Part shown: positions 1 through 64,000 of the stretch, piece after piece | Layout of the letters: the number at the start of each line of letters is the position of its first letter | Position numbering within the stretch: the stretch's first letter is position 1 | Source: Methanosarcina barkeri 3 | Lineage (GTDB): Archaea > Halobacteriota > Methanosarcinia > Methanosarcinales > Methanosarcinaceae | Assembly (NCBI RefSeq): GCF_000970305.1 | Contig: NZ_CP009517.1 | Span: 620,001 to 684,000, forward strand | Direction of reading: 5' to 3' | Length of the DNA stretch: 64,000 nt | Made by a program: the position numbers and the translations under genes | Notes under the pieces: model-generated | What the model was told of the DNA's origin: nothing | Seen by the model: the letters and a program-made list of their open reading frames with translations, nothing else | Database searches by the model: none

Positions 1-486
1 TCTTTTTAGTTTAGATTAATTGAAGATATCTATAACTTAGGTCTATATAAAAATCAGTCATATCTTAATTTCAACATGAGTGAGTTAGATAAATTATAGT
101 CGTATTAGTTCAAAAAAGTATAAAAATATGAAGTTAATGAGATAACATAATAAATAAAGGCATATGATGAAAATATTACTCTAAGCTTAAATAAAAATAA
201 ATAAAACCAATTTTTTTAATCCGGCTTATGATATTAACTTTCGGTCTGACGGTTCAAATCTCTAAATTTCTGGCCCAAGTAGGGAAAAAGAATATTATTC
301 ATGAAACCAATGAAAAGCCAATGTAAATTGTTTTATCCAGGTGCTAAAGGATAATTTAGTTCTGTATTTGTAGCTGCATGGAATCGGTAGAATGATTAAT
401 ACATATCTGAAAAAAGCAAGTATGGAAATGAAAAAAGTGAGTATGGAAAAAATATAAACAGCGACTCTGAATTAAAACATAACCCC
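1..486. other. AT-rich stretch without a supported gene
   Basis: No reading frame, RNA structure or repeat in this stretch is convincing. A T-loop-like string near 252-262 is not flanked by a pairable T-stem or acceptor stem. Confidence 0.5.
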
Positions 487-861
487 TTATTTACTCTCTT
501 TTTCTTTTAAGTTATAATAAATATCCAGTAACTTAAGCGTGTTTTCAGAAATCCGCACTTTCATTTCCTTTCCTGGCCTGAAAAATGCAAAATGGTGGAT
601 CTCACTTCTCGGTTCTGGCAATCCTTTGGCCTTAATCTTAAAGACCTTGGATGCATGAAATTTGAAAAGGTATCTTACGTCGTATACCCGAAGTCCTGTT
701 TCTTCTCTAAGCTCTCGAATCGCAGCTTCAATACTAGCTTCCCCTTTCTTCGGTTTTCCCCCTGGAAGCCTGTAATAAGACCCGGAGCTGCTGACCAGCA
801 GGATTCCATCATCGGTTTCAACTATTACTGATCCTCTTCGATTGTCGTATGCACTTGGAAT
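487..861 (-). CDS. NUDIX hydrolase, start codon unclear
   Basis: A minus-strand reading frame, closed by TAA at 487-489, encodes a NUDIX hydrolase. The Nudix box GX5EX7REUXEEXGU is complete (GKPKKGE, seven residues, then RELREETGL), preceded by the usual strand and LPGG motif. Family members cleave nucleoside diphosphates linked to another moiety with Mg2+ held by the box glutamates; the substrate cannot be read from sequence. The frame is open upstream to about 880, but it has no ATG, GTG or TTG before the conserved region; 861 marks an ATT just ahead of the first family-like residues. It may use a rare start codon or be a 5'-damaged copy. The family call is firm; whether the gene is functional is not. 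Confidence 0.6.
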   Translation of the reverse strand: MPSAYDNRRGSVIVETDDGILLVSSSGSYYRLPGGKPKKGEASIEAAIRELREETGLRVYDVRYLFKFHASKVFKIKAKGLPEPRSEIHHFAFFRPGKEMKVRISENTLKLLDIYYNLKEKESK

Positions 862-1194
862 ATTTCTACCTTCTTTGAAACAGCTGATTTTATAGAATTA
901 TTACTTTTTGCTAAGGACTTTTTCTAAAAGTATTTAAAATCTCTACAGGTCGGTTGCTTTCTTTCTTTAGTCGCAAATAACGGAAACTTTTTATTTAGCA
1001 TGAAAGTGCTGCCATCTGCAAGCACTTTCATTGGCTGTGCATGTTATTCAAAGAATATCATGTTCGTTTTCTGTTAAGTCCTCAATAGTTATACAAAGAT
1101 TTATGTCCTGAATAACTCCACTTTCATTTTTTAGCAACTTTTACATGTTTACTCCATAATGAAAAGTAGAAACAAGTTCAAAAGAATATTGAAA
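862..1194. other. Spacer without a supported gene
   Basis: Nothing beyond ordinary AT-rich DNA is visible between the NUDIX frame and the restriction-gene remnant. Confidence 0.4.
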
Positions 1195-1305
1195 ATGGCA
1201 GGCAATAATAACGAAACTGAAAACAGGTTATGGGACGTAGCAAATGAACTTCGGTTAATTCCGGCTTGAAAGTATCGGATATTCCGTGCATCTATTTGTA
1301 TTAAT
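1195..1305 (+). pseudogene. Remnant of a type I restriction HsdM N-terminus
   Basis: The frame from ATG 1195 reads MAGNNNETENRLWDVANELR, then stops at 1267-1269. After a frame change the sequence continues SGLKVSDIPCIYLY and stops again. The order Asn-rich start, LWxxAxxLR, SGLKxS matches the beginning of HsdM modification subunits (family knowledge), so this is read as a frameshifted stub of hsdM. No further hsdM, hsdS or hsdR sequence follows. Confidence 0.45.
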
Positions 1306-1344
1306 ATTTCTAGTGTCGAATTAAATACAAAATGGTGTCTGGGG

Positions 1345-1590
1345 ATGGAACGAGCAAAAAAGGAGAATGAAATTCCTGCTGCTTTTGGAAAACTGGCAGG
1401 AAAAACTTTAGAGTACTATAAAGATTTGTTGAGTCCAGAAAGTGAATCCACTTTATTTGGTAATTTTCTTGAGCCAATTCTTGAATCCGGAGAAAATGAA
1501 AAAACTAAAAAACAACAAAAACAGAAAGAGCAAATTAAACCAACTGAAAACATCGAACAGACGAAATTTTCGGCCTTTTTTCAGAACTAA
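1345..1590 (+). CDS. Hypothetical 81-aa charged protein
   Basis: A short frame directly after the HsdM remnant. The N-terminal ~50 residues have a balanced, helical composition (LAGKTLEYYKDLLSPESEST); the last 30 are Lys/Gln/Glu-rich, as expected of a coiled or disordered tail. No family is recognised and there is no signal peptide or membrane segment. A GGGG run sits too close to the ATG to be a good ribosome site. It could be a real small protein, the stub of a longer lost gene, or chance in a decaying region. Confidence 0.35.
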   Translation: MERAKKENEIPAAFGKLAGKTLEYYKDLLSPESESTLFGNFLEPILESGENEKTKKQQKQKEQIKPTENIEQTKFSAFFQN

Positions 1591-1806
1591 TGAAAAATAA
1601 AAATTTAGAAACCAGGAACTCAAAGAATAACTAAAAGTAAAAGAAAGATTTAGAAAAGTAATATTTATAAAAGAAGGTCCTCCTTTTAAAGAAAGATTAT
1701 ATTTTCAAAACATTAATTTGATTTTCAAAATACTAACAAGATTCTCAAAATAATAAATTTATTTTAAAAAGAAGAATCTGTTTTTAAATGTACTAAAAAA
1801 GTAAAT

Positions 1807-2073
1807 TTAGGAAGTTTCAACATCCATTTCGATGCCTCCAACCCTTTTTGCAACAAGAGTATATATTGTGCCAATAAGAAGTCCCACTATTGCTCCTGCA
1901 ATCCCATAAAACACAACGAAGAATACAATTGCAAATATGCCTTCAATAAGACCCATCCCATCCATACTCAGTATGAAAAGCATAATCGGTGAAAAGATGA
2001 TGGCAAGTGAGAGATACATAATACTCAGGACTTTTGCCAGAGACATACTATTTAACGATGTGATACGCATCAT
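1807..2073 (-). CDS. Small two-helix membrane protein
   Basis: The 88 residues hold two hydrophobic segments (about 13-37 and 44-75) joined by a short Met/Gly/Glu loop. The N-terminus (MRITSLNSMSLAKV) and the C-terminal VAKRVGGIEMDVE pattern resemble a widespread group of small uncharacterised membrane proteins with the same ends (family impression; no name known to me). It stands alone, divergent from the symporter gene. Function unknown. Confidence 0.6.
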   Translation of the reverse strand: MMRITSLNSMSLAKVLSIMYLSLAIIFSPIMLFILSMDGMGLIEGIFAIVFFVVFYGIAGAIVGLLIGTIYTLVAKRVGGIEMDVETS

Positions 2074-2415
2074 ATAATACCCCCTAAATATCTAACAATC
2101 TGTAAGTATAAAAATTTATTCTGTTAGGCAGTTGAAGAAAGTAACTTTTTACCTGGAAGATTCTCCAATCTTTTTGCCTATGAGGATGTTTTTCCGAATA
2201 TTTTAAACCGGAATTCGGTTTTACACAGTTAATTCCTGAACATCAATGTTTAAGACCAGCCTGGAACAAATACTGAGTTAAGACGATGTCTTTTCCAAAA
2301 GTATCTTTTTACTTTCTGGGGGCTGGCTTGAACGGAACTGTCGGGTGTTAACGTACTTGAGATCTTCACATGGGTAGATCAGCTAATCTGGGGACCGCCG
2401 CTTCTGGTTTTACTT

Positions 2416-3732
2416 GTGGGAACCGGGATTTTCCTGACCTGGAAACTCGGGATGGTTCAGGTCTTCAGGTTGCCTCTTGCACTCAGGTATGTGCTTAACT
2501 CTAGAAAAACCGAAATTGGAGTACAGGGGGACATTTCGAGTTTTGGGGCACTGAGTACTGCACTGTCCTCAACTGTTGGAACTGGAAATATAGTTGGGGT
2601 TGCAACTGCAATAAAAACAGGAGGTCCAGGCGCTCTTTTCTGGATGCTTCTTGCAGGTTTTTTCGGGATGGCAACCATGTACTCCGAGTCCCTACTTGCA
2701 GTCAAATACAGAGTGACTGATTCAAAAGGGCAGATGTCAGGAGGGCCCATGTATTATATAAAAAACGGGCTTGGGCAGAGGAAGTATAGCCAAACTCTTG
2801 CTGCAGCTTTTGCTTTTTTTGGGATGAACGTAGCTCTCTTCGGGATAGGGACTTTTCCGCAGGTAAATTCCATTGTTGATTCTGCAAGGATTGCCTTTAA
2901 TATCCATGAAACTCTGAGCGCTTTTGTGATAAGTCTGCTTGTAGCGTTTGTAACACTTGGCGGAATCAGGAGAATTGCAGGCGTTGCCCAGCTTCTAGTG
3001 CCTTTTATGGCAATAAGCTATGTATCGGGATGCCTGATAATTATTGGGTTAAATTTTGAGAAGATACCTGAAACTCTCAATTTGATAGTAAACGCTGCAT
3101 TCACAGAAACTGCCGCAAAGGGCGGTTTTCTTGGAGCAGGAGTAATGCTTGCAGCCAGAATGGGAATTGCACGAGGAATTTTCTCAAACGAGTCCGGCCT
3201 GGGAAGTGCTCCGATAGCCGCTGCAGCTGCAAAGGTAAAAGAGCCGGCCAGGCAAGGGCTTATTTCCATGACAGGAACTTTCTTTGATACTATTATCATC
3301 TGTTTCATGACAGGAATCATCCTGATCGTCACAGACTCCTGGACAGGTGACCTTGCAGGTGCCTATATGACAAGCTATGCTTTTTCCACCGTACTTGCGG
3401 AGTTCGGAAATTACATAGTAACAGTCGGGCTCATTTTGTTTGCCTTTACAACAATTCTTGGGTGGAATTACTATGGTGAACGCTGTACGGAATTCCTCTT
3501 CGGTGTAAAAGGAATTCTTCCTTACAAAATTCTTTACATTCTAATTGTTGCCTCAGGTGCCTTCATGACCCTCGATGTTATCTGGGTACTTGCTGACATC
3601 GTAAACGGGCTCATGGCTATTCCAAACCTTATTGCTCTGCTGGCTCTGCGAAAAGTTGTTACTATCGAGACCAAGCAGTATTTTGAGAAACTTAAGGCTG
3701 AAGCCTCGAATTCGGGAGAGATACCAAAATAA
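2416..3732 (+). CDS. AGCS family sodium:alanine/glycine symporter
   Basis: A polytopic membrane protein of the alanine or glycine:cation symporter family, which couples uptake of small amino acids to Na+ or H+. Diagnostic stretches are visible: SSTVGTGNIVGVATAI after the first helix, GGPMYYI, FSNESGLGSAP, and the late TTILGWNYYGERC. Around ten hydrophobic helices follow. The GTG at 2416 is the first canonical start, but family-like sequence (VLEIFTWVDQLIWGPPLLVLL) continues in frame upstream to about 2353 with no ATG, GTG or TTG. The true start is therefore probably near 2353 with an unusual codon, or helix 1 has lost its start. The C-terminus is complete. It stands alone, with no operon partner. 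Confidence 0.85.
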   Translation: MGTGIFLTWKLGMVQVFRLPLALRYVLNSRKTEIGVQGDISSFGALSTALSSTVGTGNIVGVATAIKTGGPGALFWMLLAGFFGMATMYSESLLAVKYRVTDSKGQMSGGPMYYIKNGLGQRKYSQTLAAAFAFFGMNVALFGIGTFPQVNSIVDSARIAFNIHETLSAFVISLLVAFVTLGGIRRIAGVAQLLVPFMAISYVSGCLIIIGLNFEKIPETLNLIVNAAFTETAAKGGFLGAGVMLAARMGIARGIFSNESGLGSAPIAAAAAKVKEPARQGLISMTGTFFDTIIICFMTGIILIVTDSWTGDLAGAYMTSYAFSTVLAEFGNYIVTVGLILFAFTTILGWNYYGERCTEFLFGVKGILPYKILYILIVASGAFMTLDVIWVLADIVNGLMAIPNLIALLALRKVVTIETKQYFEKLKAEASNSGEIPK

Positions 3733-3775
3733 TCCGGCTGGAAAAACCTTGCTGAAACACAGATTTTTTTTCAAT

Positions 3776-4137
3776 CAACCGTTGACCCGAAACCGTTGAC
3801 CCGAAACCGTTACGCCGGTTTATCACGCCTATAGGGTTAGGGGATAAGATTTCCAAATCCAAACGTCATCAGGGATTTTCGGTCAAGCCTTTTTTCAAAA
3901 GGGTTGCAGTTAAGCCTTTTTTCAAAAGGGTTGTGATCACTCCGTCATACCGTTTTAGATTAGCAGTGTTTTTCGCTCAAGCCTTTTTTGAAAAGGCTTG
4001 CGGTCAAGCAGTTTTTTGAAAAGGTTTGCTGAAACCGTTGCGCCGGTTTATCACGCCGGATAGGGTTTGGGGATAAGGTTCTCAAATCCAAATGTTAACT
4101 CGTCGTTTTCGCTCAAGCCTTTTTTGAAAAGGCTTGA
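3776..4137 (+). repeat. Dispersed hairpin-rich repeat, copy 1
   Basis: This non-coding stretch is built from three recurring modules: 'accgttgaccc/accgttgcgccggtt', 'cctatagggtttggggataagg...caaatcc', and the near-perfect palindrome caagccttttttgaaaagg with its arms cttg. The same modules in the same order recur at 31971-32420 and 36617-36855, with a worn copy near 10190-10290. Origin and function are unknown. Confidence 0.75.
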
Positions 4138-4204
4138 AATACAACAGATTACAGGTTGCAAATAAAGTGTAATCGTTATAAACCAGGCATGAGGACTGTT
4201 ACAT

Positions 4205-5668
4205 ATGAATCATGCTTATCAAGAAAAGCTTTCCTGTACAAGGAAAAAGAAGTGTAAGTTAATAGGTCGAATGCTCGTAAATCGAAGACAGGTAGGTAAA
4301 ATGTCGAAAGATCGGATATTGGTAGACGAAATGCCAGGAGACCGAAATTCGGTAGATAAAATCCTGGGAAATCAAAGATCAGTAAATTATATGCCTGGAA
4401 ATCCAGGGTCCGTAATTAGAATACTAGCAGATAAATGCTCCACATTGTCTCTTTATTTTTTAGTTACCTTATTGATGATAACTATCTTTCTGACAGGCCC
4501 GGCTTCTGCAGTTGTAGTGTCAGGAAACACCCATCTTGTAGTCGATGTCTCGGAAATCAACCCTAATCCTGCCAGGCCTGGGGAAGATCTGCTCATAAAA
4601 GTTAATATACAGAATGCCGGAGATGAGCCTGCAGAGAACGTGATAGTAGGGATTGAGGAAATTCATCCTTTCGTTTTTAAATATAGCACGTCAGAAATTT
4701 ATGGTTCCGGAACAAACACGGAAAGAAATTTTCGGATTGAACAGATAAGGCAGCGTTCCAAGGTAGAACTGAGCTTCTATTTGAGGGTAGACCCTGAGAC
4801 TGAGTCCGGAGTCTATCAGACTGAGTTTACTATCAAAGACAAAAGCGGAACAAGTTTTTCCAGAAGAATTCCTGTTAGGGTAGAAGGAAACCCGGATCTT
4901 GTGCTTGGCGGCAGTGAGATTCTTTCTGTAAGTGAGGATAATTCCTCTTCAGAAGCCATAGTTCCTGGACAGGAGTTTTACCTGAGGACATCAGTTAAGA
5001 ATGCAGGAAACGGGAACGCAAAAAATGTAAGGGTAATTCTTAACCTCAACAATTCGTCACCTTTAATTCCACTAGAGGACAATGTCTGTTTTTTTGAGAA
5101 TCTGAGTGCAGGCAGTTCTAAAAACCTCTCGTTCAAACTTCTTCTGGGCAGCAATGCCGATGTGAAGCCTTACAGGATTCCATTGCGGATAACAGCCTCG
5201 AATAATACTGAGACTTTCCAGATAGACAAGATCCAGGAAATTGGAATTAACGTGCTTAATCGGGCGCAAATTGATATTTCAAGCCTGAAATTTGATCCGG
5301 AGATACCTGTGAAAGGACAGCAGGTATCCCTGACTTTAAGGCTCGAAAATGTTGGAGAAGGTGAAGCTCGTTCGGTCAAAGCCAGGCTTGAGGGACTTAA
5401 GGGCAGTGGAAGCACGAATGCTTTTCTCGGGCGTCTGGATAAAGACGATGATGCTCCTGCAGTATTTACATTCACTCCTGGAAAAACCGGTGATCAGAAC
5501 GTGACCCTGCTGGTGGAGTATGAGGATGATTTTGGTGAGCACCAGGTTAGCGAGAACCTGACTTTTAATGTGAAAAACCAGGAAGGAAGCATTCCTCCAA
5601 TTGTGCTCGGAGCAGTCCTGGTCCTTGCATCTGTGACCCTTTATATGAAAAAGAAAGGTAAGCTCTAA
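4205..5668 (+). CDS. Secreted, membrane-anchored CARDB-like surface protein
   Basis: A likely exported substrate or partner of the adjacent FtsX/ABC exporter. A hydrophobic signal or anchor segment lies at residues ~79-97 with an ASA cleavage-like site near 102. It is followed by three Ig-like domains of the CARDB/NEW3 type (each with the pattern 'P..PG....VKV.I.N.GDEPA.NV') and a C-terminal membrane helix ending in KKKGKL. Asn-X-Ser/Thr sequons are frequent, as in archaeal surface proteins. Residues 21-70 are five degenerate decapeptide repeats (GRMLVNRRQV, GKMSKDRILV, DEMPGDRNSV and so on) ahead of the signal segment. This suggests that either a 30-bp minisatellite has become coding or translation starts later, for example near residue 63. 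The permease gene follows after a 40-bp tandem repeat. Confidence 0.75.
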   Translation: MNHAYQEKLSCTRKKKCKLIGRMLVNRRQVGKMSKDRILVDEMPGDRNSVDKILGNQRSVNYMPGNPGSVIRILADKCSTLSLYFLVTLLMITIFLTGPASAVVVSGNTHLVVDVSEINPNPARPGEDLLIKVNIQNAGDEPAENVIVGIEEIHPFVFKYSTSEIYGSGTNTERNFRIEQIRQRSKVELSFYLRVDPETESGVYQTEFTIKDKSGTSFSRRIPVRVEGNPDLVLGGSEILSVSEDNSSSEAIVPGQEFYLRTSVKNAGNGNAKNVRVILNLNNSSPLIPLEDNVCFFENLSAGSSKNLSFKLLLGSNADVKPYRIPLRITASNNTETFQIDKIQEIGINVLNRAQIDISSLKFDPEIPVKGQQVSLTLRLENVGEGEARSVKARLEGLKGSGSTNAFLGRLDKDDDAPAVFTFTPGKTGDQNVTLLVEYEDDFGEHQVSENLTFNVKNQEGSIPPIVLGAVLVLASVTLYMKKKGKL

Positions 5669-5669
5669 A

Positions 5670-5862
5670 ATTCCGAGAACAAGAGTCCTGGAACTAATAA
5701 TTTCGAAAACAAGAGTCCTGGTATATCTTGGAACTAATAATTTCGAAAACAAGAGTCCTGGTATATCTTGGAACTAATAATTTCGAAAACAAGAGTCCTG
5801 GTATATCTTGGAACTAATAATTTCGAAAACAAGAATCCTGGAATTAATAATTTCGAAAATAA
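5670..5862 (+). repeat. 40-bp tandem repeat in the exporter operon
   Basis: Units starting at 5701, 5741, 5781 and 5821 are 40 bp long and nearly identical (tttcgaaaacaagagtcctg...); shortened units flank them. The array fills the whole spacer between the surface-protein and permease genes. Confidence 0.9.
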
Positions 5863-5899
5863 GCCCTAAAAAAGAATTAACCAGAAAGGATGGCCTATT

Positions 5900-7105
5900 A
5901 TGCTTGAAAAAGCGAGAGTTTCCTTCTTCCTTGCCAGCCGCTCCATAACAAGGGGCAATAAAGGGATTACAATCTTTACAGTTTTTGTCCTGACTCTGAT
6001 CTTTATACAGCTTGTGCTTTTCTCAAGCATGCTGGCTGGGATTACGCTCAAGTTCAATGAACTTATGGTGAATTTTCAGACCGGAAACGTCGTAGTCGAA
6101 CCAAAGGAAGAAGAACGCTATATAGGGGACGCATCAGCCCTCCAGAAGAAGATAGAAAGTCTTCCGCAGGTAATAGGAACCTCGGCTCGCCTGAAAACGA
6201 CTGGAAACTTCCGCTATAAACAGAAAGAAATGGGAGCTACGGTTTATGGGATAGATCCTGCGGACGAGATCTTCGTAACAGGCCTTGAAGATGCTATAAT
6301 AAGTGGGGATTTTCTGAGCAGGCCTGATAGAGGAGAGATAATTTTGGGCAGGGAGGTCTCAGGAGGTTTCGGAGCCCTTATGGAATCTAAGTCTTTAGGA
6401 GGTGTGGAAGTAGGAGACACCGTTGAACTTACAATCGGAGGCGTAACCCGAGAGTTCAGGGTAAAGGGAATCTACTCAACGCGTTTCTTCATGGCTGATG
6501 CCTCAGCCTATCTTACAAAGGCTGATCTTGAAGAACTGATGGGGATTGAGGGCAGAGACTTTGCCCAGGAAATAGCCGTTAAAACCGCAGACGGCACGCC
6601 TGAGTACGATACTAGGACTGCACTCCTCTCTCTTGGCATTGGTGAGAATATCCGTACCTGGCATGAATTTGCAGGTATCCTCCGACTGATCGAAAACACG
6701 CTTGGGCTGGTCCGGAATATTATGAACGCAATCGGCCTGCTAATTGCTTTTGTGATCATCTTTGTGGTTATTTACGTAAATATCGTGAATAAAAAAAGAC
6801 AGATCGGGGTTCAGAAAGCAATAGGGATAGAACAAAATGTGATAATTGCATCCTTTGTGCTCCAGGCCATGCTTTACGCAGGTGCGGGTGTTATACTTGG
6901 CTACGTGTTTGTGCGTTTCGGACTTGTACCTTATACTGTTTCCCACCCTGTGGAAGTCCCGCTTGGCTCTATGAGCCTCAGGCTGGACAATGCAGAGGCC
7001 TTAAATCGGGCAGTCCTCCTGTTCCTTTCTTCTGTAGTAGGCTCGGTAATTCCTGCGTACAAACTGGCTCAGAAAGATCTTCTTGACCTGATCTGGGGCA
7101 AATGA
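5900..7105 (+). CDS. FtsX/MacB-type ABC transporter permease
   Basis: Membrane subunit of a MacB/LolCDE-like ABC system that moves substrates outward or works mechanically on the envelope. It has the standard layout: an N-terminal helix (residues ~22-48), a large extracytoplasmic MacB-PCD-like domain (~50-265, including GDFLSRPDRGEIILGREV), then three helices (~275-300, ~320-345, ~365-385) carrying the conserved KKRQIGVQKAIG motif after helix 2. The length of 401 aa is normal for the family. The ATPase gene follows after 24 bp, and a surface protein precedes it. The ATG at 5900 lies after an AGAAAGGATGG stretch that can serve as a ribosome site. The operon setting argues for export or surface assembly; the substrate is unknown. 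Confidence 0.88.
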   Translation: MLEKARVSFFLASRSITRGNKGITIFTVFVLTLIFIQLVLFSSMLAGITLKFNELMVNFQTGNVVVEPKEEERYIGDASALQKKIESLPQVIGTSARLKTTGNFRYKQKEMGATVYGIDPADEIFVTGLEDAIISGDFLSRPDRGEIILGREVSGGFGALMESKSLGGVEVGDTVELTIGGVTREFRVKGIYSTRFFMADASAYLTKADLEELMGIEGRDFAQEIAVKTADGTPEYDTRTALLSLGIGENIRTWHEFAGILRLIENTLGLVRNIMNAIGLLIAFVIIFVVIYVNIVNKKRQIGVQKAIGIEQNVIIASFVLQAMLYAGAGVILGYVFVRFGLVPYTVSHPVEVPLGSMSLRLDNAEALNRAVLLFLSSVVGSVIPAYKLAQKDLLDLIWGK

Positions 7106-7129
7106 ATGGGATAAATAAAGGGTGAAACT

Positions 7130-7924
7130 ATGGAAAAAATCCGAAAGCAGACTGAAGATGCAGTAAAAAGTATGGATGAAATCCGAAAACAGACAGAGAA
7201 TACAGTAAAAAGTATGGATATAATCCGAAAATCGACAGATGATACTATTACAGACGCTATTATCGAAGGTATAGATATCACACGCACTTTCAAGATGGGA
7301 GAGGTAGAGGTTCGGGCCCTGCGCAGAGTAAACGTAAGAATCCGGCGTGGAGAATTCATTGCAATCATGGGTCCGAGCGGTTCAGGCAAAACCACACTTT
7401 TAAACCAGCTTGGCCTGCTTGATACCCCAAATTCGGGAAAGGTCATTATAGACGGTTCGGATACCTCCAGACTGTCCGACAGCGAAAAGGGCAAATTCAG
7501 GCTGCATAACCTGGGCTATGTTTTTCAGGACTATGCTTTACTTCCCGAGCTCAATGCCATGGAAAATGTCTATATCTCCCTTATGATGCAGGGCAAAAGT
7601 AAAACCGAATGCGAATCCGCAGCTGCAGAAATTCTTGCCGCAGTTGGCCTTGGCGACCGCCTTCAACAACTCCCTTCTAAAATGAGCGGAGGCCAGCAGC
7701 AGAGAGTTTCAATTGCACGGGCTCTTGCCCATTCCCCAGAAGTCCTTTTTGCAGACGAGCCCTGTGCCAACCTTGACTCCGAGACCTCAAAGGAAGTTCT
7801 TGACCTTTTCGGGAAGTTCAATCAGGAAAAAGGACAGACAATTGTAATGGTTACCCACGAAGAATGGCATGCCGAATACGCAGACAGGGTAATTAGGTTG
7901 AAAGATGGGATCGTTCAGGAGTGA
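7130..7924 (+). CDS. LolD/MacB-type ABC transporter ATPase
   Basis: ATP-hydrolysing subunit of the preceding permease. Visible motifs: Walker [10 protein letters not shown] (~81-89), Q-loop in [11 protein letters not shown], signature [15 protein letters not shown] (~185), Walker B VLFADEP followed by the family-typical CANLDSETS, and the H-loop VMVTHE. The catalytic domain starts only at about residue 45. The first ~44 residues are 14-residue repeats ([28 protein letters not shown], then a worn third copy), an oddity not usual in the family and matched by tandem repeats elsewhere in this operon. The repeat region may form a helix or may simply be tolerated. Confidence 0.92.
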
Positions 7925-8603
7925 GCATACTTCACAGACTGGGTTTCTAATAACATTGTGATTATTAAGACTTATACTGATGATATACAAAATTAAACTG
8001 CGAACACATACATTATGACTTTAAGATTGGCTTTATCATATCTGAAACCATTCAACAGATTAAAGATCTATGTAAGTTCATAAATTATACAAGAACAGGC
8101 AACAAAAAGTTAATTGTTGAGTAAACTTCAACTCCGTTTAGATTGAAGAACGATTACGAAAATATTGAATAACTTCAAAATTAAGCGAAATAGTGGGTTA
8201 CCTGTACACTTTATTAAACTGCATTCAATCGCTTACTGTTTTTGTTTTCGGGAAATTTGGTTATGTTCCCGTGAAAGATTACGTTTTTCAGACCTTTTAC
8301 ACTTTTCGGATTCTTCTTAATTTTCCCAAATCACTCTAAACATTGTCAGTTTCTCAGCAATGTCTGCAATCTATATAGCGCTAAATTTCAATTATGGGAA
8401 GGAAGTATCTACATGTTTTCTGAGCCCGTGCTGGTAAAATATAAAAAGCTTATTTGAAGAACTATCACGGCTTTTACGACTCTTTTTTGATCCGTTTCCT
8501 GGTGTAATTTGCGCAATAATACAATCATTAACCCAATGAAATAATCACTATATTAATAAGCTGAGGTTATCTTGATACACAAAAAAAAGAAAATCAAATA
8601 AGA
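7925..8603. other. Long AT-rich spacer
   Basis: No gene, RNA fold or repeat is convincing here. The spacer lies between the exporter operon and the first candidate RNA gene. Confidence 0.4.
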
Positions 8604-8626
8604 TTAACTGTTAAAAATATTATATA
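8604..8626 (+). promoter_or_regulatory. Promoter of candidate RNA gene 1 (BRE/TATA)
   Basis: The sequence ttaactgttaaaaatattat and the following ata match the block at 9244-9266 almost base for base. The TATA element (ttatata, 8620-8626) lies 29 nt before the first base of the RNA terminal stem, the same distance as in copy 2 and right for archaeal TBP/TFB initiation. Confidence 0.65.
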
Positions 8627-8648
8627 CAATGACTACGTATTATAAATT

Positions 8649-8837
8649 GCGTTCTCATCCCTTTAACACCCCACTAGCAAAAAGCACCTACTCCAGAACA
8701 TTACTCCACTATAAAAGGGATAAAAAGAGAAACTCGCAACGCATGAGTCAAGTACCTCAATACCTCTTCCCCAACTACAACAAAGTGAGTCTCTTGAATA
8801 CCATTCGGAACTCCCAGGTTTTTTCGGATGAGAACGC
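8649..8837 (+). ncRNA. Candidate structured RNA, copy 1 (189 nt)
   Basis: The ends pair perfectly over 11 bp: gcgttctcatc (8649-8659) with gatgagaacgc (8827-8837). An internal hairpin ACTC-gcaacgcat-GAGT (about 8732-8748) and a later ttcggaact block are shared with the 191-nt copy at 9289-9479, while the rest has diverged. A T-rich run follows the closing stem, as in archaeal termination. A 77-codon frame overlaps the region but is not conserved in copy 2, so RNA is the better reading. It is not RNase P RNA or 7S RNA by its motifs, and I do not recognise the family. Confidence 0.7.
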
Positions 8838-8839
8838 CA

Positions 8840-9243
8840 CCTCATTTTTAAAAAAGTTGTAACTATCCAGGCACTGTAAATCGATATTAAAAGCCTAATT
8901 AACCGATATTAAGAGCTTTAATTGACAGATCTCTATGCCCAAAGTCGGTATTAGTTGCCCATTTTTAGTGTATCTTACTAGTTACAAAGAATTTTCAGGA
9001 TTCGAATCTATTTACCTGAGTTCCGTTTAGAGATGACAGAGTCCTTTTTCGGATAAATTAGCCTTTTATAATGCCTTTTATAATGGTCTCTAGAATAGTT
9101 TGACCTTTTTCTTTGTTTACCTTACGGTAATCAGATGTAACATTTACATCCAGTTACATAGGGTACCGTAGCTTAATGCTATAATGTTAAACCAATAAAG
9201 AAACATTAAATCTCTATATCAACAAAATAGAGTTAGGATAATA
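8840..9243. other. Spacer between the two RNA genes
   Basis: AT-rich; no gene seen. Confidence 0.35.
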
Positions 9244-9266
9244 TTACTTGTTAAAGATATTATATA
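9244..9266 (+). promoter_or_regulatory. Promoter of candidate RNA gene 2 (BRE/TATA)
   Basis: ttacttgttaaagatattat plus ata parallels 8604-8626. The TATA element (9260-9266) is again 29 nt before the terminal stem. Confidence 0.65.
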
Positions 9267-9288
9267 GGATGAGAGCATAGTATAATTT

Positions 9289-9479
9289 GCGTTCTCATCT
9301 ATAAGACCACATAGCAAGACCTATTCCACAAGAAATACTTCAACGCCTACTCCGAAAAATCTACTCTAAAAGTGAAGAGATAAGAAACTCGCAACCCGTG
9401 AGTCTAACACCAAACCTCTTCCTGAACAAGACCTAATAAGTGCCGTTCGGAACTTCCAGAAATACTCAGATGAGAACGC
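9289..9479 (+). ncRNA. Candidate structured RNA, copy 2 (191 nt)
   Basis: Second member of the family at 8649-8837. The same 11-bp terminal stem joins 9289-9299 to 9469-9479, with the internal hairpin ACTC-gcaacccgt-GAGT near 9387-9404, an aacctcttcc block and a gttcggaact block. The interior has changed freely between the copies while stem, spacing, promoter and trailing T-run are kept. That pattern fits a functional RNA rather than a recent DNA duplication. Confidence 0.7.
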
Positions 9480-9719
9480 ATATCTTTTTTATAAATTATT
9501 AAAAGATTTCCGGCCTGAAAGAAAATCCATGCTGAAGTTAATGCATTCACCTGTGTTTCTTTTTCCAAATATGCAGCAAAAAAATAAAAAATAGACTTTA
9601 CAGAACTGGTAGACTGAAAAAAATTAAAAAAAAACGATAGGACAATTGCTTTAATCTACTCAAAATTGCTTTAATCTTATCAATAAACAAGTAAAAGATA
9701 AAAAAAGTTAAAAATAGAG

Positions 9720-9905
9720 TTATAAAGCTATAGTCTCGCTCTCTTTTTTTCGCTTGAAAATAGCAGTCACTTTGCCTTCTTCATTGATATCGTTCCTGAT
9801 TAAAACCAGTTCCCAGCCTTCATTCCCTATTCTTTCAAGTTCGACCATCATCTCTGGCATTATTACGTCAAGTTTGCGAGTATCATACTCCCATAGATGT
9901 ATCAT
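9720..9905 (-). CDS. DUF4177-like small protein
   Basis: The 61-residue protein has the hallmark of DUF4177-type small proteins: an initial WEY, then LERIGNEGWELVLI in the middle and a C-terminal strand ending AIFKRKK. The start ATG at 9905 gives a complete domain. No neighbour suggests a partner, and the function of the family is unknown to me. Confidence 0.65.
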   Translation of the reverse strand: MIHLWEYDTRKLDVIMPEMMVELERIGNEGWELVLIRNDINEEGKVTAIFKRKKESETIAL

Positions 9906-10390
9906 TTAATAGTCCCCCAGTTAACGATAAAGATAAATTTTTTAATGTTTATATTGGAATAAAACTATAAATAACCTGAACAAAAGAAAAAAAGAAATCA
10001 GGTATTTGCCTCAAGCGAAGTTATCTTTCCTTCTTCAGCCTTATTTATCGGATTTCCCATTTTCCGAATCTTATTCCTTAAAACGAGTTTTCCACCTTAG
10101 AATTAGAGAACCCTGAAGCCACGGACTTAAAATCTATGCATAAAGAAATTTTGGCAAAAAATTTTGGCCAGGTTTTTAAGGATTGTGTAAATCATTGCGT
10201 CGTTTACTCTCGCCGGATAGGGTTTAGGGACAAAGCTCTCAAATTCAAACATTGCCAGTTTTTTTCAATCAAACCTTTTAAGGACCCAAAAAGAAGTTCG
10301 GGTAAATCAGATTTCCCCAAGCCAGTTGAAGATTTAGCTTTTCATATCATAATTCAACTGGATTGACTCCGATAGTCATCTTGTTTATAA
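9906..10390. other. Spacer with a worn copy of the dispersed repeat
   Basis: About 10190-10290 resembles the ccggatagggtttagggaca...caaattcaaa module of the repeats at 3.8, 32 and 36.7 kb. A 76-codon frame across it is composed of repeat sequence and is not credited as a gene. Confidence 0.45.
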
Positions 10391-10628
10391 TTCAGCCCTC
10401 TTGAGCTAACGAAGTGAGCGAAAAGGGCCCCGTCCTCCCGAGACGGAACTCGGGTAATTCAGCCCTCTTGAGCTAACGAAGTGAGCGAAAAGGGCCCCGT
10501 CCTCCCGAGACGGAACTCGGGTTACGGAACTCGGGAAGTGAAACTTATTTATTCATAAATTAATCCGCTTGAGCGAAGCGAAACGGAACCGTCCTCCCGA
10601 GACGGAACTCGGGTTATGGAACTCGGGT
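10391..10628 (+). repeat. 67-bp direct repeats with two hairpins each
   Basis: Units begin at 10391 and 10458 (67-bp period), with a worn third unit to 10628. Each has a hairpin closed by agccct/agggcc-type arms around gagctaacgaagtgagcg, then a second hairpin ccgtcctcccgagacgg and actcgggt. A single further copy is at 32511-32589. It ends just before the promoter of the XPB gene. Confidence 0.85.
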
Positions 10629-10676
10629 GACCGATAACTCAATTATTATATATAATGTCCAGACTTTTAATAAACA

Positions 10677-12272
10677 ATGATCAAAATCAGTTTCAAGCAG
10701 GGAACACTTCTTATAGAAGGTAATGTGAGAGTTCCCAGTGCAGTCTGGGATGAAAGAAGCGGAAGTTTCAGGGCTCTTGCTCTTTATTACAGAGATATAA
10801 TAAATTATCTGAAAAATTCTAAGGTTCAATTTAAAGACGAAGTTCTTGACCTTCTTCCATGTCCGGATTTAGCAACAGCTTATGAAACTTCCGGAAAGAA
10901 ACTTAAGTTAAGGGATTACCAGGCCGAGGCTCTTGTAACCTGGGGAGAAAACAATAGATGGGGAGTGCTTGTCCTGCCAACAGGGAGCGGAAAAACTCTT
11001 GTTGGAATAAGGGCAATTGCAGGCTGCAACACTCCTGCCCTTGTGGTTGTCCCGACGCTTGACCTGCTTGAACAATGGAAAAAACAGCTTGAAGAAGCTT
11101 TTTTAACGGAAATAGGAAAACTTGGGGGTGGGGAGAAGAAAATTCTTCCGATAACCGTTTCCACATATGACTCTGCTTATATTCATGCCGAAACTCTTGG
11201 GAACAGATTCGGCCTCCTTGTTTTTGACGAAGTACATCATCTGCCTGCAGCCGGATACAGGAGCATTGCCGAGTTTTCCGCAGCGCCTTACAGGCTTGGG
11301 CTAACAGCCACTTACGAACGGGAAGATGAGTTACACTCGGAGCTTAGCAGGCTTGTAGGGGGAAAAGTATACGAAAAACACGTATCGGAACTTGCAGGCA
11401 GCCACCTTGCCCCTTACATGATCAAACGGATAGCTGTTGCACTTACGGATGAGGAAAGGAAAGAATACGACAAATTTTATTCGGTTTATACAGATTATCT
11501 CCGCAAAACCGGAATAGTCCTTCAGGGTCCAGGGGATTTTCAGAAACTGGTCATGAGAAGTGGAAGAGATCCTGAAGCCAGAAAAGCCCTTCTTGCAAGA
11601 AACACAGCCAGAGAACTTGCTTTCAATACCGACTCAAAACTTGAAAAACTTAACGAGATCCTTAAAGCACATCGGGAAGACAGGATCTTCATTTTTACAG
11701 AACATAACCGGCTTGTCCACCGGATTTCCAGGGAATTTCTCATTCCTGCAATTACCTACAGGACGCCTGCAAAAGAAAGGAATTCCATCCTTGAGAAGTT
11801 CAGGGAAGGAAAATACAGAGCTGTGGTCACTTCAAAGGTGCTTGACGAGGGAATTGACGTTCCTGAGGCAAATGTAGGGATTATAGCAAGCGGCACAGGG
11901 AGCAAATTAGCATATGTCCAGCGCCTTGGAAGGATTCTCAGAAAGAAAGAAGGAAAAGAAGCCATACTCTACGAAATTATAACTGAAGAAACGACAGAAG
12001 CCGGAACTGCCAGAAGAAGAAAAGAAGCTGTTTCAAGCCGAAAAGGCTCTGGAAGTCCAGTGCAGAAAAAACAGATGAAGAAAGAATCAGAAAAGGAAAA
12101 ACAGATGAAAAAAGAATCAAAAAAGGAAAACCAAATTAGAAATGAGCCAGGAAAGGAAGGCCAAATAACTAAAGAACAAGGAAAAAGAGACCAAATAAGC
12201 AACGAAGAAGGACACGAAAGCCGGATAAATAAAGAAAAAAGCTTCGGAGGCGGCTCACCTGCTCACTTCTGA
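10677..12272 (+). CDS. XPB/Rad25-type DNA helicase
   Basis: Superfamily 2 helicase of the archaeal XPB group, which opens or remodels damaged DNA and works with the Bax1 nuclease encoded next. Motifs in order: Q-region LRDYQAEALVTW, Walker A LPTGSGKTLVG, DEVHHLPA, motif III GLTATYER, then the second RecA domain with IFTEHNR, DEGIDVPEAN and QRLGRILRKK. Residues ~450-531 are a Lys/Glu repeat tail (KKESEKEKQM-like units), probably disordered. A TATA-like tattatatata near 10645-10653 lies ~25 nt before the ATG, with no ribosome site, so the mRNA is probably leaderless. The stop overlaps the reading frame of the nuclease. Confidence 0.9.
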   Translation: MIKISFKQGTLLIEGNVRVPSAVWDERSGSFRALALYYRDIINYLKNSKVQFKDEVLDLLPCPDLATAYETSGKKLKLRDYQAEALVTWGENNRWGVLVLPTGSGKTLVGIRAIAGCNTPALVVVPTLDLLEQWKKQLEEAFLTEIGKLGGGEKKILPITVSTYDSAYIHAETLGNRFGLLVFDEVHHLPAAGYRSIAEFSAAPYRLGLTATYEREDELHSELSRLVGGKVYEKHVSELAGSHLAPYMIKRIAVALTDEERKEYDKFYSVYTDYLRKTGIVLQGPGDFQKLVMRSGRDPEARKALLARNTARELAFNTDSKLEKLNEILKAHREDRIFIFTEHNRLVHRISREFLIPAITYRTPAKERNSILEKFREGKYRAVVTSKVLDEGIDVPEANVGIIASGTGSKLAYVQRLGRILRKKEGKEAILYEIITEETTEAGTARRRKEAVSSRKGSGSPVQKKQMKKESEKEKQMKKESKKENQIRNEPGKEGQITKEQGKRDQISNEEGHESRINKEKSFGGGSPAHF

Positions 12273-12357
12273 CCTTCTTGTAACCCGCATTTCCGGAGGG
12301 AAAATAAAGCCTGTATACGCAGCTTTTGATCCCGAAAACCTGGAACTTTCAAGGCTT

Positions 12358-14217
12358 TTGATAGAAACTTTCGAGCAGCATATCGGAAAAACCTATGGGG
12401 ATCTTCTGGCTGAACTTGATGGTTACGAGGAAATGAATTACCGCTTTATCAGGGGGCTTTCCCAGCTGCTTGGAAGACGCACCGTTATAGAAACGGATGC
12501 AGCCGTTGACCCTTCTCTGGCAAGGGAAACGGTTTTTGAAGCCTGCGGTGGCATGGCCCTTTCTCCTGTCGAGAAAAAAGAAGCTCTGCAAAAAGCTGCA
12601 AAAAAGCTTTCAATTTCGGTAAAGGAACTTGAAAAGGCACTCTGGGCGGACCTTGAGGAAAACCAGATCGTCAAAAGTTTCGTACCCTTTTCTCCGGCAG
12701 AACTCCTGAAACAGTACAATATTTCCCTAACTCAGACTCTGCTCTTTAAAGCAGTTGACCTCGACATCTGGATAAAAGGCGATTTTCAGAAAATCCTCTG
12801 GAAAATTCTTCGTTCCGGGCTTATGTACTCCCTTGAAGATACTGAAGAGGAAAGAGGAAAAATCGATAGAGAAAGCTATAGGGATAAAGAAGGAAAAGAA
12901 GAAAGTGAAGGAAAAAATAAAGAAGGAAAAAATAAAGAAGGAAAAACCAAAGAAGGAAAAATCAAAGAAAAATTTGACGAACTAAAAGCCGTCCACCTGC
13001 ATCTTGATGGGCCCGCTTCTCTTTTTCGGATATCGGAACGCTATGGGAACTCCTTTGCAAAAATCTTTCCTGCCCTGTTAAAATCAAAAGGCTGGAGGCT
13101 CAAATCAGGCATTCTTCACAAAGGTTACCAGGGGAAGCGTGTCCTGGATTTTACCCTTGACGACTCGGAAAAGTTTTTCAAAATTACTTCTGAAGCAGCC
13201 ATGTACCCTGAGACTACTTCTACGGGGATTCAAATTAAAGAAGAAAAAGGAATATATGAAGCCGAAAAAGAAACCGGAAAAGAAGCCGGAAAAGACGTCG
13301 AAATTAAGGAAATCGACGCCGAAGAAGAGGTCTATGACAGCACGCTTGAAAAGATATTTGGCAGCCTCAGTTTGGGAAGCTGGAAGATTAAAAGGGAGCC
13401 AACGATTCTTAAAGCCGGAAAATACGCTTTTGTCCCGGATTTCTCCCTTCAGAGAGATGGAATGAGGGTATATCTGGAAATAGTGGGATTCTGGACCCCC
13501 GAATATCTTGAAAATAAGATTGAGAAACTCAAGCAGGTAAAGGAACCTGTGATTCTCCTGATTGACAGGAAACTCAAGTGTTCTGAAAAGGATTTCCCTT
13601 CGCAGGAAGTTATCTTCTTTGACAAAAAAATCCCGGCAAATGAAGTCATGCAGATACTCAGGAAGTACGAGGAAAAAAAGCTTTCAGAAGACCGGTTAAG
13701 ACTGGAGGATATGGAATTCCCTATTTCAGGAGAACTGATAAACCTTGAAGAAATCGCAACCGGAAAAGGAGTTATGCCGGATGCCTTAAAGAAAGTGGTT
13801 GCAGACAGGCTTGCAAAGGCTGGAGTACTGGAGAAAGCTGGGGAATTAGAAAAATCCGGAAAATCAGAACGGGCAGGAGATTTAGGAAAAGCAAGAGAGT
13901 TAAAAGAACTCAGAGAGTCAGGAAAAGCCAAAGAATTCGGAAAAGCCAAAGAATTCGGAAAAGTCGAAGATCTGGAGAAATATCGAGGTTACGTTCTCCT
14001 CGAGAACTACTTAATTCACAGGAAGCTGCTTGAGAAAATCGATCTGGAACTTGAAGAACCAGGGGCAGTAGAAACTTATGCTGATGCAGCAAAGGTCTTT
14101 GAAGGTTTCGGGCTTGACCGCAGCCTCTACTATCCTGTGCTTGACTATCTGAAGTATAAGGTTATCTGGACAGGGCTGAGTGAAGAGGATGCAAGAGTGA
14201 GGAAAGCAGGAGTTTGA
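12358..14217 (+). CDS. Bax1-type nuclease (DUF790), XPB partner
   Basis: Homologue of the DUF790/COG3372 family. Archaeal Bax1 is an XPB-binding endonuclease acting in excision repair (established for the family). Conserved parts seen: LLTSDLLVTRISGGKIKPVY just upstream of the listed start, an N-terminal helical region, and a nuclease-like core around residues 340-440 (PDFSLQRDGMRVYLEIVGFWTPEYLENK), where the Asp, Glu and Lys fit a PD-(D/E)XK site. The listed TTG is the first canonical start. The conserved N-terminus begins at a CTG at 12259, overlapping the helicase end by 14 bp, so real translation may begin there. Two low-complexity inserts (residues ~165-205 and ~485-540, EGKNKEGK- and GKAKEFGK-type repeats) are unusual. 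Confidence 0.85.
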   Translation: MIETFEQHIGKTYGDLLAELDGYEEMNYRFIRGLSQLLGRRTVIETDAAVDPSLARETVFEACGGMALSPVEKKEALQKAAKKLSISVKELEKALWADLEENQIVKSFVPFSPAELLKQYNISLTQTLLFKAVDLDIWIKGDFQKILWKILRSGLMYSLEDTEEERGKIDRESYRDKEGKEESEGKNKEGKNKEGKTKEGKIKEKFDELKAVHLHLDGPASLFRISERYGNSFAKIFPALLKSKGWRLKSGILHKGYQGKRVLDFTLDDSEKFFKITSEAAMYPETTSTGIQIKEEKGIYEAEKETGKEAGKDVEIKEIDAEEEVYDSTLEKIFGSLSLGSWKIKREPTILKAGKYAFVPDFSLQRDGMRVYLEIVGFWTPEYLENKIEKLKQVKEPVILLIDRKLKCSEKDFPSQEVIFFDKKIPANEVMQILRKYEEKKLSEDRLRLEDMEFPISGELINLEEIATGKGVMPDALKKVVADRLAKAGVLEKAGELEKSGKSERAGDLGKARELKELRESGKAKEFGKAKEFGKVEDLEKYRGYVLLENYLIHRKLLEKIDLELEEPGAVETYADAAKVFEGFGLDRSLYYPVLDYLKYKVIWTGLSEEDARVRKAGV

Positions 14218-14372
14218 ATAAAACTCACAGGAGCCTGAACAAAAGTTTTAGAGAAATAACAGGTTAAACAAATATTATAAATGATAACGTATAAATTTTA
14301 ACAGATTATAAACTTCTTTCCAAGTCCTAAACTTCTCTAACTTCACGTCTCAAGCTAATTTCATTCCATTTT

Positions 14373-15251
14373 TTACTCAGCGTATTCCACACTCTTTTTT
14401 ACAGGCTTGAAAAGCTTCATAAACTCGTGCACGTCCTCCGGAAAATCCGTACTGACGGCAAGCCCGATTTCTTTTGCCTCGCCAGCTGAGAGAGGAGCAC
14501 TGTGGATCATTTCTCCGCTGACCAGTTTTTCAACCACTTCATCGAGCCTGCTTTCTCCGGTGGGACCTGGCTGGATTTTGCCTTCAAGAAGTTCTTTTGC
14601 GACATTTCGTGTGAGTCTGAGGGCTTTTCTTGAGATATCGCTAATAACAAGAGTTGTATCGTCGGCTTTTTCTTTTTTAGTTTCTGCGGCATAAATCCAG
14701 GAAGGAGCTGGATAAGTCCCGCGCAGGAGATCTCCTACCTGGGGATCGATCGGTCCGATAACCGCATCTTTGTCCATCACGATTTCATTTGCTGCAAGAG
14801 CTATAATTGTGCCTCCTGACATCGAATAGTACGGAATAATAACTTTCGTATTTTTCGGGTGCCGCCGCAGGGCGCGTGCAATCTGGATACTGGAATGGAG
14901 CTGCCCGCCAGGAGTATGCAGGATCAACTCAAGCGGATAATCTTTGTATTTTCTTATCCAGCGCAGGATCTGTTCGGCATCTTCCTCATCTATGTACTGG
15001 TAGGCAGGCAGCCCGAAAAGAGAGATTGCCTCTCGCCTGTGAATCATAGTAAGTACTTTGCAGCCGTGGCTTTTTTCCAGAGCTTTCAATTTTGCCATGC
15101 GCCGCAATCGGATTTGTTTTATCTGAGATTGCGGATAAATTATTGCATAGAGAAACAGGAGTACAAATAAAAGGGACATCAAGTCCCAGAGACTAATTGT
15201 CATGCTGTCAAGCGTAACCAGAATATTCCCCCAAAAACCTCCTGAGGTCAC
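14373..15251 (-). CDS. Membrane-bound SDH/ClpP-class serine protease
   Basis: Member of the serine dehydrogenase proteinase (DUF114/SDH_sah) family of archaeal ClpP-like membrane proteases, related to SppA. A single N-terminal helix (~20-40) anchors the protein. The ClpP fold follows with HTPGGQLHSSIQIARAL and the nucleophile motif YYSMSGGTIIALAA (Ser in MSGG), then GPIDPQVG. The C-terminal part is Lys/Glu-rich. Likely substrates are membrane proteins or signal-peptide remnants. It is transcribed alone, convergent with the nuclease gene. A second Met at residue 17 is a possible alternative start just before the helix. Confidence 0.85.
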   Translation of the reverse strand: MTSGGFWGNILVTLDSMTISLWDLMSLLFVLLFLYAIIYPQSQIKQIRLRRMAKLKALEKSHGCKVLTMIHRREAISLFGLPAYQYIDEEDAEQILRWIRKYKDYPLELILHTPGGQLHSSIQIARALRRHPKNTKVIIPYYSMSGGTIIALAANEIVMDKDAVIGPIDPQVGDLLRGTYPAPSWIYAAETKKEKADDTTLVISDISRKALRLTRNVAKELLEGKIQPGPTGESRLDEVVEKLVSGEMIHSAPLSAGEAKEIGLAVSTDFPEDVHEFMKLFKPVKKSVEYAE

Positions 15252-15457
15252 CTTTAAAGCTAACTTTTGACTACCTGATCAAAAGGTAAGATAAAATCTA
15301 AAATGAAATAACTCTCAGGTTTAATCCCATAATAAATTGTCTTGCAGGTTTTTAATTTTTGGCTCCCCACTGCAGAAAAGGGCTGCCTTCAAGGAGTATA
15401 GGAAAGATCCTGAAAAAGAACAGGACCTCTGTAATGTATTATGCAGACTGCAACTTA

Positions 15458-15775
15458 TTATGAAGAAACTATTCTAAGCCCGATTATCCCTGAGAATATC
15501 AGAATTATACAGAAAGCCCTGGCAAAGTCCATGGGTTCATTAAAGAGAAGGACACCGAGAATAGTTGTGCCGATAATCCCTATTCCGGTCCAGACTGCAT
15601 AACTGGTCCCTATTGGCAGAGTTTTCAGGGCCTGGGAAAGGAAATAGAAGCTAAGAAACATGCATAAGATGGTAAGGATGCTTGGATAAAGCTTTGTAAA
15701 ACCTTCAGTATACTTCAGCCCGATTGCCCAGGCTGCCTCAAAAAGACCTGCGATAAAAAGGAAGATCCATTCCAT
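15458..15775 (-). CDS. SMR-family exporter of the Gdx/SugE type
   Basis: A four-helix small multidrug resistance protein, ~105 aa. The first helix carries the essential glutamate (LFEAAWAIGLKYTEGFT), and the pattern FFxSxALKTLPIGTSYAVWTGIG matches Gdx/SugE, which exports guanidinium-type cations as dual-topology dimers (family knowledge). Start at MEWIF gives the usual length; an upstream ATG would add seven residues. I looked for a guanidine riboswitch-like pair of ACGR hairpins upstream and saw none. Confidence 0.88.
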   Translation of the reverse strand: MEWIFLFIAGLFEAAWAIGLKYTEGFTKLYPSILTILCMFLSFYFLSQALKTLPIGTSYAVWTGIGIIGTTILGVLLFNEPMDFARAFCIILIFSGIIGLRIVSS

Positions 15776-15939
15776 TTTTGTTCTCAACCTGCTCATGTAA
15801 ATTTTAAGGATTGCTTGAAGATAGCAGCTAAAATGTGTTAAAAACCTTTTTCTTCTTATAACCTTGCCTGCGACAAGCCTGAAAAACTCGTATAGTTTCT
15901 AAAATATATATAATACCTATTAACTCAAAGCTGAGAAAC

Positions 15940-16140
15940 CAGAAAAATTCGAAATTAGGAATCAAGGATCATAAATCTTAACTGAGAGAATCAAGGATCA
16001 TAAATCTTAACTGAGAATTAGAACTAAGAATTAGAACTGAAAATCGAAACAAGAAATCAAAATCAGGGATTAGAACTGAGAATCAGAACAGGAAACCAGA
16101 ACTAAGTATCAGAAATATATATTAGAGTTAAGACTCGGAA
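15940..16140 (+). repeat. Degenerate short tandem repeats
   Basis: Variations on 'gaatcaaggatcataaatct' and 'gaattagaactgagaatcag' repeat through the leader region of the radical SAM gene. No open frame or fold is evident. Confidence 0.6.
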
Positions 16141-16185
16141 GAAATAGACAATAAGCCTTTAACCCATGCGGAATAATATTCCAGT

Positions 16186-17274
16186 ATGGCAGCCCCGAAG
16201 TACCTGAAACGTTACTTTAAGGTGCACAGAGATGAAATGCCTGCCCTTTTTAAAATATCCGAAAGGATTCCGGTCCAGTTTGATCCGGGCATGCCGCTTG
16301 AAGAACTCAGGAAAATTCATAGCAATGAGATCGTAGAGTATCGAAAACTTAAAGAACACCTTGAACTAGAAGCCGCAAAAGCCCTCAACTATAAAGATGC
16401 GAATGACAGGCTGGCACTTTTTACAAGAAGCTTCCTGGCACTTCCGAAAGCCAGTCCCTCTCTTCTTGACATTAAAGTTGAGATTGCAGACAGAATGCTG
16501 TCTAATTGCCAGTGTTGTGGGTGGCGTTGTGAGGTTGACCGGAAAGCCGGTGAAAAAGGCTTCTGCAGGCTAGCTGATACTTCCAATTACGCTTCTGAGT
16601 TTCTGCACATGGGAGAGGAACCTGAGCTTGTACCCTCTCACACGATCTTTCTTACAGGTTGTGCTTTTGCCTGCGTTTACTGCCAGAACTGGGATCTCTC
16701 AACTAGTCCTGAAGCCGGAACCCGAATTGAGTCCAGGAAGCTTGCAAAACTGATCGACCTTCGGAGAATGCATGGGGCCAGAAACGTGAATTTCGTTACC
16801 CCTACTCCACATACGCATACTGTGCTAAAGATAGTGCGGGAAATCTCTGTAAATACGCCTGTGATCTGGAACTCAAATATGTATCATTCCCCTGAAGTTG
16901 CAGAGCTCCTTGAAGGAGTTGTGGATGTTTACCTGGGAGATTTTAAGTACGGAAATAATGCATGTGCCCGGAAATATTCAAAAATAAAAAATTACCTGGA
17001 AATCGTACAGCCAAATTTTGAATTTGCCTATAAAACCGCAGAAGTTCTCCTTCGCCACCTTGTCCTTCCAGGCCACCTGGAATGCTGTACAAGGCCAATT
17101 GCCGAATGGGTTGCAAAACATATCCCACAGACCAGGTTCAACTTGATGTTTCAGTACAGGCCATGTTACCGGGCTATGGAATATCCGGAAATTGGACGCC
17201 TCTTGACTCCGGAAGAAGAGGTTAAGGCGATAAAGATTGTAAGAGAGGCAGGGATTGAGGACTTACTGGTCTGA
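16186..17274 (+). CDS. Radical SAM protein, PflX-like (COG1313 type)
   Basis: A radical S-adenosylmethionine enzyme of the pyruvate formate-lyase-activating-enzyme-like group. The 4Fe-4S/SAM motif CxxxCxxC is present as CAFACVYC (residues ~160-167), followed by QNWDLS. Ahead of it lies a four-cysteine block, CQCCGWRCEVDRKAGEKGFC, typical of this subgroup. TPTPHTHTVLKIV, IWNSNMYHSPE and YLGDFKYG mark the barrel. The physiological substrate is unknown for most members. It stands alone, so context gives no hint of its target. Length (362 aa) is usual. Confidence 0.82.
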   Translation: MAAPKYLKRYFKVHRDEMPALFKISERIPVQFDPGMPLEELRKIHSNEIVEYRKLKEHLELEAAKALNYKDANDRLALFTRSFLALPKASPSLLDIKVEIADRMLSNCQCCGWRCEVDRKAGEKGFCRLADTSNYASEFLHMGEEPELVPSHTIFLTGCAFACVYCQNWDLSTSPEAGTRIESRKLAKLIDLRRMHGARNVNFVTPTPHTHTVLKIVREISVNTPVIWNSNMYHSPEVAELLEGVVDVYLGDFKYGNNACARKYSKIKNYLEIVQPNFEFAYKTAEVLLRHLVLPGHLECCTRPIAEWVAKHIPQTRFNLMFQYRPCYRAMEYPEIGRLLTPEEEVKAIKIVREAGIEDLLV

Positions 17275-17443
17275 TAGCAGATAGTACTGGTCTGGTCACA
17301 ACATAGTTAGATATGATAGTTAGATATGATAGTTAGATACTATTAGATGATCTGATCACAGCCATTCCGTTAGATATAGTTAGAAAATATTAGATAGAAT
17401 TGGCCTGCTATTGAGCAAGATTTAGTTCACAATGCATTCCCGC

Positions 17444-18184
17444 TTAAGTTCGAAACATTATTGCATGATATTTATATTCGTAGTACATTGATTGTACATA
17501 ACACATCTCAAAATCATTTTTGTTTGCAATTTTCTGAATTTTGTAAGGGTTGTGGGTAAAACCGGAAATATCTCTTGGACGATTTTTTAAGGTTGCTGTG
17601 ACTGAAGTCTGAAAATCGCAACCTATCCTGTATAAGGCTTTTAAAAGTCCAGCATTCGGTGTAAACACTCCTAGTTTCCATAATGGGTATAATCGTGGGT
17701 CCAGTATGTCAAAAAATACTATTTTACCGTCCGTACTGAGATACTCTGATGCCTTAGCAAGAAAGTCATCAATTTCTTCAAAGGTTAAGTACTGGACTAC
17801 GCCAGCTGCAGTTATTCGATCAAAGTCTGAGTCCAGGTTCTCCCAAAGAGTCTCATGGTCCGCAAGTATAAGGTCGATATTATTATATTTTCTTTCACTG
17901 ATCCTTTTACTTGCTTCTCCAAGCATGGATGGGGAAAAGTCTACTCCTAAAAGCTGTTCATATTCAGGGGCATAGTAAGTCAGGAGTTCTGCCGAGCCAC
18001 ACCCGAAATCAAGCAGCGTTTTGCCTCCATCTAGGTGGAATAATTTTTCTCTTGCTTCCATAGCAAGAAACTCTTCAGACGAATATCTATGTCCTCCGTG
18101 TGTCTTATCCTTAAAAAAGCCTTCCCAGATGCTTTTTGGTTTTGTATGCATCTTTTTCGTGTGTTTTCTACTTTTAACTTCCAT
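17444..18184 (-). CDS. Class I SAM-dependent methyltransferase
   Basis: Rossmann-fold methyltransferase. Motif I LLDFGCGSAELL, the acidic end of strand 2 in GVDFSPSMLGEA, ILADHE as motif II-like, and the post-II strand FDRITAAGVVQYL are all in place, followed by KIVFFDILDPRLYP. Substrate unknown. The ATG at 18184 follows a GGGGGAAGG run that fits a ribosome site; a TTG five codons upstream lies inside that run and is less likely. The neighbouring mtb operon is divergent, and no functional link is evident. Confidence 0.8.
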   Translation of the reverse strand: MEVKSRKHTKKMHTKPKSIWEGFFKDKTHGGHRYSSEEFLAMEAREKLFHLDGGKTLLDFGCGSAELLTYYAPEYEQLLGVDFSPSMLGEASKRISERKYNNIDLILADHETLWENLDSDFDRITAAGVVQYLTFEEIDDFLAKASEYLSTDGKIVFFDILDPRLYPLWKLGVFTPNAGLLKALYRIGCDFQTSVTATLKNRPRDISGFTHNPYKIQKIANKNDFEMCYVQSMYYEYKYHAIMFRT

Positions 18185-18199
18185 ACTTCCTTCCCCCAA

Positions 18200-18652
18200 T
18201 ATAACTCTTTAGATGATTAATTCTTTAATTTACGGTTTGGCAAATATGTTTAACAATATGTTATTTCCTAAATGCATTAACTCTTAATGAGGTAACCAGA
18301 GATTTTTCAATTAATTTATTAGATAGAAAAATAGCGTATTCTATTTTCTTCAAGAAAGAATCTCCAGGTCCCTTTATCTTAAGGACAGTAAACTGTTTTC
18401 TTCCCTTACCTATTAATATTCCTATTAGATAATTAAATATATATTTGATCTCTGAAAAGATAATATTACTGAGAGATACTAACTTAGGTCTACAAACCGT
18501 AAAATTTTACGAAAATATTTAGTATCAAACTATTTCCAATTTTAGTATTTTTAAAAATTAAAAAATATTCTTGACAAGTTTTACTATTCACTTTATTTTT
18601 TATTTTATTCTCGTATTTATATTTTTTATACTTTATTATATACTTTTAGAAA
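18200..18652. other. Intergenic region with a start-less minus-strand frame
   Basis: The minus strand is open from about 18505 to a TAA at 18261, giving ~78 protein-like codons (for example KQFTVLKIKGPGDSFLKKIE). It has no usable start, so it may be the stub of a lost gene or chance. The rest is very AT-rich upstream DNA of mtbC. Confidence 0.25.
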
Positions 18653-18697
18653 ATTATATATATTATTAATAGGAAATAACTTACCGCCTTCCTATTA
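18653..18697 (+). promoter_or_regulatory. mtbC promoter with inverted repeat at the start site
   Basis: A TATA-like attatatatatt (18653-18664) is followed at once by a perfect 9-bp inverted repeat, taataggaa (18667-18675) and ttcctatta (18689-18697). The expected start point, ~25 nt after TATA, falls in or beside the right arm. The repeat could be an operator for a regulator or a 5'-end hairpin of the mRNA. Confidence 0.5.
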
Positions 18698-18735
18698 AAT
18701 ATGAAAACAATCGTCAGTCACTCTTTGATAAGTAA

Positions 18736-18791
18736 GGGACAGAAAAAAAAGGGACAGAAAAAAAGGGACAGAAAAAAAGGGACAGAAAAAA
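18736..18791 (+). repeat. 14-15-bp tandem repeat abutting the mtbC start
   Basis: Four copies of gggacagaaaaaaa start at 18736, 18751, 18765 and 18779; the last A-run merges with the mtbC ATG. No other ribosome site is present, so translation may depend on a repeat that can slip in length. Confidence 0.85.
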
Positions 18792-19436
18792 ATGGCAGAT
18801 ACAGAAGCGTTACTCTTCGAGATTGCTGATGCGGTAATCTCCTGTAAAAAGGAAAAAGTAATCGAAACGGTAGGAAAAGCGAAGTTAAAGCTCCCTCCTG
18901 AAGAAATCATAGAAAAAGGCCTTTCTGCAGGCATGAACCAGGTAGGAATTCTTTTTGAAAGAGGAAAACTTTTCCTGCCTCATGTAATGATGGCAGCCGA
19001 TGCAATGACTGCCGGGGTAAAACTTCTTGAAGAAGATTTACCAGCAGGCACACAGGGAAAGAAAATTGGTGTTATCGTAAACGGGACAGTTGAGGGCGAC
19101 GTCCACGACATTGGCAAGTCAATAGTATCAACAATGCTCCAGTCTTCTGGTTTTGAGGTATATGATCTTGGTAGGGATGTGCCTACGAGGAGCTTCATCG
19201 AAAAGGCAAAGGAAGTCAATGCTGACATAATTGGAATTTCCGCTCTTATGACGACAACCCTTCAGGGACAGAAGGACGTAATTGAGCTCCTCAAAGAAGA
19301 AGGACTAAGGGATAAAGTAAAAATTATGGTAGGCGGAGCCCCTGCAACTCAGGCCTGGGCTGACAAAATAGGTGCCGATTGCTACGCCGAAAATGCAAGC
19401 GAAGCTGTGGCAAAAGCAAAAGAACTGCTACTTTGA
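18792..19436 (+). CDS. mtbC: Dimethylamine corrinoid protein MtbC
   Basis: Carries the methyl group from dimethylamine (via MtbB) to the MtbA methylase that makes methyl-CoM. The 214 residues comprise an N-terminal helical cap (~1-90) and a B12-binding Rossmann domain. The cobalt-ligating motif DxHxxG is present as DVHDIG with His105, and the downstream GISALMTTT and VGGAPATQ elements are in place. It is followed after 59 bp by mtbB, the cognate methyltransferase, which separates it from methanol (MtaC) or monomethylamine (MtmC) paralogues. Regulation probably acts through the promoter inverted repeat and the repeat-rich leader. Confidence 0.92.
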   Translation: MADTEALLFEIADAVISCKKEKVIETVGKAKLKLPPEEIIEKGLSAGMNQVGILFERGKLFLPHVMMAADAMTAGVKLLEEDLPAGTQGKKIGVIVNGTVEGDVHDIGKSIVSTMLQSSGFEVYDLGRDVPTRSFIEKAKEVNADIIGISALMTTTLQGQKDVIELLKEEGLRDKVKIMVGGAPATQAWADKIGADCYAENASEAVAKAKELLL

Positions 19437-19495
19437 ACTTCAACTCTCGATAAACTCGGTTAGTCTAAACTAAATTCATTTGAAAGAGGATAAAA

Positions 19496-20899
19496 ATGGC
19501 AACTGAATACGCTTTGAGAATGGGAGACGGAAAACGTGTCTTCCTTACCAAAGAGAAAATCATGGCTGAGATCGAGGCCGGAACTGCTAATGCTGCCGAC
19601 CTTGGTGAGATCTCTGCCCTCAGCGCCGATGAAATTGACAAGCTTGCAGAAATTCTTATGATGCCAGGCAAGGCTGTAAGTGTCGAGCAGGGCATGGAGA
19701 TTCCCGTAACGCACGACATCGGCACTATAAGGCTTGACGGTGACCAGGGTAACAGTGGTGTCGGTATTCCTTCCAGCCGCCTGGTTGGCTGCATGACTCA
19801 CGAGCGTGCTTTCGGTGCCGACACAATGGAACTCGGACACATTGATTACAGTTTTAAGCCTGTAAAACCTGTCGTATCAAACGAGTGCCAGGCAATGGAA
19901 GTCTGCCAGCAGAACATGATCATCCCATTGTTTTACGGCGCAATGCCAAATATGGGACTGTATTATACCCCTGATGGACCATTTGAGAATCCCGGCGACC
20001 TTATGAAACTATTCAAGATCGATAAGGCAAAAGAATCAATGGAACATGCTGCCGAACACCTTACTAGAGACACTATCTGGGTTATGCAGAAGCTTTTTGC
20101 CTCCGGTGCAGATGGAGTTAACTTTGATACAACCGGTGCAGCAGGCGACGGAGATATGTACGGCACACTGTATGCAATTCAGGCACTTAGAAACGAGTTT
20201 CCTGATATGTATATCGAAGCCGGAATGGCTGGCGAGATGGTACTGGGTATGCACGGAGAACTGGAATATGATGGAGTACGGCTCGCAGGTTTGTGGCCTC
20301 ATGAACAGGCTCCACTTATTGCAAAGGCAGGAGCAAACGTTTTCGGGCCAGTATGCAACACCAATACCAGCAAAAGCTCAGCCTGGAACCTTGCTCGTGC
20401 AGTTACCTTCATGAAGGCAGCTGTCGAGGCGTCTCCAATTCCCTGTCACGTTGACATGGGCATGGGCGTTGGCGGAATTCCTATGCTCGAGACTCCTCCT
20501 ATTGATGCGGTTACCAGAGCAAGCAAGGCAATGGTAGAAATTGCAGGCGTAGACGGCATATAGATCGGGGTCGGCGACCCATTGGGTATGCCGATTTCCC
20601 ACATAATGGCTTCAGGTATGACTGGAATAAGGGCTGCAGGAGACCTTGTTGCAAGGATGGAGTTCTCAAAGAATATGCGCATAGGCGAGGCAAAAGAATA
20701 CGTGGCAAAGAAACTCGGGGTCGACAAGATGGACCTCGTAGACGAGCATGTTATGCGAGAGCTGCGTGAAGAACTTGATATTGGAGTAGTAACTTCAGTA
20801 CCAGGTGCTGCAAAAGGTATTGCTGCAAAGATGAATATTGAAAAGTTGCTTGATATTAAGATTAATTCCTGCAACATTTTCAGAAAACAAATTGCCTGA
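19496..20899 (+). CDS. mtbB: Dimethylamine methyltransferase MtbB with in-frame pyrrolysine
   Basis: Methylates the MtbC corrinoid with dimethylamine, releasing monomethylamine. The frame from ATG 19496 runs 355 codons to TAG (20561-20563) and continues without interruption through [21 protein letters not shown] to TGA at 20897-20899. This gives 467 residues, the family length, with pyrrolysine at position 356, the place known in MtbB. A pyrrolysine-unaware reading would split the gene in two. The pylTSBCD genes are not in this window and must lie elsewhere. An AGAGG ribosome site precedes the ATG. The downstream permease frame overlaps the end of this gene. Confidence 0.96.
20561..20563 (+). 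other. In-frame amber codon read as pyrrolysine
   Basis: TAG between GVDGI and IGVGDP of MtbB. Sequence homologous to the family C-terminus continues in the same frame on the far side, which excludes a true stop. Confidence 0.95.
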
Positions 20900-22451
20900 A
20901 AAAAATCTGAGCAAAGGTGATTTTACGACTAGTAACAACTCTCCTTCTCCTTCTCAAACTTGCCCTCAAACTGACCTGAATACGGCAGGAGACTGCAGCA
21001 GGGCACACTGCGAGCCAAAGGAGCTTGAAAGAAGTATTGACTGGAAGCAAGGGCTTGCAATAGCTCTTGGTGTTCCTTTGTTAATCCTACCGTCTATAGG
21101 TTATTTTACAGGCTATGTCTGGGCCTTTTCAATAATATTATGGGGCCTGACTATTTTACTTGGCTTTATCCAGAACATCGCATTCGGAGAGCTTTCAACG
21201 GTTTTTCCGAAGGCTTCGGGCTTGCCAGGCTATACCCAAACCGTTTTTGGCTCAAATTCGAATAAAATCAATCAAGGAAAATTTAAGTTTGGTAAATTCA
21301 TAGGCGGTTTCAGCGCCTGGAGTTACTGGTTCGGCTGGAGTCCTGTACTTGCGATTTATGCGATCCTGATAGGAGACTACCTTCAGGGCTTGATACCAAC
21401 TCTTTCTGTAATCCCCAAGACATTGCTTTCCTTATTGGTAGGTGGATTTATCTTTGGCACACTTGGAATTATAAATTCAAAAGGGCTCAAGAATGGAGCA
21501 AAAGCAGGGTACATTTTAGCGGTAGTATCTTTGATTCCTCTTATGGTTATTACACTTGCTCCATTCCTTACAGGGGATTTTCATATTGCTAATATTACAG
21601 GCTCATGGTTTCCTGTTGACTGGACCTGGGATCTACAGCACGTACTCATTATTTTCGGGCTTTTCGCAATGGCAGAATGGAGTGCCTGTGCCTGGGAAAC
21701 CGCAGCAATTTACGGGCCAGAATACAGGAACCCCAATACTGATACTCCAAAAGCACTACTAGTCTGCGGAGGAATCTGTCTCGTGCTTTATGTATTGGTC
21801 CAGACATCTGTAATAGGCACTCTTGGAGTTAATGAAGTACTTGCCCAGCCTGTGTCTCCTATGCTTCCTCTTGCAAATCTTTCTCTGGGCTCTATTGGGG
21901 CTTCCATCTCGATAATAATGCTTATTGGAGCCATGCTACTGATTATACAGACTGCATTTCTCTCCTCTGCAAGGTCAATTTATTCGATGTCAATTCAAGG
22001 CAACCTTCCTGCATTTTTAAGCAAACTTAATTCTCATGGGCACCCGATGAACGCGATGGCTGCCGATGCCATGTTCAATATGTGTTTAATCCTTTTGGGA
22101 AATCCTACTGCAATTCTTGCAGCTTCTGCAATCGGATATATGTGTGCTAACGGGATCAGTCTCTATACGTATTTCAAGGTAAGGAATGACCCTGAGTTCT
22201 CAAAATTAGAAAGACCCTTTAAAGCCCCACGCGGCTGGAAAAACGTAGCACTGATTACGGCAATTTTGAATGTCCCCTTCTTTCTGGTAGGAATAATTTA
22301 CCTCAACAGCCTTGAACTGGGATGGGCTACTACAGGGATAGGCTTTTTCGTGCTTTGTCTCTATATTCCGCTCTGGTTTTATTCCCAGAAAGAAGCAAAA
22401 GAGGAAAAAGCTGTGGAAAAAGATGCCATTTTTGGTGAAATTTCAGTGTAA
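20892..22451 (+). CDS. APC-superfamily permease, probable methylamine importer
   Basis: A 12-helix amino acid/polyamine/organocation-type transporter lying directly after mtbB; Methanosarcina methylamine clusters commonly carry such permeases, so uptake of dimethylamine is inferred. Helices begin at about residue 50 ([22 protein letters not shown]), after a hydrophilic N-terminus. Typical features are [23 protein letters not shown], a WSYWFGWSP segment, and [15 protein letters not shown] in the middle. The start is unsure: TTG 20892 overlaps the mtbB stop by 8 bp and would couple translation; an in-frame ATG at 20838 lies deeper inside mtbB. Confidence 0.8.
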
Positions 22452-22728
22452 GAAGCTTCAGTATAAAATGAGAATAGAAGCATCGAAATACAAACAGAGA
22501 TTTGAGAATAAAAGAAGCCCGAACTATCCCTTAAGATTTACGATTTCGGGAAAAATCCCGAATAAAAAATTAAGTATGGAAAGTTCACTTTTCGGTTTCT
22601 TTTCATTTTTACCTTTTATTGCATGTTTCCGAAAGATTCGGAAGTTATTACAACGTTTTACATGAATGTTCTCTTTTTACTCGGTTCTTTCTCTATATTA
22701 CGAATCGTAAAAGCTCTGATTTTTTAGC

Positions 22729-22884
22729 TCAGTGGATATAAGCGTCAACTTCAACCCTTATTCCGTATTTAACATTCGGCAGCTTCTTTACTACCTTTCT
22801 GATGGTAAATGCAAAACATCCCTCACTACATAGCGTCTTTTCACCCCATGATACTTTTACCCATATTTCTTTTGTGTTTTCCAT
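22729..22884 (-). CDS. Small 51-aa protein
   Basis: A complete short minus-strand frame, ATG at 22882-22884 to TGA at 22729-22731. The peptide starts MENTKEIWVKVSWGEKTLC and ends VKYGIRVEVDAYIH. It alternates strands and a basic helix (IRKVVKKLPNV) and has two cysteines four residues apart (CSEGC). The composition is that of a folded small protein, not of chance AT-rich DNA. Ribosome site weak; family unknown. It lies on the strand opposite the mtb operon. Confidence 0.45.
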   Translation of the reverse strand: MENTKEIWVKVSWGEKTLCSEGCFAFTIRKVVKKLPNVKYGIRVEVDAYIH

Positions 22885-23051
22885 GTTCTAAAAGAGTATC
22901 CGAAGACAGAAAGGCTCTAATAACGGGGCAAAAGCTAAACAAAGGCTTGCTGTGCTCCACGATAATAACAAATCAGATAAATGATTTCCAGAACAAACTC
23001 TCTTTTAGATTCGTTCCCTAATTTGACAGAAAAATAAAAATTAAAATGAAA

Positions 23052-23076
23052 AAAGGAGCTTCATGCTCCTGTTTTT
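23052..23076. terminator. Hairpin with flanking T-runs
   Basis: AGGAGC-ttcat-GCTCCT is a perfect 6-bp stem followed by gttttt on the plus strand and by a run of six T on the minus strand. It could end transcription in either direction. Confidence 0.5.
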
Positions 23077-23188
23077 ACCCTAAATTTAATGTTTCTATAT
23101 ATTGTTCTCGATTTTTTGCTATTTTCATTTTCCGAAAAATTCTGCGTCAATAGTATACGTTTTTTGTAGAAAAATACTTTGTCAATTA

Positions 23189-23358
23189 ATGAATTCTGTC
23201 AAATTTGGGTTCGTTAGCGAAAACCAGGCAATAGCTATGGAAACTCTGAATGTGAAAGATATGGTTAAAGATCATCACTTGGCACAGGCTATAAGTGATT
23301 TAGCACGGAGCAGTTTTGTGATAAAATTAGAATCAACCAAGAAGCCACTCAGTCTTTA
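23189..23358 (+). pseudogene. IS200/IS605 OrfB (TnpB) remnant
   Basis: The fragment LNVKDMVKDHHLAQAISDLARSSFV matches the block following the second catalytic region of TnpB/OrfB proteins (usually LNVKGMVKNHxLAxAISD). Only ~55 residues survive, with no upstream RuvC parts and no zinc ribbon. Confidence 0.7.
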
Positions 23359-23371
23359 GATGAGTGATAGT

Positions 23372-24673
23372 TCACTCTAGCATCCATTTCCATACCGGCT
23401 TAACCATGATTATTTTCTTTCCGTTTTTGCCGTTAACCTGGATGGTCTCTTCGTCGTCCATTGTTAGAACAAGCCCCTGTTCCAGGTCGTACTCATCCAG
23501 GGCTTCCATGAGTCCCAGAATTTCTCTTTCCCTCACTACAGGGTTTCCGAAGCAAACCGAGATCTGAATTGCAGCTGAAACTTTCTGACTGTCTCTTTCC
23601 TTAATAACAAAATCACATTCTCTTTTGTTCTGAAAGTAGAATACCTGTTTTTCCCTTCTCAGCAATTCAAGGAATACAAGGTTCTCAAATCTCAGCCCAA
23701 GACTGTCAGGGTAGCCTGGATATACTGCCTTGAAAAAACCTGTATCGCCTGCATAAATCTTGCAAGGAATGTCTTTTTCCTTCCCGCTTTCCTGCAGGCT
23801 ATTGAGTTTTGGAACCCGATACAGCACGAAAATGTCCTCGAGATAGTTCAGATAGTTGTCTATTAGTTCATCATTCTCGATTCCACTAACTTTTTTCAGG
23901 GTCTCAAGAGAGTACTCCGAAGCCATATTCGAGATCAGGAATATGGTAAGTTTTTTTAATTTCTGGATATCATATCCGTATGCATCTCCTTTTTCTAACC
24001 CTTCTTCAAAATATTTACGGGAAAGACTGATGTCGTTGTTTTTGATTACATCCGGAAAACCACCGTTTTCGAAATACTGCAAAAACATACATAACAGTTC
24101 ATCGCTGGAAGTGGTTAGAAAACCAGGCTCTTCAATTTCGTTACCTTTAATCAGCAAGTATTCCTTAAAAGAGAACGGGAAAAACTTTAAAATTTTACAT
24201 CTACCTGGAAACCTGGAAGAAAACTCATTTATTAATTTTGATCTCGATGAAGTTAGATAAATTTCTGCCCCTTGCCTGTGAAGCCTGTCAACCCAGCTCT
24301 CCCACCCCTGAAGATTCTGGATTTCATCAAAAAAATAGAAAATTTGCCCCTCTCCGCCTTCAGTTTCTTTTTTGCGAATTTCGGCTGCAGTCTCCTCAAT
24401 TGCCTGTAAATATCCAGATCCTAACTCCTGCATCTGATTGTTTTCAAAATCAATATAAATTTTTACTCCAACCAGGCTACTGGCAACCTGACTCATGAAA
24501 GTGGTTTTACCTGCATGAGCGGGCCCAGAGATGAGTTTAATTTCACTGCCTTCCAGGGAAAAGCAGGGACAAATCTCTCTGGGGATTAAATCTGGAATAT
24601 TTTGAAAAAATTTCTGATGGCTGAAGATCAGGGTAAAAGGCTCTAATTTTTGCTTGTTATCAAAATTTTGCAT
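23372..24673 (-). CDS. AAA ATPase with DUF4143 domain
   Basis: Member of the abundant archaeal AAA_14/DUF4143 group. Walker A is GPAHAGKTT (residues ~55-63) and Walker B is FYFFDEIQN. An arginine-rich sensor region (YLTSSRSKLINEFSSRFPGR) and the LKFFPFSFKEYLL motif follow, then a winged-helix-like middle. The C-terminal DUF4143 nuclease-like part runs FENLVFLELLRR...VFYFQNKRECDFVIKE, where ECDFVIKE has the look of a PD-(D/E)XK site. Function is not established for most members. It borders the TnpB remnant and the repeat-rich accessory region. Confidence 0.82.
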   Translation of the reverse strand: MQNFDNKQKLEPFTLIFSHQKFFQNIPDLIPREICPCFSLEGSEIKLISGPAHAGKTTFMSQVASSLVGVKIYIDFENNQMQELGSGYLQAIEETAAEIRKKETEGGEGQIFYFFDEIQNLQGWESWVDRLHRQGAEIYLTSSRSKLINEFSSRFPGRCKILKFFPFSFKEYLLIKGNEIEEPGFLTTSSDELLCMFLQYFENGGFPDVIKNNDISLSRKYFEEGLEKGDAYGYDIQKLKKLTIFLISNMASEYSLETLKKVSGIENDELIDNYLNYLEDIFVLYRVPKLNSLQESGKEKDIPCKIYAGDTGFFKAVYPGYPDSLGLRFENLVFLELLRREKQVFYFQNKRECDFVIKERDSQKVSAAIQISVCFGNPVVREREILGLMEALDEYDLEQGLVLTMDDEETIQVNGKNGKKIIMVKPVWKWMLE

Positions 24674-24936
24674 ATTATCAAAATAATTTATGAGGCGGAA
24701 TTATATAGTTTTTCTGGCATTAACAAATTTCTCATCCGGTAATAACTTGAGAACATAAAACTGGAAAATTTACAAAATAGAAGAGATATTTGCAGGCTAT
24801 TGAGCTTAAAATTTTCGCTGTCGGATAACGCTTTCTATAAGCACCTGTATAGGTAAGGTGTCAATTTAACGGGATTGAAAAAAATTCATGGAAACATATA
24901 AATAATTGGGCCAGTATGACCCACTTATAAATAAGG

Positions 24937-24999
24937 ATGAGATCAGCAGTTAAATATGAGATCAGCAGTTAAATATGAGATCAGCAATTAAATATGAGG
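24937..24999 (+). repeat. 19-bp tandem repeat
   Basis: Three copies of atgagatcagcagttaaat at 24937, 24956 and 24975. A short hairpin (gggcc-agtat-gaccc) lies just before. Confidence 0.85.
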
Positions 25000-25025
25000 T
25001 TTCCTTTAACAGGGCTTTTTAGATT

Positions 25026-25223
25026 TCATTTGGTTTTTGGTTCATAAACTGTTTTTGTCTTCCCGCAACGTGTACACACGAAATACTTTTCTCTCACATT
25101 TGAAGAATAAATATTCAAACCACCGCTTCTTTTCCATTTATGCAGGCCTATAAAACATAAAATGCTTTTTCTTTTGGATTTCCCAGAAATCTGATATGGA
25201 GCTCTTGAGCTCAACAATTTCAC
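25026..25223 (-). CDS. Small zinc-ribbon-like protein
   Basis: A GTG-started 65-residue protein. A cysteine/histidine pair in CFIGLHKWKR and a second knuckle CTRCGK about 33 residues later form a probable zinc ribbon, similar in pattern to phage-type DUF1660 proteins. An AGGAG-like ribosome site precedes the start. The first ~20 residues are basic. It sits at the edge of the accessory region. Role unknown. Confidence 0.5.
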   Translation of the reverse strand: MKLLSSRAPYQISGKSKRKSILCFIGLHKWKRSGGLNIYSSNVREKYFVCTRCGKTKTVYEPKTK

Positions 25224-25655
25224 TCCTGACTGACCTTCTGGAATTCAAGAAATTATTTCTATAAATAATATAAAACTATGTTTTAGTTTTTTATTAATAT
25301 ATTGTGCGCAAGTGGCCAAATATTTAATTTAACTTTGAGTTTGTTTCTTTTACATAGTTACTTCAAACATCAAAACAGAATTGGAATTGATTCAGCGTTT
25401 AACTCTTTGTGTGCCTGTTGTTACCTCGTGTCTTAAACTTTAAAATAGTTTTTGAATTTGCGGAGTTATTTCAGGATACAGCACTTTTACATAATTAGTT
25501 AACAAACAGACAATAAGCTTTAAAACACTTATAAAGCTTTGTACGTATACCTATATTCTTCCTTAATGTTTAAAAAATTCTGGTGCTCCAAGTAAATCTA
25601 ATATATATGCATACACATATATATACATCCCAACGTGGGAATATTTGTAAAAAAA
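25224..25655. other. Spacer without a supported gene
   Basis: AT-rich; nothing recognisable apart from an alternating AT/TA tract near 25600-25630. Confidence 0.4.
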
Positions 25656-25659
25656 GTAA

Positions 25660-25714
25660 AATAGTCGTCGATTCGGAGTTACGGATTGCCCATCCTCTCT
25701 TAACGATGACTATT
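25660..25714. repeat. Hairpin element with GGATTGCCCATCC loop, copy 1
   Basis: aatagtcgtcg (25660-25670) pairs with cgatgactatt (25704-25714) over 11 bp with one G-U. The loop holds the small hairpin GGAT-tgccc-ATCC followed by tctctta. A second copy with changed arms is at 26365-26447, and the loop core recurs in the 226-bp repeats. Confidence 0.6.
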
Positions 25715-25755
25715 TTTTTCAGGTAATTTAAAGTAATTTTTTGTTTTAATAACAG

Positions 25756-25868
25756 GACTTACGCAATTGAACTAAAAAACCAACGACATAAAACCGTCAA
25801 CTGTCCAAAATTTGGCTTTAAGCCACAGTCTTTGCCGTAATTGATTTTTTTCTTCAATTGCGTAATTT
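25756..25868. mobile_element. MITE-like element with 13-bp terminal inverted repeats
   Basis: ttacgcaattgaa (25759-25771) and ttcaattgcgtaa (25853-25865) are exact inverted repeats. The flank ggacttacgca resembles the ends of common IS families. About 80 non-coding bases lie between them, so this would be a deletion derivative that needs a transposase in trans. Confidence 0.55.
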
Positions 25869-26203
25869 CTAAATCGGGTATTCCTAATCGGGTGCGGAGA
25901 AAAGCAGTTGTCTAGTTCTCAGTAGATGATCTGAGCGAACATTGACAACAACTCATGAAATTTCCAAACGATAGTAATTTCAGTTTTGTATTTTGTAATA
26001 TGTAACATTTTTAATTCTTTTAACATGTGATATTTTTAATATATTAATATTCTGTCAAAGCCTATCTCAAAACCTTGAACTTGGAATCACTCTAATTTCT
26101 AACATGAAAATAGTATAAATTTGGGAATGGAATTGGTTTTAGGATAAACTCTTTCGTTGGCCGAAAACTACAAGTGTAGTCATCAGATATTAGCCGAGGA
26201 CTA

Positions 26204-26275
26204 CAAGAGAAAATCGTTTACACTTTCGTGTCTCGGTACAGGATTACTAATTATCTATCCTCTCTAGGAGAGTTT
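26204..26275 (+). repeat. Partial unit of the 226-bp repeat family
   Basis: agaaaatcgtttacactttc...ctaattatctatcctctcta corresponds to the first ~70 bp of the units at 26580-27259, with many substitutions. Confidence 0.65.
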
Positions 26276-26364
26276 AGGAAATGCATTCATTAAGAGAAAA
26301 TGCATTCATTAAAATAGCCAATGAATACACTGAATTGTGTACAATCAATGAAGTTAATACTTCC

Positions 26365-26447
26365 AATAGTCATTCTTGCTCTCCCTCCGGTTTAATTTCT
26401 AGATTCTAAATTAAGGATTGCCCATCCTCTCTTAATAATGGCTACTT
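26365..26447. repeat. Hairpin element with GGATTGCCCATCC loop, copy 2
   Basis: Arms aatagtcatt (26365-26374) and aatggctactt (26437-26447) pair imperfectly; the loop again contains GGATTGCCCATCCTCTCTTAA, identical over 21 bp to copy 1 except for flanks. Confidence 0.6.
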
Positions 26448-26579
26448 ATTTCATTCTTTTTTATGCATTTGTGGACTTTTGGGGCCTATTTTTGGAGTAA
26501 ATGTTATGAGATAAATTTCTAGGAGCAGATAAAAACTTTATTAAAAATGTTTTTGGGTTTTCTTATCCTGCTAATAAGG

Positions 26580-27259
26580 ATAAGAAAATGTTTACACTCT
26601 CGTGTCTCGATACAGGACTACTAATTGCCCATCCTCTCTTTAGGAGATTAGAAGTTAAAAAGACATTGGTTAAAGTCTCCGATGAAAGCTGCAATAGGTC
26701 CAACGCTTGCTATAGGTCCGATTGTAAGAGTAAATGTCATTCTAATTTTCCCCCTTATAGATTTTATTCTCAAAGACGACTATAAGTTAGAGTTTTATCT
26801 TAATATAAGAAAATGTTTACACTCTCGTGTCTCGATACAGAATTACTAATTGCCCATCTTCTCTTTCGGAGATTAGAAGTTAAAAAGACATTGGTTAAAG
26901 TCTCCGATGAAAGCTGCAATAGGTCCAACACTTGCTATAGGTCCGATTGTAAGAGTAAATGTCATTCTAATTTTCCCCTTATAGATTTTATTCTCAAAGA
27001 CGACTATAAATTAGAGTTTTTTTATCTTAATATAAGAAAATGTTTACACTCTCGTGTCTCGATACAGGATTACTAATTGCCCATCCTCTCTTTAGGAGAT
27101 TAGAAAGTAAAAACACATTGCATAAAGTCTCCGACGAAAGCTGCAATAGGTCCAACGCTTGCTATAGGTCCAATTGTAAGAATAAGGTCCATTCTAGTTT
27201 TCCCCCCTGTAGATTTTATTCTCAAAGACGACTATACATTAGAAGTTTATCTTAATATT
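26580..27259 (+). repeat. Three tandem 226-bp repeats
   Basis: Units begin at about 26580, 26806 and 27033, each with aagaaaatgtttacactctc at its head, an attgcccatcctctctt core, two ataggtcc boxes and cgactata near the end. Each unit can encode a ~65-residue Cys-containing peptide (MFTLSCLDT...). An indel in unit 2 shifts the frame and substitutions do not respect codons, so coding is doubtful. Confidence 0.85.
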
Positions 27260-27577
27260 AGAATTACTCTTAATATTTATTCGCCTATGAGATATATGCA
27301 TATATGAGCTTAATTTATATAAAGTAGAACGAATATATTCTACTAATTATTAAACCGTAATATAAAATCAGAGCCATTTTAACCCGGAAACTTGAAAATA
27401 CGTCTATATTAAATTTATATTAAAAAAGCACTTAAAATGCTTAAATTTCCAAACTAGAATATAAATACCAGAATATATTTATTGATATATTCTATTAATT
27501 TTTATAATTATATCACTTCACTTTTGTTTTCAATGTTTCGACTTAAATTTTGCCTAATAATATGAGGTATCGTTCTA
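27260..27577. other. AT-rich spacer
   Basis: Contains only small palindromes (for example gtagaac-gaatat-attctac); no gene. Confidence 0.35.
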
Positions 27578-27651
27578 TGTAGTCTATGGAGTGAGCTAAG
27601 ATAAATTTTCATTATGATTCAAAGCCTGTTGGCCAAATCCCATAGACTACA
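27578..27651. other. Long-arm inverted repeat (12 bp perfect)
   Basis: tgtagtctatgg (27578-27589) and ccatagactaca (27640-27651) are exact inverted repeats around a 50-nt loop. First of a run of such structures up to ~29 kb. Confidence 0.55.
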
Positions 27652-27782
27652 CAATAGCAGTTTTAGAACTCTGTCAAGTCTATGAGAGCTGGACAGATTA
27701 TGCTTATTTTGGAAGGCAAATAATACTATATACTCGTCTCTTTGTTGTTTGTTTATAAGTTGAAAATAATTGTTCTGTTATG

Positions 27783-27944
27783 AAGTAGCTAGATCAAAAA
27801 GAGAAACATCAAGCTTGTTTCATTATTTTGAGTGGATAACTCGTATTCATCACCTAAACGTTAAAGTAATATATCTAATCTAGAAACGTTTGTTATTGAT
27901 AATCAAATACAAGCTTGATGTTTCTCTTTTTGATCGAGCCACTT
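27783..27944. other. 35-bp inverted repeat around a 92-nt centre
   Basis: Arms 27783-27817 and 27910-27944 match at 33 of 35 positions; the inner 26 bp (starting gatcaaaaagagaaacatca on the left) are perfect. There is no reading frame inside. It could be a very small transposon derivative or a stable RNA hairpin. Confidence 0.7.
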
Positions 27945-28143
27945 TAGTTTATTCAGAAAAAGACAATCTTATTAAAGACAAACATATTATATAGTCAGTT
28001 CTGTTAAAACAGGCATCATTTAAGACATATGTTAAAATGTCCTCTAAGCATGTGATTAATAGAATATATTTACTGGAAACGTTATTGTTATATTTTAATC
28101 AGCTCTATTATATGTATACGCTTTCCTCTGCGTATTCGTTATG

Positions 28144-28209
28144 TAGCCACCAGTTCAAGACAAAGTGAATTCATGGGTTTTGTCAATACTGTCTTGAACT
28201 GGGTGGCTA
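28144..28209. repeat. Hairpin family 'ccagttcaagaca', copy 1
   Basis: tagccaccagttcaagaca (28144-28162) pairs with 28190-28209 along its full length with one bulged G. The loop aaagtgaattcatgggtttt is shared with the copy at 28902. Confidence 0.7.
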
Positions 28210-28687
28210 TTATGATCATTTTTCAATCTCTTACAGTAGCAGGTGTTGCAAATATTTTTGAATTTTTCAAATTAGAAGGGAAATAAACTCTCTAAGGCAT
28301 GAGTTTATCTCTTTATGACTCAACTTTCCAGACATTTTTTTGACTCTTTGAACATCTGTAAAACTCAGTTGAAAATTATGTTGAATTTTTCTGAAAGTGC
28401 TATGAGTAATAATGTAATGTTTATAGTGAAATCTTGCCATTCAATTATTGGAATCATTGTATTTTCCTCCGTTCGTATTCTTCGTATGCTTTTTTCTTCG
28501 TATACTTTTTATATTTTTTCACATTCACTATTTTATAGACAAGAAGCCTACATATATGATTTAAATATATATAGTGAAATTTTCTTTTAATATGGCGATA
28601 ATTAAATTGAAATTTACATGAAAACGCGGTAATACCAATATATTTCCCTCCACTTTTAACGCTGTACTCTTCCTAAGAGATTTTGCA

Positions 28688-28745
28688 TAGACACCAATTT
28701 AAGATAGAATGATCCTAGGAAATTATTATTTTAAATTAGTGTCTA
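28688..28745. repeat. Hairpin family, divergent copy
   Basis: tagacaccaatttaa (28688-28702) pairs with ttaaattagtgtcta (28731-28745) with one mismatch. The arms keep the 'caccaRtt' core of the family. Confidence 0.5.
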
Positions 28746-28901
28746 CAAAGATTTTTTATCTACCAATCTGCTCAGAGAATGTCAAAGTCATTGAATATTA
28801 CTCTGAACTTCTGGCACAGAATAATCACAAAGTACTGAATATCCATCAGTTTCCCCCCGATCTTCAATTGATATTCACTATTCTCTTTGGGTAATTTTTG
28901 A

Positions 28902-28976
28902 ATAGGCACCAGTTCAAGAAAAGTGGATTCATAGGATTTGTCTACTTAATCTTGAAATGTGGCTATTATAGTTATT
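28902..28976. repeat. Hairpin family 'ccagttcaagaca', copy 2
   Basis: Left arm ataggcaccagttcaaga, loop aagtggattcataggatttg, right arm tcttgaaatgtggctat. Both the loop and the right flank (attat..ttatttttc) match copy 1, while the stem has decayed. Confidence 0.6.
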
Positions 28977-28979
28977 TTT

Positions 28980-29534
28980 CCCAAAATATTAACACTATAT
29001 GCTACTTTTAGCAATTAACTTAGTACAATGTTTTTTCGAAAGCCTATCTTAATTTTAAGGCTGATATATCTAAGTTTTAATTGCTAGTAGGCATATTAAA
29101 CATATAGTTTTAGTTTATATAAAGCATATGGAATAAATTTTACTTACAATTAAATAGTCCTGGAAAATCTGGGCGAATTTGATGGGGAAATATGGAATTA
29201 CTTTTTTATTTGATCACTATTGTGAGTATATCTAAAAATGCTGATAAAAAAACTTTTAAATATTTACTTTTCTATTTTTACTAAAAAATAAGGATTATTT
29301 TTAAAAAACAAGTTAAATCTAGCTATTTAATGTAGTTATAGTATATATAAAAGGATAATTTACTGAAATGAGCGAAAATATTATTTTGAATCCAAATCAT
29401 AATACCTCGTATTTTTAATTAAAATGAGTATTTTTTTTCTAGAAGTATAAAAGCTGGATTTATTCAAAGAATTCATATTTAGGAATTTCTTGCTTTCCTG
29501 CACCTTAACCATTCTGAAAAAGATAAATTTTCCA
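28980..29534. other. AT-rich spacer
   Basis: No gene or strong structure recognised. Confidence 0.4.
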
Positions 29535-30182
29535 TTAAATCTTGACATTTCAATTAATTCTCTCGATCACTTCAACTTCTTTTTCTTAACCAGGTTCGCT
29601 CTTGAGTCTTCAAAATCAAATCCGACAAGTTTAATATTTCTTGTCGGGAACTCCTTTGCAATAAAAACGAATCGGTCTCCCTGAATAAGTCCTATAAAAT
29701 TGTAGACCTTATCAGAACACTTTATCCAGGCAGCCATTAAAGTGCTTGAGAAGGGGCACATATTATTTAATTTATAAATATTGTCTCCCTGGATGTGGGT
29801 AAGGATTATTGAACCTTATTTACAAAAAAAATTTTATTTTTCAATACAACTTCAGAATTGTCATCAAAACCGGTACGGATAACCTCAGGCACAATGTCCG
29901 CATCCGTTAGTACAACAGCACTCTATCGGCCGCAATTACCGTAAAATCAGAAAGATTGATTCCGAAAAGTCACTCCTGAAACCTGAGCATTTCTACAGGC
30001 TAGGACAGTCCTTTCGGAAAGACGGACTTTTCGGAAAGACAGACCTTTTGGAAAGACAGCCTCTCGGAAATCACGGCTTTGAATTCAATGTACTGACAAT
30101 AGTTTTTTGGTCAGCATGCTAGAAATGAAAATTTCTGCCTTTTCATCTCCTGCCAGGTCAAGTTCGAAATCTTAAGGAACTC
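29535..30182 (-). pseudogene. Decayed second copy of mptE
   Basis: Read on the minus strand, this stretch follows the intact mptE at 40393-41034 from its codon ~13 onward. Shared blocks include gagatgaaaaggcagaaatt, tctttctgattttacggtaa and the C-terminal KLVGFDFED with VKKKKLK. The copy has frameshifts and a deletion of the segment between the Asp-rich centre and the KVYNF motif (~45 residues). A Trp codon near the end has become TGA. Extra short repeats of 'cggaaagac' are inserted near 30000-30060. Confidence 0.8.
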
Positions 30183-30999
30183 ATTCGGAAATTAATTTCC
30201 TGATAGTAGATTTCCTGATGGTAAAATCTACACGGATCAGTTACCTGTCAAGGTTGCATTCCCTAATCGTAGAGTTGAGTTTTGACAAGTATAAAAATAT
30301 GTTTACAGATAGAACATTAGAATTATTATAATCAAGATGACAGGAGGTCAGTAAATAACACTTAATTAGTGTGATATTGAGAACATAGAAGGATAGAAGT
30401 GAACTACCGCTAAAGTAGAGACTTAGCATCTTCCTGAATCATTCTTCCGCCTAATGTCGAAAGGCCATAAGCTACTCCGCGTACCACAGATGAAAAAGTA
30501 AGAATATGATATTCAGCGTTTAAGGAATTCTATAAGGGACTTAAAATTGGATTAAATATCAGTAAACAACGCTTTCAGTCCAGAGTCAACAACGGAGAAA
30601 TCCATCTCATATTTAACACATAGTCTCTCAAAAACAAACAATAAGTCAAGTAAGTCCTTAAAAATGACAGTGAAATATATTCCAGCCTCACCGAAACGAG
30701 GAACAAATAGTTAAACGATATTAGGTGTACTCTAAAAGCAACGTCAACCAAGTACAGGTAAATGACTATTTTTTCAAATTTTTTATAATAAGGATAAATT
30801 GTTCGGCTGTTTTTATTTATTTTCTAGTTATATACATTTATATTCCTAAGTAGAGTAAATTTTGGCTTATTGTTTTAACAATATGGAAGCGCAGTCTAGA
30901 TTACTTTAACAATTAACCATTATATTTGTTACAAGATGTTTACACTTACAGATTTTAAAAAATTAACTGTGCAATATTGAAAATAATGGAAGACCAAAC
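30183..30999. other. AT-rich spacer
   Basis: No supported gene; it ends with the upstream region of the thioredoxin lipoprotein. Confidence 0.4.
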
Positions 31000-31521
31000 A
31001 TGAAGAAATCAGTTATATTGCTGATCTTGCTTGTATTAGTACTCTTTACAGCTGGATGTGATGAAAAAACTCCACAAAATTCAATAAGTTCTGAAGTAAA
31101 TATGGAGAAAAGTGTTATTGCTATAACCCAACTGGAACAGTTAAACACATCTCTTCAGAAAACTCCTGTCTTTGTAAAGATCGGATCTAGATGGTGTCCA
31201 GAGTGCCGGTCTTTGAAGCCTGTTCTTGATGAATTAGCAGTAGAATATCAGGGAAAAGCAACTATTGCTGCCATAGATGCAGACAAGAACCCTGAACTGG
31301 CAGAGTATTTTAACACAATGTATATTCCGGACTCATTTGTGATTGTGGGCATTGAAAATGGAACATACGTCTATATGCAGGAGAATGGAAATGTCAGCAC
31401 AGACAGATCTAAGGCCAGGTTTGTTGGACGAAACGATACTGACGAAGAAATGTTTAAAAAAGTTCTGGATCTCTCCCTTATTCAACAGAAAAAAGCAGAT
31501 GCAAGTGACACGAAATATTGA
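31000..31521 (+). CDS. Thioredoxin-fold lipoprotein
   Basis: An exported thioredoxin-like protein. The first 20 residues form a signal peptide with a lipobox ending LFTAGC (Cys20), predicting a lipid anchor on the outer face of the membrane. The thioredoxin domain carries the active site RWCPEC (~residues 66-71) and the cis-proline region YIPDS. Its C-terminal half (IVGIENGTYVYMQENGNVSTDR) closely parallels the end of the NosD-like fusion at 60555-62057, so the two are paralogues. A disulfide-exchange role on extracytoplasmic proteins is likely. A small membrane protein with a CPVC motif follows after ~100 bp. Confidence 0.85.
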   Translation: MKKSVILLILLVLVLFTAGCDEKTPQNSISSEVNMEKSVIAITQLEQLNTSLQKTPVFVKIGSRWCPECRSLKPVLDELAVEYQGKATIAAIDADKNPELAEYFNTMYIPDSFVIVGIENGTYVYMQENGNVSTDRSKARFVGRNDTDEEMFKKVLDLSLIQQKKADASDTKY

Positions 31522-31619
31522 CTAATAGATTTAATCTCAAAATCTGGACATAAATAGAAAACTAAAGGTTAAAGCAAAATTCAATATTTCAAATAAATTT
31601 AAAGAATAGGAGGACAATT

Positions 31620-31853
31620 ATGGTTTGCCCAGTGTGTGTGGTTGGAGGACTTGGATTTATTCTCAGTCGAATTCTTGGGTTCCCTGATGTTTTCGTTGCT
31701 TTTGTAGTCGGGATGCTGGCGACTTCGATGGCTTACTGGGTAAATCATATCATGGGGAAAAAGTGGGGGAAGAGGAAAGGTCAACTTGTAGTGCTCAATA
31801 TCTTGTTAGGGATTACGTTCCTGTATTCTCTAAAATTGATAGGGTTGTGGTGA
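31620..31853 (+). CDS. Small membrane protein with CPVC motif
   Basis: 77 residues: an N-terminal MVCPVCVVGG, one helix at ~7-40 (with a kink at RILGFPD), a basic loop GKKWGKRKG and a second helix at ~52-75. A good AGGAGG ribosome site lies 5-11 bp before the ATG. The two cysteines and the neighbouring thioredoxin lipoprotein suggest an electron-relay partner, but this is inference from position only. The family is not recognised. Confidence 0.7.
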   Translation: MVCPVCVVGGLGFILSRILGFPDVFVAFVVGMLATSMAYWVNHIMGKKWGKRKGQLVVLNILLGITFLYSLKLIGLW

Positions 31854-31970
31854 GGTAGAAAAAAGACATACTTCAAAATTTTGTGCAACTATTTTGTCCT
31901 AAACCAGTTTTCTGCAGTAAAATTTTGTTCTTTTATATTTTTATATAATCCATTTTCGTTTGTTCTGCAA

Positions 31971-32420
31971 CCATTGACCCGCAACCGTTGACCCGCAACC
32001 GTTGCGCCGGTTGATCACGCCGTTGTAATGCTTTAGATTTTGCAGTGATTTTCGATCAAGCCTATAGGGTTTGGGGATAAGGTTTCTCAAATCTAAAAGT
32101 TACTTAAGTTTTCACTCAAGCCTTTTTTGAAAAGGCTTGCGGTCAAGCAGTTTTTTAAAAAAGGCTTGTGATCACGCCTATAGGGTTTGGGGATAAGGTT
32201 TCTCAAATCCAATGTTTCTCGTGTTTTCGATAAAACCTTTTCTCAAAAGGTTTTCGAGCAAGCTGTTTTTTAAAAAAGGCTTGTGATCACGTCTATAGGT
32301 TAGAGGATAAGTTTTTCAAATCCAATAGTTGCTTGGGGTTTTCGGTCAAGCCTTTTTTGAAAAAGGTTGCAGACAAGTAGTTTTTTGAAAAGGATTGCGC
32401 TCAAGACATTATCAAAAGGT
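31971..32420 (+). repeat. Dispersed hairpin-rich repeat, copy 2
   Basis: Contains the modules of 3776-4137, here with three cctatagggtttggggataa-type blocks alternating with caagccttttttgaaaagg palindromes. Confidence 0.8.
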
Positions 32421-32510
32421 TATAACCGTGCTTGCCAGATGGCCTAAAACGAAATTAAGAGATCTCAGGAGTTCTGAGCTTGTTGAGAATGTAGCCCTCC
32501 TTACCCCTGA

Positions 32511-32589
32511 TTCAGCCCTCTTGAGCTAACGAAGTGAGCGAAAAGGGCTCCGTCCTCCCGAGACGGGACTCGGGTGACGGAACTCGGGC
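32511..32589 (+). repeat. Single copy of the 67-bp two-hairpin repeat
   Basis: ttcagccctcttgagctaac onward is nearly identical to the units at 10391-10628, including the ccgtcctcccgagacgg hairpin and two cggaactcggg-type tails. Confidence 0.85.
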
Positions 32590-32690
32590 AGCGAAGCATT
32601 TACATGTAAGGTGAACATAAAGTGCACGAAAAGCCGACTAAAAGACAGGCAAAATAAAAATAAAATTGGAAGACTGGTAGAGGAAAACCA

Positions 32691-33158
32691 ATGGCTGTAT
32701 GGAAAGGAAAGAAAGTAATTCTACATACCACTATGGGCGATATAACAATTGAGCTTTTTGAAGACATGCCGGTTACGGCAGGAAATTTTGCAAAACTCGT
32801 GGAGAAAGGCTTCTATGACGGAGTTGTTTTTCACAGGGTGATCGACAAATTTATGATCCAGGGTGGAGACCCAACAGGTACAGGTATGGGAGGACCAGGC
32901 TACGAGATTCCGGATGAGTTCACAAGCCATAACCGGAACGACAGGGGAACTATATCTATGGCAAATGCAGGCCCTAATACAGGCGGCAGCCAGTTCTTTA
33001 TCAACCTCGTGAACAATAATTATCTTGACAAGATGCACCCCGTCTTCGGGAAGGTAGTCGAAGGCATGGATGTTGTAGATTCTATGGGAAAAGTCAAAAC
33101 TGACCGTCAGGATCGCCCGAAAACCGAAGTGAAAATTATAAAGGCTGAACTGGTCTGA
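32691..33158 (+). CDS. Cyclophilin-type peptidyl-prolyl isomerase
   Basis: Cytosolic proline isomerase of 155 residues, no signal peptide. Signature elements: FHRVIDKFMIQGGDPTGTGMGGPGYEIPDE, then GTISMANAGPNTGGSQFFINLV and LDKMHPVFGKVVEGMDVV. The catalytic Arg (FHR), the Gln of MIQGGD and the SQFFI block are all present. It is transcribed alone. It assists folding of newly made proteins. Confidence 0.95.
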   Translation: MAVWKGKKVILHTTMGDITIELFEDMPVTAGNFAKLVEKGFYDGVVFHRVIDKFMIQGGDPTGTGMGGPGYEIPDEFTSHNRNDRGTISMANAGPNTGGSQFFINLVNNNYLDKMHPVFGKVVEGMDVVDSMGKVKTDRQDRPKTEVKIIKAELV

Positions 33159-33211
33159 AACTTCTTAGTGCTTCAGGGCATTTCATACCTTTTATTTTTC
33201 CTATCTTTCAG

Positions 33212-33291
33212 TTATCTGTTCTTGTATTATCCGTTCTTGTATTATCCGTTCTTGTATTATCTGTTCTTGTATTATCTGTGTATTATCTATT
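33212..33291 (+). repeat. 16-bp tandem repeat
   Basis: Five tandem variants of ttatccgttcttgtat downstream of the cyclophilin gene. Confidence 0.85.
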
Positions 33292-33559
33292 TTTTACCTC
33301 TTATTTTTTCATGTTTTCTATTTTCCGTTTTTGCTATTCGGTTATTAACTTATTTACTATTTTTATCTCTATATCTAATCATGTTCTCTATACACCCCCT
33401 TCTGAATCTTTTTTCTTGAATCTTTTTTCTGACTATTATTTTTGATCACCATTTCTGATTGCAATTTCTGCACACGATTTCTGATCTAGTTTTCGGATAC
33501 TATGATAAAAAAGCCCGCATAATTAGAATATAATTTCTTTTATCGGAGACTGAAGCCTG

Positions 33560-35251
33560 TTGAACACAGGAGAAGAGATTTTTGTGTTGAAAACAGAAGA
33601 GGAATTGGATTTTCTGGCAAGTGAAACTCTTAAAGCCAGGTATCTGCGTGAGGGAGAAAAGGACTGGAAGGATGTCTGTGAGAGAGTTGCAAAGGCAGTT
33701 GCATTAACTGAGGAAGAGTATCTGGATTTCAAAGACCTCATGGTCAGGAAGATTTTTCTTCCAAGCTCGCCCACGCTTATGAATGCGGGTACTGAATTCG
33801 GACAGCTTGCAGCCTGTTTTGTAATTCCTGTGGAGGACGGAGTCGAGGAAATCTTCAGTTCGATAAAAACTGCAGCCCTAACCCAGAAAACGGGAGGAGG
33901 TACTGGGTTTGATTTCTCAAAAATACGCCCTGAAGGTTTTACCATTTCATGTGGTAATGACGGGACTAGCGGTCCTGTAGCTGTCATGAAACTTTTCAAT
34001 GAGGCAACCGAGATCGTAAAACAGTTTGGAAGGCGACGAGGTGCCAATATGGGCATCCTTGATGTTTCCCATAACGATATCCTTTCTTTCATCAGGGCAA
34101 AGCATGTCGAAGGAGAATTGAGTAATTTCAATCTCTCAGTTATGGTACCTGATGCTTTCATGGAACTTGTTGAAGCTAATAAGGTTGACGAAGTTTGGAA
34201 CAGGCAAACAGGTATGACAGTCGGGAATATATTTTCCGAGATTGTAGAGGGAATATGGAAAAATGGTGAACCTGGCATTCTTTTCTATGACCGAATAAAC
34301 AGAGATAACTTCACACCTGCCCTTGGTAACATCTCGGCTACAAATCCCTGTGGTGAAGAGCCACTTCTGCCTTTTGAAGCCTGTAACCTGGGCAGCATAA
34401 ATCTTTCACTTTTCGTTACAGACAGAAAGGTAAACTGGGACTTCCTCAGGGAAGTAGCCGGAAAAGCTATCCGTTTCCTGGATTACGAAATTGATGAGAA
34501 TATATATCCTGTTCCGGAGATCGAGGCTGCAACTAAAAGGACCAGGAAAGTAGGGCTTGGAGTAATGGGGCTTCATGATATGCTTTTAAAGCTCGGGCTG
34601 CCCTATGACTCACAGGAAGCCCTCAAGCTTGCGGAAAAGCTTATGGAACAGATTACCTGGGCTTCAATCAGAGAATCAAGGAAGCTTGCTACGGAAAAAG
34701 GAAGTTTTCCGGAATATGAGGATTCCTCATGGGAACTTCCAATGAGGAACGCTGCACTAACCGCAGTCGCTCCGACAGGCACGATCAGTATTCTTGCCGG
34801 CTGTTCGGCAGGAATTGAACCTGTCTTCAGCTGGGTCTACAGGCGAACTCAGACCGTAGGCAGGGAATTTATGCTTGTTCATCCGTTTTTTAAGGCGTAT
34901 TTCAAACCAAAACTGTCGGAAGCTGACTATGAATGGCTTCTAGAGCATGTCTATAAGTATGGTACGTTGCAGGATGTGGAAAATTCAGAACTTGTAAGTG
35001 AAGAGGATAAGCAGCTTTTCAGGTCAGCCCTTGACATTGACTGGAAGGCTCATATTGATATGCAGGCCTCATTTCAACGGCACTGCCATGCCGGAATTTC
35101 GAAAACTATAAATATGCCTGGCTCCGCAAGAAAAGAGGATATCAAACAGGCTCTAGTTTATGCCTGGAAACAGGGACTTAAGGGGCTTACTATCTATAGG
35201 ACCGGAAGCAGACAGCATGTAGTACTTAGCCTCCAAAAATTTAAAAATTAA
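33560..35251 (+). CDS. Adenosylcobalamin-dependent ribonucleotide reductase (class II), short form
   Basis: Reduces ribonucleotides using coenzyme B12 (NrdJ group). Conserved features: SSPTLMNAGTEFGQLAACF with the first active-site Cys, KTGGGTGFDFS, the radical-site region ATNPCGEEPLLPFEACNLGSINLS, the C-terminal part APTGTISILAGCSAGIEPVFSW, and WKQGLKGLTIYRTGSR. No N-terminal ATP cone is present. The protein ends ~12 residues after the GSR motif, so the usual tail with the CxxC pair that re-reduces the active site is absent. The sequence after the stop is a tandem repeat. The tail may have been lost, or another reductant docks directly. TTG start at 33560 with GGAG upstream. Confidence 0.85.
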   Translation: MNTGEEIFVLKTEEELDFLASETLKARYLREGEKDWKDVCERVAKAVALTEEEYLDFKDLMVRKIFLPSSPTLMNAGTEFGQLAACFVIPVEDGVEEIFSSIKTAALTQKTGGGTGFDFSKIRPEGFTISCGNDGTSGPVAVMKLFNEATEIVKQFGRRRGANMGILDVSHNDILSFIRAKHVEGELSNFNLSVMVPDAFMELVEANKVDEVWNRQTGMTVGNIFSEIVEGIWKNGEPGILFYDRINRDNFTPALGNISATNPCGEEPLLPFEACNLGSINLSLFVTDRKVNWDFLREVAGKAIRFLDYEIDENIYPVPEIEAATKRTRKVGLGVMGLHDMLLKLGLPYDSQEALKLAEKLMEQITWASIRESRKLATEKGSFPEYEDSSWELPMRNAALTAVAPTGTISILAGCSAGIEPVFSWVYRRTQTVGREFMLVHPFFKAYFKPKLSEADYEWLLEHVYKYGTLQDVENSELVSEEDKQLFRSALDIDWKAHIDMQASFQRHCHAGISKTINMPGSARKEDIKQALVYAWKQGLKGLTIYRTGSRQHVVLSLQKFKN

Positions 35252-35254
35252 AAT

Positions 35255-35430
35255 TGTTATTGTCTGTAAAGAACAGAAAGCTGTAATCTTTAAAAAACAG
35301 AAAGCTGTAACCTTTAAAAAATATAAAGTTGTGCTCTGTAAAAAACTATAAAACTGCAAACTTTAAAAAACATAAAGCTGTGGCCTACAAAAACTATAGA
35401 GCTGTAACCTGTGAAAACATAAAAGTGTAA
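35255..35430 (+). repeat. Degenerate ~26-bp tandem repeats
   Basis: Variants of aaaaaacagaaagctgtaac repeat six or seven times directly behind the ribonucleotide reductase stop. Confidence 0.75.
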
Positions 35431-35565
35431 CTTCTATAAACTGTTCATTCTCTCTAAACCGAATCAGGAGACTTCAATGAAATCTACACCCCAAACAGTG
35501 TAATAAATATTATACTGTGTTATCTTACTAAAAATATATATACATTTAATCACTCTAAATAATAT

Positions 35566-36531
35566 ATGACTGATACATTCAAACATCACCTTGAATTGTT
35601 AATTGCCTGCGTGATTTATGGTACCGTTGGAATCTACATGCAACAACTTGAGGATATGTCTATAGGGTCAATTATTTTCTATAGAATATTCTTCGGACTG
35701 ACAGCTCTTTTATTCTATCTTTCAATTACTCAAAACCTAGGTCAGTTAGCTTTAAAAAGAAAAAAGAAATACCTGCTTCTTCTTGGAATCCTGTATGTTT
35801 TGCAAATGTTTTCCTATTATTCGGCAATTCGTTATCTTGGAGCTTCTTCAGCCGTTCTTCTGCTCTATACGGACCCGATATATCTGACTATTCTTGCTCC
35901 TCTACTGCTTGGGGAAAAGAACACGGGAAAGACTATTCTCGCACTCTTCCTGGGTTTGATAGGGGTTTTCTATATAACACGGCCGGAAGGAGGCTTTGAG
36001 CAGATCGAATTTGGCAGCAGTTATCTTAAGGGAGTACTCTTCGGGCTTACAGGAGGTCTTTTCAGCAGTGGCGTAATAATCTCGGTTCGTTATCTCAGAG
36101 ATGAATATAATGGACTTACCCAGCTATTCTGGCAGAGTGCAATCAGCCTTTTCTTTCTTTCACCGTTCGCAGTTTCCGTTCCACGAGATATACTTACCGG
36201 AAACCTTCCAGTCCTGGTGCTCTTCGGGGTATTGATTACAGGAATCGGTGCAGTGTTCTATATAAGAGGTGTAACAGGCGTGAACGCTATTACAGGCAGT
36301 CTCTTTACTCTGCTTGAACCGGTTTCCTGTATGTTCTTCGATTATACTGTACTGGGAAGCTCGATTCACAGTGGAATGTTCACTGGCTGTATTTTCATCC
36401 TTGCTGCAGCAATTGTAATAAGCCTTGATAACTCAGTTTCCCCGATAAAAACATTTTTCCTGAACAAGGCAGCCTCTGGCAAAAGGACTTTTGTCAGAAA
36501 AAAACCGGTTTTAAGAGCTGAGGATAAATAA
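35566..36531 (+). CDS. EamA/DMT-family transporter
   Basis: Ten hydrophobic helices in two EamA halves (about 5-140 and 160-290); the conserved end of the first half reads RYLGASSAVLLLYTDPIYL and the second GSLFTLLEPVSCMFFDY. The family exports or imports metabolites such as amino acids; the substrate is not readable. A TATA-like aaaatatata (35530-35539) lies ~27-35 bp before the ATG with no ribosome site, so the transcript is probably leaderless. Basic C-terminal tail. Confidence 0.85.
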   Translation: MTDTFKHHLELLIACVIYGTVGIYMQQLEDMSIGSIIFYRIFFGLTALLFYLSITQNLGQLALKRKKKYLLLLGILYVLQMFSYYSAIRYLGASSAVLLLYTDPIYLTILAPLLLGEKNTGKTILALFLGLIGVFYITRPEGGFEQIEFGSSYLKGVLFGLTGGLFSSGVIISVRYLRDEYNGLTQLFWQSAISLFFLSPFAVSVPRDILTGNLPVLVLFGVLITGIGAVFYIRGVTGVNAITGSLFTLLEPVSCMFFDYTVLGSSIHSGMFTGCIFILAAAIVISLDNSVSPIKTFFLNKAASGKRTFVRKKPVLRAEDK

Positions 36532-36616
36532 AATTCTATGTCTGAGTTTTATTTTTTCCTTTCTCCATCCTTTCTCTTTTTCTCAAATTAATCTGCTTCT
36601 GTCCCTTTTGAGCTCA

Positions 36617-36855
36617 ACGGTTGATCCGCAACGGTTGACCCGCAACCGTTGCGCCGGTTGATCACGCCTATAGGGTTTGGGGATAAGGTTTTCAAATCCA
36701 AAGGTTACAGTTTTCGGTCAAGCCTTTTTTGAAAAGGCTTGTGAGCAAGCAGTTTTTTAAAAGACTTGTGATCACGCCTATAGGGTTTGGGGGATAAGTT
36801 TTTCAAATCCAAGCACTGCTTGGGGTTTTCGCTCAAGCCTTTTTTGAAAAGGCTT
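36617..36855 (+). repeat. Dispersed hairpin-rich repeat, copy 3
   Basis: Same modules and order as the copies at 3.8 and 32 kb. It begins 'caacggttgatccgcaac' and ends in a caagccttttttgaaaagg palindrome. Confidence 0.8.
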
Positions 36856-37145
36856 GGTATAACAAAGCTTAAATCAAGTACAGCAATTACTGAATAAATT
36901 GATTGGCATGTGGAAGATCCGTTTTCTTCAGGACAGACAAAAACGTTCTTTCCCGAACACGGATATTATGTTCGTTAAATACTTATTTGAAGGTTGATAT
37001 ATAAGCGGCGGTAGTAAAGTTTTCCAGTAGTCCACCGGTTTGCATTTATTATTAATACTTATCGGGCAGCTGCAGGACATCTGCAGGACAGGACTGCACT
37101 GACCGCACTTTCACTTTAGCTAATCTTTCTTCAGGGAGACCCTAT

Positions 37146-40100
37146 ATGATAAAAGAAATCACTGCCAAGTATAACGCAGAGCAAATCGAAAAAAAGATAA
37201 CGGAGCTCTGGAAAGATAGCGATGCTTATCGAAAGACCCGAGAGCACCGCAAGACTGGAAAAAGACTTTTTTTTGTTGACGGCCCTCCGTATACGACCGG
37301 ACATATCCACCTGGGAACTGCCTGGAATAAGATCATCAAAGATTCCATTCTTCGCTATTACTCCATGAATAATCGTAATATTCTCGAGCGCCCTGGTTGG
37401 GATATGCACGGCCTGCCGATTGAGGTCAAAGTCGAAGGCGTGCTCGGTTTTAAGTCCAAAAAGGACATTGAGAGCTTCGGGGTAGAGAATTTTATTGAGA
37501 AATGTAAGGAATTTGCCATCAACCAGAAGCAGGAAATGACTGCGCAGTTTCAGAGGCTAGGGGTCTGGATGCAATGGGAAGACCCTTACATGACCTTAAA
37601 AGATGATTACATTGAGGCTGCATGGTGGACTCTCAAGCAGGCCAGTGAGAAAGACTTGCTGGATGTGGGCAAGCGTTCAGTCAACTGGTGTCCACGCTGT
37701 GAGACTGCAATTGCAGATTCCGAGGTCGAATACGCCGAGAGGACCGACCCTTCGATCTATGTGAAGTTTAAGATCAAAGGTGAAGAAAATACTTTCATAG
37801 TCATCTGGACAACAACACCCTGGACAATCCCTGCAAATGTAGCTGTAGCCGTACATCCCTGTTTTGAGTACTCAAAATTCAGAGCAATCAAGCAAGACGG
37901 CTCTGAAGAGATTTTAATTGCAGCTACTGACCTGATCGAAAACGTCCTTAAACAGGGCAGGTATGTTGATTACGAAGTGCTTGAGACAATGCTCGGGGAA
38001 GACCTGACGAAACTTGAGTACGAAAGTCCTGTTGGGGATCTGGTGCCTGTGCAGAACGAGATAAAGCACGGTATTTATCTTGCTGACTACGTAACTGCAG
38101 AAAACACGGGCTGTGTACATATTGCCCCAGGGCACGGTATGGACGACTTTAACGTTGGCGCGAAATATAAGCTTCCGATCCTCTGTCCTGTGGGCCCGAA
38201 CGGTGCCTACACCGAGGAAGCCGGAGAATACGCCGGCAAGAACGTCAGAGAGGCAAACCCGATTGTCATTGAAGACTTGAAAAAACGCAACAGGCTGCTT
38301 GCAGAAGGAACCGTAACGCACAGGTACGGGCACTGCTGGCGCTGCAAGACTCCCATAATCTACCTTGCAACCGAGCAGTGGTTCCTCAAGGTTACAGAAA
38401 TAAAGGACAAAATGCTTGAGGCAATTGACGCTGTAGACTGGTACCCTGACTGGGCAGGTTCAGCAAGATTCAGGACCTGGGTTGAAGGCGCCAGAGATTG
38501 GTGCATCTCCAGGCAGCGCTACTGGGGAATTCCGATTCCAGTCTGGAAGTGTAAGAAATGCGGAAAACTTGAGGTAATAGGAACCAAAGCCGAATTGCTG
38601 GAAAAATCCGGAATAAGCGGAGACGTCGAACTTCACCGCCCCTACGTAGACAAAATAACTATCCCATGTGAATGTGGCGGAGAGAAAAAACGTGTTGAAG
38701 ACGTTTTCGATGTCTGGTTTGATTCGGCTGTCGCTTCCTGGGCTACCCTGAAGTTTCCGCAGACCAGGGAACAGTTTGATGAATGGTGGCCTGCGGACTT
38801 TATCACTGAAGGGCATGACCAGACTCGTGGCTGGTTTTATTCCCAGCTCGGAGCAAGCATGGTTAGCTTCGGACGAGCACCGTACAAGAGTGTACTCATG
38901 CATGGCTTTACACTTGATGCAGGCGGAAAGAAAATGTCAAAGAGCCTTGGAAACGTAATTTCCCCGCTTGATATCATTGACAGGTACGGGGCTGACACTC
39001 TGCGTGCCTATGTGCTTTCCTCAAGTGCACCCTGGGATGACCTTAAGTTTAACCTGGAAGAAGTGGAAAACGTCCACCGTTCAATCAATATACTCTGGAA
39101 TGTTTTCAGATTCCCGTTGCCTTATATGGCACTCGATAACTTTGATCCGCTTAAGGTTAGCCTTGATTCCGTAAAAGATGCGCTCAGGGAAGAAGACAGA
39201 TGGATTCTCTCAAGAGTTCAGTCCGTTGTCAAAGCCGTAGATGAAGCAATGAGCGGATATTTCCTGCATAAAGCTGTGCGTGAGATTCTTGAGTTTACTT
39301 TGGAAGACCTTTCCCGCTGGTATATTCAGCTTATCCGTCCAAGAACCTGGACCGAAGCCGACGACCCTGACAAGCTTGCAGCTTACTGCGTGCTTTATGA
39401 AGTCTACGTAACCCTTACAAAATTGATCTCTCCTTTCATGCCTTACCTGGCTGAAGAGATGTACCAGAACTTAATAAGAAATGTAGATCCAGATGCACCG
39501 GAATCGGTTCATATGTGCGACTGGCCAAAGGTCAATGAAGTCTACCTTGACTCTGAACTCGAAGCGGCTATGAACACTGCACGTTCTATTGTGGAAGCAG
39601 CCTCAAACTCCCGTCAGAAAGCAGGAAGAAAGCTCAGGTGGCCTGTTTCCCGAATAGTTGTTTCTCCTGAAAGTGAGGATGCATCAAAGGCTGTCGAGAG
39701 ACTGCGCTCAGTCCTTATGGACCAGACAAATTCCAAGGCAATTGTCCTTACACCTGTTGGTGAGAGCTGGAATGAACTCGGGCTTGAAGTAATCCCTGAT
39801 CCGAGCAAAATAGGCCCTGTATTTAAGAAGGATGCAGGAAAAGTCATTCCTGCCCTGCAGAAGGTTGACGGCCTTGCTTTGAAAAAAGCCTTTGTCGAGA
39901 CTGGTGAGTTTGAACTCTCTCTTGCAGACGGAACAACAGTCACAGTTACTCCGGACATGGCAAACTTCAAAGAAGCCCTACCAGAAGGTACCGCAAGTGC
40001 AGAATCCGATGCCGGTCTTGTTTATGTGGACGCAAACCTGACTCCAGAACTGGAGGCTGAAGGATATGCAAGGGAAGTTATTCGCAGGCTTCAGGACATG

Positions 40101-40322
40101 CGGAAGGAACTTGACCTTGTGGTGGACGAGAACATCCGTGCCTCGGTCCAGATCGAAGATGAAAGAGTCCTGAAGCTTGTTGAAACCCTTAAGGACCTAA
40201 TTGCAGAAGAGGTAAGAGCCGATATTCTTGACCTTGGCAGCGATATCGATGTTCCTGGAGCCCTTATAAAGGATTGGGATGTCGAAGGCATTGCAATCAA
40301 GATGGGTATTGCAAAAAAATAA
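37146..40322 (+). CDS. ileS: Isoleucyl-tRNA synthetase
   Basis: Charges tRNA-Ile with isoleucine. A class I synthetase of 1058 residues: HIGH-type motif HIHLG at 53-57 (after GPPYTTG), the CP1 editing domain (~180-400, with [19 protein letters not shown] and [13 protein letters not shown]), an internal zinc knuckle region (CKKCGK, CECGG), the [12 protein letters not shown] block, the KMSKS loop at ~596-600, and an anticodon-binding C-terminus. The length and the archaeal/eukaryal-type editing sequence fit archaeal IleRS. An AGGGAGA ribosome site precedes the ATG. mptE follows after 70 bp and may be co-transcribed. Confidence 0.97.
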
Positions 40323-40392
40323 ACCCTTAAAAAGATTGAAAATCCAATAAATTCTGAACTCAAAATATAAGATAGAAAGGAAACTGATTCAT

Positions 40393-41034
40393 ATGGATTT
40401 TGCTACCTGGGAACCGATTTACGAACGAATCCTTGAGGATTTCGGGTTCGATCGAGTAGGTGACGAAAAGGCAGCCATTTTCCTTTCCGGCATGCTGACC
40501 CAAGAAAACACTGTCAGTCTGTCTGAACTTAAAGCTATAATTTCCGGAAAGTATGTTCTGGTCTGTGGAAATGCTCCAGGGCTCAGAAGCGACCTTTCGG
40601 AAATTAATCTTTCTGATTTTACGGTAATTGCAGCCGATGGAGCTGCTGCTGTACTAATGGACATGGACATTGTGCCTGAGGTCATCTGTACCGACCTTGA
40701 TGGCAATTCCGAAGCGGATATTGAAAAAGAAATCCTTGCCTGCCAAAAGGGCTCAATAGTCCTTATTCACGCGCATGGGGACAATATCGATAAGCTTGAA
40801 AAATATGTACCTCGCTTTAGACGGTTTATTGCAACTACCCAGGCAAGGCCTTTTGACAAGGTCTATAATTTTGGAGGCTTCAGTGATGGAGACCGATGTT
40901 TTTTTGTAGCCACGGAACTTGGAGCTAAAAAAGTTAAGCTGGCGGGTTTTGATTTTGAAGATAAGGATGTAAACCCGATTAAGAAAAAGAAATTGAAATG
41001 GGCAAAGAAATTAATAGGGATTTACGATTTTTAG
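40393..41034 (+). CDS. mptE: 6-hydroxymethyl-7,8-dihydropterin pyrophosphokinase MptE
   Basis: Archaeal DUF115/COG1634 enzyme that transfers diphosphate from ATP to 6-hydroxymethyl-dihydropterin on the route to tetrahydromethanopterin/sarcinapterin, the C1 carrier of methanogenesis. Motifs: VLVCGNAPGLRSDL, VIAADGAAAVLMD, PEVICTDLDGN (metal-binding acidic residues), IHAHGDN, and NFGGFSDGDRC. It ends at TAG (41032-41034). An amber read-through would add only ~11 residues unlike the family, so a normal stop is assumed. A worn paralogue lies at 29535-30182. Confidence 0.9.
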   Translation: MDFATWEPIYERILEDFGFDRVGDEKAAIFLSGMLTQENTVSLSELKAIISGKYVLVCGNAPGLRSDLSEINLSDFTVIAADGAAAVLMDMDIVPEVICTDLDGNSEADIEKEILACQKGSIVLIHAHGDNIDKLEKYVPRFRRFIATTQARPFDKVYNFGGFSDGDRCFFVATELGAKKVKLAGFDFEDKDVNPIKKKKLKWAKKLIGIYDF

Positions 41035-41462
41035 AACACAAATAGCCCAAATAAAATGAAGCAATTATAATTTATTGCCAAACTATTTCTTTTTTATTTA
41101 CATAATGAATCGAAAAATTTATCCTATTGAAAAGTAGTCGTTTATATGAATATTTTACACAGGAAGAAAAATGCATAAGTAACGTAGTTGAAAAACAAGG
41201 GGAGTTATCAAACTTTTTCAAGAAAATAAACTCTTTTTAAAGCCCTAAATCTAGTTTAGGCTAAATATAAAGCTTATAGAAATTATCAAGGCGATATTTT
41301 TTAGTTAAGTATTCAATTCCAGATTATTGTTCCTAATTAGTTGAGAGCTTCAATAAAATTATAAGTTATACAATAAATGTAAAAGTAAGTTTGTTTTACT
41401 GACAGAAGGTTTGTTTAGTTTTATAAAGATTATTTATATTAAGAAACAGTTATTCTAGGTCT
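41035..41462. other. AT-rich spacer
   Basis: Nothing recognised before the promoter of the Gly-rich gene cluster. Confidence 0.4.
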
Positions 41463-41684
41463 TTTATATAATTTATAATTCTATGTTAAATTGTACTTTC
41501 ACGGCAGGATTGTTTCTATATAATCGGAAATAAGTAACTCCAATAAATTTTAAAAAATCATCGTGAAAGTATTTTGGGAGTGGGTGAGACCTTTAACTAT
41601 AGGTATAATTCTCTAACCTGAAAAACCCACTATATATCATTTGAAAAGTCTAAAATGACATAGCAAAATCCTGGAGGAAATATA
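41463..41684 (+). promoter_or_regulatory. Promoter and structured leader of Gly-rich gene A
   Basis: TATA tttatataa (41463-41471) is followed 31 nt later by the left arm tactttcacg (41494-41503), which pairs perfectly with cgtgaaagta (41562-41571). A second stem joins agtgggt (41579-41585) to acccact (41625-41631). A GGAGG ribosome site ends the leader. The same layout with different bases is seen before genes C and D. Confidence 0.65.
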
Positions 41685-41780
41685 ATGTGGTTTGGTAACT
41701 GTGGCTGGGGTGGCTGCGGCGGCTGGGGCTGGCGTCGTTGGCGCGGTTGCGGCTGGGGCGGCTGCGGTGGCTGGTGGTAA
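41685..41780 (+). CDS. Gly/Trp/Cys-rich 31-aa protein A
   Basis: ATG 41685 to TAA 41778-41780, with a CTGGAGG ribosome site 8 bp upstream. The peptide begins MWFGNCGWGGCGGW and ends GGCGGWW: 13 Gly, 8 Trp, 4 Cys and 3 Arg in 31 residues. No signal peptide. The composition suggests metal binding, a scaffold of stacked aromatics, or a substrate for modification; none of this is demonstrated. The nearly identical start of gene B (MWFGNCGWGGCGGWG) and shared flanks show a recent tandem duplication. The longer frame across A and B from 41692 is an out-of-frame artefact for A. Confidence 0.75.
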   Translation: MWFGNCGWGGCGGWGWRRWRGCGWGGCGGWW

Positions 41781-41844
41781 GAATAACCACCAGACGAGTT
41801 TGTTGAGCTCAAGAACTAATGAATACCTTTTGGAGGTAAATATA

Positions 41845-41946
41845 ATGTGGTTTGGTAACTGTGGCTGGGGTGGCTGCGGCGGCTGGGGTGGCTGCGGCGG
41901 TTGCGGCGGCTGGGGTGGCTGTGGCCTATGGAACTGGTGGTGTTAA
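41845..41946 (+). CDS. Gly/Trp/Cys-rich 33-aa protein B
   Basis: ATG 41845 to TAA 41944-41946 behind TGGAGGTAAATATA, the ribosome site shared by the whole cluster. The peptide has 15 Gly, 7 Trp and 6 Cys; Cys residues alternate with GG and GW steps and the end is WNWWC. It differs from A mainly by loss of the RRWR basic patch and by two more cysteines. It has no leader of its own, so it is probably translated from the gene A mRNA. Confidence 0.75.
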   Translation: MWFGNCGWGGCGGWGGCGGCGGWGGCGLWNWWC

Positions 41947-42007
41947 GAACAACCGCTAGACCAATGGCTGAGCTCAATAAATATTGAATATTGATGAATA
42001 AAAGTGG

Positions 42008-42060
42008 TCATCATTTCAAGACAGGAAGGTCATTTCAGATTAATTGTCTTGAATTGATGG
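42008..42060. repeat. Hairpin family copy behind gene B
   Basis: tcatcatttcaagaca (42008-42023) pairs with tgtcttgaattgatgg (42045-42060), 14 of 16 positions. It keeps the ttcaagaca core of the hairpins at 28144 and 28902 and may end the A-B transcript. Confidence 0.6.
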
Positions 42061-42480
42061 CTATATATTTTATTACCTGTGTAGGTTAGCAATAGTTTCA
42101 TGTGTTTGAAAGCGGTTTTCGATTCAGGCTGATTAAATCAAAAGCTCACTATTTTATAAGAATAGTTTATTTTAGAAATAATACACTTTCCTCTTAATGT
42201 ATACAAGCGAAGAAGTTTAAAAACAGAATGAGTAGTTCTATTTTCTTTTACTAAATACGCCTTTTTTGAGCTTCCAAATTGATTATAACCGGATGATGTA
42301 GTATATCCATACCATCGAGGTTTTATTTACTTATAAATATTAAATTGCAGACTATAAGTCCTGATTTATCTACATATTTAAAAACTCAAATTTTATAAAT
42401 TAAATACAAAACTAAACAGGACTTCTCAATGCTTGATTTCATAGCTTTTTCAATGACTATTTAATGTTAAGAATTTATTA
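42061..42480. other. AT-rich spacer
   Basis: No gene; from about 42410 it begins to resemble the upstream region of gene D. Confidence 0.4.
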
Positions 42481-42490
42481 TTCTATTCTA

Positions 42491-42744
42491 TTTATATAAT
42501 TTATTATTATATTATTGATTGTACTTTCTGGCAATTAAAGTTAAATCTGCCTCTTTTTAAGGGGATATAGATTATAACACGCTTGTCAGGAGTAACAATG
42601 GAGTTGGGAAGTCGATATAAAATTTGATTTGAGAAATATGTACTCTAATCTTTGGATTATATCATTCCCAATATATAAAAATCGTATAAATTAACTAGAA
42701 AAACATACAACAAACAAAAATATAGTAAATTGGAGGTAAATATA
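42491..42744 (+). promoter_or_regulatory. Promoter and structured leader of gene C
   Basis: TATA at 42491-42499 and, 31 nt on, the stem tttctggcaa (42525-42534) with ttgtcaggag (42583-42592), 10 pairs including G-U. A small hairpin (cctcttttt/aagggg) sits inside. A second stem joins ttgggaa (42604-42610) to ttcccaa (42665-42671). The block gagttgggaagtcgatataa and the next ~20 bases are identical in leader D. Confidence 0.7.
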
Positions 42745-42927
42745 ATGGGTGGAGGATACGGATTATTTGGAAGAGGATTTGATGGTTGCGGCTGCGGTTG
42801 CGGCGGCTTCGGCGGCTGGGGCGGCTGGGGCGGCTGGGGCGGCTGTGGTTGTGAGCCTGAGGTTAAATGCATAACAGCAGTTCGTGCCTGCTGTATTAAA
42901 GGCGGCGGCTGGGGCGGCTGGTGTTAA
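42745..42927 (+). CDS. Gly/Cys/Trp-rich 60-aa protein C
   Basis: ATG 42745, with TGGAGG 8 bp upstream; an in-frame ATG at 42730 lies inside that ribosome site and is rejected. Three parts: a short lead (MGGGYGLFGRGFDG), a Gly/Cys/Trp block (CGCGCGGFGGWGGWGGWGG), and a non-repetitive segment CEPEVKCITAVRACCIKG before a closing GWGGWC. The ITAVRAC.IKG segment is conserved in protein D, so selection acts on more than composition. No family recognised. Confidence 0.75.
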   Translation: MGGGYGLFGRGFDGCGCGCGGFGGWGGWGGWGGCGCEPEVKCITAVRACCIKGGGWGGWC

Positions 42928-43027
42928 AGATAGATTAATCAGATATTGATTAAATCACTCTGACCAGTCAAACCACATACTTAATAGAGAAATATAAAAT
43001 GTAAAATAAAATGTAAAACCAATGATA

Positions 43028-43145
43028 GCTCATTCATGCAGCCCTTTGTCGGATATAGAAGCAGGAGAACCCTGATTGTATCAGAGTTTTAAAATGTACT
43101 GAAAGGTCTCTTCTGTAACTAACCGGCACTCTTTAATGAATGAGC
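43028..43145 (+). ncRNA. Structured element downstream of gene C
   Basis: Three nested stems: gctcattca (43028-43036) with tgaatgagc (43137-43145); tgtcgg (43047-43052) with ccggca (43123-43128); gcaggaga (43061-43068) with tcttctgt (43109-43116, two G-U). A small inner hairpin ctgat-tgt-atcag lies between them. The same architecture is behind gene D with compensating changes. It may be a 3'-UTR element or a separate small RNA. Confidence 0.7.
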
Positions 43146-43740
43146 CTATTTATATTTATTAGTTCAGCAATAACTCAGTTTAGAAACAAGCTATAAAAAT
43201 TCGATATAATAGCGAATATTTTTATAGATCTGTTAATATATATGCATTTACTCTTTTTTCCACAGTCACCCTAGTTTTTTCATATTATATAATTGCGAAT
43301 CCTTTACTGGAAATCACTTAACTATTACATTAGCAGTTAATATTTTCTCTTATTAGTTATGTTTTTGGAAAAGCTTTATTTTAAGCGAAAACTAAGTGTT
43401 TAGAACAAATAGTCAATTTTATGAGTAATTTACTTTATAAATAATTCACTTTTATATAAAAATCTTAGAGTACTGAGGTTCAAAAATCGTATAAGTAACT
43501 CTATTTTTGTTTGATAAATTAGCTTATATTAAGCCTCTAAAAAGGCTATAATCACAGGATATAATGTACTTATGCCATAAAAGCTTTATTTTTGCATAAA
43601 TATAAAATTAAAAACCTGAACTCCTGGTTTTATATAAATCAAAGGAATTAAAATTCGTAAATTAAGCTTATAATTTAACGCGGTTTACAGAGCATGATTT
43701 CCCAGCTTTTTCAATGACTATTTAATATTAAGAACATATT
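43146..43740. other. AT-rich spacer
   Basis: No gene or repeat recognised before the conserved upstream region of gene D. Confidence 0.4.
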
Positions 43741-43751
43741 ATTCTATTATG

Positions 43752-43997
43752 CTTATATAATTTACAATTATATTATTAATTGTACTTCCTGATAACAGAA
43801 GTTAAATTGATTTTTCTTCACGCGAAGACAGACCATAATGTGGTTATCAGGGGTAATAAAAGAGTTGGGAAGTCGATATAAAATTTGATTTGAGAAATAT
43901 TACTCGAATCTTGTATTATATCTACTAAAATATATAAAATATTACATAAACTGACTAGAAAAGTAATAAAAATATAGTAAATATGGAGGTAAATACA
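43752..43997 (+). promoter_or_regulatory. Promoter and structured leader of gene D
   Basis: TATA cttatataa (43752-43760) and, 31 nt on, ttcctgataac (43786-43796) paired with gttatcagggg (43843-43853) over 11 bp. An inner hairpin tcttc-acgc-gaaga replaces the cctc/gggg hairpin of leader C. The 39-nt identical block with leader C follows; the second stem of leaders A and C has no clear right arm here. Confidence 0.7.
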
Positions 43998-44213
43998 ATG
44001 GGAGGATTTCCATTCTTTAAAAAGTTCGATAATTGTGGCTGCGGCTGCGGCTGCGGCGGTGGCTTTGGCGGCTTTTGCGGCTTTGGTGGTTTCTTTGGCG
44101 GCGACGGCTGTGGTTGTGGATGCAAAAAGGAGAAAGAGGTTTGTTGCATAACAGCAGTTCGTGCCTGTAAGATTAAAGGCGACGAATGTGACGGCTGGGG
44201 CGGCTGGTGGTAA
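43998..44213 (+). CDS. Gly/Cys/Phe-rich 71-aa protein D
   Basis: ATG 43998 after ATGGAGGTAAATACA. Layout as in C: lead MGGFPFFKKFDN, then a CGCGCGCGGGFGGFCGFGGFF block with Phe in place of most Trp, an acidic/basic linker (CGCGCKKEKEVC), the shared CITAVRACKIKG segment, and the end CDGWGGWW. Replacement of Trp by Phe at matching steps shows that an aromatic residue, not Trp itself, is conserved in the repeats. Cytosolic by absence of a signal peptide. Function unknown. Confidence 0.75.
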   Translation: MGGFPFFKKFDNCGCGCGCGGGFGGFCGFGGFFGGDGCGCGCKKEKEVCCITAVRACKIKGDECDGWGGWW

Positions 44214-44295
44214 GAGAGATTGATCAGATACTGATCAATCACTCTGAATTATCAACCACAAATTCAATCATTAACTAAAATATAAAGCCAGCCGT

Positions 44296-44424
44296 GGGCT
44301 CATTTGTACAATCCTCCGCCGGTATATAGAAGCAGGAGAATCTTGATTGCACAGAATTTGAAATTTATCGAAAGGTCTCTCCTGCATAACCGGCACTTAT
44401 TAGAAAGGACTAACGAATAAGCCC
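44296..44424 (+). ncRNA. Structured element downstream of gene D
   Basis: Same nested plan as 43028-43145: gggctcatttgt (44296-44307) with acgaataagccc (44413-44424); gccggt (44318-44323) with accggc (44389-44394); gcaggaga (44332-44339) with tctcctgc (44378-44385, all Watson-Crick where copy C has G-U). The loop block cgaaaggtct is conserved. Confidence 0.7.
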
Positions 44425-44512
44425 TATCTTATTTTATGCATCCATGACTGATAATTTTATCGGAAAACTAACCAGATAAGAACTCAAACAACTTAATCTT
44501 GGGCACTTTTTT

Positions 44513-44611
44513 GGACACTTAAATACTGGACACTTAAATACTGGACACTTAAATACTGGACACTTAAATACTGGACACTTAAATTCTGGACACTTAAATT
44601 CTGGACATTTG
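44513..44611 (+). repeat. 15-bp tandem repeat
   Basis: Six full copies of ggacacttaaatact from 44513 and a partial seventh. Confidence 0.9.
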
Positions 44612-45056
44612 TAAATATATTGAATAGAGTTTCAGATACGATACTTTTCTAATCTCGATTTTAAAGGTGCTTCATTATGGGACTTTATCAAACTAAAAAT
44701 ATCTCTATTATGTTTTTGGTTCTTTAACATATTGAAGTTATCACTTATCATCATTTTTTCTCGGTTTAGAGAACTTATAATTTCCTTACTTTCATTTACT
44801 CCATAGTTTACAGTTTCATTTAACTTAAAGTACAGTTATGAAACAGTATCTTGAACATAGATTTTCACATATTTTTGCAAATTTTTTATGGAGAATGTTT
44901 GCTTAAAGTCTTATTCACCAGATATCTTAGTAATCAATTTTATCTTTACTAAGGTTTTTCACCTGGTATAATAATTTATATGAATAACTAACTTTTTATA
45001 GTCTTAAAGGACTATTTTTAATCATTGAGTGATTTTACTAAATTTGAGAGGTATTA
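44612..45056. other. AT-rich spacer
   Basis: No supported gene; it leads into the secreted-protein gene. Confidence 0.4.
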
Positions 45057-45419
45057 GTGGGGGAAATTATTATGGATAGTGTCCAGGTTTTTTACCTGAG
45101 GATAGCTGCAAGCTTCCTGGTTATTTTGTCAACACTTTCAACTTCAGCGGCACTAACTGATGAAGAGGGGACCACTTTTGAAGACGAAAATAATGAAACT
45201 GATTTCGCGTCAACATATAACGAAACTGAAGTAACGGGCCAGGAAATCGGCCTTAACTTCCGGTTTCTCACACCCGTGTTTCAGATGATAGAGGCAGGCA
45301 TAGCAGTAGTGAATTCAATACTCTGTGTGCTGGGGTCAAACCCCGGAAATTCGAGTGAGATAGAAAATTCCCTGATTTCTTTAAACGAAAATATAGAACG
45401 GTTTAATGCAAGCCTCTGA
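45057..45419 (+). CDS. Hypothetical secreted protein
   Basis: 120 residues with an N-terminal hydrophobic segment ending in LSTLSTSAAL, consistent with a signal peptide cut near residue 32. An acidic, Asn-X-Thr-rich stretch follows (potential N-glycosylation), then an amphipathic C-terminal half (FQMIEAGIAVVNSILCVLG). GTG 45057 has GAGAGGT 5 bp upstream; ATG 45072 with GGGGGA upstream is equally possible. No family known. Confidence 0.5.
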   Translation: MGEIIMDSVQVFYLRIAASFLVILSTLSTSAALTDEEGTTFEDENNETDFASTYNETEVTGQEIGLNFRFLTPVFQMIEAGIAVVNSILCVLGSNPGNSSEIENSLISLNENIERFNASL

Positions 45420-45835
45420 TATCCTAACGATATTTGTCACGCGCATCAGCGCGGTTGGAACACAAGGATTACGAAAAAAATGAAAAAGCAAATCAAGATG
45501 CGCTGTAAAAGAAGATAATCAAAAAATCAAAAACTTAGCAATTAGTGACTTATTTATAATTTGAAAGTTTAATAAAAGTGGTAGCCAACTTTATAAATTT
45601 AAAAATTTATCACGCTGCACGTGACGAATTGTCTTGGACTCATTTTTGGTTACTTCTTAAGTGGAAACAGACCATCGGCCAGATCTGAAAATTGTGGCAT
45701 ACCTACTTTGCTTAATAGAATTTGGAAGTTGCTCTATTCCAGTCGAATACTTGGTAACTTGCAAAGGGACGAAAGCTAGAGAACTCTGGCGCGAATGTAT
45801 CTCACGCCTGTCTGCAAGCTCTTCTGGCTTGCACA
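45420..45835. other. Spacer with GC-rich hairpin
   Basis: cgcgc-atca-gcgcg lies just behind the previous stop and could help termination. A degenerate tagcca...tggtta hairpin-family relic is near 45585-45655. No gene credited. Confidence 0.4.
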
Positions 45836-46471
45836 TCAGTCAATAAACTCTTCTAACGAGTCGATAAAGGACTCCAACTTTCTTCTTACCTCATATAGAT
45901 CATGCTTTCCTTCCATGCGCCAGACCTGATGGCCTTCAAAATCGTACAATATCGATAGAGGTAATGTACTTCTTTCGTATTTACTCTTCATTTCCGGGTA
46001 ATTTTCTACATTTACAACTTCGATAAACAATGCGTTATTAAATTTTGGTTCTGTCAGAAGGACCTCGTGCATGAAGAATATTAAGTCCTGGCTGTCTTTG
46101 CTGCTGGTGGATTCTATATTAATACGGTAAACCAGTTTGTTGCCATAGTAAGAAAACAATAAGCGCTGCAAGACGGTATTTATTGTCTCATCAGGATGGA
46201 TCTTTGCTTCATTGAGCCTGTCATGAAGGTTTTGCGTAATTCTCACATTTTCCGTAGTATGTGTGAGCTCCGGGAAACTTCGTTTCCTGCCATTAACGGC
46301 GAACCAGTAGCTGCCGTCCTCGTGTATAAGCTGGCAGGTATCATCGTATCGCACTAACAATTTTGAAATTATCGTGCTCCTCGACTCCCAGGCACTATCA
46401 CTATTCCTGTCTCTACAAAAATCGAGCGCTTCGTAGAGCTCGGCACTAATTTTAATGGTCTTTGTTTCCAC
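45836..46471 (-). CDS. Tandem ribbon-helix-helix / thioredoxin-fold fusion
   Basis: Residues ~1-45 (TIKISAELYEALDF...STIISKLLVRY) and ~75-112 (NVRITQNLHDRLNEAK...ETINTVLQRLLF) each have the strand-helix-helix pattern of ribbon-helix-helix DNA-binding domains. Residues ~125-205 look like a thioredoxin-type fold (FNNALFIEVVNVENYPEM, then STLPLSILYDFEGHQVWRMEG with the cis-Pro position and a final helix) but lack any CxxC. A DNA-binding protein with a redox-dead thioredoxin-like sensor or dimerisation domain would fit. Both assignments rest on pattern reading. Cytosolic; single gene. Confidence 0.55.
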   Translation of the reverse strand: METKTIKISAELYEALDFCRDRNSDSAWESRSTIISKLLVRYDDTCQLIHEDGSYWFAVNGRKRSFPELTHTTENVRITQNLHDRLNEAKIHPDETINTVLQRLLFSYYGNKLVYRINIESTSSKDSQDLIFFMHEVLLTEPKFNNALFIEVVNVENYPEMKSKYERSTLPLSILYDFEGHQVWRMEGKHDLYEVRRKLESFIDSLEEFID

Positions 46472-46817
46472 GGCTGCACCTCAATCTGGAGCATACATCA
46501 GGTTAATATATAAAAAATGTTCGCCATGGCACTCAAAAAGTCCTCGTGTATGCTGTGGCACTATTAATTGAGATTATGTACATAATCTGTAATTATTTTT
46601 TATAAATGAATTCCATCGAGAGCTATAAGAGATTTTCAAATGCTATTGTATCCACATTTAAAGATAAATCTCTCAGAGTTTGTTCCTGCACTAAGAAACT
46701 ATCTAAAACTCAATAATGCACATTGAAAAATTAAAGTAATATTTTTCAGGTAGACAAGTAAAGGTATTAAAACAAAAAGATTAAAAGAATTACAGAAAAT
46801 TCAAACAAGGCTAAAAG

Positions 46818-46861
<44 letters not shown>

Positions 46862-46924
46862 TAATCAAATATAAATATCTTTTAGACCTTGTCTGTTTTT
46901 CATTAGCTACTCATCATTATTTAC

Positions 46925-49498
46925 TTACTTTACTGTAATATAGTTAGAGATAGTTTTAGTGTTACTTCCAATAACATTCTTTACTGTTAAACTAACAGTA
47001 TATTTTCCGGTTTTGGCATACTTATGCGTTGGGTTCTGAACTGTTGAAGTGCTCCCATCTCCAAAAGTCCATTTCCAGGAAGCTGGATAGCCTGTACTTT
47101 TATCTGTGAATTTTACTGTTAATGGTACTTTCCCGGACGTTGGAGATGCGGAAAATGCAGCAACGGGTTTTGCTACTATTGTGATATAATTCGTTTTTGT
47201 TACCGTATTACTACCTGCTGCGTTGGTAACTGTAAGTGTCACTGTATATTTTCCTGTTTTTGAATACTTATAAGTTGGATTCTGTTTTGTTGAAGTGTTT
47301 CCGTCACCAAAAGTCCATTTCCATTTAGTCGGCGTTCCTGTACTTTTATCTGTGAATTTTACTGTCAATGGAATTTTCCCAGAGGTTGGAGTTGCAGAAA
47401 ATTCAGCAACAGGCTTTACAATAGCCGATTTGACGGTGATATAATTTGTTTTTGTTGTCGTGTTGCTGCCTGCAGCATTCTTTACCATTAAGCTAACAGT
47501 ATATTTTCCTGCTTTACTGTATGTGTATGTAGGATTCTGCTTGGTTGAGGTATTCCCGTCTCCGAAAGTCCACTTCCATGAAGTTGGACTGTTGGTACTC
47601 ATATCAGTAAATTTCACTTTAAGTGGAGCATACCCTTGAGTAATATCACTGCTGAACTTTGCTGTAGGAATTGGTAATATTGGTGGAGCAAACTTCTGAA
47701 TGCGATCATTGTAACTATCGGCAACATAAACATTGCCTGAGTAATCTACAGCAACATCAGACGGATACTTGAATTGTCCATTCCCACTTCCGTAAGAGCC
47801 CCATGTAGTAATGAAGTTACCTTTACTGTCGAACTTCTGAATACGATGATTCGACTCATCTGCAATATAAACATTCCCAGAAGAATCTACAGCAATACCT
47901 TTTGGAGACCTGAATTGTCCATTCCCGTTTCCAGAGGAACCCCATTGAGTAAGATAGTAACCATTGCTATCAAACTTCTGGATGCGCTGATTATCAGTAT
48001 CGGCAACATAGACATTGCCTGAGGAATCTACAGCGACACCGCATGGATAATAAAATTGTCCATCAATGCTTCCCCGAGAACCCCATCCTGTTATGAAGTT
48101 TCCGTTGCTATCAAACTTCTGAATGCGATTATTGTAAGTATCGGCAACATAAATATTGCCTGAGGAATCCATAGCAATACCCTTCGGAGACCTGAATTGT
48201 CCATTTCCGCTTCCGTAAGAACCCCATGTGGTAATGAAGCTGCCATTAGGACTTAATTTCTGAATCCGATTATTGGAAGTATCGATAACATAAACATTAC
48301 CTTTAGAGTCTACGACAACATCATTTGGATCCAGATGGCTGTTTATACTGCTAAAAGAACCAAATCCGAAAAGAAAAATACCTTTACTGTTATATTTCTG
48401 AATATTATTACTATCATCGGCGACATAAACATTCCCAGAATAATCTACAGCAACACCATTTGGACTTGGATTCGAATCCCATCCACAATCGCCACCCCAT
48501 TGAGCGAGGAATCCACCATTACTGTTAAACTTCTGTATACGGTTATTATTGGTATCGATGACATAAATATTATTTGAAGAGTCTACGGCCATACCTCTTG
48601 GTGAGTAAAATTTCCCTTCTCCACTGTAACCGTATGAACCCCATTGAGTAAGGTAATTACCGTTACTATCAAACTTCTGAATACGATCGTTACCGGAATC
48701 GGCAACATAAACATTGCTCTTAGTGTCGACAGCAATGCCTCTTGGATACTCAAATTTCCCTTCCCCACTATAACCATATGAACCCCATGTAGTAACGAAT
48801 TTACCTTTGCTATCAAATTTCTGAATGCGATTGTTTCCGGAATCGGCAACATAAACATTGCCTTTAGAGTCTACAGAAACACTTTTTGGCTCTTTAAATT
48901 GTCCATTAGAACCACCGGAAGAACCTATTTGTGAGAGGTAATTGCCGTTGCTGTCAAACTTTTGATAGCGATTGTTTCCGGAATCGGCAACATAAACATT
49001 GTCTGAGGAATCTATAGCAATTCCCCATGGGCTGTTGAATTGTCCATTATTGGTGCCGGAATAACCCCATTTTTTGATAAACTGGCCATTGCTGTCGAAT
49101 TTTTGAATGCGATTGTTTTTATTATCTGAAACATACACATTGCCCTTGGAGTCTACAGCAATACCTTCTGGATCCTCAAATTGTCCATTCCCGGTCCCTT
49201 CGGAACCCCACGTAGTTATGAAGTTACCTTTACTGTCAAATTTTTGAATTCGATTCTTATCTACATCAACAACATAAACGTTACCCGATGAATCTACAGC
49301 AGTACTTTCTGGAGAATCAAAATGCCCATAATTATTTTGAGCCCAACTTGTAACAAAATTATAAGTTTCAGCGTGCGTAACAGGTGCGCTTACCAATCCC
49401 AGAAAAACGATAGTCAAGCAAATTGACGTTATTTTGAATATATCGGCTTGTTGATATTTTATTTTAAATTCCTCCTTTATATTTCGCTTCATATTCAT
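46925..49498 (-). CDS. Secreted NHL-repeat / PKD-domain surface protein
   Basis: 857 residues. A signal peptide (helix ~25-42, cut after VTHA) is followed by 12 NHL-type repeats of ~47 residues with the consensus VDSSGNVYVADSxNNRIQKF. This is enough for two six-bladed propellers. The chain ends in three PKD domains (each containing WxWTFGDGNTST and YTVSLxVxNAAGS). There is no C-terminal anchor, so retention by the S-layer or by the PKD domains is assumed. Such proteins are common on Methanosarcina surfaces and may mediate adhesion. Repeat 7 has lost one residue in the NNRIQKF motif. The near-identical blades show recent internal duplication. Confidence 0.88.
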   Translation of the reverse strand: MNMKRNIKEEFKIKYQQADIFKITSICLTIVFLGLVSAPVTHAETYNFVTSWAQNNYGHFDSPESTAVDSSGNVYVVDVDKNRIQKFDSKGNFITTWGSEGTGNGQFEDPEGIAVDSKGNVYVSDNKNNRIQKFDSNGQFIKKWGYSGTNNGQFNSPWGIAIDSSDNVYVADSGNNRYQKFDSNGNYLSQIGSSGGSNGQFKEPKSVSVDSKGNVYVADSGNNRIQKFDSKGKFVTTWGSYGYSGEGKFEYPRGIAVDTKSNVYVADSGNDRIQKFDSNGNYLTQWGSYGYSGEGKFYSPRGMAVDSSNNIYVIDTNNNRIQKFNSNGGFLAQWGGDCGWDSNPSPNGVAVDYSGNVYVADDSNNIQKYNSKGIFLFGFGSFSSINSHLDPNDVVVDSKGNVYVIDTSNNRIQKLSPNGSFITTWGSYGSGNGQFRSPKGIAMDSSGNIYVADTYNNRIQKFDSNGNFITGWGSRGSIDGQFYYPCGVAVDSSGNVYVADTDNQRIQKFDSNGYYLTQWGSSGNGNGQFRSPKGIAVDSSGNVYIADESNHRIQKFDSKGNFITTWGSYGSGNGQFKYPSDVAVDYSGNVYVADSYNDRIQKFAPPILPIPTAKFSSDITQGYAPLKVKFTDMSTNSPTSWKWTFGDGNTSTKQNPTYTYSKAGKYTVSLMVKNAAGSNTTTKTNYITVKSAIVKPVAEFSATPTSGKIPLTVKFTDKSTGTPTKWKWTFGDGNTSTKQNPTYKYSKTGKYTVTLTVTNAAGSNTVTKTNYITIVAKPVAAFSASPTSGKVPLTVKFTDKSTGYPASWKWTFGDGSTSTVQNPTHKYAKTGKYTVSLTVKNVIGSNTKTISNYITVK

Positions 49499-49796
49499 AT
49501 ATAAAAATGTTAATAACTTACAATTATTTTAATTTATAAAGTCTTTTCTTTAAATCTGAAATTTTCTTACTCAATGGAGTGTAAGACGAAAATTAGACAC
49601 GTTAACAGTTTTTTTAGAACCAAAAATTTTTGCGATTTTTCTTCATGCTATGAATAAGTGGTAAGCAGTGCACCATTGAAAACGAGCAAGAAATGGACTC
49701 TGTTCTTGAAATCCAAAATAAGTTTGATTGAGAACATGAATTTCCGGCTTTTATGAAATCAGAATCTCAGTTCATACATCTGAGCATATCCAAAAC

Positions 49797-49833
49797 CTAT
49801 TTATAGGAAGTACTTCATTAGACGTTGATGTAC
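49797..49833 (+). promoter_or_regulatory. Probable trp operon promoter with TGTACA site
   Basis: ctatttatagg (49797-49807) looks like a TATA box. A TGTACA hexamer, the box bound by the TrpY repressor in Methanothermobacter, follows at about 49829. Only one copy is seen, so control by a TrpY-like regulator is a suggestion. Confidence 0.35.
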
Positions 49834-49857
49834 AAAACTATACTTCAGTGATAAAAT

Positions 49858-50661
49858 ATGCACGCTTCAATTCTCCATATCCTCAATACAACAAAAACCC
49901 GTATCCAGGCTCTGGGGCCTCAGACCTGCCGTGAAGGCCTGGATATGGGATTTGAGAAAAGGGACTTTATCTCGGCTGTGGCAGATGCAAAAGCCGACGG
50001 GAAGGTGCCTGTAATTGCAGAGGTCAAGCCCGCGTCACCAGGGAGAGCTTTCAGAGATATTCTGCCTGGAACGGCTGCCGAGCTTGCATGGGAGATGGAA
50101 GAAGCCGGAGCTGTTGCAGTTTCGGTCCTGACCGAGCCTCTGGTATTCAGGGGATCACTTGAAAACCTGGATTCCGTGCGAAATACGGTTTGTTTACCTG
50201 TCCTGAGGAAAGATTTCATTATTGACAGGAAGCAGCTTGATGAAGTTCAAAGTGACCTTGTACTGCTGATCGCAGGTATCCTTGGGGAAGAACTAGGAGT
50301 TTTTGTCGAACTTGCTATTGAAAAGGGATTTGAACCTCTTGTAGAGGTCCATAACAAGCAAGAACTCGATTTAGCTCTTAAAACCGCTGCAAGAGTTATA
50401 GGAATTAATAACCGGGACTTAGAGACGCTTAAAATCGATCTCGGAACCACAGAAGAGCTGGCTCCTATTATCCGGGAGTGCGACCTTGATCACGGAACCA
50501 GGCATCTTATAATAAGCGAAAGCGGGATGAACAGCGTACTGGATGTCAGACGGGTAATTCAGGCAGGTGCTGATGCCGTGCTGATAGGTTCCGCACTTAT
50601 GGAAAGTAATTCGGTTTTTGATAAAACAAAAGAATTTGTCCAGAGCGCTGGTTGGCGTTAA
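49858..50661 (+). CDS. trpC: Indole-3-glycerol phosphate synthase
   Basis: Closes the indole ring from CdRP in tryptophan synthesis. TIM barrel with VPVIAEVKPASPGRA (catalytic Lys), VLTEPLVFRGSLENL, LPVLRKDFIID (second Lys), PLVEVHNKQEL (catalytic Glu), IGINNRDLETL and ISESGM. First gene of the seven-gene trp cluster. The length of 267 aa is normal, with no fusion to trpF as in some bacteria. A 300-bp repeat-filled gap separates it from trpB. Confidence 0.95.
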   Translation: MHASILHILNTTKTRIQALGPQTCREGLDMGFEKRDFISAVADAKADGKVPVIAEVKPASPGRAFRDILPGTAAELAWEMEEAGAVAVSVLTEPLVFRGSLENLDSVRNTVCLPVLRKDFIIDRKQLDEVQSDLVLLIAGILGEELGVFVELAIEKGFEPLVEVHNKQELDLALKTAARVIGINNRDLETLKIDLGTTEELAPIIRECDLDHGTRHLIISESGMNSVLDVRRVIQAGADAVLIGSALMESNSVFDKTKEFVQSAGWR

Positions 50662-50699
50662 TAACTTTTTTTTCAGACTTTTCGGAGCTTTCGGCCTGG

Positions 50700-50860
50700 C
50701 TGGACGGGTTGAAAAATCCACTCAGATTCATTTCAGATCCACTCAAAATCCGTTTAAATCCGTTCAAAATCTGTTCAAAATTTGTTTAAAATCTGTTCAA
50801 AACTCACTCAAAATTTATAAAACTTTGATTAAAATCCTTTAAAAATTTACTTAAAAATCG
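50700..50860 (+). repeat. Degenerate ~12-bp repeats in the trpC-trpB gap
   Basis: Variants of ttcaaaatctgtttaaaatc fill the gap and leave no open frame. Confidence 0.75.
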
Positions 50861-50964
50861 TTCAAAACTAAATTTTGTTTCCATGATAAAATCAAAAACT
50901 GCACTTCCGAATGCGATATCAAATAACGTAATAGGACTACATCAAAAATAAGGGAGTAATAGAA

Positions 50965-52245
50965 TTGACAGAAACTGAAATTTCAGAATTTCCTGCAAAG
51001 AACTCATACTTAAATGAGCTCACAGATTCGAAGAAGAACTTGAAAAACGAGCAGATGGGCCAGATAAAAGGAAAATATGGGAAATATGGGGGACAGTACG
51101 TACCCGAAGTTCTCATGCCGGCCTTAGAAGAGCTGGAAGAGGGATACGAGCGGTATAAGAACGACCCTGAATTCCTTGCCGAGCTTGACCATTACCTGCA
51201 GGATTTTGCAGGCAGGAAAACGCCTCTTTATTTTGCCAGGAACCTGAGCAAAAAGTACGGGTCAAAAATTTACCTCAAACGGGAAGACCTTGTGCACGGA
51301 GGGGCACACAAGTTAAATAACGCTATCGGACAGGCCCTGCTTGCAAAATACATGGGAAAAACCAGGCTGATTGCCGAAACCGGTGCAGGACAGCACGGAA
51401 CTGCAACTGCTATGGCAGGAGCAAACCTTGGACTTGAAACTATCGTGTACATGGGTGCTAAAGATGTCAAGCGTCAGCAAATGAATGCCTATCGCATGGA
51501 ACTCATGGGCACTAAAGTAGTACCTGTGGAAACCGGATCAAGAACCCTTAAAGATGCCATTAACGAGGCTTTCAGGGACTGGGTCACAAACGTAGGAAAC
51601 ACACATTACCTCATGGGCTCGGTTGTAGGGCCTCATCCCTATCCTGTAATAGTAAGGGATTTCCAGAGTGTTATAGGGCGTGAAGTAAAGGGGCAAATTC
51701 TGCAAAAAGAAGGGCGTATGCCTGACTCCATTATTGCCTGTGCAGGTGGCGGAAGCAATGCAATGGGAATTTTCTATCCCTTTATAGAAGATAAAGAAGT
51801 CAAATTGATTGCTGTAGAAGCCGGAGGAAAATCACTGAAATGCACGGAAAAAGCCGCTCTTCATTCAGCCTCCCTCTGTGCAGGAGAAGAAGGTATCCTG
51901 CACGGTGCAAGAACAAAAGTACTGCAGGATAAAAACGGACAGATCCTTGAATCCGAATCCGTTTCCGCTGGGCTTGACTACTCAGGGGTTGGACCTGAAC
52001 TGGCTTACCTGTCCGAGAGCGGCCGGGTTACAGCCCGGTATGCGACTGATGACGAAGCCGTTGAAGCTTTTCACGAATTGAGCAGGCTTGAAGGAATAAT
52101 TCCTGCACTGGAATCTTCCCATGCCCTTGCCTACCTGAAAAAATCCTCGGAAGCCGGGGAACTTGGAGAGGTAGTGGTTGTAAATCTGTCTGGAAGAGGC
52201 GATAAGGATCTGGAAACCGTCCTTAGCCTGAGAGGAGGGATCTGA
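50965..52245 (+). CDS. trpB: Tryptophan synthase beta chain
   Basis: PLP enzyme that joins indole and serine. The signature [15 protein letters not shown] contains the PLP-binding Lys; [12 protein letters not shown], the phosphate-binding GGGSNAMG loop and HGARTK are also present (TrpB1 type). It pairs with TrpA, encoded 1 bp downstream. The TTG start at 50965, with GGGAG upstream, gives ~30 extra residues before the usual beginning [14 protein letters not shown] start at ATG 51055 would remove the extension. Confidence 0.96.
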
Positions 52246-52246
52246 G

Positions 52247-53038
52247 ATGGAGAGACAAAAAATCTCCGAAAAATTCTCCGAACTCAGGGAGAGAAAAGAA
52301 GGAGCCCTGATCTGTTACGTAATGGCAGGAGATCCGTCTGCAAAAAAAACCGAGGAAATTGTAAAAGCTCTGGTAAACGGAGGTGCAGATATTATAGAAC
52401 TCGGTTTTCCTTTTTCGGACCCTGTAGCGGATGGCCCGACAATCCAGGTGGCAGGCCAGAGGGCACTTTCCGCAGGCATGGATACACAGCGCTATTTTGA
52501 GCTTATTAAAACCCTGGATGTTGGGATTCCACTTGTTTGCATGACCTATTATAACCCTGTATTCAGGTACGGAGTGGAAAAATTTGTAGAAAAAGCTGCA
52601 GATGCCGGAATAAGCGGACTGATAGTACCCGATATCCCTGTAGAAGAAGCGGCTGACCTGAAAAGTAGCTGCGAAAAGCACGGGCTTGACCTGATTTTCC
52701 TAATTGCACCCACAACAACCGAGGGAAGGGTCCGAAAGATCCTGGAGAGAGGTTCTGGTTTCCTTTACCTTGTCTCAAGGCTTGGGGTCACAGGAGCCAG
52801 GGAAGATGTCTCGTCTTCTACCAGAGAGCTACTTTCCAGAGTAGAAACCGGGCTTCCTAAGGCTGTGGGATTCGGGATTTCAACAGGAAAACAGGCTGCA
52901 GAAGTTAGAGAAGCAGGAGCGGATGCTGTCATAGTCGGTTCGGCTTTTGTTAAGATTATAGAGGAAGGAAAAGACGTAAACGAAAGGCTTGAAGCCCTTG
53001 CAAGTGAACTAAAATCCGGAATCAGAAGAGCCAGTTGA
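52247..53038 (+). CDS. trpA: Tryptophan synthase alpha chain
   Basis: Cleaves indole-3-glycerol phosphate to indole, which tunnels to TrpB. The catalytic Glu lies in ADIIELGFPFSDPVADGPTIQ, the second acid (Asp) in IVPDIPVEEA; the phosphate-binding GFGISTG and VIVGSAFV loops are complete. GGAGGGA at the trpB end is the ribosome site, and the one-base gap implies tight translational coupling with trpB. Confidence 0.96.
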   Translation: MERQKISEKFSELRERKEGALICYVMAGDPSAKKTEEIVKALVNGGADIIELGFPFSDPVADGPTIQVAGQRALSAGMDTQRYFELIKTLDVGIPLVCMTYYNPVFRYGVEKFVEKAADAGISGLIVPDIPVEEAADLKSSCEKHGLDLIFLIAPTTTEGRVRKILERGSGFLYLVSRLGVTGAREDVSSSTRELLSRVETGLPKAVGFGISTGKQAAEVREAGADAVIVGSAFVKIIEEGKDVNERLEALASELKSGIRRAS

Positions 53039-53049
53039 AGGGAAATAAT

Positions 53050-53150
53050 CCGGAATACAAAGAACATCAACAGTTGGAAAATATAGAATGTCAGTTGGAA
53101 AATAAAGAAAATCAACAGTTGGAAAATAAAGAATGTTAACAATTCTAATA
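53050..53150 (+). repeat. Short repeats in the trpA-trpD gap
   Basis: Three or four variants of aacagttggaaaataaagaa; no coding capacity. Confidence 0.7.
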
Positions 53151-53206
53151 ATTGTATAATTATCTGAAAGGAATAAATCAGGAATTAAAAGGAGGAGGGA
53201 GGAGAA

Positions 53207-54307
53207 ATGCAGAGATACATTCAAAAGCTGGAAGAAGGGCAGGATCTGAGCCCCGAAGAAGCCGAAGCTGCAGTAGGCAAAATTCTGAGTACAGCACAGG
53301 ACGAAGAAATCGGGAAATTTCTGCTGGCTCTGAGGGCAAAAGGTGAAAAGCCCGAAGAAATTGTGGGTTTTGTAAGGGGGATGAAAAAAGCCGGAAACAC
53401 GATCCGGCCCAAAACACCTTTCAGGCTTGTGGATACTTGCGGGACAGGAGGAGATGGCCTAAATACAATTAATATCTCGACCGCAGCTGCCATTGTTACT
53501 GCTGCAGCAGGCGTTCCTGTAGCCAAGCATGGAAACCGGGCTGCAACTTCAATGTCAGGGAGTTCGGATGTACTTGAGGCGCTTGGAATTAAAATTGACC
53601 TGGAGCCTGAAGCTGTCAGGCAAACAATCGAAGAGATAGGAATAGGGTTCATGTTTGCTCCGGTTTTTCACCCGGCTATGAAGAGGGTTGCAGGGGTAAG
53701 GAAAAAGCTCGGGGTCCGCACGGTTTTCAATATTCTTGGGCCTCTGACAAATCCGGCAGGTGCTAAGGGGCAGGTAATAGGGGTCTTTGATAAAAGGCTC
53801 TGTGAACCAATTGCCTGTGCTCTTGCGGAACTAGGGACCGAGCATGCTCTTGTTGTGCACGGAGACGGAATGGATGAAATCACAAATACGGGTGAAACCT
53901 ATGTTGCAGAGTTAAAAGACGGAAGTGTTTCAACTTATACGCTGAATCCGGAAGATCTTGGTATGCTGCAGGCAAATCCCGAGGATATAAAGGGTGGTAC
54001 TCCAAAAGAAAATGCAAAAGACCTGCTGTGCATATTTAAGGGTCAGAAAGGGCCAAAAAGAGATATTGTAGTTCTGAATGCAGCTGCAGCACTGTATGTT
54101 GGCGGTATAGTAGGTTCTATCAGGCAAGCAATTCCTATTGCCGAGGATGCCATAGACAGTGGAAAAGTCATGGTTAAATTCAATCAATTCAGGACTTTTA
54201 CTTCAGGGTTTTACAGACAGAAAAGTAAGAGAAATCTTTCGGGAAAAAGAACTTCGATGCGCTCCGGAACGTCTATATTAAGCCCGACCTCGGGAGAGAG
54301 GGCATGA
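53207..54307 (+). CDS. trpD: Anthranilate phosphoribosyltransferase
   Basis: Transfers phosphoribose from PRPP to anthranilate. GTGGDGLNTINIST (PRPP loop), KHGNRAATSMSGSSDVLEALG and the long FNILGPLTNPAGA match the family. An AGGAGGGAGGAG ribosome site precedes ATG 53207. The C-terminal ~35 residues (KSKRNLSGKRTSMRSG..) are basic and unlike the usual helix end, so a late frameshift or lineage-specific tail is possible. The stop overlaps the trpF start by 4 bp (ATGA). Confidence 0.94.
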   Translation: MQRYIQKLEEGQDLSPEEAEAAVGKILSTAQDEEIGKFLLALRAKGEKPEEIVGFVRGMKKAGNTIRPKTPFRLVDTCGTGGDGLNTINISTAAAIVTAAAGVPVAKHGNRAATSMSGSSDVLEALGIKIDLEPEAVRQTIEEIGIGFMFAPVFHPAMKRVAGVRKKLGVRTVFNILGPLTNPAGAKGQVIGVFDKRLCEPIACALAELGTEHALVVHGDGMDEITNTGETYVAELKDGSVSTYTLNPEDLGMLQANPEDIKGGTPKENAKDLLCIFKGQKGPKRDIVVLNAAAALYVGGIVGSIRQAIPIAEDAIDSGKVMVKFNQFRTFTSGFYRQKSKRNLSGKRTSMRSGTSILSPTSGERA

Positions 54308-55020
54308 CAGCGAAAGCGAAAACAAGAACGAAAATCTGCGGAATTCGCAGCCCTGAAGAAATCGAACTCGCAGCTTTTTACGGAGCCGATGCAGTTGGAT
54401 TTATTACGGAAGTTCCTGTTGAAAGCCCAAGAAAACTAGATTCCGATACTGCTGCCTACCTTGTATCCAGAGTCCCTGAAACTCTGAGTTCCGTACTGGT
54501 AATCATGCCTGAAAACGCGAATACTGCCTTGGAACTGATTGAAAAGATAAAACCCGATATAGTACAGATACATTCAAGGCTTCCTCTTCTTGAACTCGAA
54601 ATAATAAAAGAAAAAACCGGAATCCCTATCATAAAAACTCTGTCCGTACCTGCACAGGGAGAGGCTTCAAGCGAAAGTCCAGAAAACTCGGCTTTTGCCT
54701 CAAGCCTGCTTGAAGAGGTCAACCTTCTGGAAGATGCAGACATTGTAGATTCCATTCTGCTTGATTCGGCAAGGCCCGAAAAGCCAGGTGGCACAGGCTG
54801 TGTGCACGACTGGACTTTGAGCCGGCGAATCTCAGAAGAAACGCAGCTTCCCCTTATTCTTGCAGGTGGGCTCAAGCCTGAAAATGTGCGGGAAGCGGTC
54901 AGAGCTGTTTCTCCTTATGCTGTGGACACGGCATCCGGGGTTGAGACCTGCGGGAAAAAAGATGCCGTAAAAATCAAAAGTTTTATTGAAGAAGTGAGGT
55001 GTGCTAATGCTTTCCTTTGA
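54304..55020 (+). CDS. trpF: Phosphoribosylanthranilate isomerase
   Basis: Amadori isomerisation step of the pathway. The TIM barrel begins TKICGIRSPEEI (catalytic Cys), with DIVQIHS, LLDSARPEKPGGTG (catalytic Asp) and LAGGLKPENV near the end. Residues ~118-140 hold a Ser/Glu-rich insert. It starts inside the trpD stop and ends 14 bp inside trpE, so translation of the three is coupled. Confidence 0.95.
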   Translation: MTAKAKTRTKICGIRSPEEIELAAFYGADAVGFITEVPVESPRKLDSDTAAYLVSRVPETLSSVLVIMPENANTALELIEKIKPDIVQIHSRLPLLELEIIKEKTGIPIIKTLSVPAQGEASSESPENSAFASSLLEEVNLLEDADIVDSILLDSARPEKPGGTGCVHDWTLSRRISEETQLPLILAGGLKPENVREAVRAVSPYAVDTASGVETCGKKDAVKIKSFIEEVRCANAFL

Positions 55021-56650
55021 CCTTGGAAAAGAAGAATTCAAAGAGCTTGCTTCTGGAATGGCCCAGTCAGGTTTTATCCAGCTCCTTGCAAGAATCGATA
55101 ACATTACCTGTTCTCCTCTTGAACTTTACCGCACCCTGCGTGCCTCAGGGACCTCAGGTTATTCGTACCTGCTGGAATCAGTGGAAAAACAGGAAACTAA
55201 GGCAAGATACTCCTTTGTTGGAAATGACCCTGATGCCGTAGTTAGAATAAGTGACAGGAAAATTTCACTTGAGCTCCTTAACCCAGGTGCTTCGACTTTT
55301 TTTGAAGGAGTTCTCTCGAAAATCAAAGGTACCTGCGGGTGTGAAACCGTAGAGGAGGAAAATCCGGAGAAAGAAAACTCAGAAATGGGAAGCGTAAAAT
55401 TCACGGCTCCAATTCCTCAGGGAAAAGATGGTTTCGATGCCCTTCGCCTGGCATTTCCTCCTGAAAACGGGATGGGACTCTTGAATGCTCAGCGTTTTGA
55501 CAGGCAGACCTTCCTGGGCGGAGCTATAGGTTATACAGCTTATGATGCTATTTACGATAGCTGGTTAGGGGTCGAAAAAGGCTTTGAATCCGAAATTCCG
55601 GAACTCCAGTACCTGCTGGTCTCGAAAACTTTTGTTTTCGACCATATGACTGAAGAAATATATATCGTGTTCACTCCTTTTATAAACCCGGGTTCGGATG
55701 CAGGAGAAATCTATGAAACAGCTCTTATGGAAGCCGAAAAGCTCTATACCATACTAAAGGAAGCTCCTCTTTCCGGAGATTCAATAGAATCAGCGATACC
55801 GAGCGGATCAATTTTTTCTGGCTTACCTGTTTCGGACAGTAGCGACGGACAACAGAAATTTGAGGAATCGGTAATTCAGGCGAAAGAACATATTTTTGCA
55901 GGAGATATCTTTCAGGCAGTCCTTTCCAGAAAACGTGAATTTACGCTTGAGCAGTCGCCTTTTGAACTTTATATGCAGCTTCGAGCAATTAATCCAAGTC
56001 CTTACATGTACATCTTTGAATTTGGAGATCTGGCAATTGTCGGGGCAAGCCCTGAAACTCTGCTGACTGTACATAAAAGGACTCTAATCACAAATCCGAT
56101 TGCAGGCACCTGCCCTCGTGGAAAAAACGAAGCCGAGGATGAGGCTTTTGCTGCACATATGCTGCATGATGAGAAAGAAAGGGCTGAGCATGTAATGCTT
56201 GTCGATCTTGGAAGAAACGATGTGAGAATGGTTACGGAAAGCGGTTCGGTAAAGGTTTCCGAGTTCATGAAAGTCCTGAAGTATTCTCATGTCCAGCATA
56301 TAGAAAGTAAGGTTATAGGCACCCTGAGACCTGAATGTGACCAGTTCGATGCTTTCAGGGCAATATTTCCGGCAGGAACTCTCTCGGGAGCTCCGAAAAT
56401 CCGTGCCATGGAAATTATTTCCGAACTTGAAACTTCCCCGCGAGGGATCTACGGTGGAGGAGTCGGATATTATAGCTGGAACGGAGACGCTGATTTTGCA
56501 ATCGTAATTCGGACAATTATTGTACAGGATAAGAAGGCGTCAGTGCAGGCCGGAGCAGGAATCGTAGCTGACTCTGATCCTGGTTACGAATTCAGGGAAA
56601 CCGAACGTAAGATGGGAGCAATGCTTGCAGCAATCGACGGGGAACTTTAA
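55007..56650 (+). CDS. trpE: Anthranilate synthase component I
   Basis: Chorismate-utilising subunit that makes anthranilate with ammonia from TrpG. YSYLLES near residue 50 matches the LLES tryptophan feedback site. The chorismate core is visible in FQAVLSRKREF, ASPETLL, PIAGTCPRGKNEAEDE, VDLGRNDVR, GTLSGAPKIRAMEII and GGGVGYYSWNGD. ATG 55007 is favoured because GAGG lies 7 bp upstream; a GTG two codons earlier is the only other option. 547 aa, usual length apart from an acidic insert near 120. Confidence 0.96.
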   Translation: MLSFDLGKEEFKELASGMAQSGFIQLLARIDNITCSPLELYRTLRASGTSGYSYLLESVEKQETKARYSFVGNDPDAVVRISDRKISLELLNPGASTFFEGVLSKIKGTCGCETVEEENPEKENSEMGSVKFTAPIPQGKDGFDALRLAFPPENGMGLLNAQRFDRQTFLGGAIGYTAYDAIYDSWLGVEKGFESEIPELQYLLVSKTFVFDHMTEEIYIVFTPFINPGSDAGEIYETALMEAEKLYTILKEAPLSGDSIESAIPSGSIFSGLPVSDSSDGQQKFEESVIQAKEHIFAGDIFQAVLSRKREFTLEQSPFELYMQLRAINPSPYMYIFEFGDLAIVGASPETLLTVHKRTLITNPIAGTCPRGKNEAEDEAFAAHMLHDEKERAEHVMLVDLGRNDVRMVTESGSVKVSEFMKVLKYSHVQHIESKVIGTLRPECDQFDAFRAIFPAGTLSGAPKIRAMEIISELETSPRGIYGGGVGYYSWNGDADFAIVIRTIIVQDKKASVQAGAGIVADSDPGYEFRETERKMGAMLAAIDGEL

Positions 56651-56674
56651 AGAGTTTAATTAGGTAATTATGGG

Positions 56675-56821
56675 GTGAAGTTTGTGAAAAGAAGTTCAAA
56701 TATGGACATTTTACATGAAATAAATCCAGTAAACGGATTGTTCACGAAAAAGGAGGTTAAAAAAGAGAAACCAGGAGAAAATGAACTAAAAATGATAAGG
56801 TCAGGAGGTATGTTCAGATGA
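56675..56821 (+). CDS. Possible 48-aa peptide coupled to trpG
   Basis: A GTG-started frame fills the gap between trpE and trpG and its TGA overlaps the trpG ATG (ATGA). It is Lys/Glu-rich, with no Trp codons, so it is not an attenuation-type leader peptide. The ribosome site is weak. It may be a coupling frame only or may be chance. Confidence 0.25.
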   Translation: MKFVKRSSNMDILHEINPVNGLFTKKEVKKEKPGENELKMIRSGGMFR

Positions 56822-57420
56822 AGGTGGTTTTCATAAACAACAAGGATTCCTTTGTATGGAATCTTGTAGACTATATCTCTTATTTTGAAACCGATACCAT
56901 GGTACTTCCCAATACGGTTTCCCTGGAAGAACTTAGAGAGATTAAGCCTGATGCCCTGGTTATTTCTCCAGGTCCAGGGAATCCTTCAGACCAAAGGGAT
57001 ATAGGAAATTGCCTTGAAATAATCAGGGAATTGGGCAGGGAAATTCCCCTTCTTGGAGTCTGCCTGGGGCATCAGGCAATTAATGTGGCCTTCGGCGGAG
57101 TTGTCAGAAGAAGCAAGGTTGGCCCAGTGCATGGAAAAAGTTCAAAGATTCTGCATAAGGAATCTGCACTATTTTCAGCTTTTGAAGGCCCGTTCCAGGC
57201 AGGCCGTTATCATTCGCTTGAGATTGGGGAGCCAGCGCCCGGGATAAAAGTTACTGCCAGGGCTGAAGACGGGAGCATTATGGCAGTGGAACATGTAAAG
57301 TATCCAATCTATGGCCTGCAGTTCCATCCCGAATCCGTGCTTACTCCCGATGGGCTAAAAATAATAGAAAGTTTTCTGGAAATTTCCAAAAATCATAAAA
57401 ATAAGCAAACGGCTGTATAA
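56818..57420 (+). CDS. trpG: Anthranilate synthase component II (glutamine amidotransferase)
   Basis: Supplies ammonia to TrpE. Class I amidotransferase triad: Cys82 in GVCLGHQ, His and Glu in LQFHPESV; the oxyanion strand is VISPGPGNP. 200 aa, unfused. TCAGGAGGT just upstream is a strong ribosome site. Last gene of the trp set, after a 168-bp gap from trpE. Confidence 0.95.
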   Translation: MKVVFINNKDSFVWNLVDYISYFETDTMVLPNTVSLEELREIKPDALVISPGPGNPSDQRDIGNCLEIIRELGREIPLLGVCLGHQAINVAFGGVVRRSKVGPVHGKSSKILHKESALFSAFEGPFQAGRYHSLEIGEPAPGIKVTARAEDGSIMAVEHVKYPIYGLQFHPESVLTPDGLKIIESFLEISKNHKNKQTAV

Positions 57421-57469
57421 ACAGCCAAAATATTTTCAGGAGAGTTTTTAGAATTACCAGCTTCGTTTT

Positions 57470-57655
57470 GTCTGATTATCAGATTCATTTGTCTGATTAT
57501 CAGGTTCATTTACTAATTATCATCCTCGTTTTACTTGATTATCAGGTTTATTTTACTTGATTATCAGGTTAATTTGCTGATTATAATTCTCATTTTACTT
57601 GAAACAGGACAATTTTTCCTTGATTGTCAGGAAATTTTCCTCAATTGTCAGGCTT
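57470..57655 (+). repeat. Degenerate ~21-bp repeats behind trpG
   Basis: Variants of ttgattatcaggttcatttt repeat about eight times up to the 3' end of the next, convergent gene. Confidence 0.75.
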
Positions 57656-58406
57656 ACTTGTCCTTCCTGGTAGCTTTAGTTTCAGGCTCCTGCTGCACAT
57701 CTTCTCCCTCTTCCTCAAAGAACTCCTCTTCTGTAAATTCTTCATTGGGCCTGGCTTCATAACCTGCAGGCTGAAGATTCTGAAGCTCTGAGAATTGACT
57801 TACGGTTTGGGCAATAAGCTGTGGGTATTTTTCAATCTGTTCCCTTGTAATAAACCCTGAGTCTTCGGAATATTCTATAATTTCTTCTCTAGCTTCTTTT
57901 GCTTCCTCAGTAAGATCTTCAAGCTGCTGCCTGTTTGCGAGATAAGCCATTTCCTCAAGTGACATTGTTGTCCAAAGGGTTACAACTTCCATTTTCTTCT
58001 CAACTGCACCCAGGCCTATTATTTTAAGCGTGTCGAGCGCAAGTTTTGCAGGTTCAAGCATCTGGAACTGTACCGCTCCTTTTCCAATCTCCTGTGTAGC
58101 TTTTGAGAAAGACCACATTACATTGGAGAAATTCTTATCAATTGCAGCTTCAGAAAGAGATTTAAGGTCACTTAGGACTGTGGACGCAACATTCTCAATC
58201 TTTTTCTGGATAGCTTTATTTCCAATATTCCTTAGTGAGATAACGACTCTCTTCAAATCATTCTCTAAATTTCCTTCGAGCAGTTCTTGCCCGAATTCCC
58301 GGAGGTACTCAGCATATTGGAGCGCATCATATTCATTCTGTTCTCTTACTGCTCGTTCTCCAGATTCTCCAAGTTCAATAGCCTTTTGTTCATTCAGTGA
58401 GAACAT
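57654..58406 (-). CDS. Helical-repeat protein, paralogue 1
   Basis: 250 residues, nearly all helix, without signal or membrane segment. Units of ~35 residues carry the pattern 'IGxxAIxKxxExVxxxxLxxL' (for example VISLRNIGNKAIQKKIENVA), reminiscent of HEAT/ARM-type solenoids that act as binding scaffolds. The N-terminus MFSLNEQKAIELGE is shared in style with the paralogues at 59280 and 62387. The last ~35 residues are acidic (EEEFFEEEGED). Function unknown. Confidence 0.65.
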   Translation of the reverse strand: MFSLNEQKAIELGESGERAVREQNEYDALQYAEYLREFGQELLEGNLENDLKRVVISLRNIGNKAIQKKIENVASTVLSDLKSLSEAAIDKNFSNVMWSFSKATQEIGKGAVQFQMLEPAKLALDTLKIIGLGAVEKKMEVVTLWTTMSLEEMAYLANRQQLEDLTEEAKEAREEIIEYSEDSGFITREQIEKYPQLIAQTVSQFSELQNLQPAGYEARPNEEFTEEEFFEEEGEDVQQEPETKATRKDK

Positions 58407-58679
58407 ATTAAAACCCCTTTCAGTAAAATTCGTTAGAAATTCTCGGATTTTGAAAATTTAAGTATTTATATAGGTTTACTCAGATATTAGTCTTCCTATA
58501 ATTTTCAAAATATGTCGAGAACTTCAAGGTTTCTGTTTAGATATAATTTATGTATTTTCTTGACAGAGATCGAAACTAAACTGGGTTAAAGCAAAGCTAG
58601 CCCGAACAAAGAACATAAAGATAAAATAGAAAGAGTTAAATACATTTCATGCATAATATATATCATCTGAGTAAAAAAA

Positions 58680-58790
58680 CTCACGCCGGGTTTCTGGCAT
58701 ATTCTCCTGCGTGAGCAAAATCAACCTCTGAGGTAGGAGGAAGGGTTCAACTCCTTACCTTCCTTCTACCTGAACAACCGTGTTTTATGC
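58680..58790 (+). ncRNA. Candidate small RNA with two strong hairpins
   Basis: ctcacgc (58680-58686) pairs exactly with gcgtgag (58709-58715). aggtaggaggaagg (58731-58744) pairs with ccttccttctacct (58758-58771), 14 bp with a single G-U. A TATA-like aatatata (58655-58662) lies ~25 nt upstream on the plus strand, placing the 5' end at the first stem. One arm carries AGGAGG, so it could interact with ribosome sites. No frame is present. Confidence 0.6.
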
Positions 58791-58877
58791 TAAGTGCAGA
58801 GTTTTTGTATGCTAAGTGCAGATTAAATCTAAACGGCTTTTTATGTAAGTGCAGATTAAATCTAAACGGCTTTTATA
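58788..58877 (+). repeat. 28-bp direct repeat
   Basis: gtgcagattaaatctaaacg plus gctttt occurs twice after two shorter gctaagtgcag units; the core agattaaatct is palindromic. Confidence 0.8.
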
Positions 58878-59005
58878 ACAATTCACTTTGAAACCTCAAA
58901 CACTTATCAAGGAAACAACAACTTGCTTTAGAGAAATACTTTAATAATTTATTTAAAACTTATGGTTTCAAAGAAGTGATAAACTTTCAAAGAGTGATCG
59001 GGCGC

Positions 59006-59245
59006 TTATTTCGACTTCACAAGGGTTTGAACCTTTAAAATCCTTTTAATGTTCTTGATAAAAGAAGAGAATTCCCGGTTGAGAGTTTTAAAAATCGTAA
59101 TCAAGAAGTATATCAAAAGTAAAATTAATAAAATATTTAAAGCTCCAGAATAAAACCAGGCAGTCCAAAGGAACGAAAAGTTTATTATGTTAAACATTTT
59201 GCCTGGACAAGCACATTCTTCATGCAAATAGCTGGAAGTAAACAT
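59006..59245 (-). CDS. Small membrane protein
   Basis: 79 residues: a Cys-containing lead (HEECACPGK), then a hydrophobic stretch ~22-52 long enough for one helix, and a basic tail (FIKNIKRILKVQ). It lies between two helical-repeat genes on the same strand. No family recognised. Real status is moderate because the region is AT-rich. Confidence 0.4.
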   Translation of the reverse strand: MFTSSYLHEECACPGKMFNIINFSFLWTAWFYSGALNILLILLLIYFLITIFKTLNREFSSFIKNIKRILKVQTLVKSK

Positions 59246-59279
59246 CTTAACTATATAAATGGCTGCGTAAGAGAACTTC

Positions 59280-60176
59280 TCACTCCTGAATTTCCAGATC
59301 AGATTGAATTTTTTTCTGAATGGCTTTTATTCCCTGGAATTTCTCCGTTTTCTCCTCGGAACTCGTGTAGCCGATATCTTTAAAATTATCAAGAGCCACT
59401 TCCGCCACGACTGAAGAATTACTTAGAGCCTTTTCTTCAGCCTGGACTCGAAGAGTCTCAAGCGTCCACTGGCACTGCAAAACTGCGTCATTAAGTCCCT
59501 TCTTTATAGATAATTTTCCAATATCTTCTATGGAAAGCGCTGTTGAACTCAGAGCTTCATCGAAGTAATTCTCCACCGCAAGCTTGCCTATTTCTTCAAG
59601 TAAAAGCAGGCTACTTACAGTTTCAAGTTCAAGGTTTTTTGCTGCAACTTTTTTCCCGATTTCTCCCAGGCAGGTTACTGCACTTAACATTACTTCCTCC
59701 ATATCACGCCTGGCAGCAGAGGTTCCGATCTCTTTAAAAAGTAAAGAAAAGGCAATTACTTTTTCCTGACCCCATTCTTCAGGGGAGAAGTTCCAGATCT
59801 CCATAAGGGTTGTAGCAGCGACCTTTGAGCCAGCTTCTAGCGAATGTGCAGCTGCAGTTTTTCCCAGTTTTCCTATTGCTACAAAAGCCTTGTCCAGAAC
59901 TGACTCAAACCCGTTATCTGCTGCTTTCCTTGCCAGTTTCCCGAGGGACAGGATCGAATTAATCGTAACAAGCTCCATCTCTCTCTCTGCAGCTGCCTGT
60001 GCGCTACTTTCAATTGATAGGATAACTCTCTCGGCATCTGCCTTTTCGTTTTCTGAAAGGAAATCTGCTGCAATCCCTGTTAGGGAGTCAAGGGCCTGGA
60101 AAGCTCTGTTCTCATCTCCTTCATCAACTGCAGATAAACTTACTTCAACTGCCTCTGCCTCGTTTAATGTAATCAC
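59280..60176 (-). CDS. Helical-repeat protein, paralogue 2
   Basis: 298 residues built of repeats such as LGEIGKKVAAKNLELETVSS and LEEIGKLAVENYFDEALSS, about 36 residues each and at least six in number. It is an all-alpha solenoid of the same family as its neighbours. The N-terminus MITLNEAEAVEVSL matches paralogue 3 (MSILNETGATDLGL). No Cys, no export signal. A scaffold or protein-protein role is inferred only from the fold. Confidence 0.7.
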   Translation of the reverse strand: MITLNEAEAVEVSLSAVDEGDENRAFQALDSLTGIAADFLSENEKADAERVILSIESSAQAAAEREMELVTINSILSLGKLARKAADNGFESVLDKAFVAIGKLGKTAAAHSLEAGSKVAATTLMEIWNFSPEEWGQEKVIAFSLLFKEIGTSAARRDMEEVMLSAVTCLGEIGKKVAAKNLELETVSSLLLLEEIGKLAVENYFDEALSSTALSIEDIGKLSIKKGLNDAVLQCQWTLETLRVQAEEKALSNSSVVAEVALDNFKDIGYTSSEEKTEKFQGIKAIQKKIQSDLEIQE

Positions 60177-60189
60177 TCTTTTTGCCCCT

Positions 60190-60290
60190 CTTTATTGTTA
60201 GTATCCCTTTTTATTGGTAGCATCCTTTTTTATTGTTAGTATCCCTTTTTATTGGTAGCATCCTTTTTTATTGTTAGTATCCCTTTTTTA
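60190..60290. repeat. 38-bp tandem repeat upstream of paralogue 2
   Basis: gtatccctttttattggtag and catccttttttattgtta alternate two and a half times within the 5' region of the minus-strand gene. Confidence 0.85.
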
Positions 60291-60299
60291 CTGGTGGAA

Positions 60300-60554
60300 C
60301 ACACTAATCTTCAATTTTTCCTGCGAATTTATAATTCTTGCCTGTATGTTTCATCGCATATTTTCAATTTCAGATTACTGCGTAAGTTATACGGCCTGCG
60401 CAGGAAACTGAGTCTGGCTTACTCTATGAAATTACGAGGTTATTAGTGTTACTATTTTGTAACAGGGGCGGTTGATTCAAAAAATAAATATCCGTTTTTT
60501 GCAGCAAGTTAGTTTTGAGCTTGGTCGTAATTAAGTATTAACCAAAGGTTCCTG
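60300..60554. other. Spacer without a supported gene
   Basis: Nothing recognised. Confidence 0.35.
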
Positions 60555-62057
60555 TTATCCGATGTTGTTTTTCTCTTCATAGGCAAGGACGTTTTCCAGA
60601 ACTTTTTCGTACACTTCTTTGTCTTCCAGTCCGATAATTCTCGCCCTAACTCTGTCTGTGGTAATATTCCCATCCAGCTGCATGTAAACATATGTTCCAT
60701 TTTCAGTACCTACAATCATTGAAGAGTCTGGAATATAGCCCACATCAAAATAAGTTGCAAGTGGAGGGTTTTTGTTTATATTTACAGAAATAAATGTTAC
60801 TTTATCTCCATATCTGGAGGCCAGCTCGTCTAGAATAGGTTTCATATGTTGGCAGGCTTCACACCATTCAGCTCCAAGTCTCAAAAAGACCGGGCCTTCC
60901 TCTAGGAATTTGTTTATCTGTCCAAGGTCGGTTGTTTCGATAACAACTCCTTTTTCGCGATTACTTGTTGCCTTTTCAGGGTATTTTTTCTCAAATAGCG
61001 CCAGTAAAGTGTTTCCACTAGGGCCCAAAGTTTCGTAATGATTGCCTGAAGAAATTCTATTTACCATAGGCATATAATCAATAGCTCCGGTGATCTGGTT
61101 AATGGCGTACTGGTTATCGATTACACCATCTCCATCAGCATCTGCTCCCGTATGATCATTCCAGAAATTACCTGCTGAGCTACTGTTCCAGGTGTTATTT
61201 CCTTCGTCTGCAGCGTTCAGAAAGTTAATAAACTCATTTTCATATAACGAATTGTTTGATGAACCCTTTAGATACGTGCCAATGCCATTAAGGTAGAGGT
61301 TATTATTGGTTAAAATATTGGATCCTGCTGCCTGGCCGAGAATCCCATACTCGTTTTTCAAAATGAGGTTATAAGCAAGCTTATTTCCTTGAGACATTTG
61401 CAAGATAACGCCTACTTCATTTGAACATGCTGTATTGTTAACAAGAGTATTGTTAAAAGAATCATTCAGTGAAATTCCCTGATTATTTTCTACTATCCAA
61501 TTGTTTGACAGTTCATTCTTTTCGGAGTTGTCAAGCACAATTCCATCGTTTCCAAGGCTTACAAGGTTTCCATTGAGATAGTTGCCCTGAGAACTCTTAA
61601 GAACAATCCCCTGATCAGTCAGTACTAGCGTATTGTTATTTAAGGAGCAGTTTCTCACGCCTTCAAGGTAAAACCCGACTTGCTGATACGTATCCTTTCC
61701 TAAAGGATCTCCTGCAATGTAAAAACCGTTTACTGTCACATTGTCTGAGCTGATACTAAAGACCGGATTGTCAGAAACCGTACCTATAATATAAGTGCGG
61801 TTAGTCTGGCTGCCTGAAAAAACTTGATGGGAGCGAATTGTAAGTTCCTTGTTGACTATTATATCTTCTCTGTACACCCCAGGGCTTACAAGGACTGTAT
61901 CCCGGTCATGTGCATTATTGACAGCTTCCTGGATCGATGTATAATTCCCGTCCCCATTATTATTTACAGTAACAACCTCAGCCTCGGCATGAGTTGCCGC
62001 TGTCCAAAGTATTAAAAGAAGAATTATGAGAATAATCTGAACTGGTTTCCTTTTCAT
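60555..62057 (-). CDS. Secreted NosD-like beta-helix protein fused to thioredoxin
   Basis: 500 residues. Signal peptide (~8-26, HAEA), then a right-handed parallel beta-helix of NosD/CASH type (~30-290) with repeats such as GIVLDNSEKNELSNNWIVENN, and a linker with DGDGVIDNQYAIN. A C-terminal thioredoxin domain (~380-500) has the active site EWCEAC. The thioredoxin part is a clear paralogue of the lipoprotein at 31000-31521, including IVGTENGTYVYMQLDGNITTDR. A carbohydrate- or surface-binding helix carrying a disulfide-exchange domain is an unusual combination. It may act on S-layer or extracellular disulfides. Confidence 0.82.
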   Translation of the reverse strand: MKRKPVQIILIILLLILWTAATHAEAEVVTVNNNGDGNYTSIQEAVNNAHDRDTVLVSPGVYREDIIVNKELTIRSHQVFSGSQTNRTYIIGTVSDNPVFSISSDNVTVNGFYIAGDPLGKDTYQQVGFYLEGVRNCSLNNNTLVLTDQGIVLKSSQGNYLNGNLVSLGNDGIVLDNSEKNELSNNWIVENNQGISLNDSFNNTLVNNTACSNEVGVILQMSQGNKLAYNLILKNEYGILGQAAGSNILTNNNLYLNGIGTYLKGSSNNSLYENEFINFLNAADEGNNTWNSSSAGNFWNDHTGADADGDGVIDNQYAINQITGAIDYMPMVNRISSGNHYETLGPSGNTLLALFEKKYPEKATSNREKGVVIETTDLGQINKFLEEGPVFLRLGAEWCEACQHMKPILDELASRYGDKVTFISVNINKNPPLATYFDVGYIPDSSMIVGTENGTYVYMQLDGNITTDRVRARIIGLEDKEVYEKVLENVLAYEEKNNIG

Positions 62058-62189
62058 GAACCAATAACCCCCTGATTACTAAAGTTGTTCCAGCAAAAGA
62101 GAAGTTTTGCTTTTCTAACAACTCGTAAGAGGAATAATTGGAATAAAAATCATTATGAAATATATGTTCTGAAAAATATCCCTTAAATA

Positions 62190-62370
62190 TTAAAGTTTCC
62201 TGCGTTTTTCACGCCTCTCAGTAATATCCAGAACTAGCACTATTTCCAGTACTCTGTTGATACATCCATTTAACGCCGGTATGTCGTTTTTTAGTTTAGC
62301 ATCTACCTTGAACCGAGAATTTCCTGGATCAGTAGCCAGGACCAAAGCTATCTGGATCCAATGAAACTCT
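62190..62370 (-). pseudogene. Remnant of a PAS-domain sensor protein
   Basis: The minus strand reads VDAKLKND...INRVLEIVLVLDITERREKRR before a stop, the typical end of a PAS domain (DITERRE). No start codon, no upstream PAS body and no kinase follow, so this is a fragment left in the spacer before the NosD-like gene. Confidence 0.45.
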
Positions 62371-62386
62371 AAAACTTAAGAAGTTT

Positions 62387-63223
62387 TCAATCAAGAGATT
62401 CGGCTTCGTGTATATATTCAGACCCGTTTAGAGTATCAAGGGCTAGTTTTGTCATGAGCATATGGCTTATTAAAAACTTTTCTTTAACTTCAAAAATCAT
62501 TGTTCCTAGAGAATTTGTAGTTCTTATGATTAGATTTTCAAAGTCGGTAAAACCCGAATACGAAGATTCGTTTTCCGAAAGAACAGGAATCTCCTCAAGG
62601 GAGTTTATTTCTCCTCCCTGTTGAACAAGCAGGCTAAAACTACCCGGAAACTCTCCGGAGAAGAGAATAGCCTCTTTTCCAGGAGGGCGAGATAAGAGGA
62701 TATATGACTTTGGAGGAAGAAATCCTCCGTTTTCCGGTATCTGGATACTCTGCTGCCCGAAAGTTTCCTTTCCTATGGATCCTATAGCAAGAGTCGCAGC
62801 AATCGCCTCTCTTTCCGTTTTCTGAAGCGAGGCGGAGTTTGCGATTTCTCCAAGATATGCGACTGCGATCCTGACTGCGGACTCCATATTTTGCCCAACA
62901 GCTGCTTTCCCGATTGTACAGAGCGAGTAAAGGATGCTTAGACCGGTATCAGTCATTTTCTGTTCTCTTGCAATTTCAGCCATCTTTCCAAGTGAAAAAA
63001 GCGACAAAAATACCCCAATTTCCATTTTTTGGAAGACAGCTGCGCTACCTATATCTCTTATACTGATAACAGTTTTTTTTGCATCGGGTTCAAGTTTTCG
63101 GTTTATATATTCGGTCCCCCGTTCTGTAAGGAAATCTATGGATCTTAATACACCAAGCTCATCGTTATCCTTTACTGAAGTTAACCCGAGATCCGTTGCC
63201 CCGGTTTCGTTCAAAATAGACAT
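62387..63223 (-). CDS. Helical-repeat protein, paralogue 3
   Basis: 278 residues. The first ~150 are the family repeats (VISIRDIGSAAVFQKMEIGV, LCTIGKAAVGQNMESAVR, AIGSIGKETFGQQ). The C-terminal ~110 are different: a mixed strand-helix region (PPKSYILLSRPPGKEAILF) without recognised motif, perhaps a separate ligand-binding part. Same strand and orientation as paralogues 1, 2 and 4. Cytosolic. Function unknown. Confidence 0.65.
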   Translation of the reverse strand: MSILNETGATDLGLTSVKDNDELGVLRSIDFLTERGTEYINRKLEPDAKKTVISIRDIGSAAVFQKMEIGVFLSLFSLGKMAEIAREQKMTDTGLSILYSLCTIGKAAVGQNMESAVRIAVAYLGEIANSASLQKTEREAIAATLAIGSIGKETFGQQSIQIPENGGFLPPKSYILLSRPPGKEAILFSGEFPGSFSLLVQQGGEINSLEEIPVLSENESSYSGFTDFENLIIRTTNSLGTMIFEVKEKFLISHMLMTKLALDTLNGSEYIHEAESLD

Positions 63224-63354
63224 TCAAAACACCCCACTAAAAATTTTTATGTCGGGAAAAGACACCTCAAAGTCAGATAATTCTTCCTGCATTCTTTTCC
63301 CTTTGAGGAACGCAGGAGTTGAGACTTAATACCGAATTGACTAACTCAGTACGA

Positions 63355-63440
63355 ATAATCATCAAACTGAGCGGAAAAGTTCATAAATCTGTACCTGGAA
63401 AAGTTAATAGATCTATACCTGGAAAAGTTATAAATCTGTA
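63355..63440. repeat. ~27-bp tandem repeat
   Basis: cataaatctgtacctggaaa with agttaa or agttat recurs three times, running into the stop region of paralogue 4. Confidence 0.75.
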
Positions 63441-64000
63441 CCTGGTATTCTCTTCTTTCCCCTGGAAATTTTATTCAGCTTATCTTCCAGTCTCTCAATT
63501 TTCAATCTTTCAAAGTGCAGGAGAGCTACTTCAGCAATTATGGATGCACTCATAAGATAGCGGTCATCGGCATTGAATTTAATTGCCTCGAGCGAATAGG
63601 TTGCCTGGAGTAAAACCTTATTAAGCCCCTGACTGTCTGCAGTTTTTCCGATATCCTGGATAGAACGCACACTCATGTCTGCAGTTTCTTTTAAGTTCTT
63701 TTCAATTGCCCCAGTTCCGATCTCCTGCAGCAACAGCTCAGCGTTTAATGCCGCGTCCTCAAATTTCTGGCTTGCTGCAACCTTCCCTGTCTCCCCGAGA
63801 AGAGCAACTGTGCTGCTTGCAACATCACCCAGCTTTTGTGATGTAACACTTTTTCCGATCTCTCCAAGAGCGAAAATAACTGCAATCGTTCCTTTTTTAT
63901 CTCTTCTAGAAGCTGCGGTATTTCCCATCTCACCAAGGCAGAAGGCTGCGATCTTTGCAGGAGTTTCCATTTTTTGTCCTGCTGCGACTTTTCCAAGCTC
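63428..64000 (-). CDS. Helical-repeat protein, paralogue 4 (5' end outside window)
   Basis: The frame remains open to the window edge (ELGKVAAGQKMETPAK before the first internal Met), so the N-terminus is missing. It contains very regular repeats: LGEMGNTAASRRDKKGTIAV, LGEIGKSVTSQKLGDVASST, LGETGKVAASQKFEDAALNA, LQEIGTGAIEKNLKETADMS. The clearest of the four for the ~34-residue unit. The C-terminal end is basic. Confidence 0.7.
   Translation of the reverse strand, partial: ELGKVAAGQKMETPAKIAAFCLGEMGNTAASRRDKKGTIAVIFALGEIGKSVTSQKLGDVASSTVALLGETGKVAASQKFEDAALNAELLLQEIGTGAIEKNLKETADMSVRSIQDIGKTADSQGLNKVLLQATYSLEAIKFNADDRYLMSASIIAEVALLHFERLKIERLEDKLNKISRGKKRIPGTDL

Follow-up and report, generated by a model that had tools for sequence, protein, structure and literature searches.

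Four very short genes, ORFs A to D (31, 33, 60 and 71 aa), were confirmed on the plus strand of the window (the whole 64,000-nucleotide stretch of Methanosarcina barkeri 3 DNA that was analysed), immediately 3' of ileS and mptE (Table 1). They fall into three predicted transcription units, A with B, C, and D, a pairing of A and B that goes beyond the initial annotation of this DNA. Each unit has the same anatomy: a near-invariant promoter, a covarying long-range helix at the start of the 5' leader (P1), a GGAGG ribosome site and a structured 3' element. The mptE gene is the fixed upstream neighbour of the cluster, the order ileS-mptE-cluster being found also in relatives, and the remaining neighbours are an unmatched 120-aa ORF, a 211-aa protein, an NHL/PKD protein and the trp operon. 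The DNA flanking the ORFs is 24-27% GC, as expected from the very AT-rich surroundings described in the initial annotation. The single ribosome-site context proposed there is right apart from minor variation, because GGAGGaaatata (A), GGAGGtaaatata (B and C) and GGAGGtaaataca (D) are so similar.

Table 1. Features of the A-D cluster and of the second cassette region, in window coordinates (dN/dS values are pooled)
Feature	Position	Strand	Details
mptE (6-hydroxymethylpterin diphosphokinase MptE-like)	40393..41034	+	Pfam PF01973, E 5.9e-29
Promoter, unit 1 (A+B)	41426..41489	+	TAAG-N8-ATTCTA-N6-TTATATAA; TATA about 41463-41471; nhmmer/R1, exact pattern
Leader P1 element, unit 1	41490..41573	+	long-range helix CTTTCACG/CGTGAAAG closing apical loop; covariation over 80 units
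ORF A	41685..41780	+	31 aa, MWFGNCGWGGCGGWGWRRWRGCGWGGCGGWW; dN/dS 0.11 over 4 genomes
ORF B	41845..41946	+	33 aa, duplicate of A; dN/dS 0.03 over 3 genomes
3' hairpin, unit 1	42003..42066	+	arms ...UUCAAGACA / UGUCUUGAAUUGAUGGC...
Promoter, unit 2 (C)	42431..42516	+	identity 0.87-0.97; exact pattern at genome position 662468
Leader P1 helix, unit 2	42517..42600	+	GTACTTTCTGGCAA / TTGTCAGGAGTAAC; duplexfold, covariation
Second leader helix, unit 2	42612..42665	+	GATATAA...TTATATC around GATTTGAG/CTCTAATC; RNAalifold
ORF C	42745..42927	+	60 aa, contains CITAVRAC; dN/dS 0.47 over 7 genomes; alignment
3' element, unit 2	43027..43146	+	three nested helices
Promoter, unit 3 (D)	43692..43777	+	identity 0.91-1.00
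Leader P1 helix, unit 3	43778..43856	+	CCTGATAAC / GTTATCAGG; compensatory to unit 2; duplexfold, covariation
ORF D	43998..44213	+	71 aa, contains CCITAVRACKIKG; dN/dS 0.31 over 8 sequences; no confident fold
3' element, unit 3	44296..44424	+	same covariation analysis as unit 2
Decayed second mptE copy	29546..30192	-	internal stops; genome 649546-650192; upstream of next cassette
Promoter and P1 leader	28999..29159	-	R1 93 bits, E 1.2e-12
Micro-ORF MDIQYFVIILCQKFRVIFNDFDIL	28772..28846	-	after 28999..29159 promoter/leader
Micro-ORF MIPIIEWQDFTINITLLLIALSEKFNIIFN	28365..28457	-	homologues in L063, L085
3' hairpin of the cassette with promoter at 28999..29159	28139..28216	-	18-20 bp
Weaker promoter/leader, further cassette	27215..27359	-	R1 41.5 bits
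Micro-ORF MDLILTIGPIASVGPIAAFVGDFMQCVFTF	27100..27192	-
Micro-ORF MTFTLTIGPIASVGPIAAFIGDFNQCLFNF, copy 1	26873..26965	-
Micro-ORF MTFTLTIGPIASVGPIAAFIGDFNQCLFNF, copy 2	26648..26740	-
Micro-ORF MTIGSINFIDCTQFSVFIGYFNECIFS	26290..26373	-

Identity at the promoters exceeds that at the fourfold sites of mptE (for unit 1, 0.91-1.00 in relatives vs 0.72-0.95), and the unit 1 P1 helix scores -17.3 by duplexfold against a shuffled mean of -10.5. Over 80 units, double changes occur at 13 of the 15 P1 pairs, and the double-change cells number 52, compared with 17.8 on shuffling; none of 500 shuffles reached that count. A GGGGGUUGAUA-like core follows the helix in most units. The leaders of C and D (42431-42639 and 43692-43900) are 80% identical, while the A/B version has diverged. 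The ribosome site does not appear strongly sequestered, its median predicted unpaired probability being 0.52, with values below 0.3 in 14 of 69 cases. At the other end of the transcript, 94.5% of cells are paired in the C/D-type 3' element, with 12 double-change cells vs 5.1 when shuffled, and a 15-nt pattern for the 3' hairpin core matches 29 times in the genus, nearly always in cassettes (reversed control, 0). The dedicated leaders and 3' elements of the initial annotation are present, with covarying RNA helices, except that the hairpin of the A/B unit is distinct from the C and D type. Pseudoknots joining the leader loop to the core or to the ribosome site were rejected as unsupported, cognate pairs being no better than non-cognate ones. 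We also rejected the idea of an attenuation leader serving the trp operon (49.9-57.4 kb), from which the cluster is separated by two genes on the minus strand and more than 5 kb; nor is what lies downstream of the cluster conserved.

The same chassis recurs throughout the genus. By the promoter/leader model, 29 of the 31 Methanosarcina genomes contain cassettes, in general several per genome and mostly beside mptE, and an iterative search collected 81 promoter/leader units, almost all followed by a GGAGG micro-ORF. A predicted cassette has one conserved promoter, a 5'-end helix and one to four such micro-ORFs, and most of those examined also have a stable 3' hairpin or helix stack. Two further cassettes, encoded by the minus strand, occupy 26.3-29.2 kb of the window itself and follow a decayed mptE copy. 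Cassettes have duplicated in tandem, sometimes as identical copies (three identical 51-aa ORFs in L069), and also as a block with mptE, whose additional copies decay while the micro-ORFs of those blocks remain open. Ten of 13 decayed mptE copies are followed by a cassette promoter after 386-430 nt, which is about the spacing of the intact locus. Beside mptE the cluster is missing in 7 of 29 genomes and is thus dispensable. On sequence grounds, A to D are three cassettes of this Methanosarcina-specific family, and neither the family nor the second region of the window figured in the initial annotation.

The leaders precede about 100-107 distinct micro-ORFs of 17-81 aa (median 31 aa), whose peptides are 24.5% Phe/Trp/Tyr with a median net charge of +2, many of them with W/R or hydrophobic segments. 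They form several composition classes that are unrelated to each other. Comparison of homologues indicates that A to D are real, conserved genes under purifying selection: homologues occur in several Methanosarcina species, every indel is in frame, and dN/dS is 0.03-0.47. The initial annotation had argued for selection on the peptide sequence and had counted a lack of homologues and a dN/dS near 1 among the observations that would tell against it; both were looked for, and neither was found. Some class comparisons, such as that of the FGW pair (dN/dS 0.86), are too small for a verdict on selection. The dN/dS values and in-frame indels also rule out a pure repeat artefact. They bear on a further explanation, in which the RNA, as a dual-function or regulatory sRNA, would be the functional product and the ORFs secondary. 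This would account for the sharing of promoter, P1 helix and 3' hairpin while the ORF class changes, and has a parallel in M. mazei, where a Ribo-seq study places 21% of unannotated sORFs inside reported sRNAs (PMC11456600). However, the low dN/dS, the in-frame indels and the strong ribosome sites, conserved in almost all cassettes, make it, in our opinion, distinctly unlikely.

A and B share their first 51 nt exactly, and C and D have the CITAVRAC-IKG segment in common, as first described. The reported replacement of Trp by Phe in D is seen at most aromatic steps but not at the C-terminal end, which is WGGWW. Cys makes up 12-18% of A, B, C and D, with CxC/CGCGC spacing, and the GRAVY values (about -0.5 to +0.2) are not transmembrane-like. 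The GGW/GGF/CGC repeats are of low complexity, their codon units are easily gained or lost, and W, F and Y exchange at the aromatic steps; AlphaFold obtained no fold for D with nine relatives (mean pLDDT 39, pTM 0.17). Such features would suit self-assembling peptides, with the Gly/aromatic/Cys repeats forming a material joined by cross-links or aromatic stacking, inside the cell or on its surface. We consider this somewhat unlikely, since no export signal was found among the neighbours examined, the locus is dispensable, and sister cassettes also encode hydrophobic or Tyr-rich peptides of 20-30 aa that do not share the Gly/Cys plan.

The initial annotation had also suggested a metal-binding peptide or a modified-peptide precursor. 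Neither serves as a general explanation. The Cys content and spacing of A to D do invite comparison with metallothionein-like microproteins, yet many cassettes on the same chassis encode peptides with one Cys or none, no metal gene adjoins the cluster among the neighbours examined, and the CITAVRAC core is, to our knowledge, not a recognised metal site; a metal-binding role is very unlikely. Microcin B17 carries heterocyclised GGC repeats, azole-forming cores that the GGC/GCG repeats here bring to mind, and the peptides could by analogy be RiPP precursors. Some sister peptides have neither Cys nor Gly, no leader/core split is common to all classes, and no gene for a YcaO protein, a dehydrogenase, a radical SAM enzyme or a transporter adjoins the cluster among the neighbours examined in the window; the sole radical SAM gene found there lies close to a dimethylamine methyltransferase, at a distance of 25 kb. 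We regard this origin as highly improbable. What weighs against both ideas is that Cys is missing from sister cassettes and that no maturase gene adjoins the cluster. The emphasis on Gly, Cys and Trp describes A to D well and is too narrow for the cassette family as a whole, because the RNA and promoter chassis is conserved and the class of peptide it carries differs from species to species.

Searches of Pfam and NCBIfam, metallothionein families included, gave no match for A to D up to E 1, and the cluster proteins were unmatched in PHROGs, PADLOC and PDB sequences. Within 40900-45100, Rfam gave nothing up to E 1; the only match in the window (PYLIS_2) lies elsewhere. These results agree with the earlier view that no described family fits. 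Protein searches of IMG/VR and distant blastn against phages and plasmids found nothing, and four viral contigs with the exact promoter pattern were judged to be chance matches (R1 24-29 bits in three, none in the fourth). No exporter, immunity gene or export signal was seen among the neighbours examined in the window, the flanks in relatives having been compared with respect to the genes of this window; the reported absence of an adjacent export signal or modifying enzyme holds for these neighbours. The main texts of the literature searched do not mention the peptide motifs.

We tentatively propose that A to D belong to a Methanosarcina cassette family encoding membrane- or interface-active effector peptides from stable small mRNAs. 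The helices at both transcript ends would yield small, stable mRNAs, and the shared promoter would switch on the whole repertoire under one condition. The sequence-unrelated peptides may then act through a common aromatic-rich, mostly cationic, interface-seeking composition, perhaps as membrane- or surface-active effectors resembling type I toxins or leaderless bacteriocins, though lacking the genes for modification, transport or immunity that accompany the bacteriocins, with A to D as the Gly/Cys/Trp class. Counted against this proposal were the non-transmembrane character of A to D, the lack of an export signal or exporter among the neighbours examined, a ribosome site predicted to be largely open, the lack of an antisense promoter conserved across classes, and the dispensability of the cluster.

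The cassettes might instead be type I toxin-antitoxin-like loci, each with a toxic peptide silenced by leader structure or by antisense RNA. Short peptides, structured leaders and 3' ends, tandem and decayed copies and restriction to one genus are all consistent with this, as is the TATA-like TATATAAA, carried by the opposite strand of 10 of 20 C/D leaders at a constant position (2.5 on average after shuffling). However, the motif is broken in the remaining C/D leaders and occurs in only 2 of 50 leaders of other classes, the Gly/Cys/Trp peptides are not transmembrane, and loop-SD pairing shows no coevolution. We suggest that such loci are unlikely.

A broader reading is a plug-in platform in which a conserved promoter, structured leader and 3' hairpins express fast-exchanged, unrelated, aromatic-rich micropeptides beside mptE and at scattered sites. 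The leader would then be a new class of riboregulator and the peptides would form an archaeal effector system not described before; we judge this reading evenly balanced for and against. Small proteins are normally found family by family through protein similarity, and this family is invisible to protein search because its conservation lies in the regulatory RNA and promoter, not in the proteins. The promoter pattern, covariance model and 3' hairpin provide a handle for finding about a hundred micropeptides in most genomes of a genus with genetic tools. The leader is a candidate new archaeal RNA class, and the cassettes offer a test case for the origin and turnover of tiny genes on a fixed regulatory chassis. 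Should the peptides prove antagonistic or self-toxic, they would represent a new kind of archaeal conflict system.

In composition and repeat style, A to D recall the Gly/Tyr-rich keratin-associated proteins and other Gly/aromatic/Cys low-complexity proteins, with no homology detected. They are short and Cys-rich with CxC spacing like metallothioneins, but match no metallothionein profile and have sister cassettes without Cys. The small proteins found by Ribo-seq in M. mazei belong to this genus and are of similar size, half of them not exceeding 30 aa, and some lie in former sRNA candidates; the main text of that report describes no Gly/Cys/Trp family and no shared promoter, leader or 3' hairpin, and overlap with its supplementary list is possible (PMC11456600). 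Type I toxin-antitoxin loci (Hok/Sok, Ldr, Ibs, TisB) likewise have short peptides, structured mRNAs, tandem and decayed copies and a narrow range; their toxins are hydrophobic and usually transmembrane, whereas only some sister classes are hydrophobic, and the cassettes differ in a ribosome site predicted to be largely open and in showing no antisense RNA promoter conserved across classes. The leaderless bacteriocins (aureocin A70/A53 and enterocin L50 type) differ in that the cluster has no ABC transporter or immunity gene alongside, the payload classes are mutually unrelated and the host is an archaeon, but they too are short, Trp-rich or hydrophobic, often cationic peptides made without a leader peptide from tandem genes.

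The initial annotation had placed four plus-strand micro-ORFs, A to D, exactly, in DNA of 24-27% GC, and its observation of the cluster is confirmed and extends beyond what was stated there. None of the four has a match in Pfam or NCBIfam, and A, C and D have none in PHROGs or PADLOC. A profile of C and D has no match among solved structures, and AlphaFold yields no structure for D. With D as the query, relatives were detected in 13 of the 31 Methanosarcina genomes, eight of them clear; those with names include M. spelaei MC-15 and the isolates UBA11020, UBA5 and Bin.035. The clear D-type clusters lie directly downstream of ileS-mptE, except for a single additional C/D-type copy, which lies on another contig. 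Comparisons of A-D show a third-position excess and only in-frame gaps, with pooled Nei-Gojobori dN/dS of 0.11 (A), 0.03 (B), 0.47 (C) and 0.31 (D), although gene C of M. spelaei has lost its CITAVRAC part. The existence of relatives, these ratios and the in-frame gaps uphold the proposal that A-D are coding genes under selection.

The cluster is organised as three transcription units, with A and B together in one and C and D each in their own, and a pattern search finds TAAG-N8-ATTCTA-N6-TTATATAA exactly in all three promoters. Promoter identity between species is 87-100%, against 72-95% at fourfold sites of mptE in the same species. Judged by the usual archaeal spacing, the transcript start should lie about 25 nt past the TATA box, which places it at the 5' arm of the long-range helix that opens each leader, P1. 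Changes in P1 between units are compensatory (CTGGCAA/TTGTCAG in C, CTGATAAC/GTTATCAG in D). The 3' element of C and D forms three nested helices, with 94.5% of cells paired and 12 double-change cells versus 5.1 when shuffled; A+B has at its 3' end a hairpin of 18-20 bp whose core is UUGAAUUGAUGGCUA.

The promoter and leader start recur, some weakly, in 30 of 31 Methanosarcina genomes by DNA search. Iterating nhmmer over the fetched loci brought the total to 81 units, and in almost every case a GGAGG micro-ORF comes next. R1, a covariance model of promoter and leader, has nine matches at E <= 0.1 in the window's own genome and matches 29 of 31 Methanosarcina genomes, a few weakly. Beyond Methanosarcina its only matches, both weak, are in two genomes that belong to a single other genus, and there the promoter stands before an ORF of 497-505 aa instead of a micro-ORF. 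The pairing energy of P1 is well under shuffled controls in nearly all units, with a few exceptions. Double changes occur at 13 of 15 pairs (52 cells versus 17.8 shuffled, 0/500), figures that lean towards the structure because the alignment of 80 units was fitted to it, though the changes are also visible by eye. Sliding the partner by 1-3 columns lowers paired cells from 83% to 34-47%. The 3' hairpin core has 29 matches in the genus, nearly all within known cassettes, and none in a reversed control. A function at the RNA level is one main rival to action by the peptides; a loop-ribosome-site switch in the leader was unsupported.

The micro-ORFs, up to four per transcript in some units, fall into classes that bear no relation to one another. 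A and B belong to the Gly/Cys/Trp class, while members of the C/D type carry CITAVRAC or FNIRGCVAE. Another class, MCCG..GGWWRRRWHRRCC, is present in three identical copies at one locus, L069. There are also Tyr-rich peptides of 25-27 aa (for example MGYFTLYYSNYKVVYERTKLYMRARW), hydrophobic ones of 20-41 aa (for example MTFTLTIGPIASVGPIAAFIGDFNQCLFNF) and further classes. The 107 distinct peptides, of which a few are probably spurious, have a median of 31 aa, 24.5% aromatic residues and a net charge of +2. The same promoter motif precedes larger proteins of ~110 aa (signal-peptide-like) and ~500 aa (one DUF362), which suggests a regulon wider than the micropeptide cassettes.

Coordinates of features in the window and at related loci (L, locus handles)
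Feature	Location	Strand	Remark
Decayed second mptE copy	window 30192-29546	-	upstream of two cassettes
Further cassette	window 29159-28139	-	
Further cassette	window 27359-26290	-	
PYLIS_2 pyrrolysine insertion element	window 20561-20660		inside dimethylamine methyltransferase gene
15-bp tandem repeat TGGACACTTAAATAC	window 44512-44610		~6 copies, just past conserved block
trp biosynthesis operon	window 49858-57420		IGPS, PALP, Glycos_transf_3, PRAI, chorismate-binding, GATase; ~5.6 kb downstream of Trp-rich ORFs
Distant Gly/aromatic microprotein MGGYPFFKNRFDGHGG...	L129 2632-3010 (own genome from ~1976131)		same promoter; relatives L134, L139
Hydrophobic + Tyr-rich pair (MALPEIIFGFDLGQLFQF..., MIYAIFYSNVSYAY...)	L156 (own genome ~4189900)	-	after promoter motif; like pairs in L136, L147
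Promoter motif before larger proteins	L130 2799-3359 and 5548-6030; L138, L140; L132, L133, L137, L141, L146		

Decayed mptE copies accompany extra cassettes in several species, and 10 of 13 sit 386-430 nt upstream of the cassette promoter, about the mptE-promoter spacing of most intact loci. As mptE has acquired stops and the micro-ORFs remain open, the cassettes are the part of the duplicated blocks that is being retained. The two minus-strand cassettes of the window encode hydrophobic ORFs, including two copies of MTFTLTIGPIASVGPIAAFIGDFNQCLFNF, plus MIPIIEWQDFTINITLLLIALSEKFNIIFN. Intact mptE without a detected cassette (flank searched ~1.5 kb or less) in seven genomes indicates that the cluster is dispensable. 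The main mptE copy of each of two genomes (L170 in G030, L172 in G003) carries one in-frame TGA. The proximity of the trp operon to the Trp-rich ORFs is probably a coincidence, its neighbourhood being unconserved.

In M. mazei, a Ribo-seq study (PMC11456600) reports translation of 314 sORFs that had not been annotated; half are <=30 aa and 21% lie within former sRNAs. The searched portion of its main text does not describe the cassette family; some of the peptides may already be listed individually in its tables. The peptide motifs are absent from the main texts of the literature searched.

Sequence evidence establishes coding, selection, the shared promoter, the P1 helix, the 3' hairpins and block duplication, and cassettes of this anatomy would yield small stable mRNAs under common control. 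The initial annotation was right that no modifying enzyme lies beside the cluster. Its metal-binding and modified-peptide (RiPP) precursor readings are both disfavoured, since peptides without Cys are driven by the same chassis and there is no maturase nearby. Because a short, aromatic and often cationic composition is what the classes share, we tentatively suggest that the peptides might act through that composition, whether at membranes, at surfaces or within assemblies. Structural self-assembly of the peptides is a main rival, as are type I toxin-like loci, against which it counts that an antisense promoter is no general feature of the cassettes. The architecture, in which a chassis of shared promoter and RNA parts carries a payload of peptides, fits none of the families tested.

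Follow-up and report, generated by a model that had tools for sequence, protein, structure and literature searches.

A conserved rod-shaped RNA element located 3' of genes for small repetitive proteins in Methanosarcina

The window considered here is a stretch of 64,000 nucleotides from a Methanosarcina chromosome (G000:C1:620001-684000). It carries an ileS gene with 98% identity to ileS of M. spelaei and a neighboring gene that we take to be mptE-like, and 3' of these two follows a cluster of four small ORFs (A, B, C, and D) rich in Gly, Cys, and Trp. Within this cluster, C and D are each followed by an RNA element, below called copy C and copy D (Table 1). The same cluster occurs in synteny behind ileS in M. 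spelaei, UBA5, UBA289, UBA11020, and Ant1, among others. For genes C and D, no Pfam or NCBIfam match was found at threshold; the sub-threshold matches of the ORFs to these collections (e.g., GRP, or GrrA/OscA1 RiPP with 22 bits versus a cut-off of 31 bits) are driven by composition and were not used.

The region upstream of gene C is repeated upstream of gene D with 80% identity, and from this follows that the whole unit, from the upstream region through the gene to the tail, appears to have been duplicated as one cassette. The upstream region contains a conserved CGATATAAAA box, and the region with its box may act as a promoter. Several further features were seen around the cassettes. Inside both genes, the conserved stretch that codes for ITAVRA (42874-42900 and 44147-44172) could, as judged by eye, form a small hairpin, the candidate in gene C being ACAGCAG ... 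CTGCTGT. Eight nucleotides of copy D are, also by eye, complementary to the start of its own gene, a match that is absent from copy C. Directly 3' of copy D, at 44500-44610, there are tandem 15-nt repeats (TGGACACTTAAATAC), which align poorly with relatives and have a conservation near zero. Behind genes A and B, at 41990-42075, another strong hairpin is followed by a U-rich stretch; the same hairpin is found in G028 with other pairs (L098), and a similar one was seen by eye behind a gene of class 2 (defined below) in L193; it may be a further 3'-end module in the same family of genes. On the minus strand, at 46925-49498, lies the gene of an 857-aa protein, likely a surface protein, with repeats that by the look of the sequence are presumably NHL-like and PKD-like.

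Table 1. Positions, within the window, of the genes, the RNA elements, and the helices of the elements
Feature	Position	Strand	Description
ORF A	41685-41780		small Gly/Cys/Trp-rich
ORF B	41845-41946		small Gly/Cys/Trp-rich
Region upstream of gene C	42431..42639	+	80% identity to 43692-43900 upstream of gene D
Gene C	42745..42927	+	60-aa Gly/Cys-rich class-1 ORF, 5' of copy C
Element copy C	43019..43159	+	covariance-model match, R1 127.1 bits, R2 119.3 bits
Copy C, P1 (outer helix)	43027..43037 with 43136..43146	+	
Copy C, P3	43048..43052 with 43123-43127	+	
Copy C, P4	43061..43068 with 43109-43116	+	
Copy C, U-rich stretch after P1	43147..43159	+	
Gene D	43998..44213	+	71-aa Gly/Cys-rich class-1 ORF, 5' of copy D
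Element copy D	44289..44437	+	covariance-model match, R1 152.8 bits, R2 141.6 bits
Copy D, P1 (outer helix)	44296..44307 with 44413..44424	+	
Copy D, P2	44312..44315 with 44406-44409	+	
Copy D, P3	44318..44323 with 44389-44394	+	
Copy D, P4	44332..44344 with 44372-44385	+	
Copy D, conserved U-rich stretch after P1	44425..44437	+	possible RNA 3' end, function inferred

The two elements are copies of a rod of stacked helices, about 150 nt long and closed by the outer helix P1. Copy C is without the 3' strand of P2, due to a 10-nt deletion. Relative to dinucleotide shuffles, the folds of the 150-nt stretches have z values of -3.49 and -2.60; for the 80-nt cores, the values are -2.61 and -3.72. 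Exact matches of GAAGCAGGAGAA and GAAAGGTCTC within the window are limited to the two elements. Twin elements had been proposed at these positions in an initial annotation, and they do exist there, have structure beyond chance, and were found again with covariation in other species. The wobble and compensating changes that it quoted are present as well (GTCGG/CCGGC versus GCCGGT/ACCGGC, and GCAGGAGA with TCTTCTGT versus TCTCCTGC). It counted three nested stems where there are four to five helices; it described agaagcaggagaa and gaaaggtct as loop blocks, and these are mostly strands of P4; and the sequence cgaaaggtct, which it ascribed to both copies, reads tgaaaggtct in copy C. The conserved U-rich end of the element, which resembles an RNA 3' end, had been missed.

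When copy D was used as a BLAST query, matches were obtained in ten of the 30 Methanosarcina genomes. A covariance model built from 20 copies (R1) raised this to 13 of 30 at E values of 0.1 or better, and a second model built from 23 matches, divergent ones included (R2), gave matches in 15 of 30. One of these, G006:C1:289341 (R2, E 0.066), was rejected as false, since it lies inside a gene on the opposite strand, and relatives are thereby present in 14 of the 30 genomes. Among 185 genomes of the order, R1 had matches at E 0.01 or better in 12, all in one of 27 genera, and R2 in 14, all Methanosarcina; no relatives were found in the other genera of the order by R1 or R2 over these 185 genomes. 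Antisense matches on known copies are excluded from all counts. Searches of phage and plasmid collections gave no match to the element. At the gathering threshold, no Rfam 15 family covers the elements, and at E values up to 10 the best Rfam 15 matches in 42900-44500 are sub-threshold and lie outside them. The one Rfam match elsewhere in the window is the pyrrolysine insertion element PYLIS_2 (20561-20660, 112.2 bits), which is expected for Methanosarcina. No description of the element was found in the open-licence literature, a collection from which most subscription journals are absent. The element is, accordingly, a previously uncatalogued RNA family of about 150 nt that is not covered by Rfam.

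The element has a conserved secondary structure, which is supported by covariation on two alignments. In the first, for which MAFFT aligned 20 copies without reference to structure, 85.5% of the cells are paired, and pairing is halved when the partners are slid by one to three columns. Changes on both sides of a pair occur in 21 cells, compared with 11.6 in shuffles (one of 500 as high) and with 8-12 in the slid controls, and they involve 12 pairs, compared with 8.4 in shuffles (29 of 500 as high); further pair types are not above shuffles on this alignment (35 versus 37.0). In the second, an alignment of 23 sequences fitted to the model, which leans towards structure, changes on both sides occur in 52 cells versus 25.4 and in 26 pairs versus 16.9, with none of 500 shuffles as high in either case. 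The shuffles do not correct for the relatedness of the copies. Best supported are P4 and the part of P1 near its middle, and P5 is weak. An element in which the sequence is kept while the pairs are broken, which the initial annotation had named as the observation that would speak against its proposal, is overall not what the structure-free alignment displays.

When RNAalifold was applied to an alignment of the core from 48 sequences, it found no common structure, i.e., zero pairs, probably because MAFFT misaligns the partners of P4. After this null result, the P4 region was folded one sequence at a time, which is weaker evidence: the close copies have a median z of -3.17, with 14 of 16 below -1, and the class-2 and other divergent copies a median z of -1.30, with 22 of 32 below -1.

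Consider now where the copies are situated relative to genes. BLAST gave 17 close copies, one of which (L008) is at a contig end, leaving 16 for which the position can be evaluated. In all 16, a Gly/Cys-rich ORF on the same strand ends 73-139 nt 5' of the element, so that the question raised earlier, whether other copies also follow Gly-rich genes, is answered in the affirmative, and the element is indeed, as had been proposed, a conserved structured RNA more elaborate than a simple hairpin and located 3' of such genes. The divergent copies follow genes of a second kind, here called class 2, whose small protein products begin with a signal peptide and continue in tandem low-complexity repeats. 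Eighteen sense matches fall outside the building sets of the models (seven for R1 and 11 for R2), and 16 of them lie 10-272 nt 3' of a class-2 gene; this number includes two near-identical copies in G011, where the ORF starts are lost and the reading is still family-like. The two exceptions are the false match in G006 and an element in G028, which is preserved together with about 120 nt of its 5' flank and has no ORF directly upstream. The element in G028 is the sole orphan among all sense matches examined. In the genome that contains the window, the rod has three sense matches, each 3' of a family gene, the class-2 copy (G000:C1:887755-887887) being located behind a 118-aa ORF. With respect to one gene family, the position and orientation of the element are thus constant, as is expected for a 3'-UTR element. 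A classic 5'-UTR riboswitch is disfavored by this location 3' of the gene; readings as a box C/D, k-turn, or SRP-like RNA were dropped for lack of fit.

With a profile of the signal peptide, the class-2 family is recovered in 28 of the 30 Methanosarcina genomes, with 2 to 85 matches in each, the highest number belonging to G016. The repeats are very diverse (WKDRC, CKTCSTC, FDKKFDR, and others). Two bridging proteins join class 2 to the class of genes C and D, class 1, and from this follows that the two classes are most simply read as one gene family. The first, L185, has a class-2 signal peptide and a class-1 C-terminus with 17 of 26 identities to L095, which in turn matches gene D; the link resides in the C-terminal part, and BLASTP with the whole of L185 against gene D gave no match. 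The second bridge is from L181 to L022, with an E value of 1e-4. The element, described earlier only in connection with Gly-rich genes, therefore belongs to a much larger gene family of signal-peptide, tandem-repeat proteins, and copies of it are retained across the family, if not behind every member. The simplest reading of these sequences is that the repetitive coding part would diverge faster than the shared structured 3' region. A passage search of the main text of a paper on the small proteome of M. mazei (PMC11456600) gave no mention of glycine-rich or secreted repeat proteins.

The conservation of flanking sequence bears on how the element is transcribed. Among orthologues of copy D, compared in blocks of 20 nt, conservation is 0.76-0.90 in the element, 0.44-0.68 in the middle of the ORF, 0.54-0.71 in the first 40 nt 3' of the stop codon, and 0.82 in the block 20-40 nt 5' of the element. 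A T-rich run comes after P1 in 19 of 21 copies (0.19 in random windows), and 18 of 21 have a TATA-like hexamer on their 5' side (0.20 in random windows). Since the copies are related, these counts display conservation rather than independent events. A T-rich stretch in this position fits an archaeal RNA 3' end, and the TATA-like motif is compatible with a promoter as well as with an A/T-rich stretch that has simply been kept.

If the TATA-like motif were a promoter, each element could be an independent small RNA gene, the partner of the protein gene in front of it, encoding an RNA of about 145 nt that acts in trans and whose two ends would be paired with each other by P1. The weight of this explanation, which is the main rival of the reading favored below and which we regard as somewhat unlikely, comes from the motif itself, from the block 20-60 nt 5' of the element, which is conserved whereas the stretch after the stop codon is poorly so, and from the orphan in G028; the U-rich end is compatible with it too. 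At the same time, the TATA-like box does not keep a constant position, several copies are without it, and there is a single orphan among all the sense matches. Furthermore, in class-2 genes without a rod, the stop codon is, as seen by eye, still followed by an A/T-rich stretch that resembles GGCTGTAAAATAAA, and from this follows that the stretch need not be a promoter of the rod.

Another possibility is that the rod is a mobile palindromic repeat, of MITE or REP type, which has come to lie near these genes by chance. The rod is a long imperfect palindrome, the model matches its own copies in antisense, and a true MITE-like hairpin does occur inside many class-2 copies, where a second hairpin, its ends resembling AGGACTTACGC, lies nested on the 3' side of P4. 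This nested hairpin, with the termini AGGACTTACGC ... GCGTAAGTCCT, sits at about the same point behind P4. Its terminal motif has 58 matches in the own genome with at most two mismatches, compared with eight for the reversed pattern, and the matches are often paired about 100 nt apart; in 14 fetched regions that contain the hairpin, no family gene was found among ORFs of 70 aa or more. The nested hairpin is therefore best read as a MITE-like insertion that is carried along, i.e., as a separate and dispersed repeat. The window itself has a MITE-like inverted repeat with AGGACTTACGC termini at 25755. The rod shares with these Methanosarcina hairpins that both are long, palindromic, intergenic elements of the same genomes, but it is without the AGGACTTACGC termini and is not dispersed. 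While the nested hairpin is scattered, the rod is confined to this gene family and lies in synteny (ileS, mptE-like gene, Gly-rich cluster), the sense matches in the own genome are all 3' of family genes, and dispersed copies beside unrelated genes are not seen, bar the orphan in G028 and the false match in G006. That the rod is itself such a repeat is thus very improbable.

There is a U-rich tract directly after the closing helix, as in terminator-like structures, and one could imagine an ordinary terminator hairpin with no further role. Archaeal termination generally relies on a U-tract and not on a hairpin, and the element is 150 nt long, is conserved in several of its internal segments, and is preceded by a block that is conserved as well; we give such an explanation hardly any credence. 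A different role would follow if a stable RNA were cut from the 3' UTR to act in trans or to link the expression of family members. The 5' strand and the internal loops are conserved beyond the needs of pairing, there are several copies per genome, and the long duplex could serve as a processing substrate. A 3'-UTR-derived RNA of this kind is in our judgment unlikely, less probable than the independent small RNA gene.

The explanation that we favor over both of these is that the element is a 3'-UTR module, which makes and protects the mRNA 3' end of the family of small low-complexity proteins. The preference, which is of moderate confidence, stems from the constant position 3' of one family, from the U-rich end, and from the fact that orphans are nearly absent. 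In such a scheme, transcription would proceed through the ORF, then through a spacer of about 75-140 nt in the close copies, and then through the rod of about 150 nt with its helices P1 to P4 or P5. The transcript would probably end in the conserved U-rich stretch just past the P1-closed rod, and the rod would shield the mRNA from 3'-to-5' decay and determine how abundant this unusual, repetitive message is. That gene and rod are transcribed together, that the 3' end forms in the U-rich stretch, and that the message is stabilized are all predictions from sequence.

Several observations do not sit well with the 3'-UTR module, among them the TATA-like motif and the orphan in G028 described above. 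Many class-2 genes are without the core: among 40 class-2 loci, taken non-randomly from the top of the list, the rod is found behind eight by R2 at E 0.1 or better and behind about 18 when counted by eye. There is also a class-2 subfamily in which the 3' partners of P1-P3 seem to have been lost while the 5' strand is kept, which a pure shield would not predict. Finally, the RNAalifold null on the 48-sequence core counts against it. The conservation of unpaired sequence, together with a 5' strand that is kept where its partner seems lost, suggests that a factor is bound as well.

To our knowledge, structured 3'-UTR elements in archaea with support from covariation have rarely been described. 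Candidate RNA motifs from comparative genomics, of the kind collected in Rfam (PMC2864571), have in common with the element a covarying structure, an association with one gene family, and a narrow clade; the element differs in that it has no match in Rfam 15, is located 3' of the gene, and is archaeal. The bacterial structured 3'-UTRs and terminators that are reported to stabilize upstream mRNA (PMC11696848, PMC6299119) have structure near the mRNA 3' end, as the element presumably does, and in the element a U-rich stretch comes after the structure. Compared with them, the element is a far larger rod with conserved internal sequence and is common to a paralogous family with hypervariable coding regions.

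A further and speculative idea, which we consider improbable, is that the rod serves dozens of hypervariable secreted repeat proteins as one RNA address tag for the whole family, recognized by a dedicated protein. If this were true, the messages would share a common post-transcriptional fate, such as membrane-near translation, coordinated decay, or balancing by a 3'-UTR-derived sRNA, and the coding regions could diverge freely while the tag is kept. The element marks a large family of small repetitive proteins whose annotation is poor, and it may act as a family marker where skewed protein composition defeats ordinary searches. Since Methanosarcina is a methanogen genus amenable to genetics, the element also offers a concrete point from which 3'-end formation and mRNA stability can be tested there.
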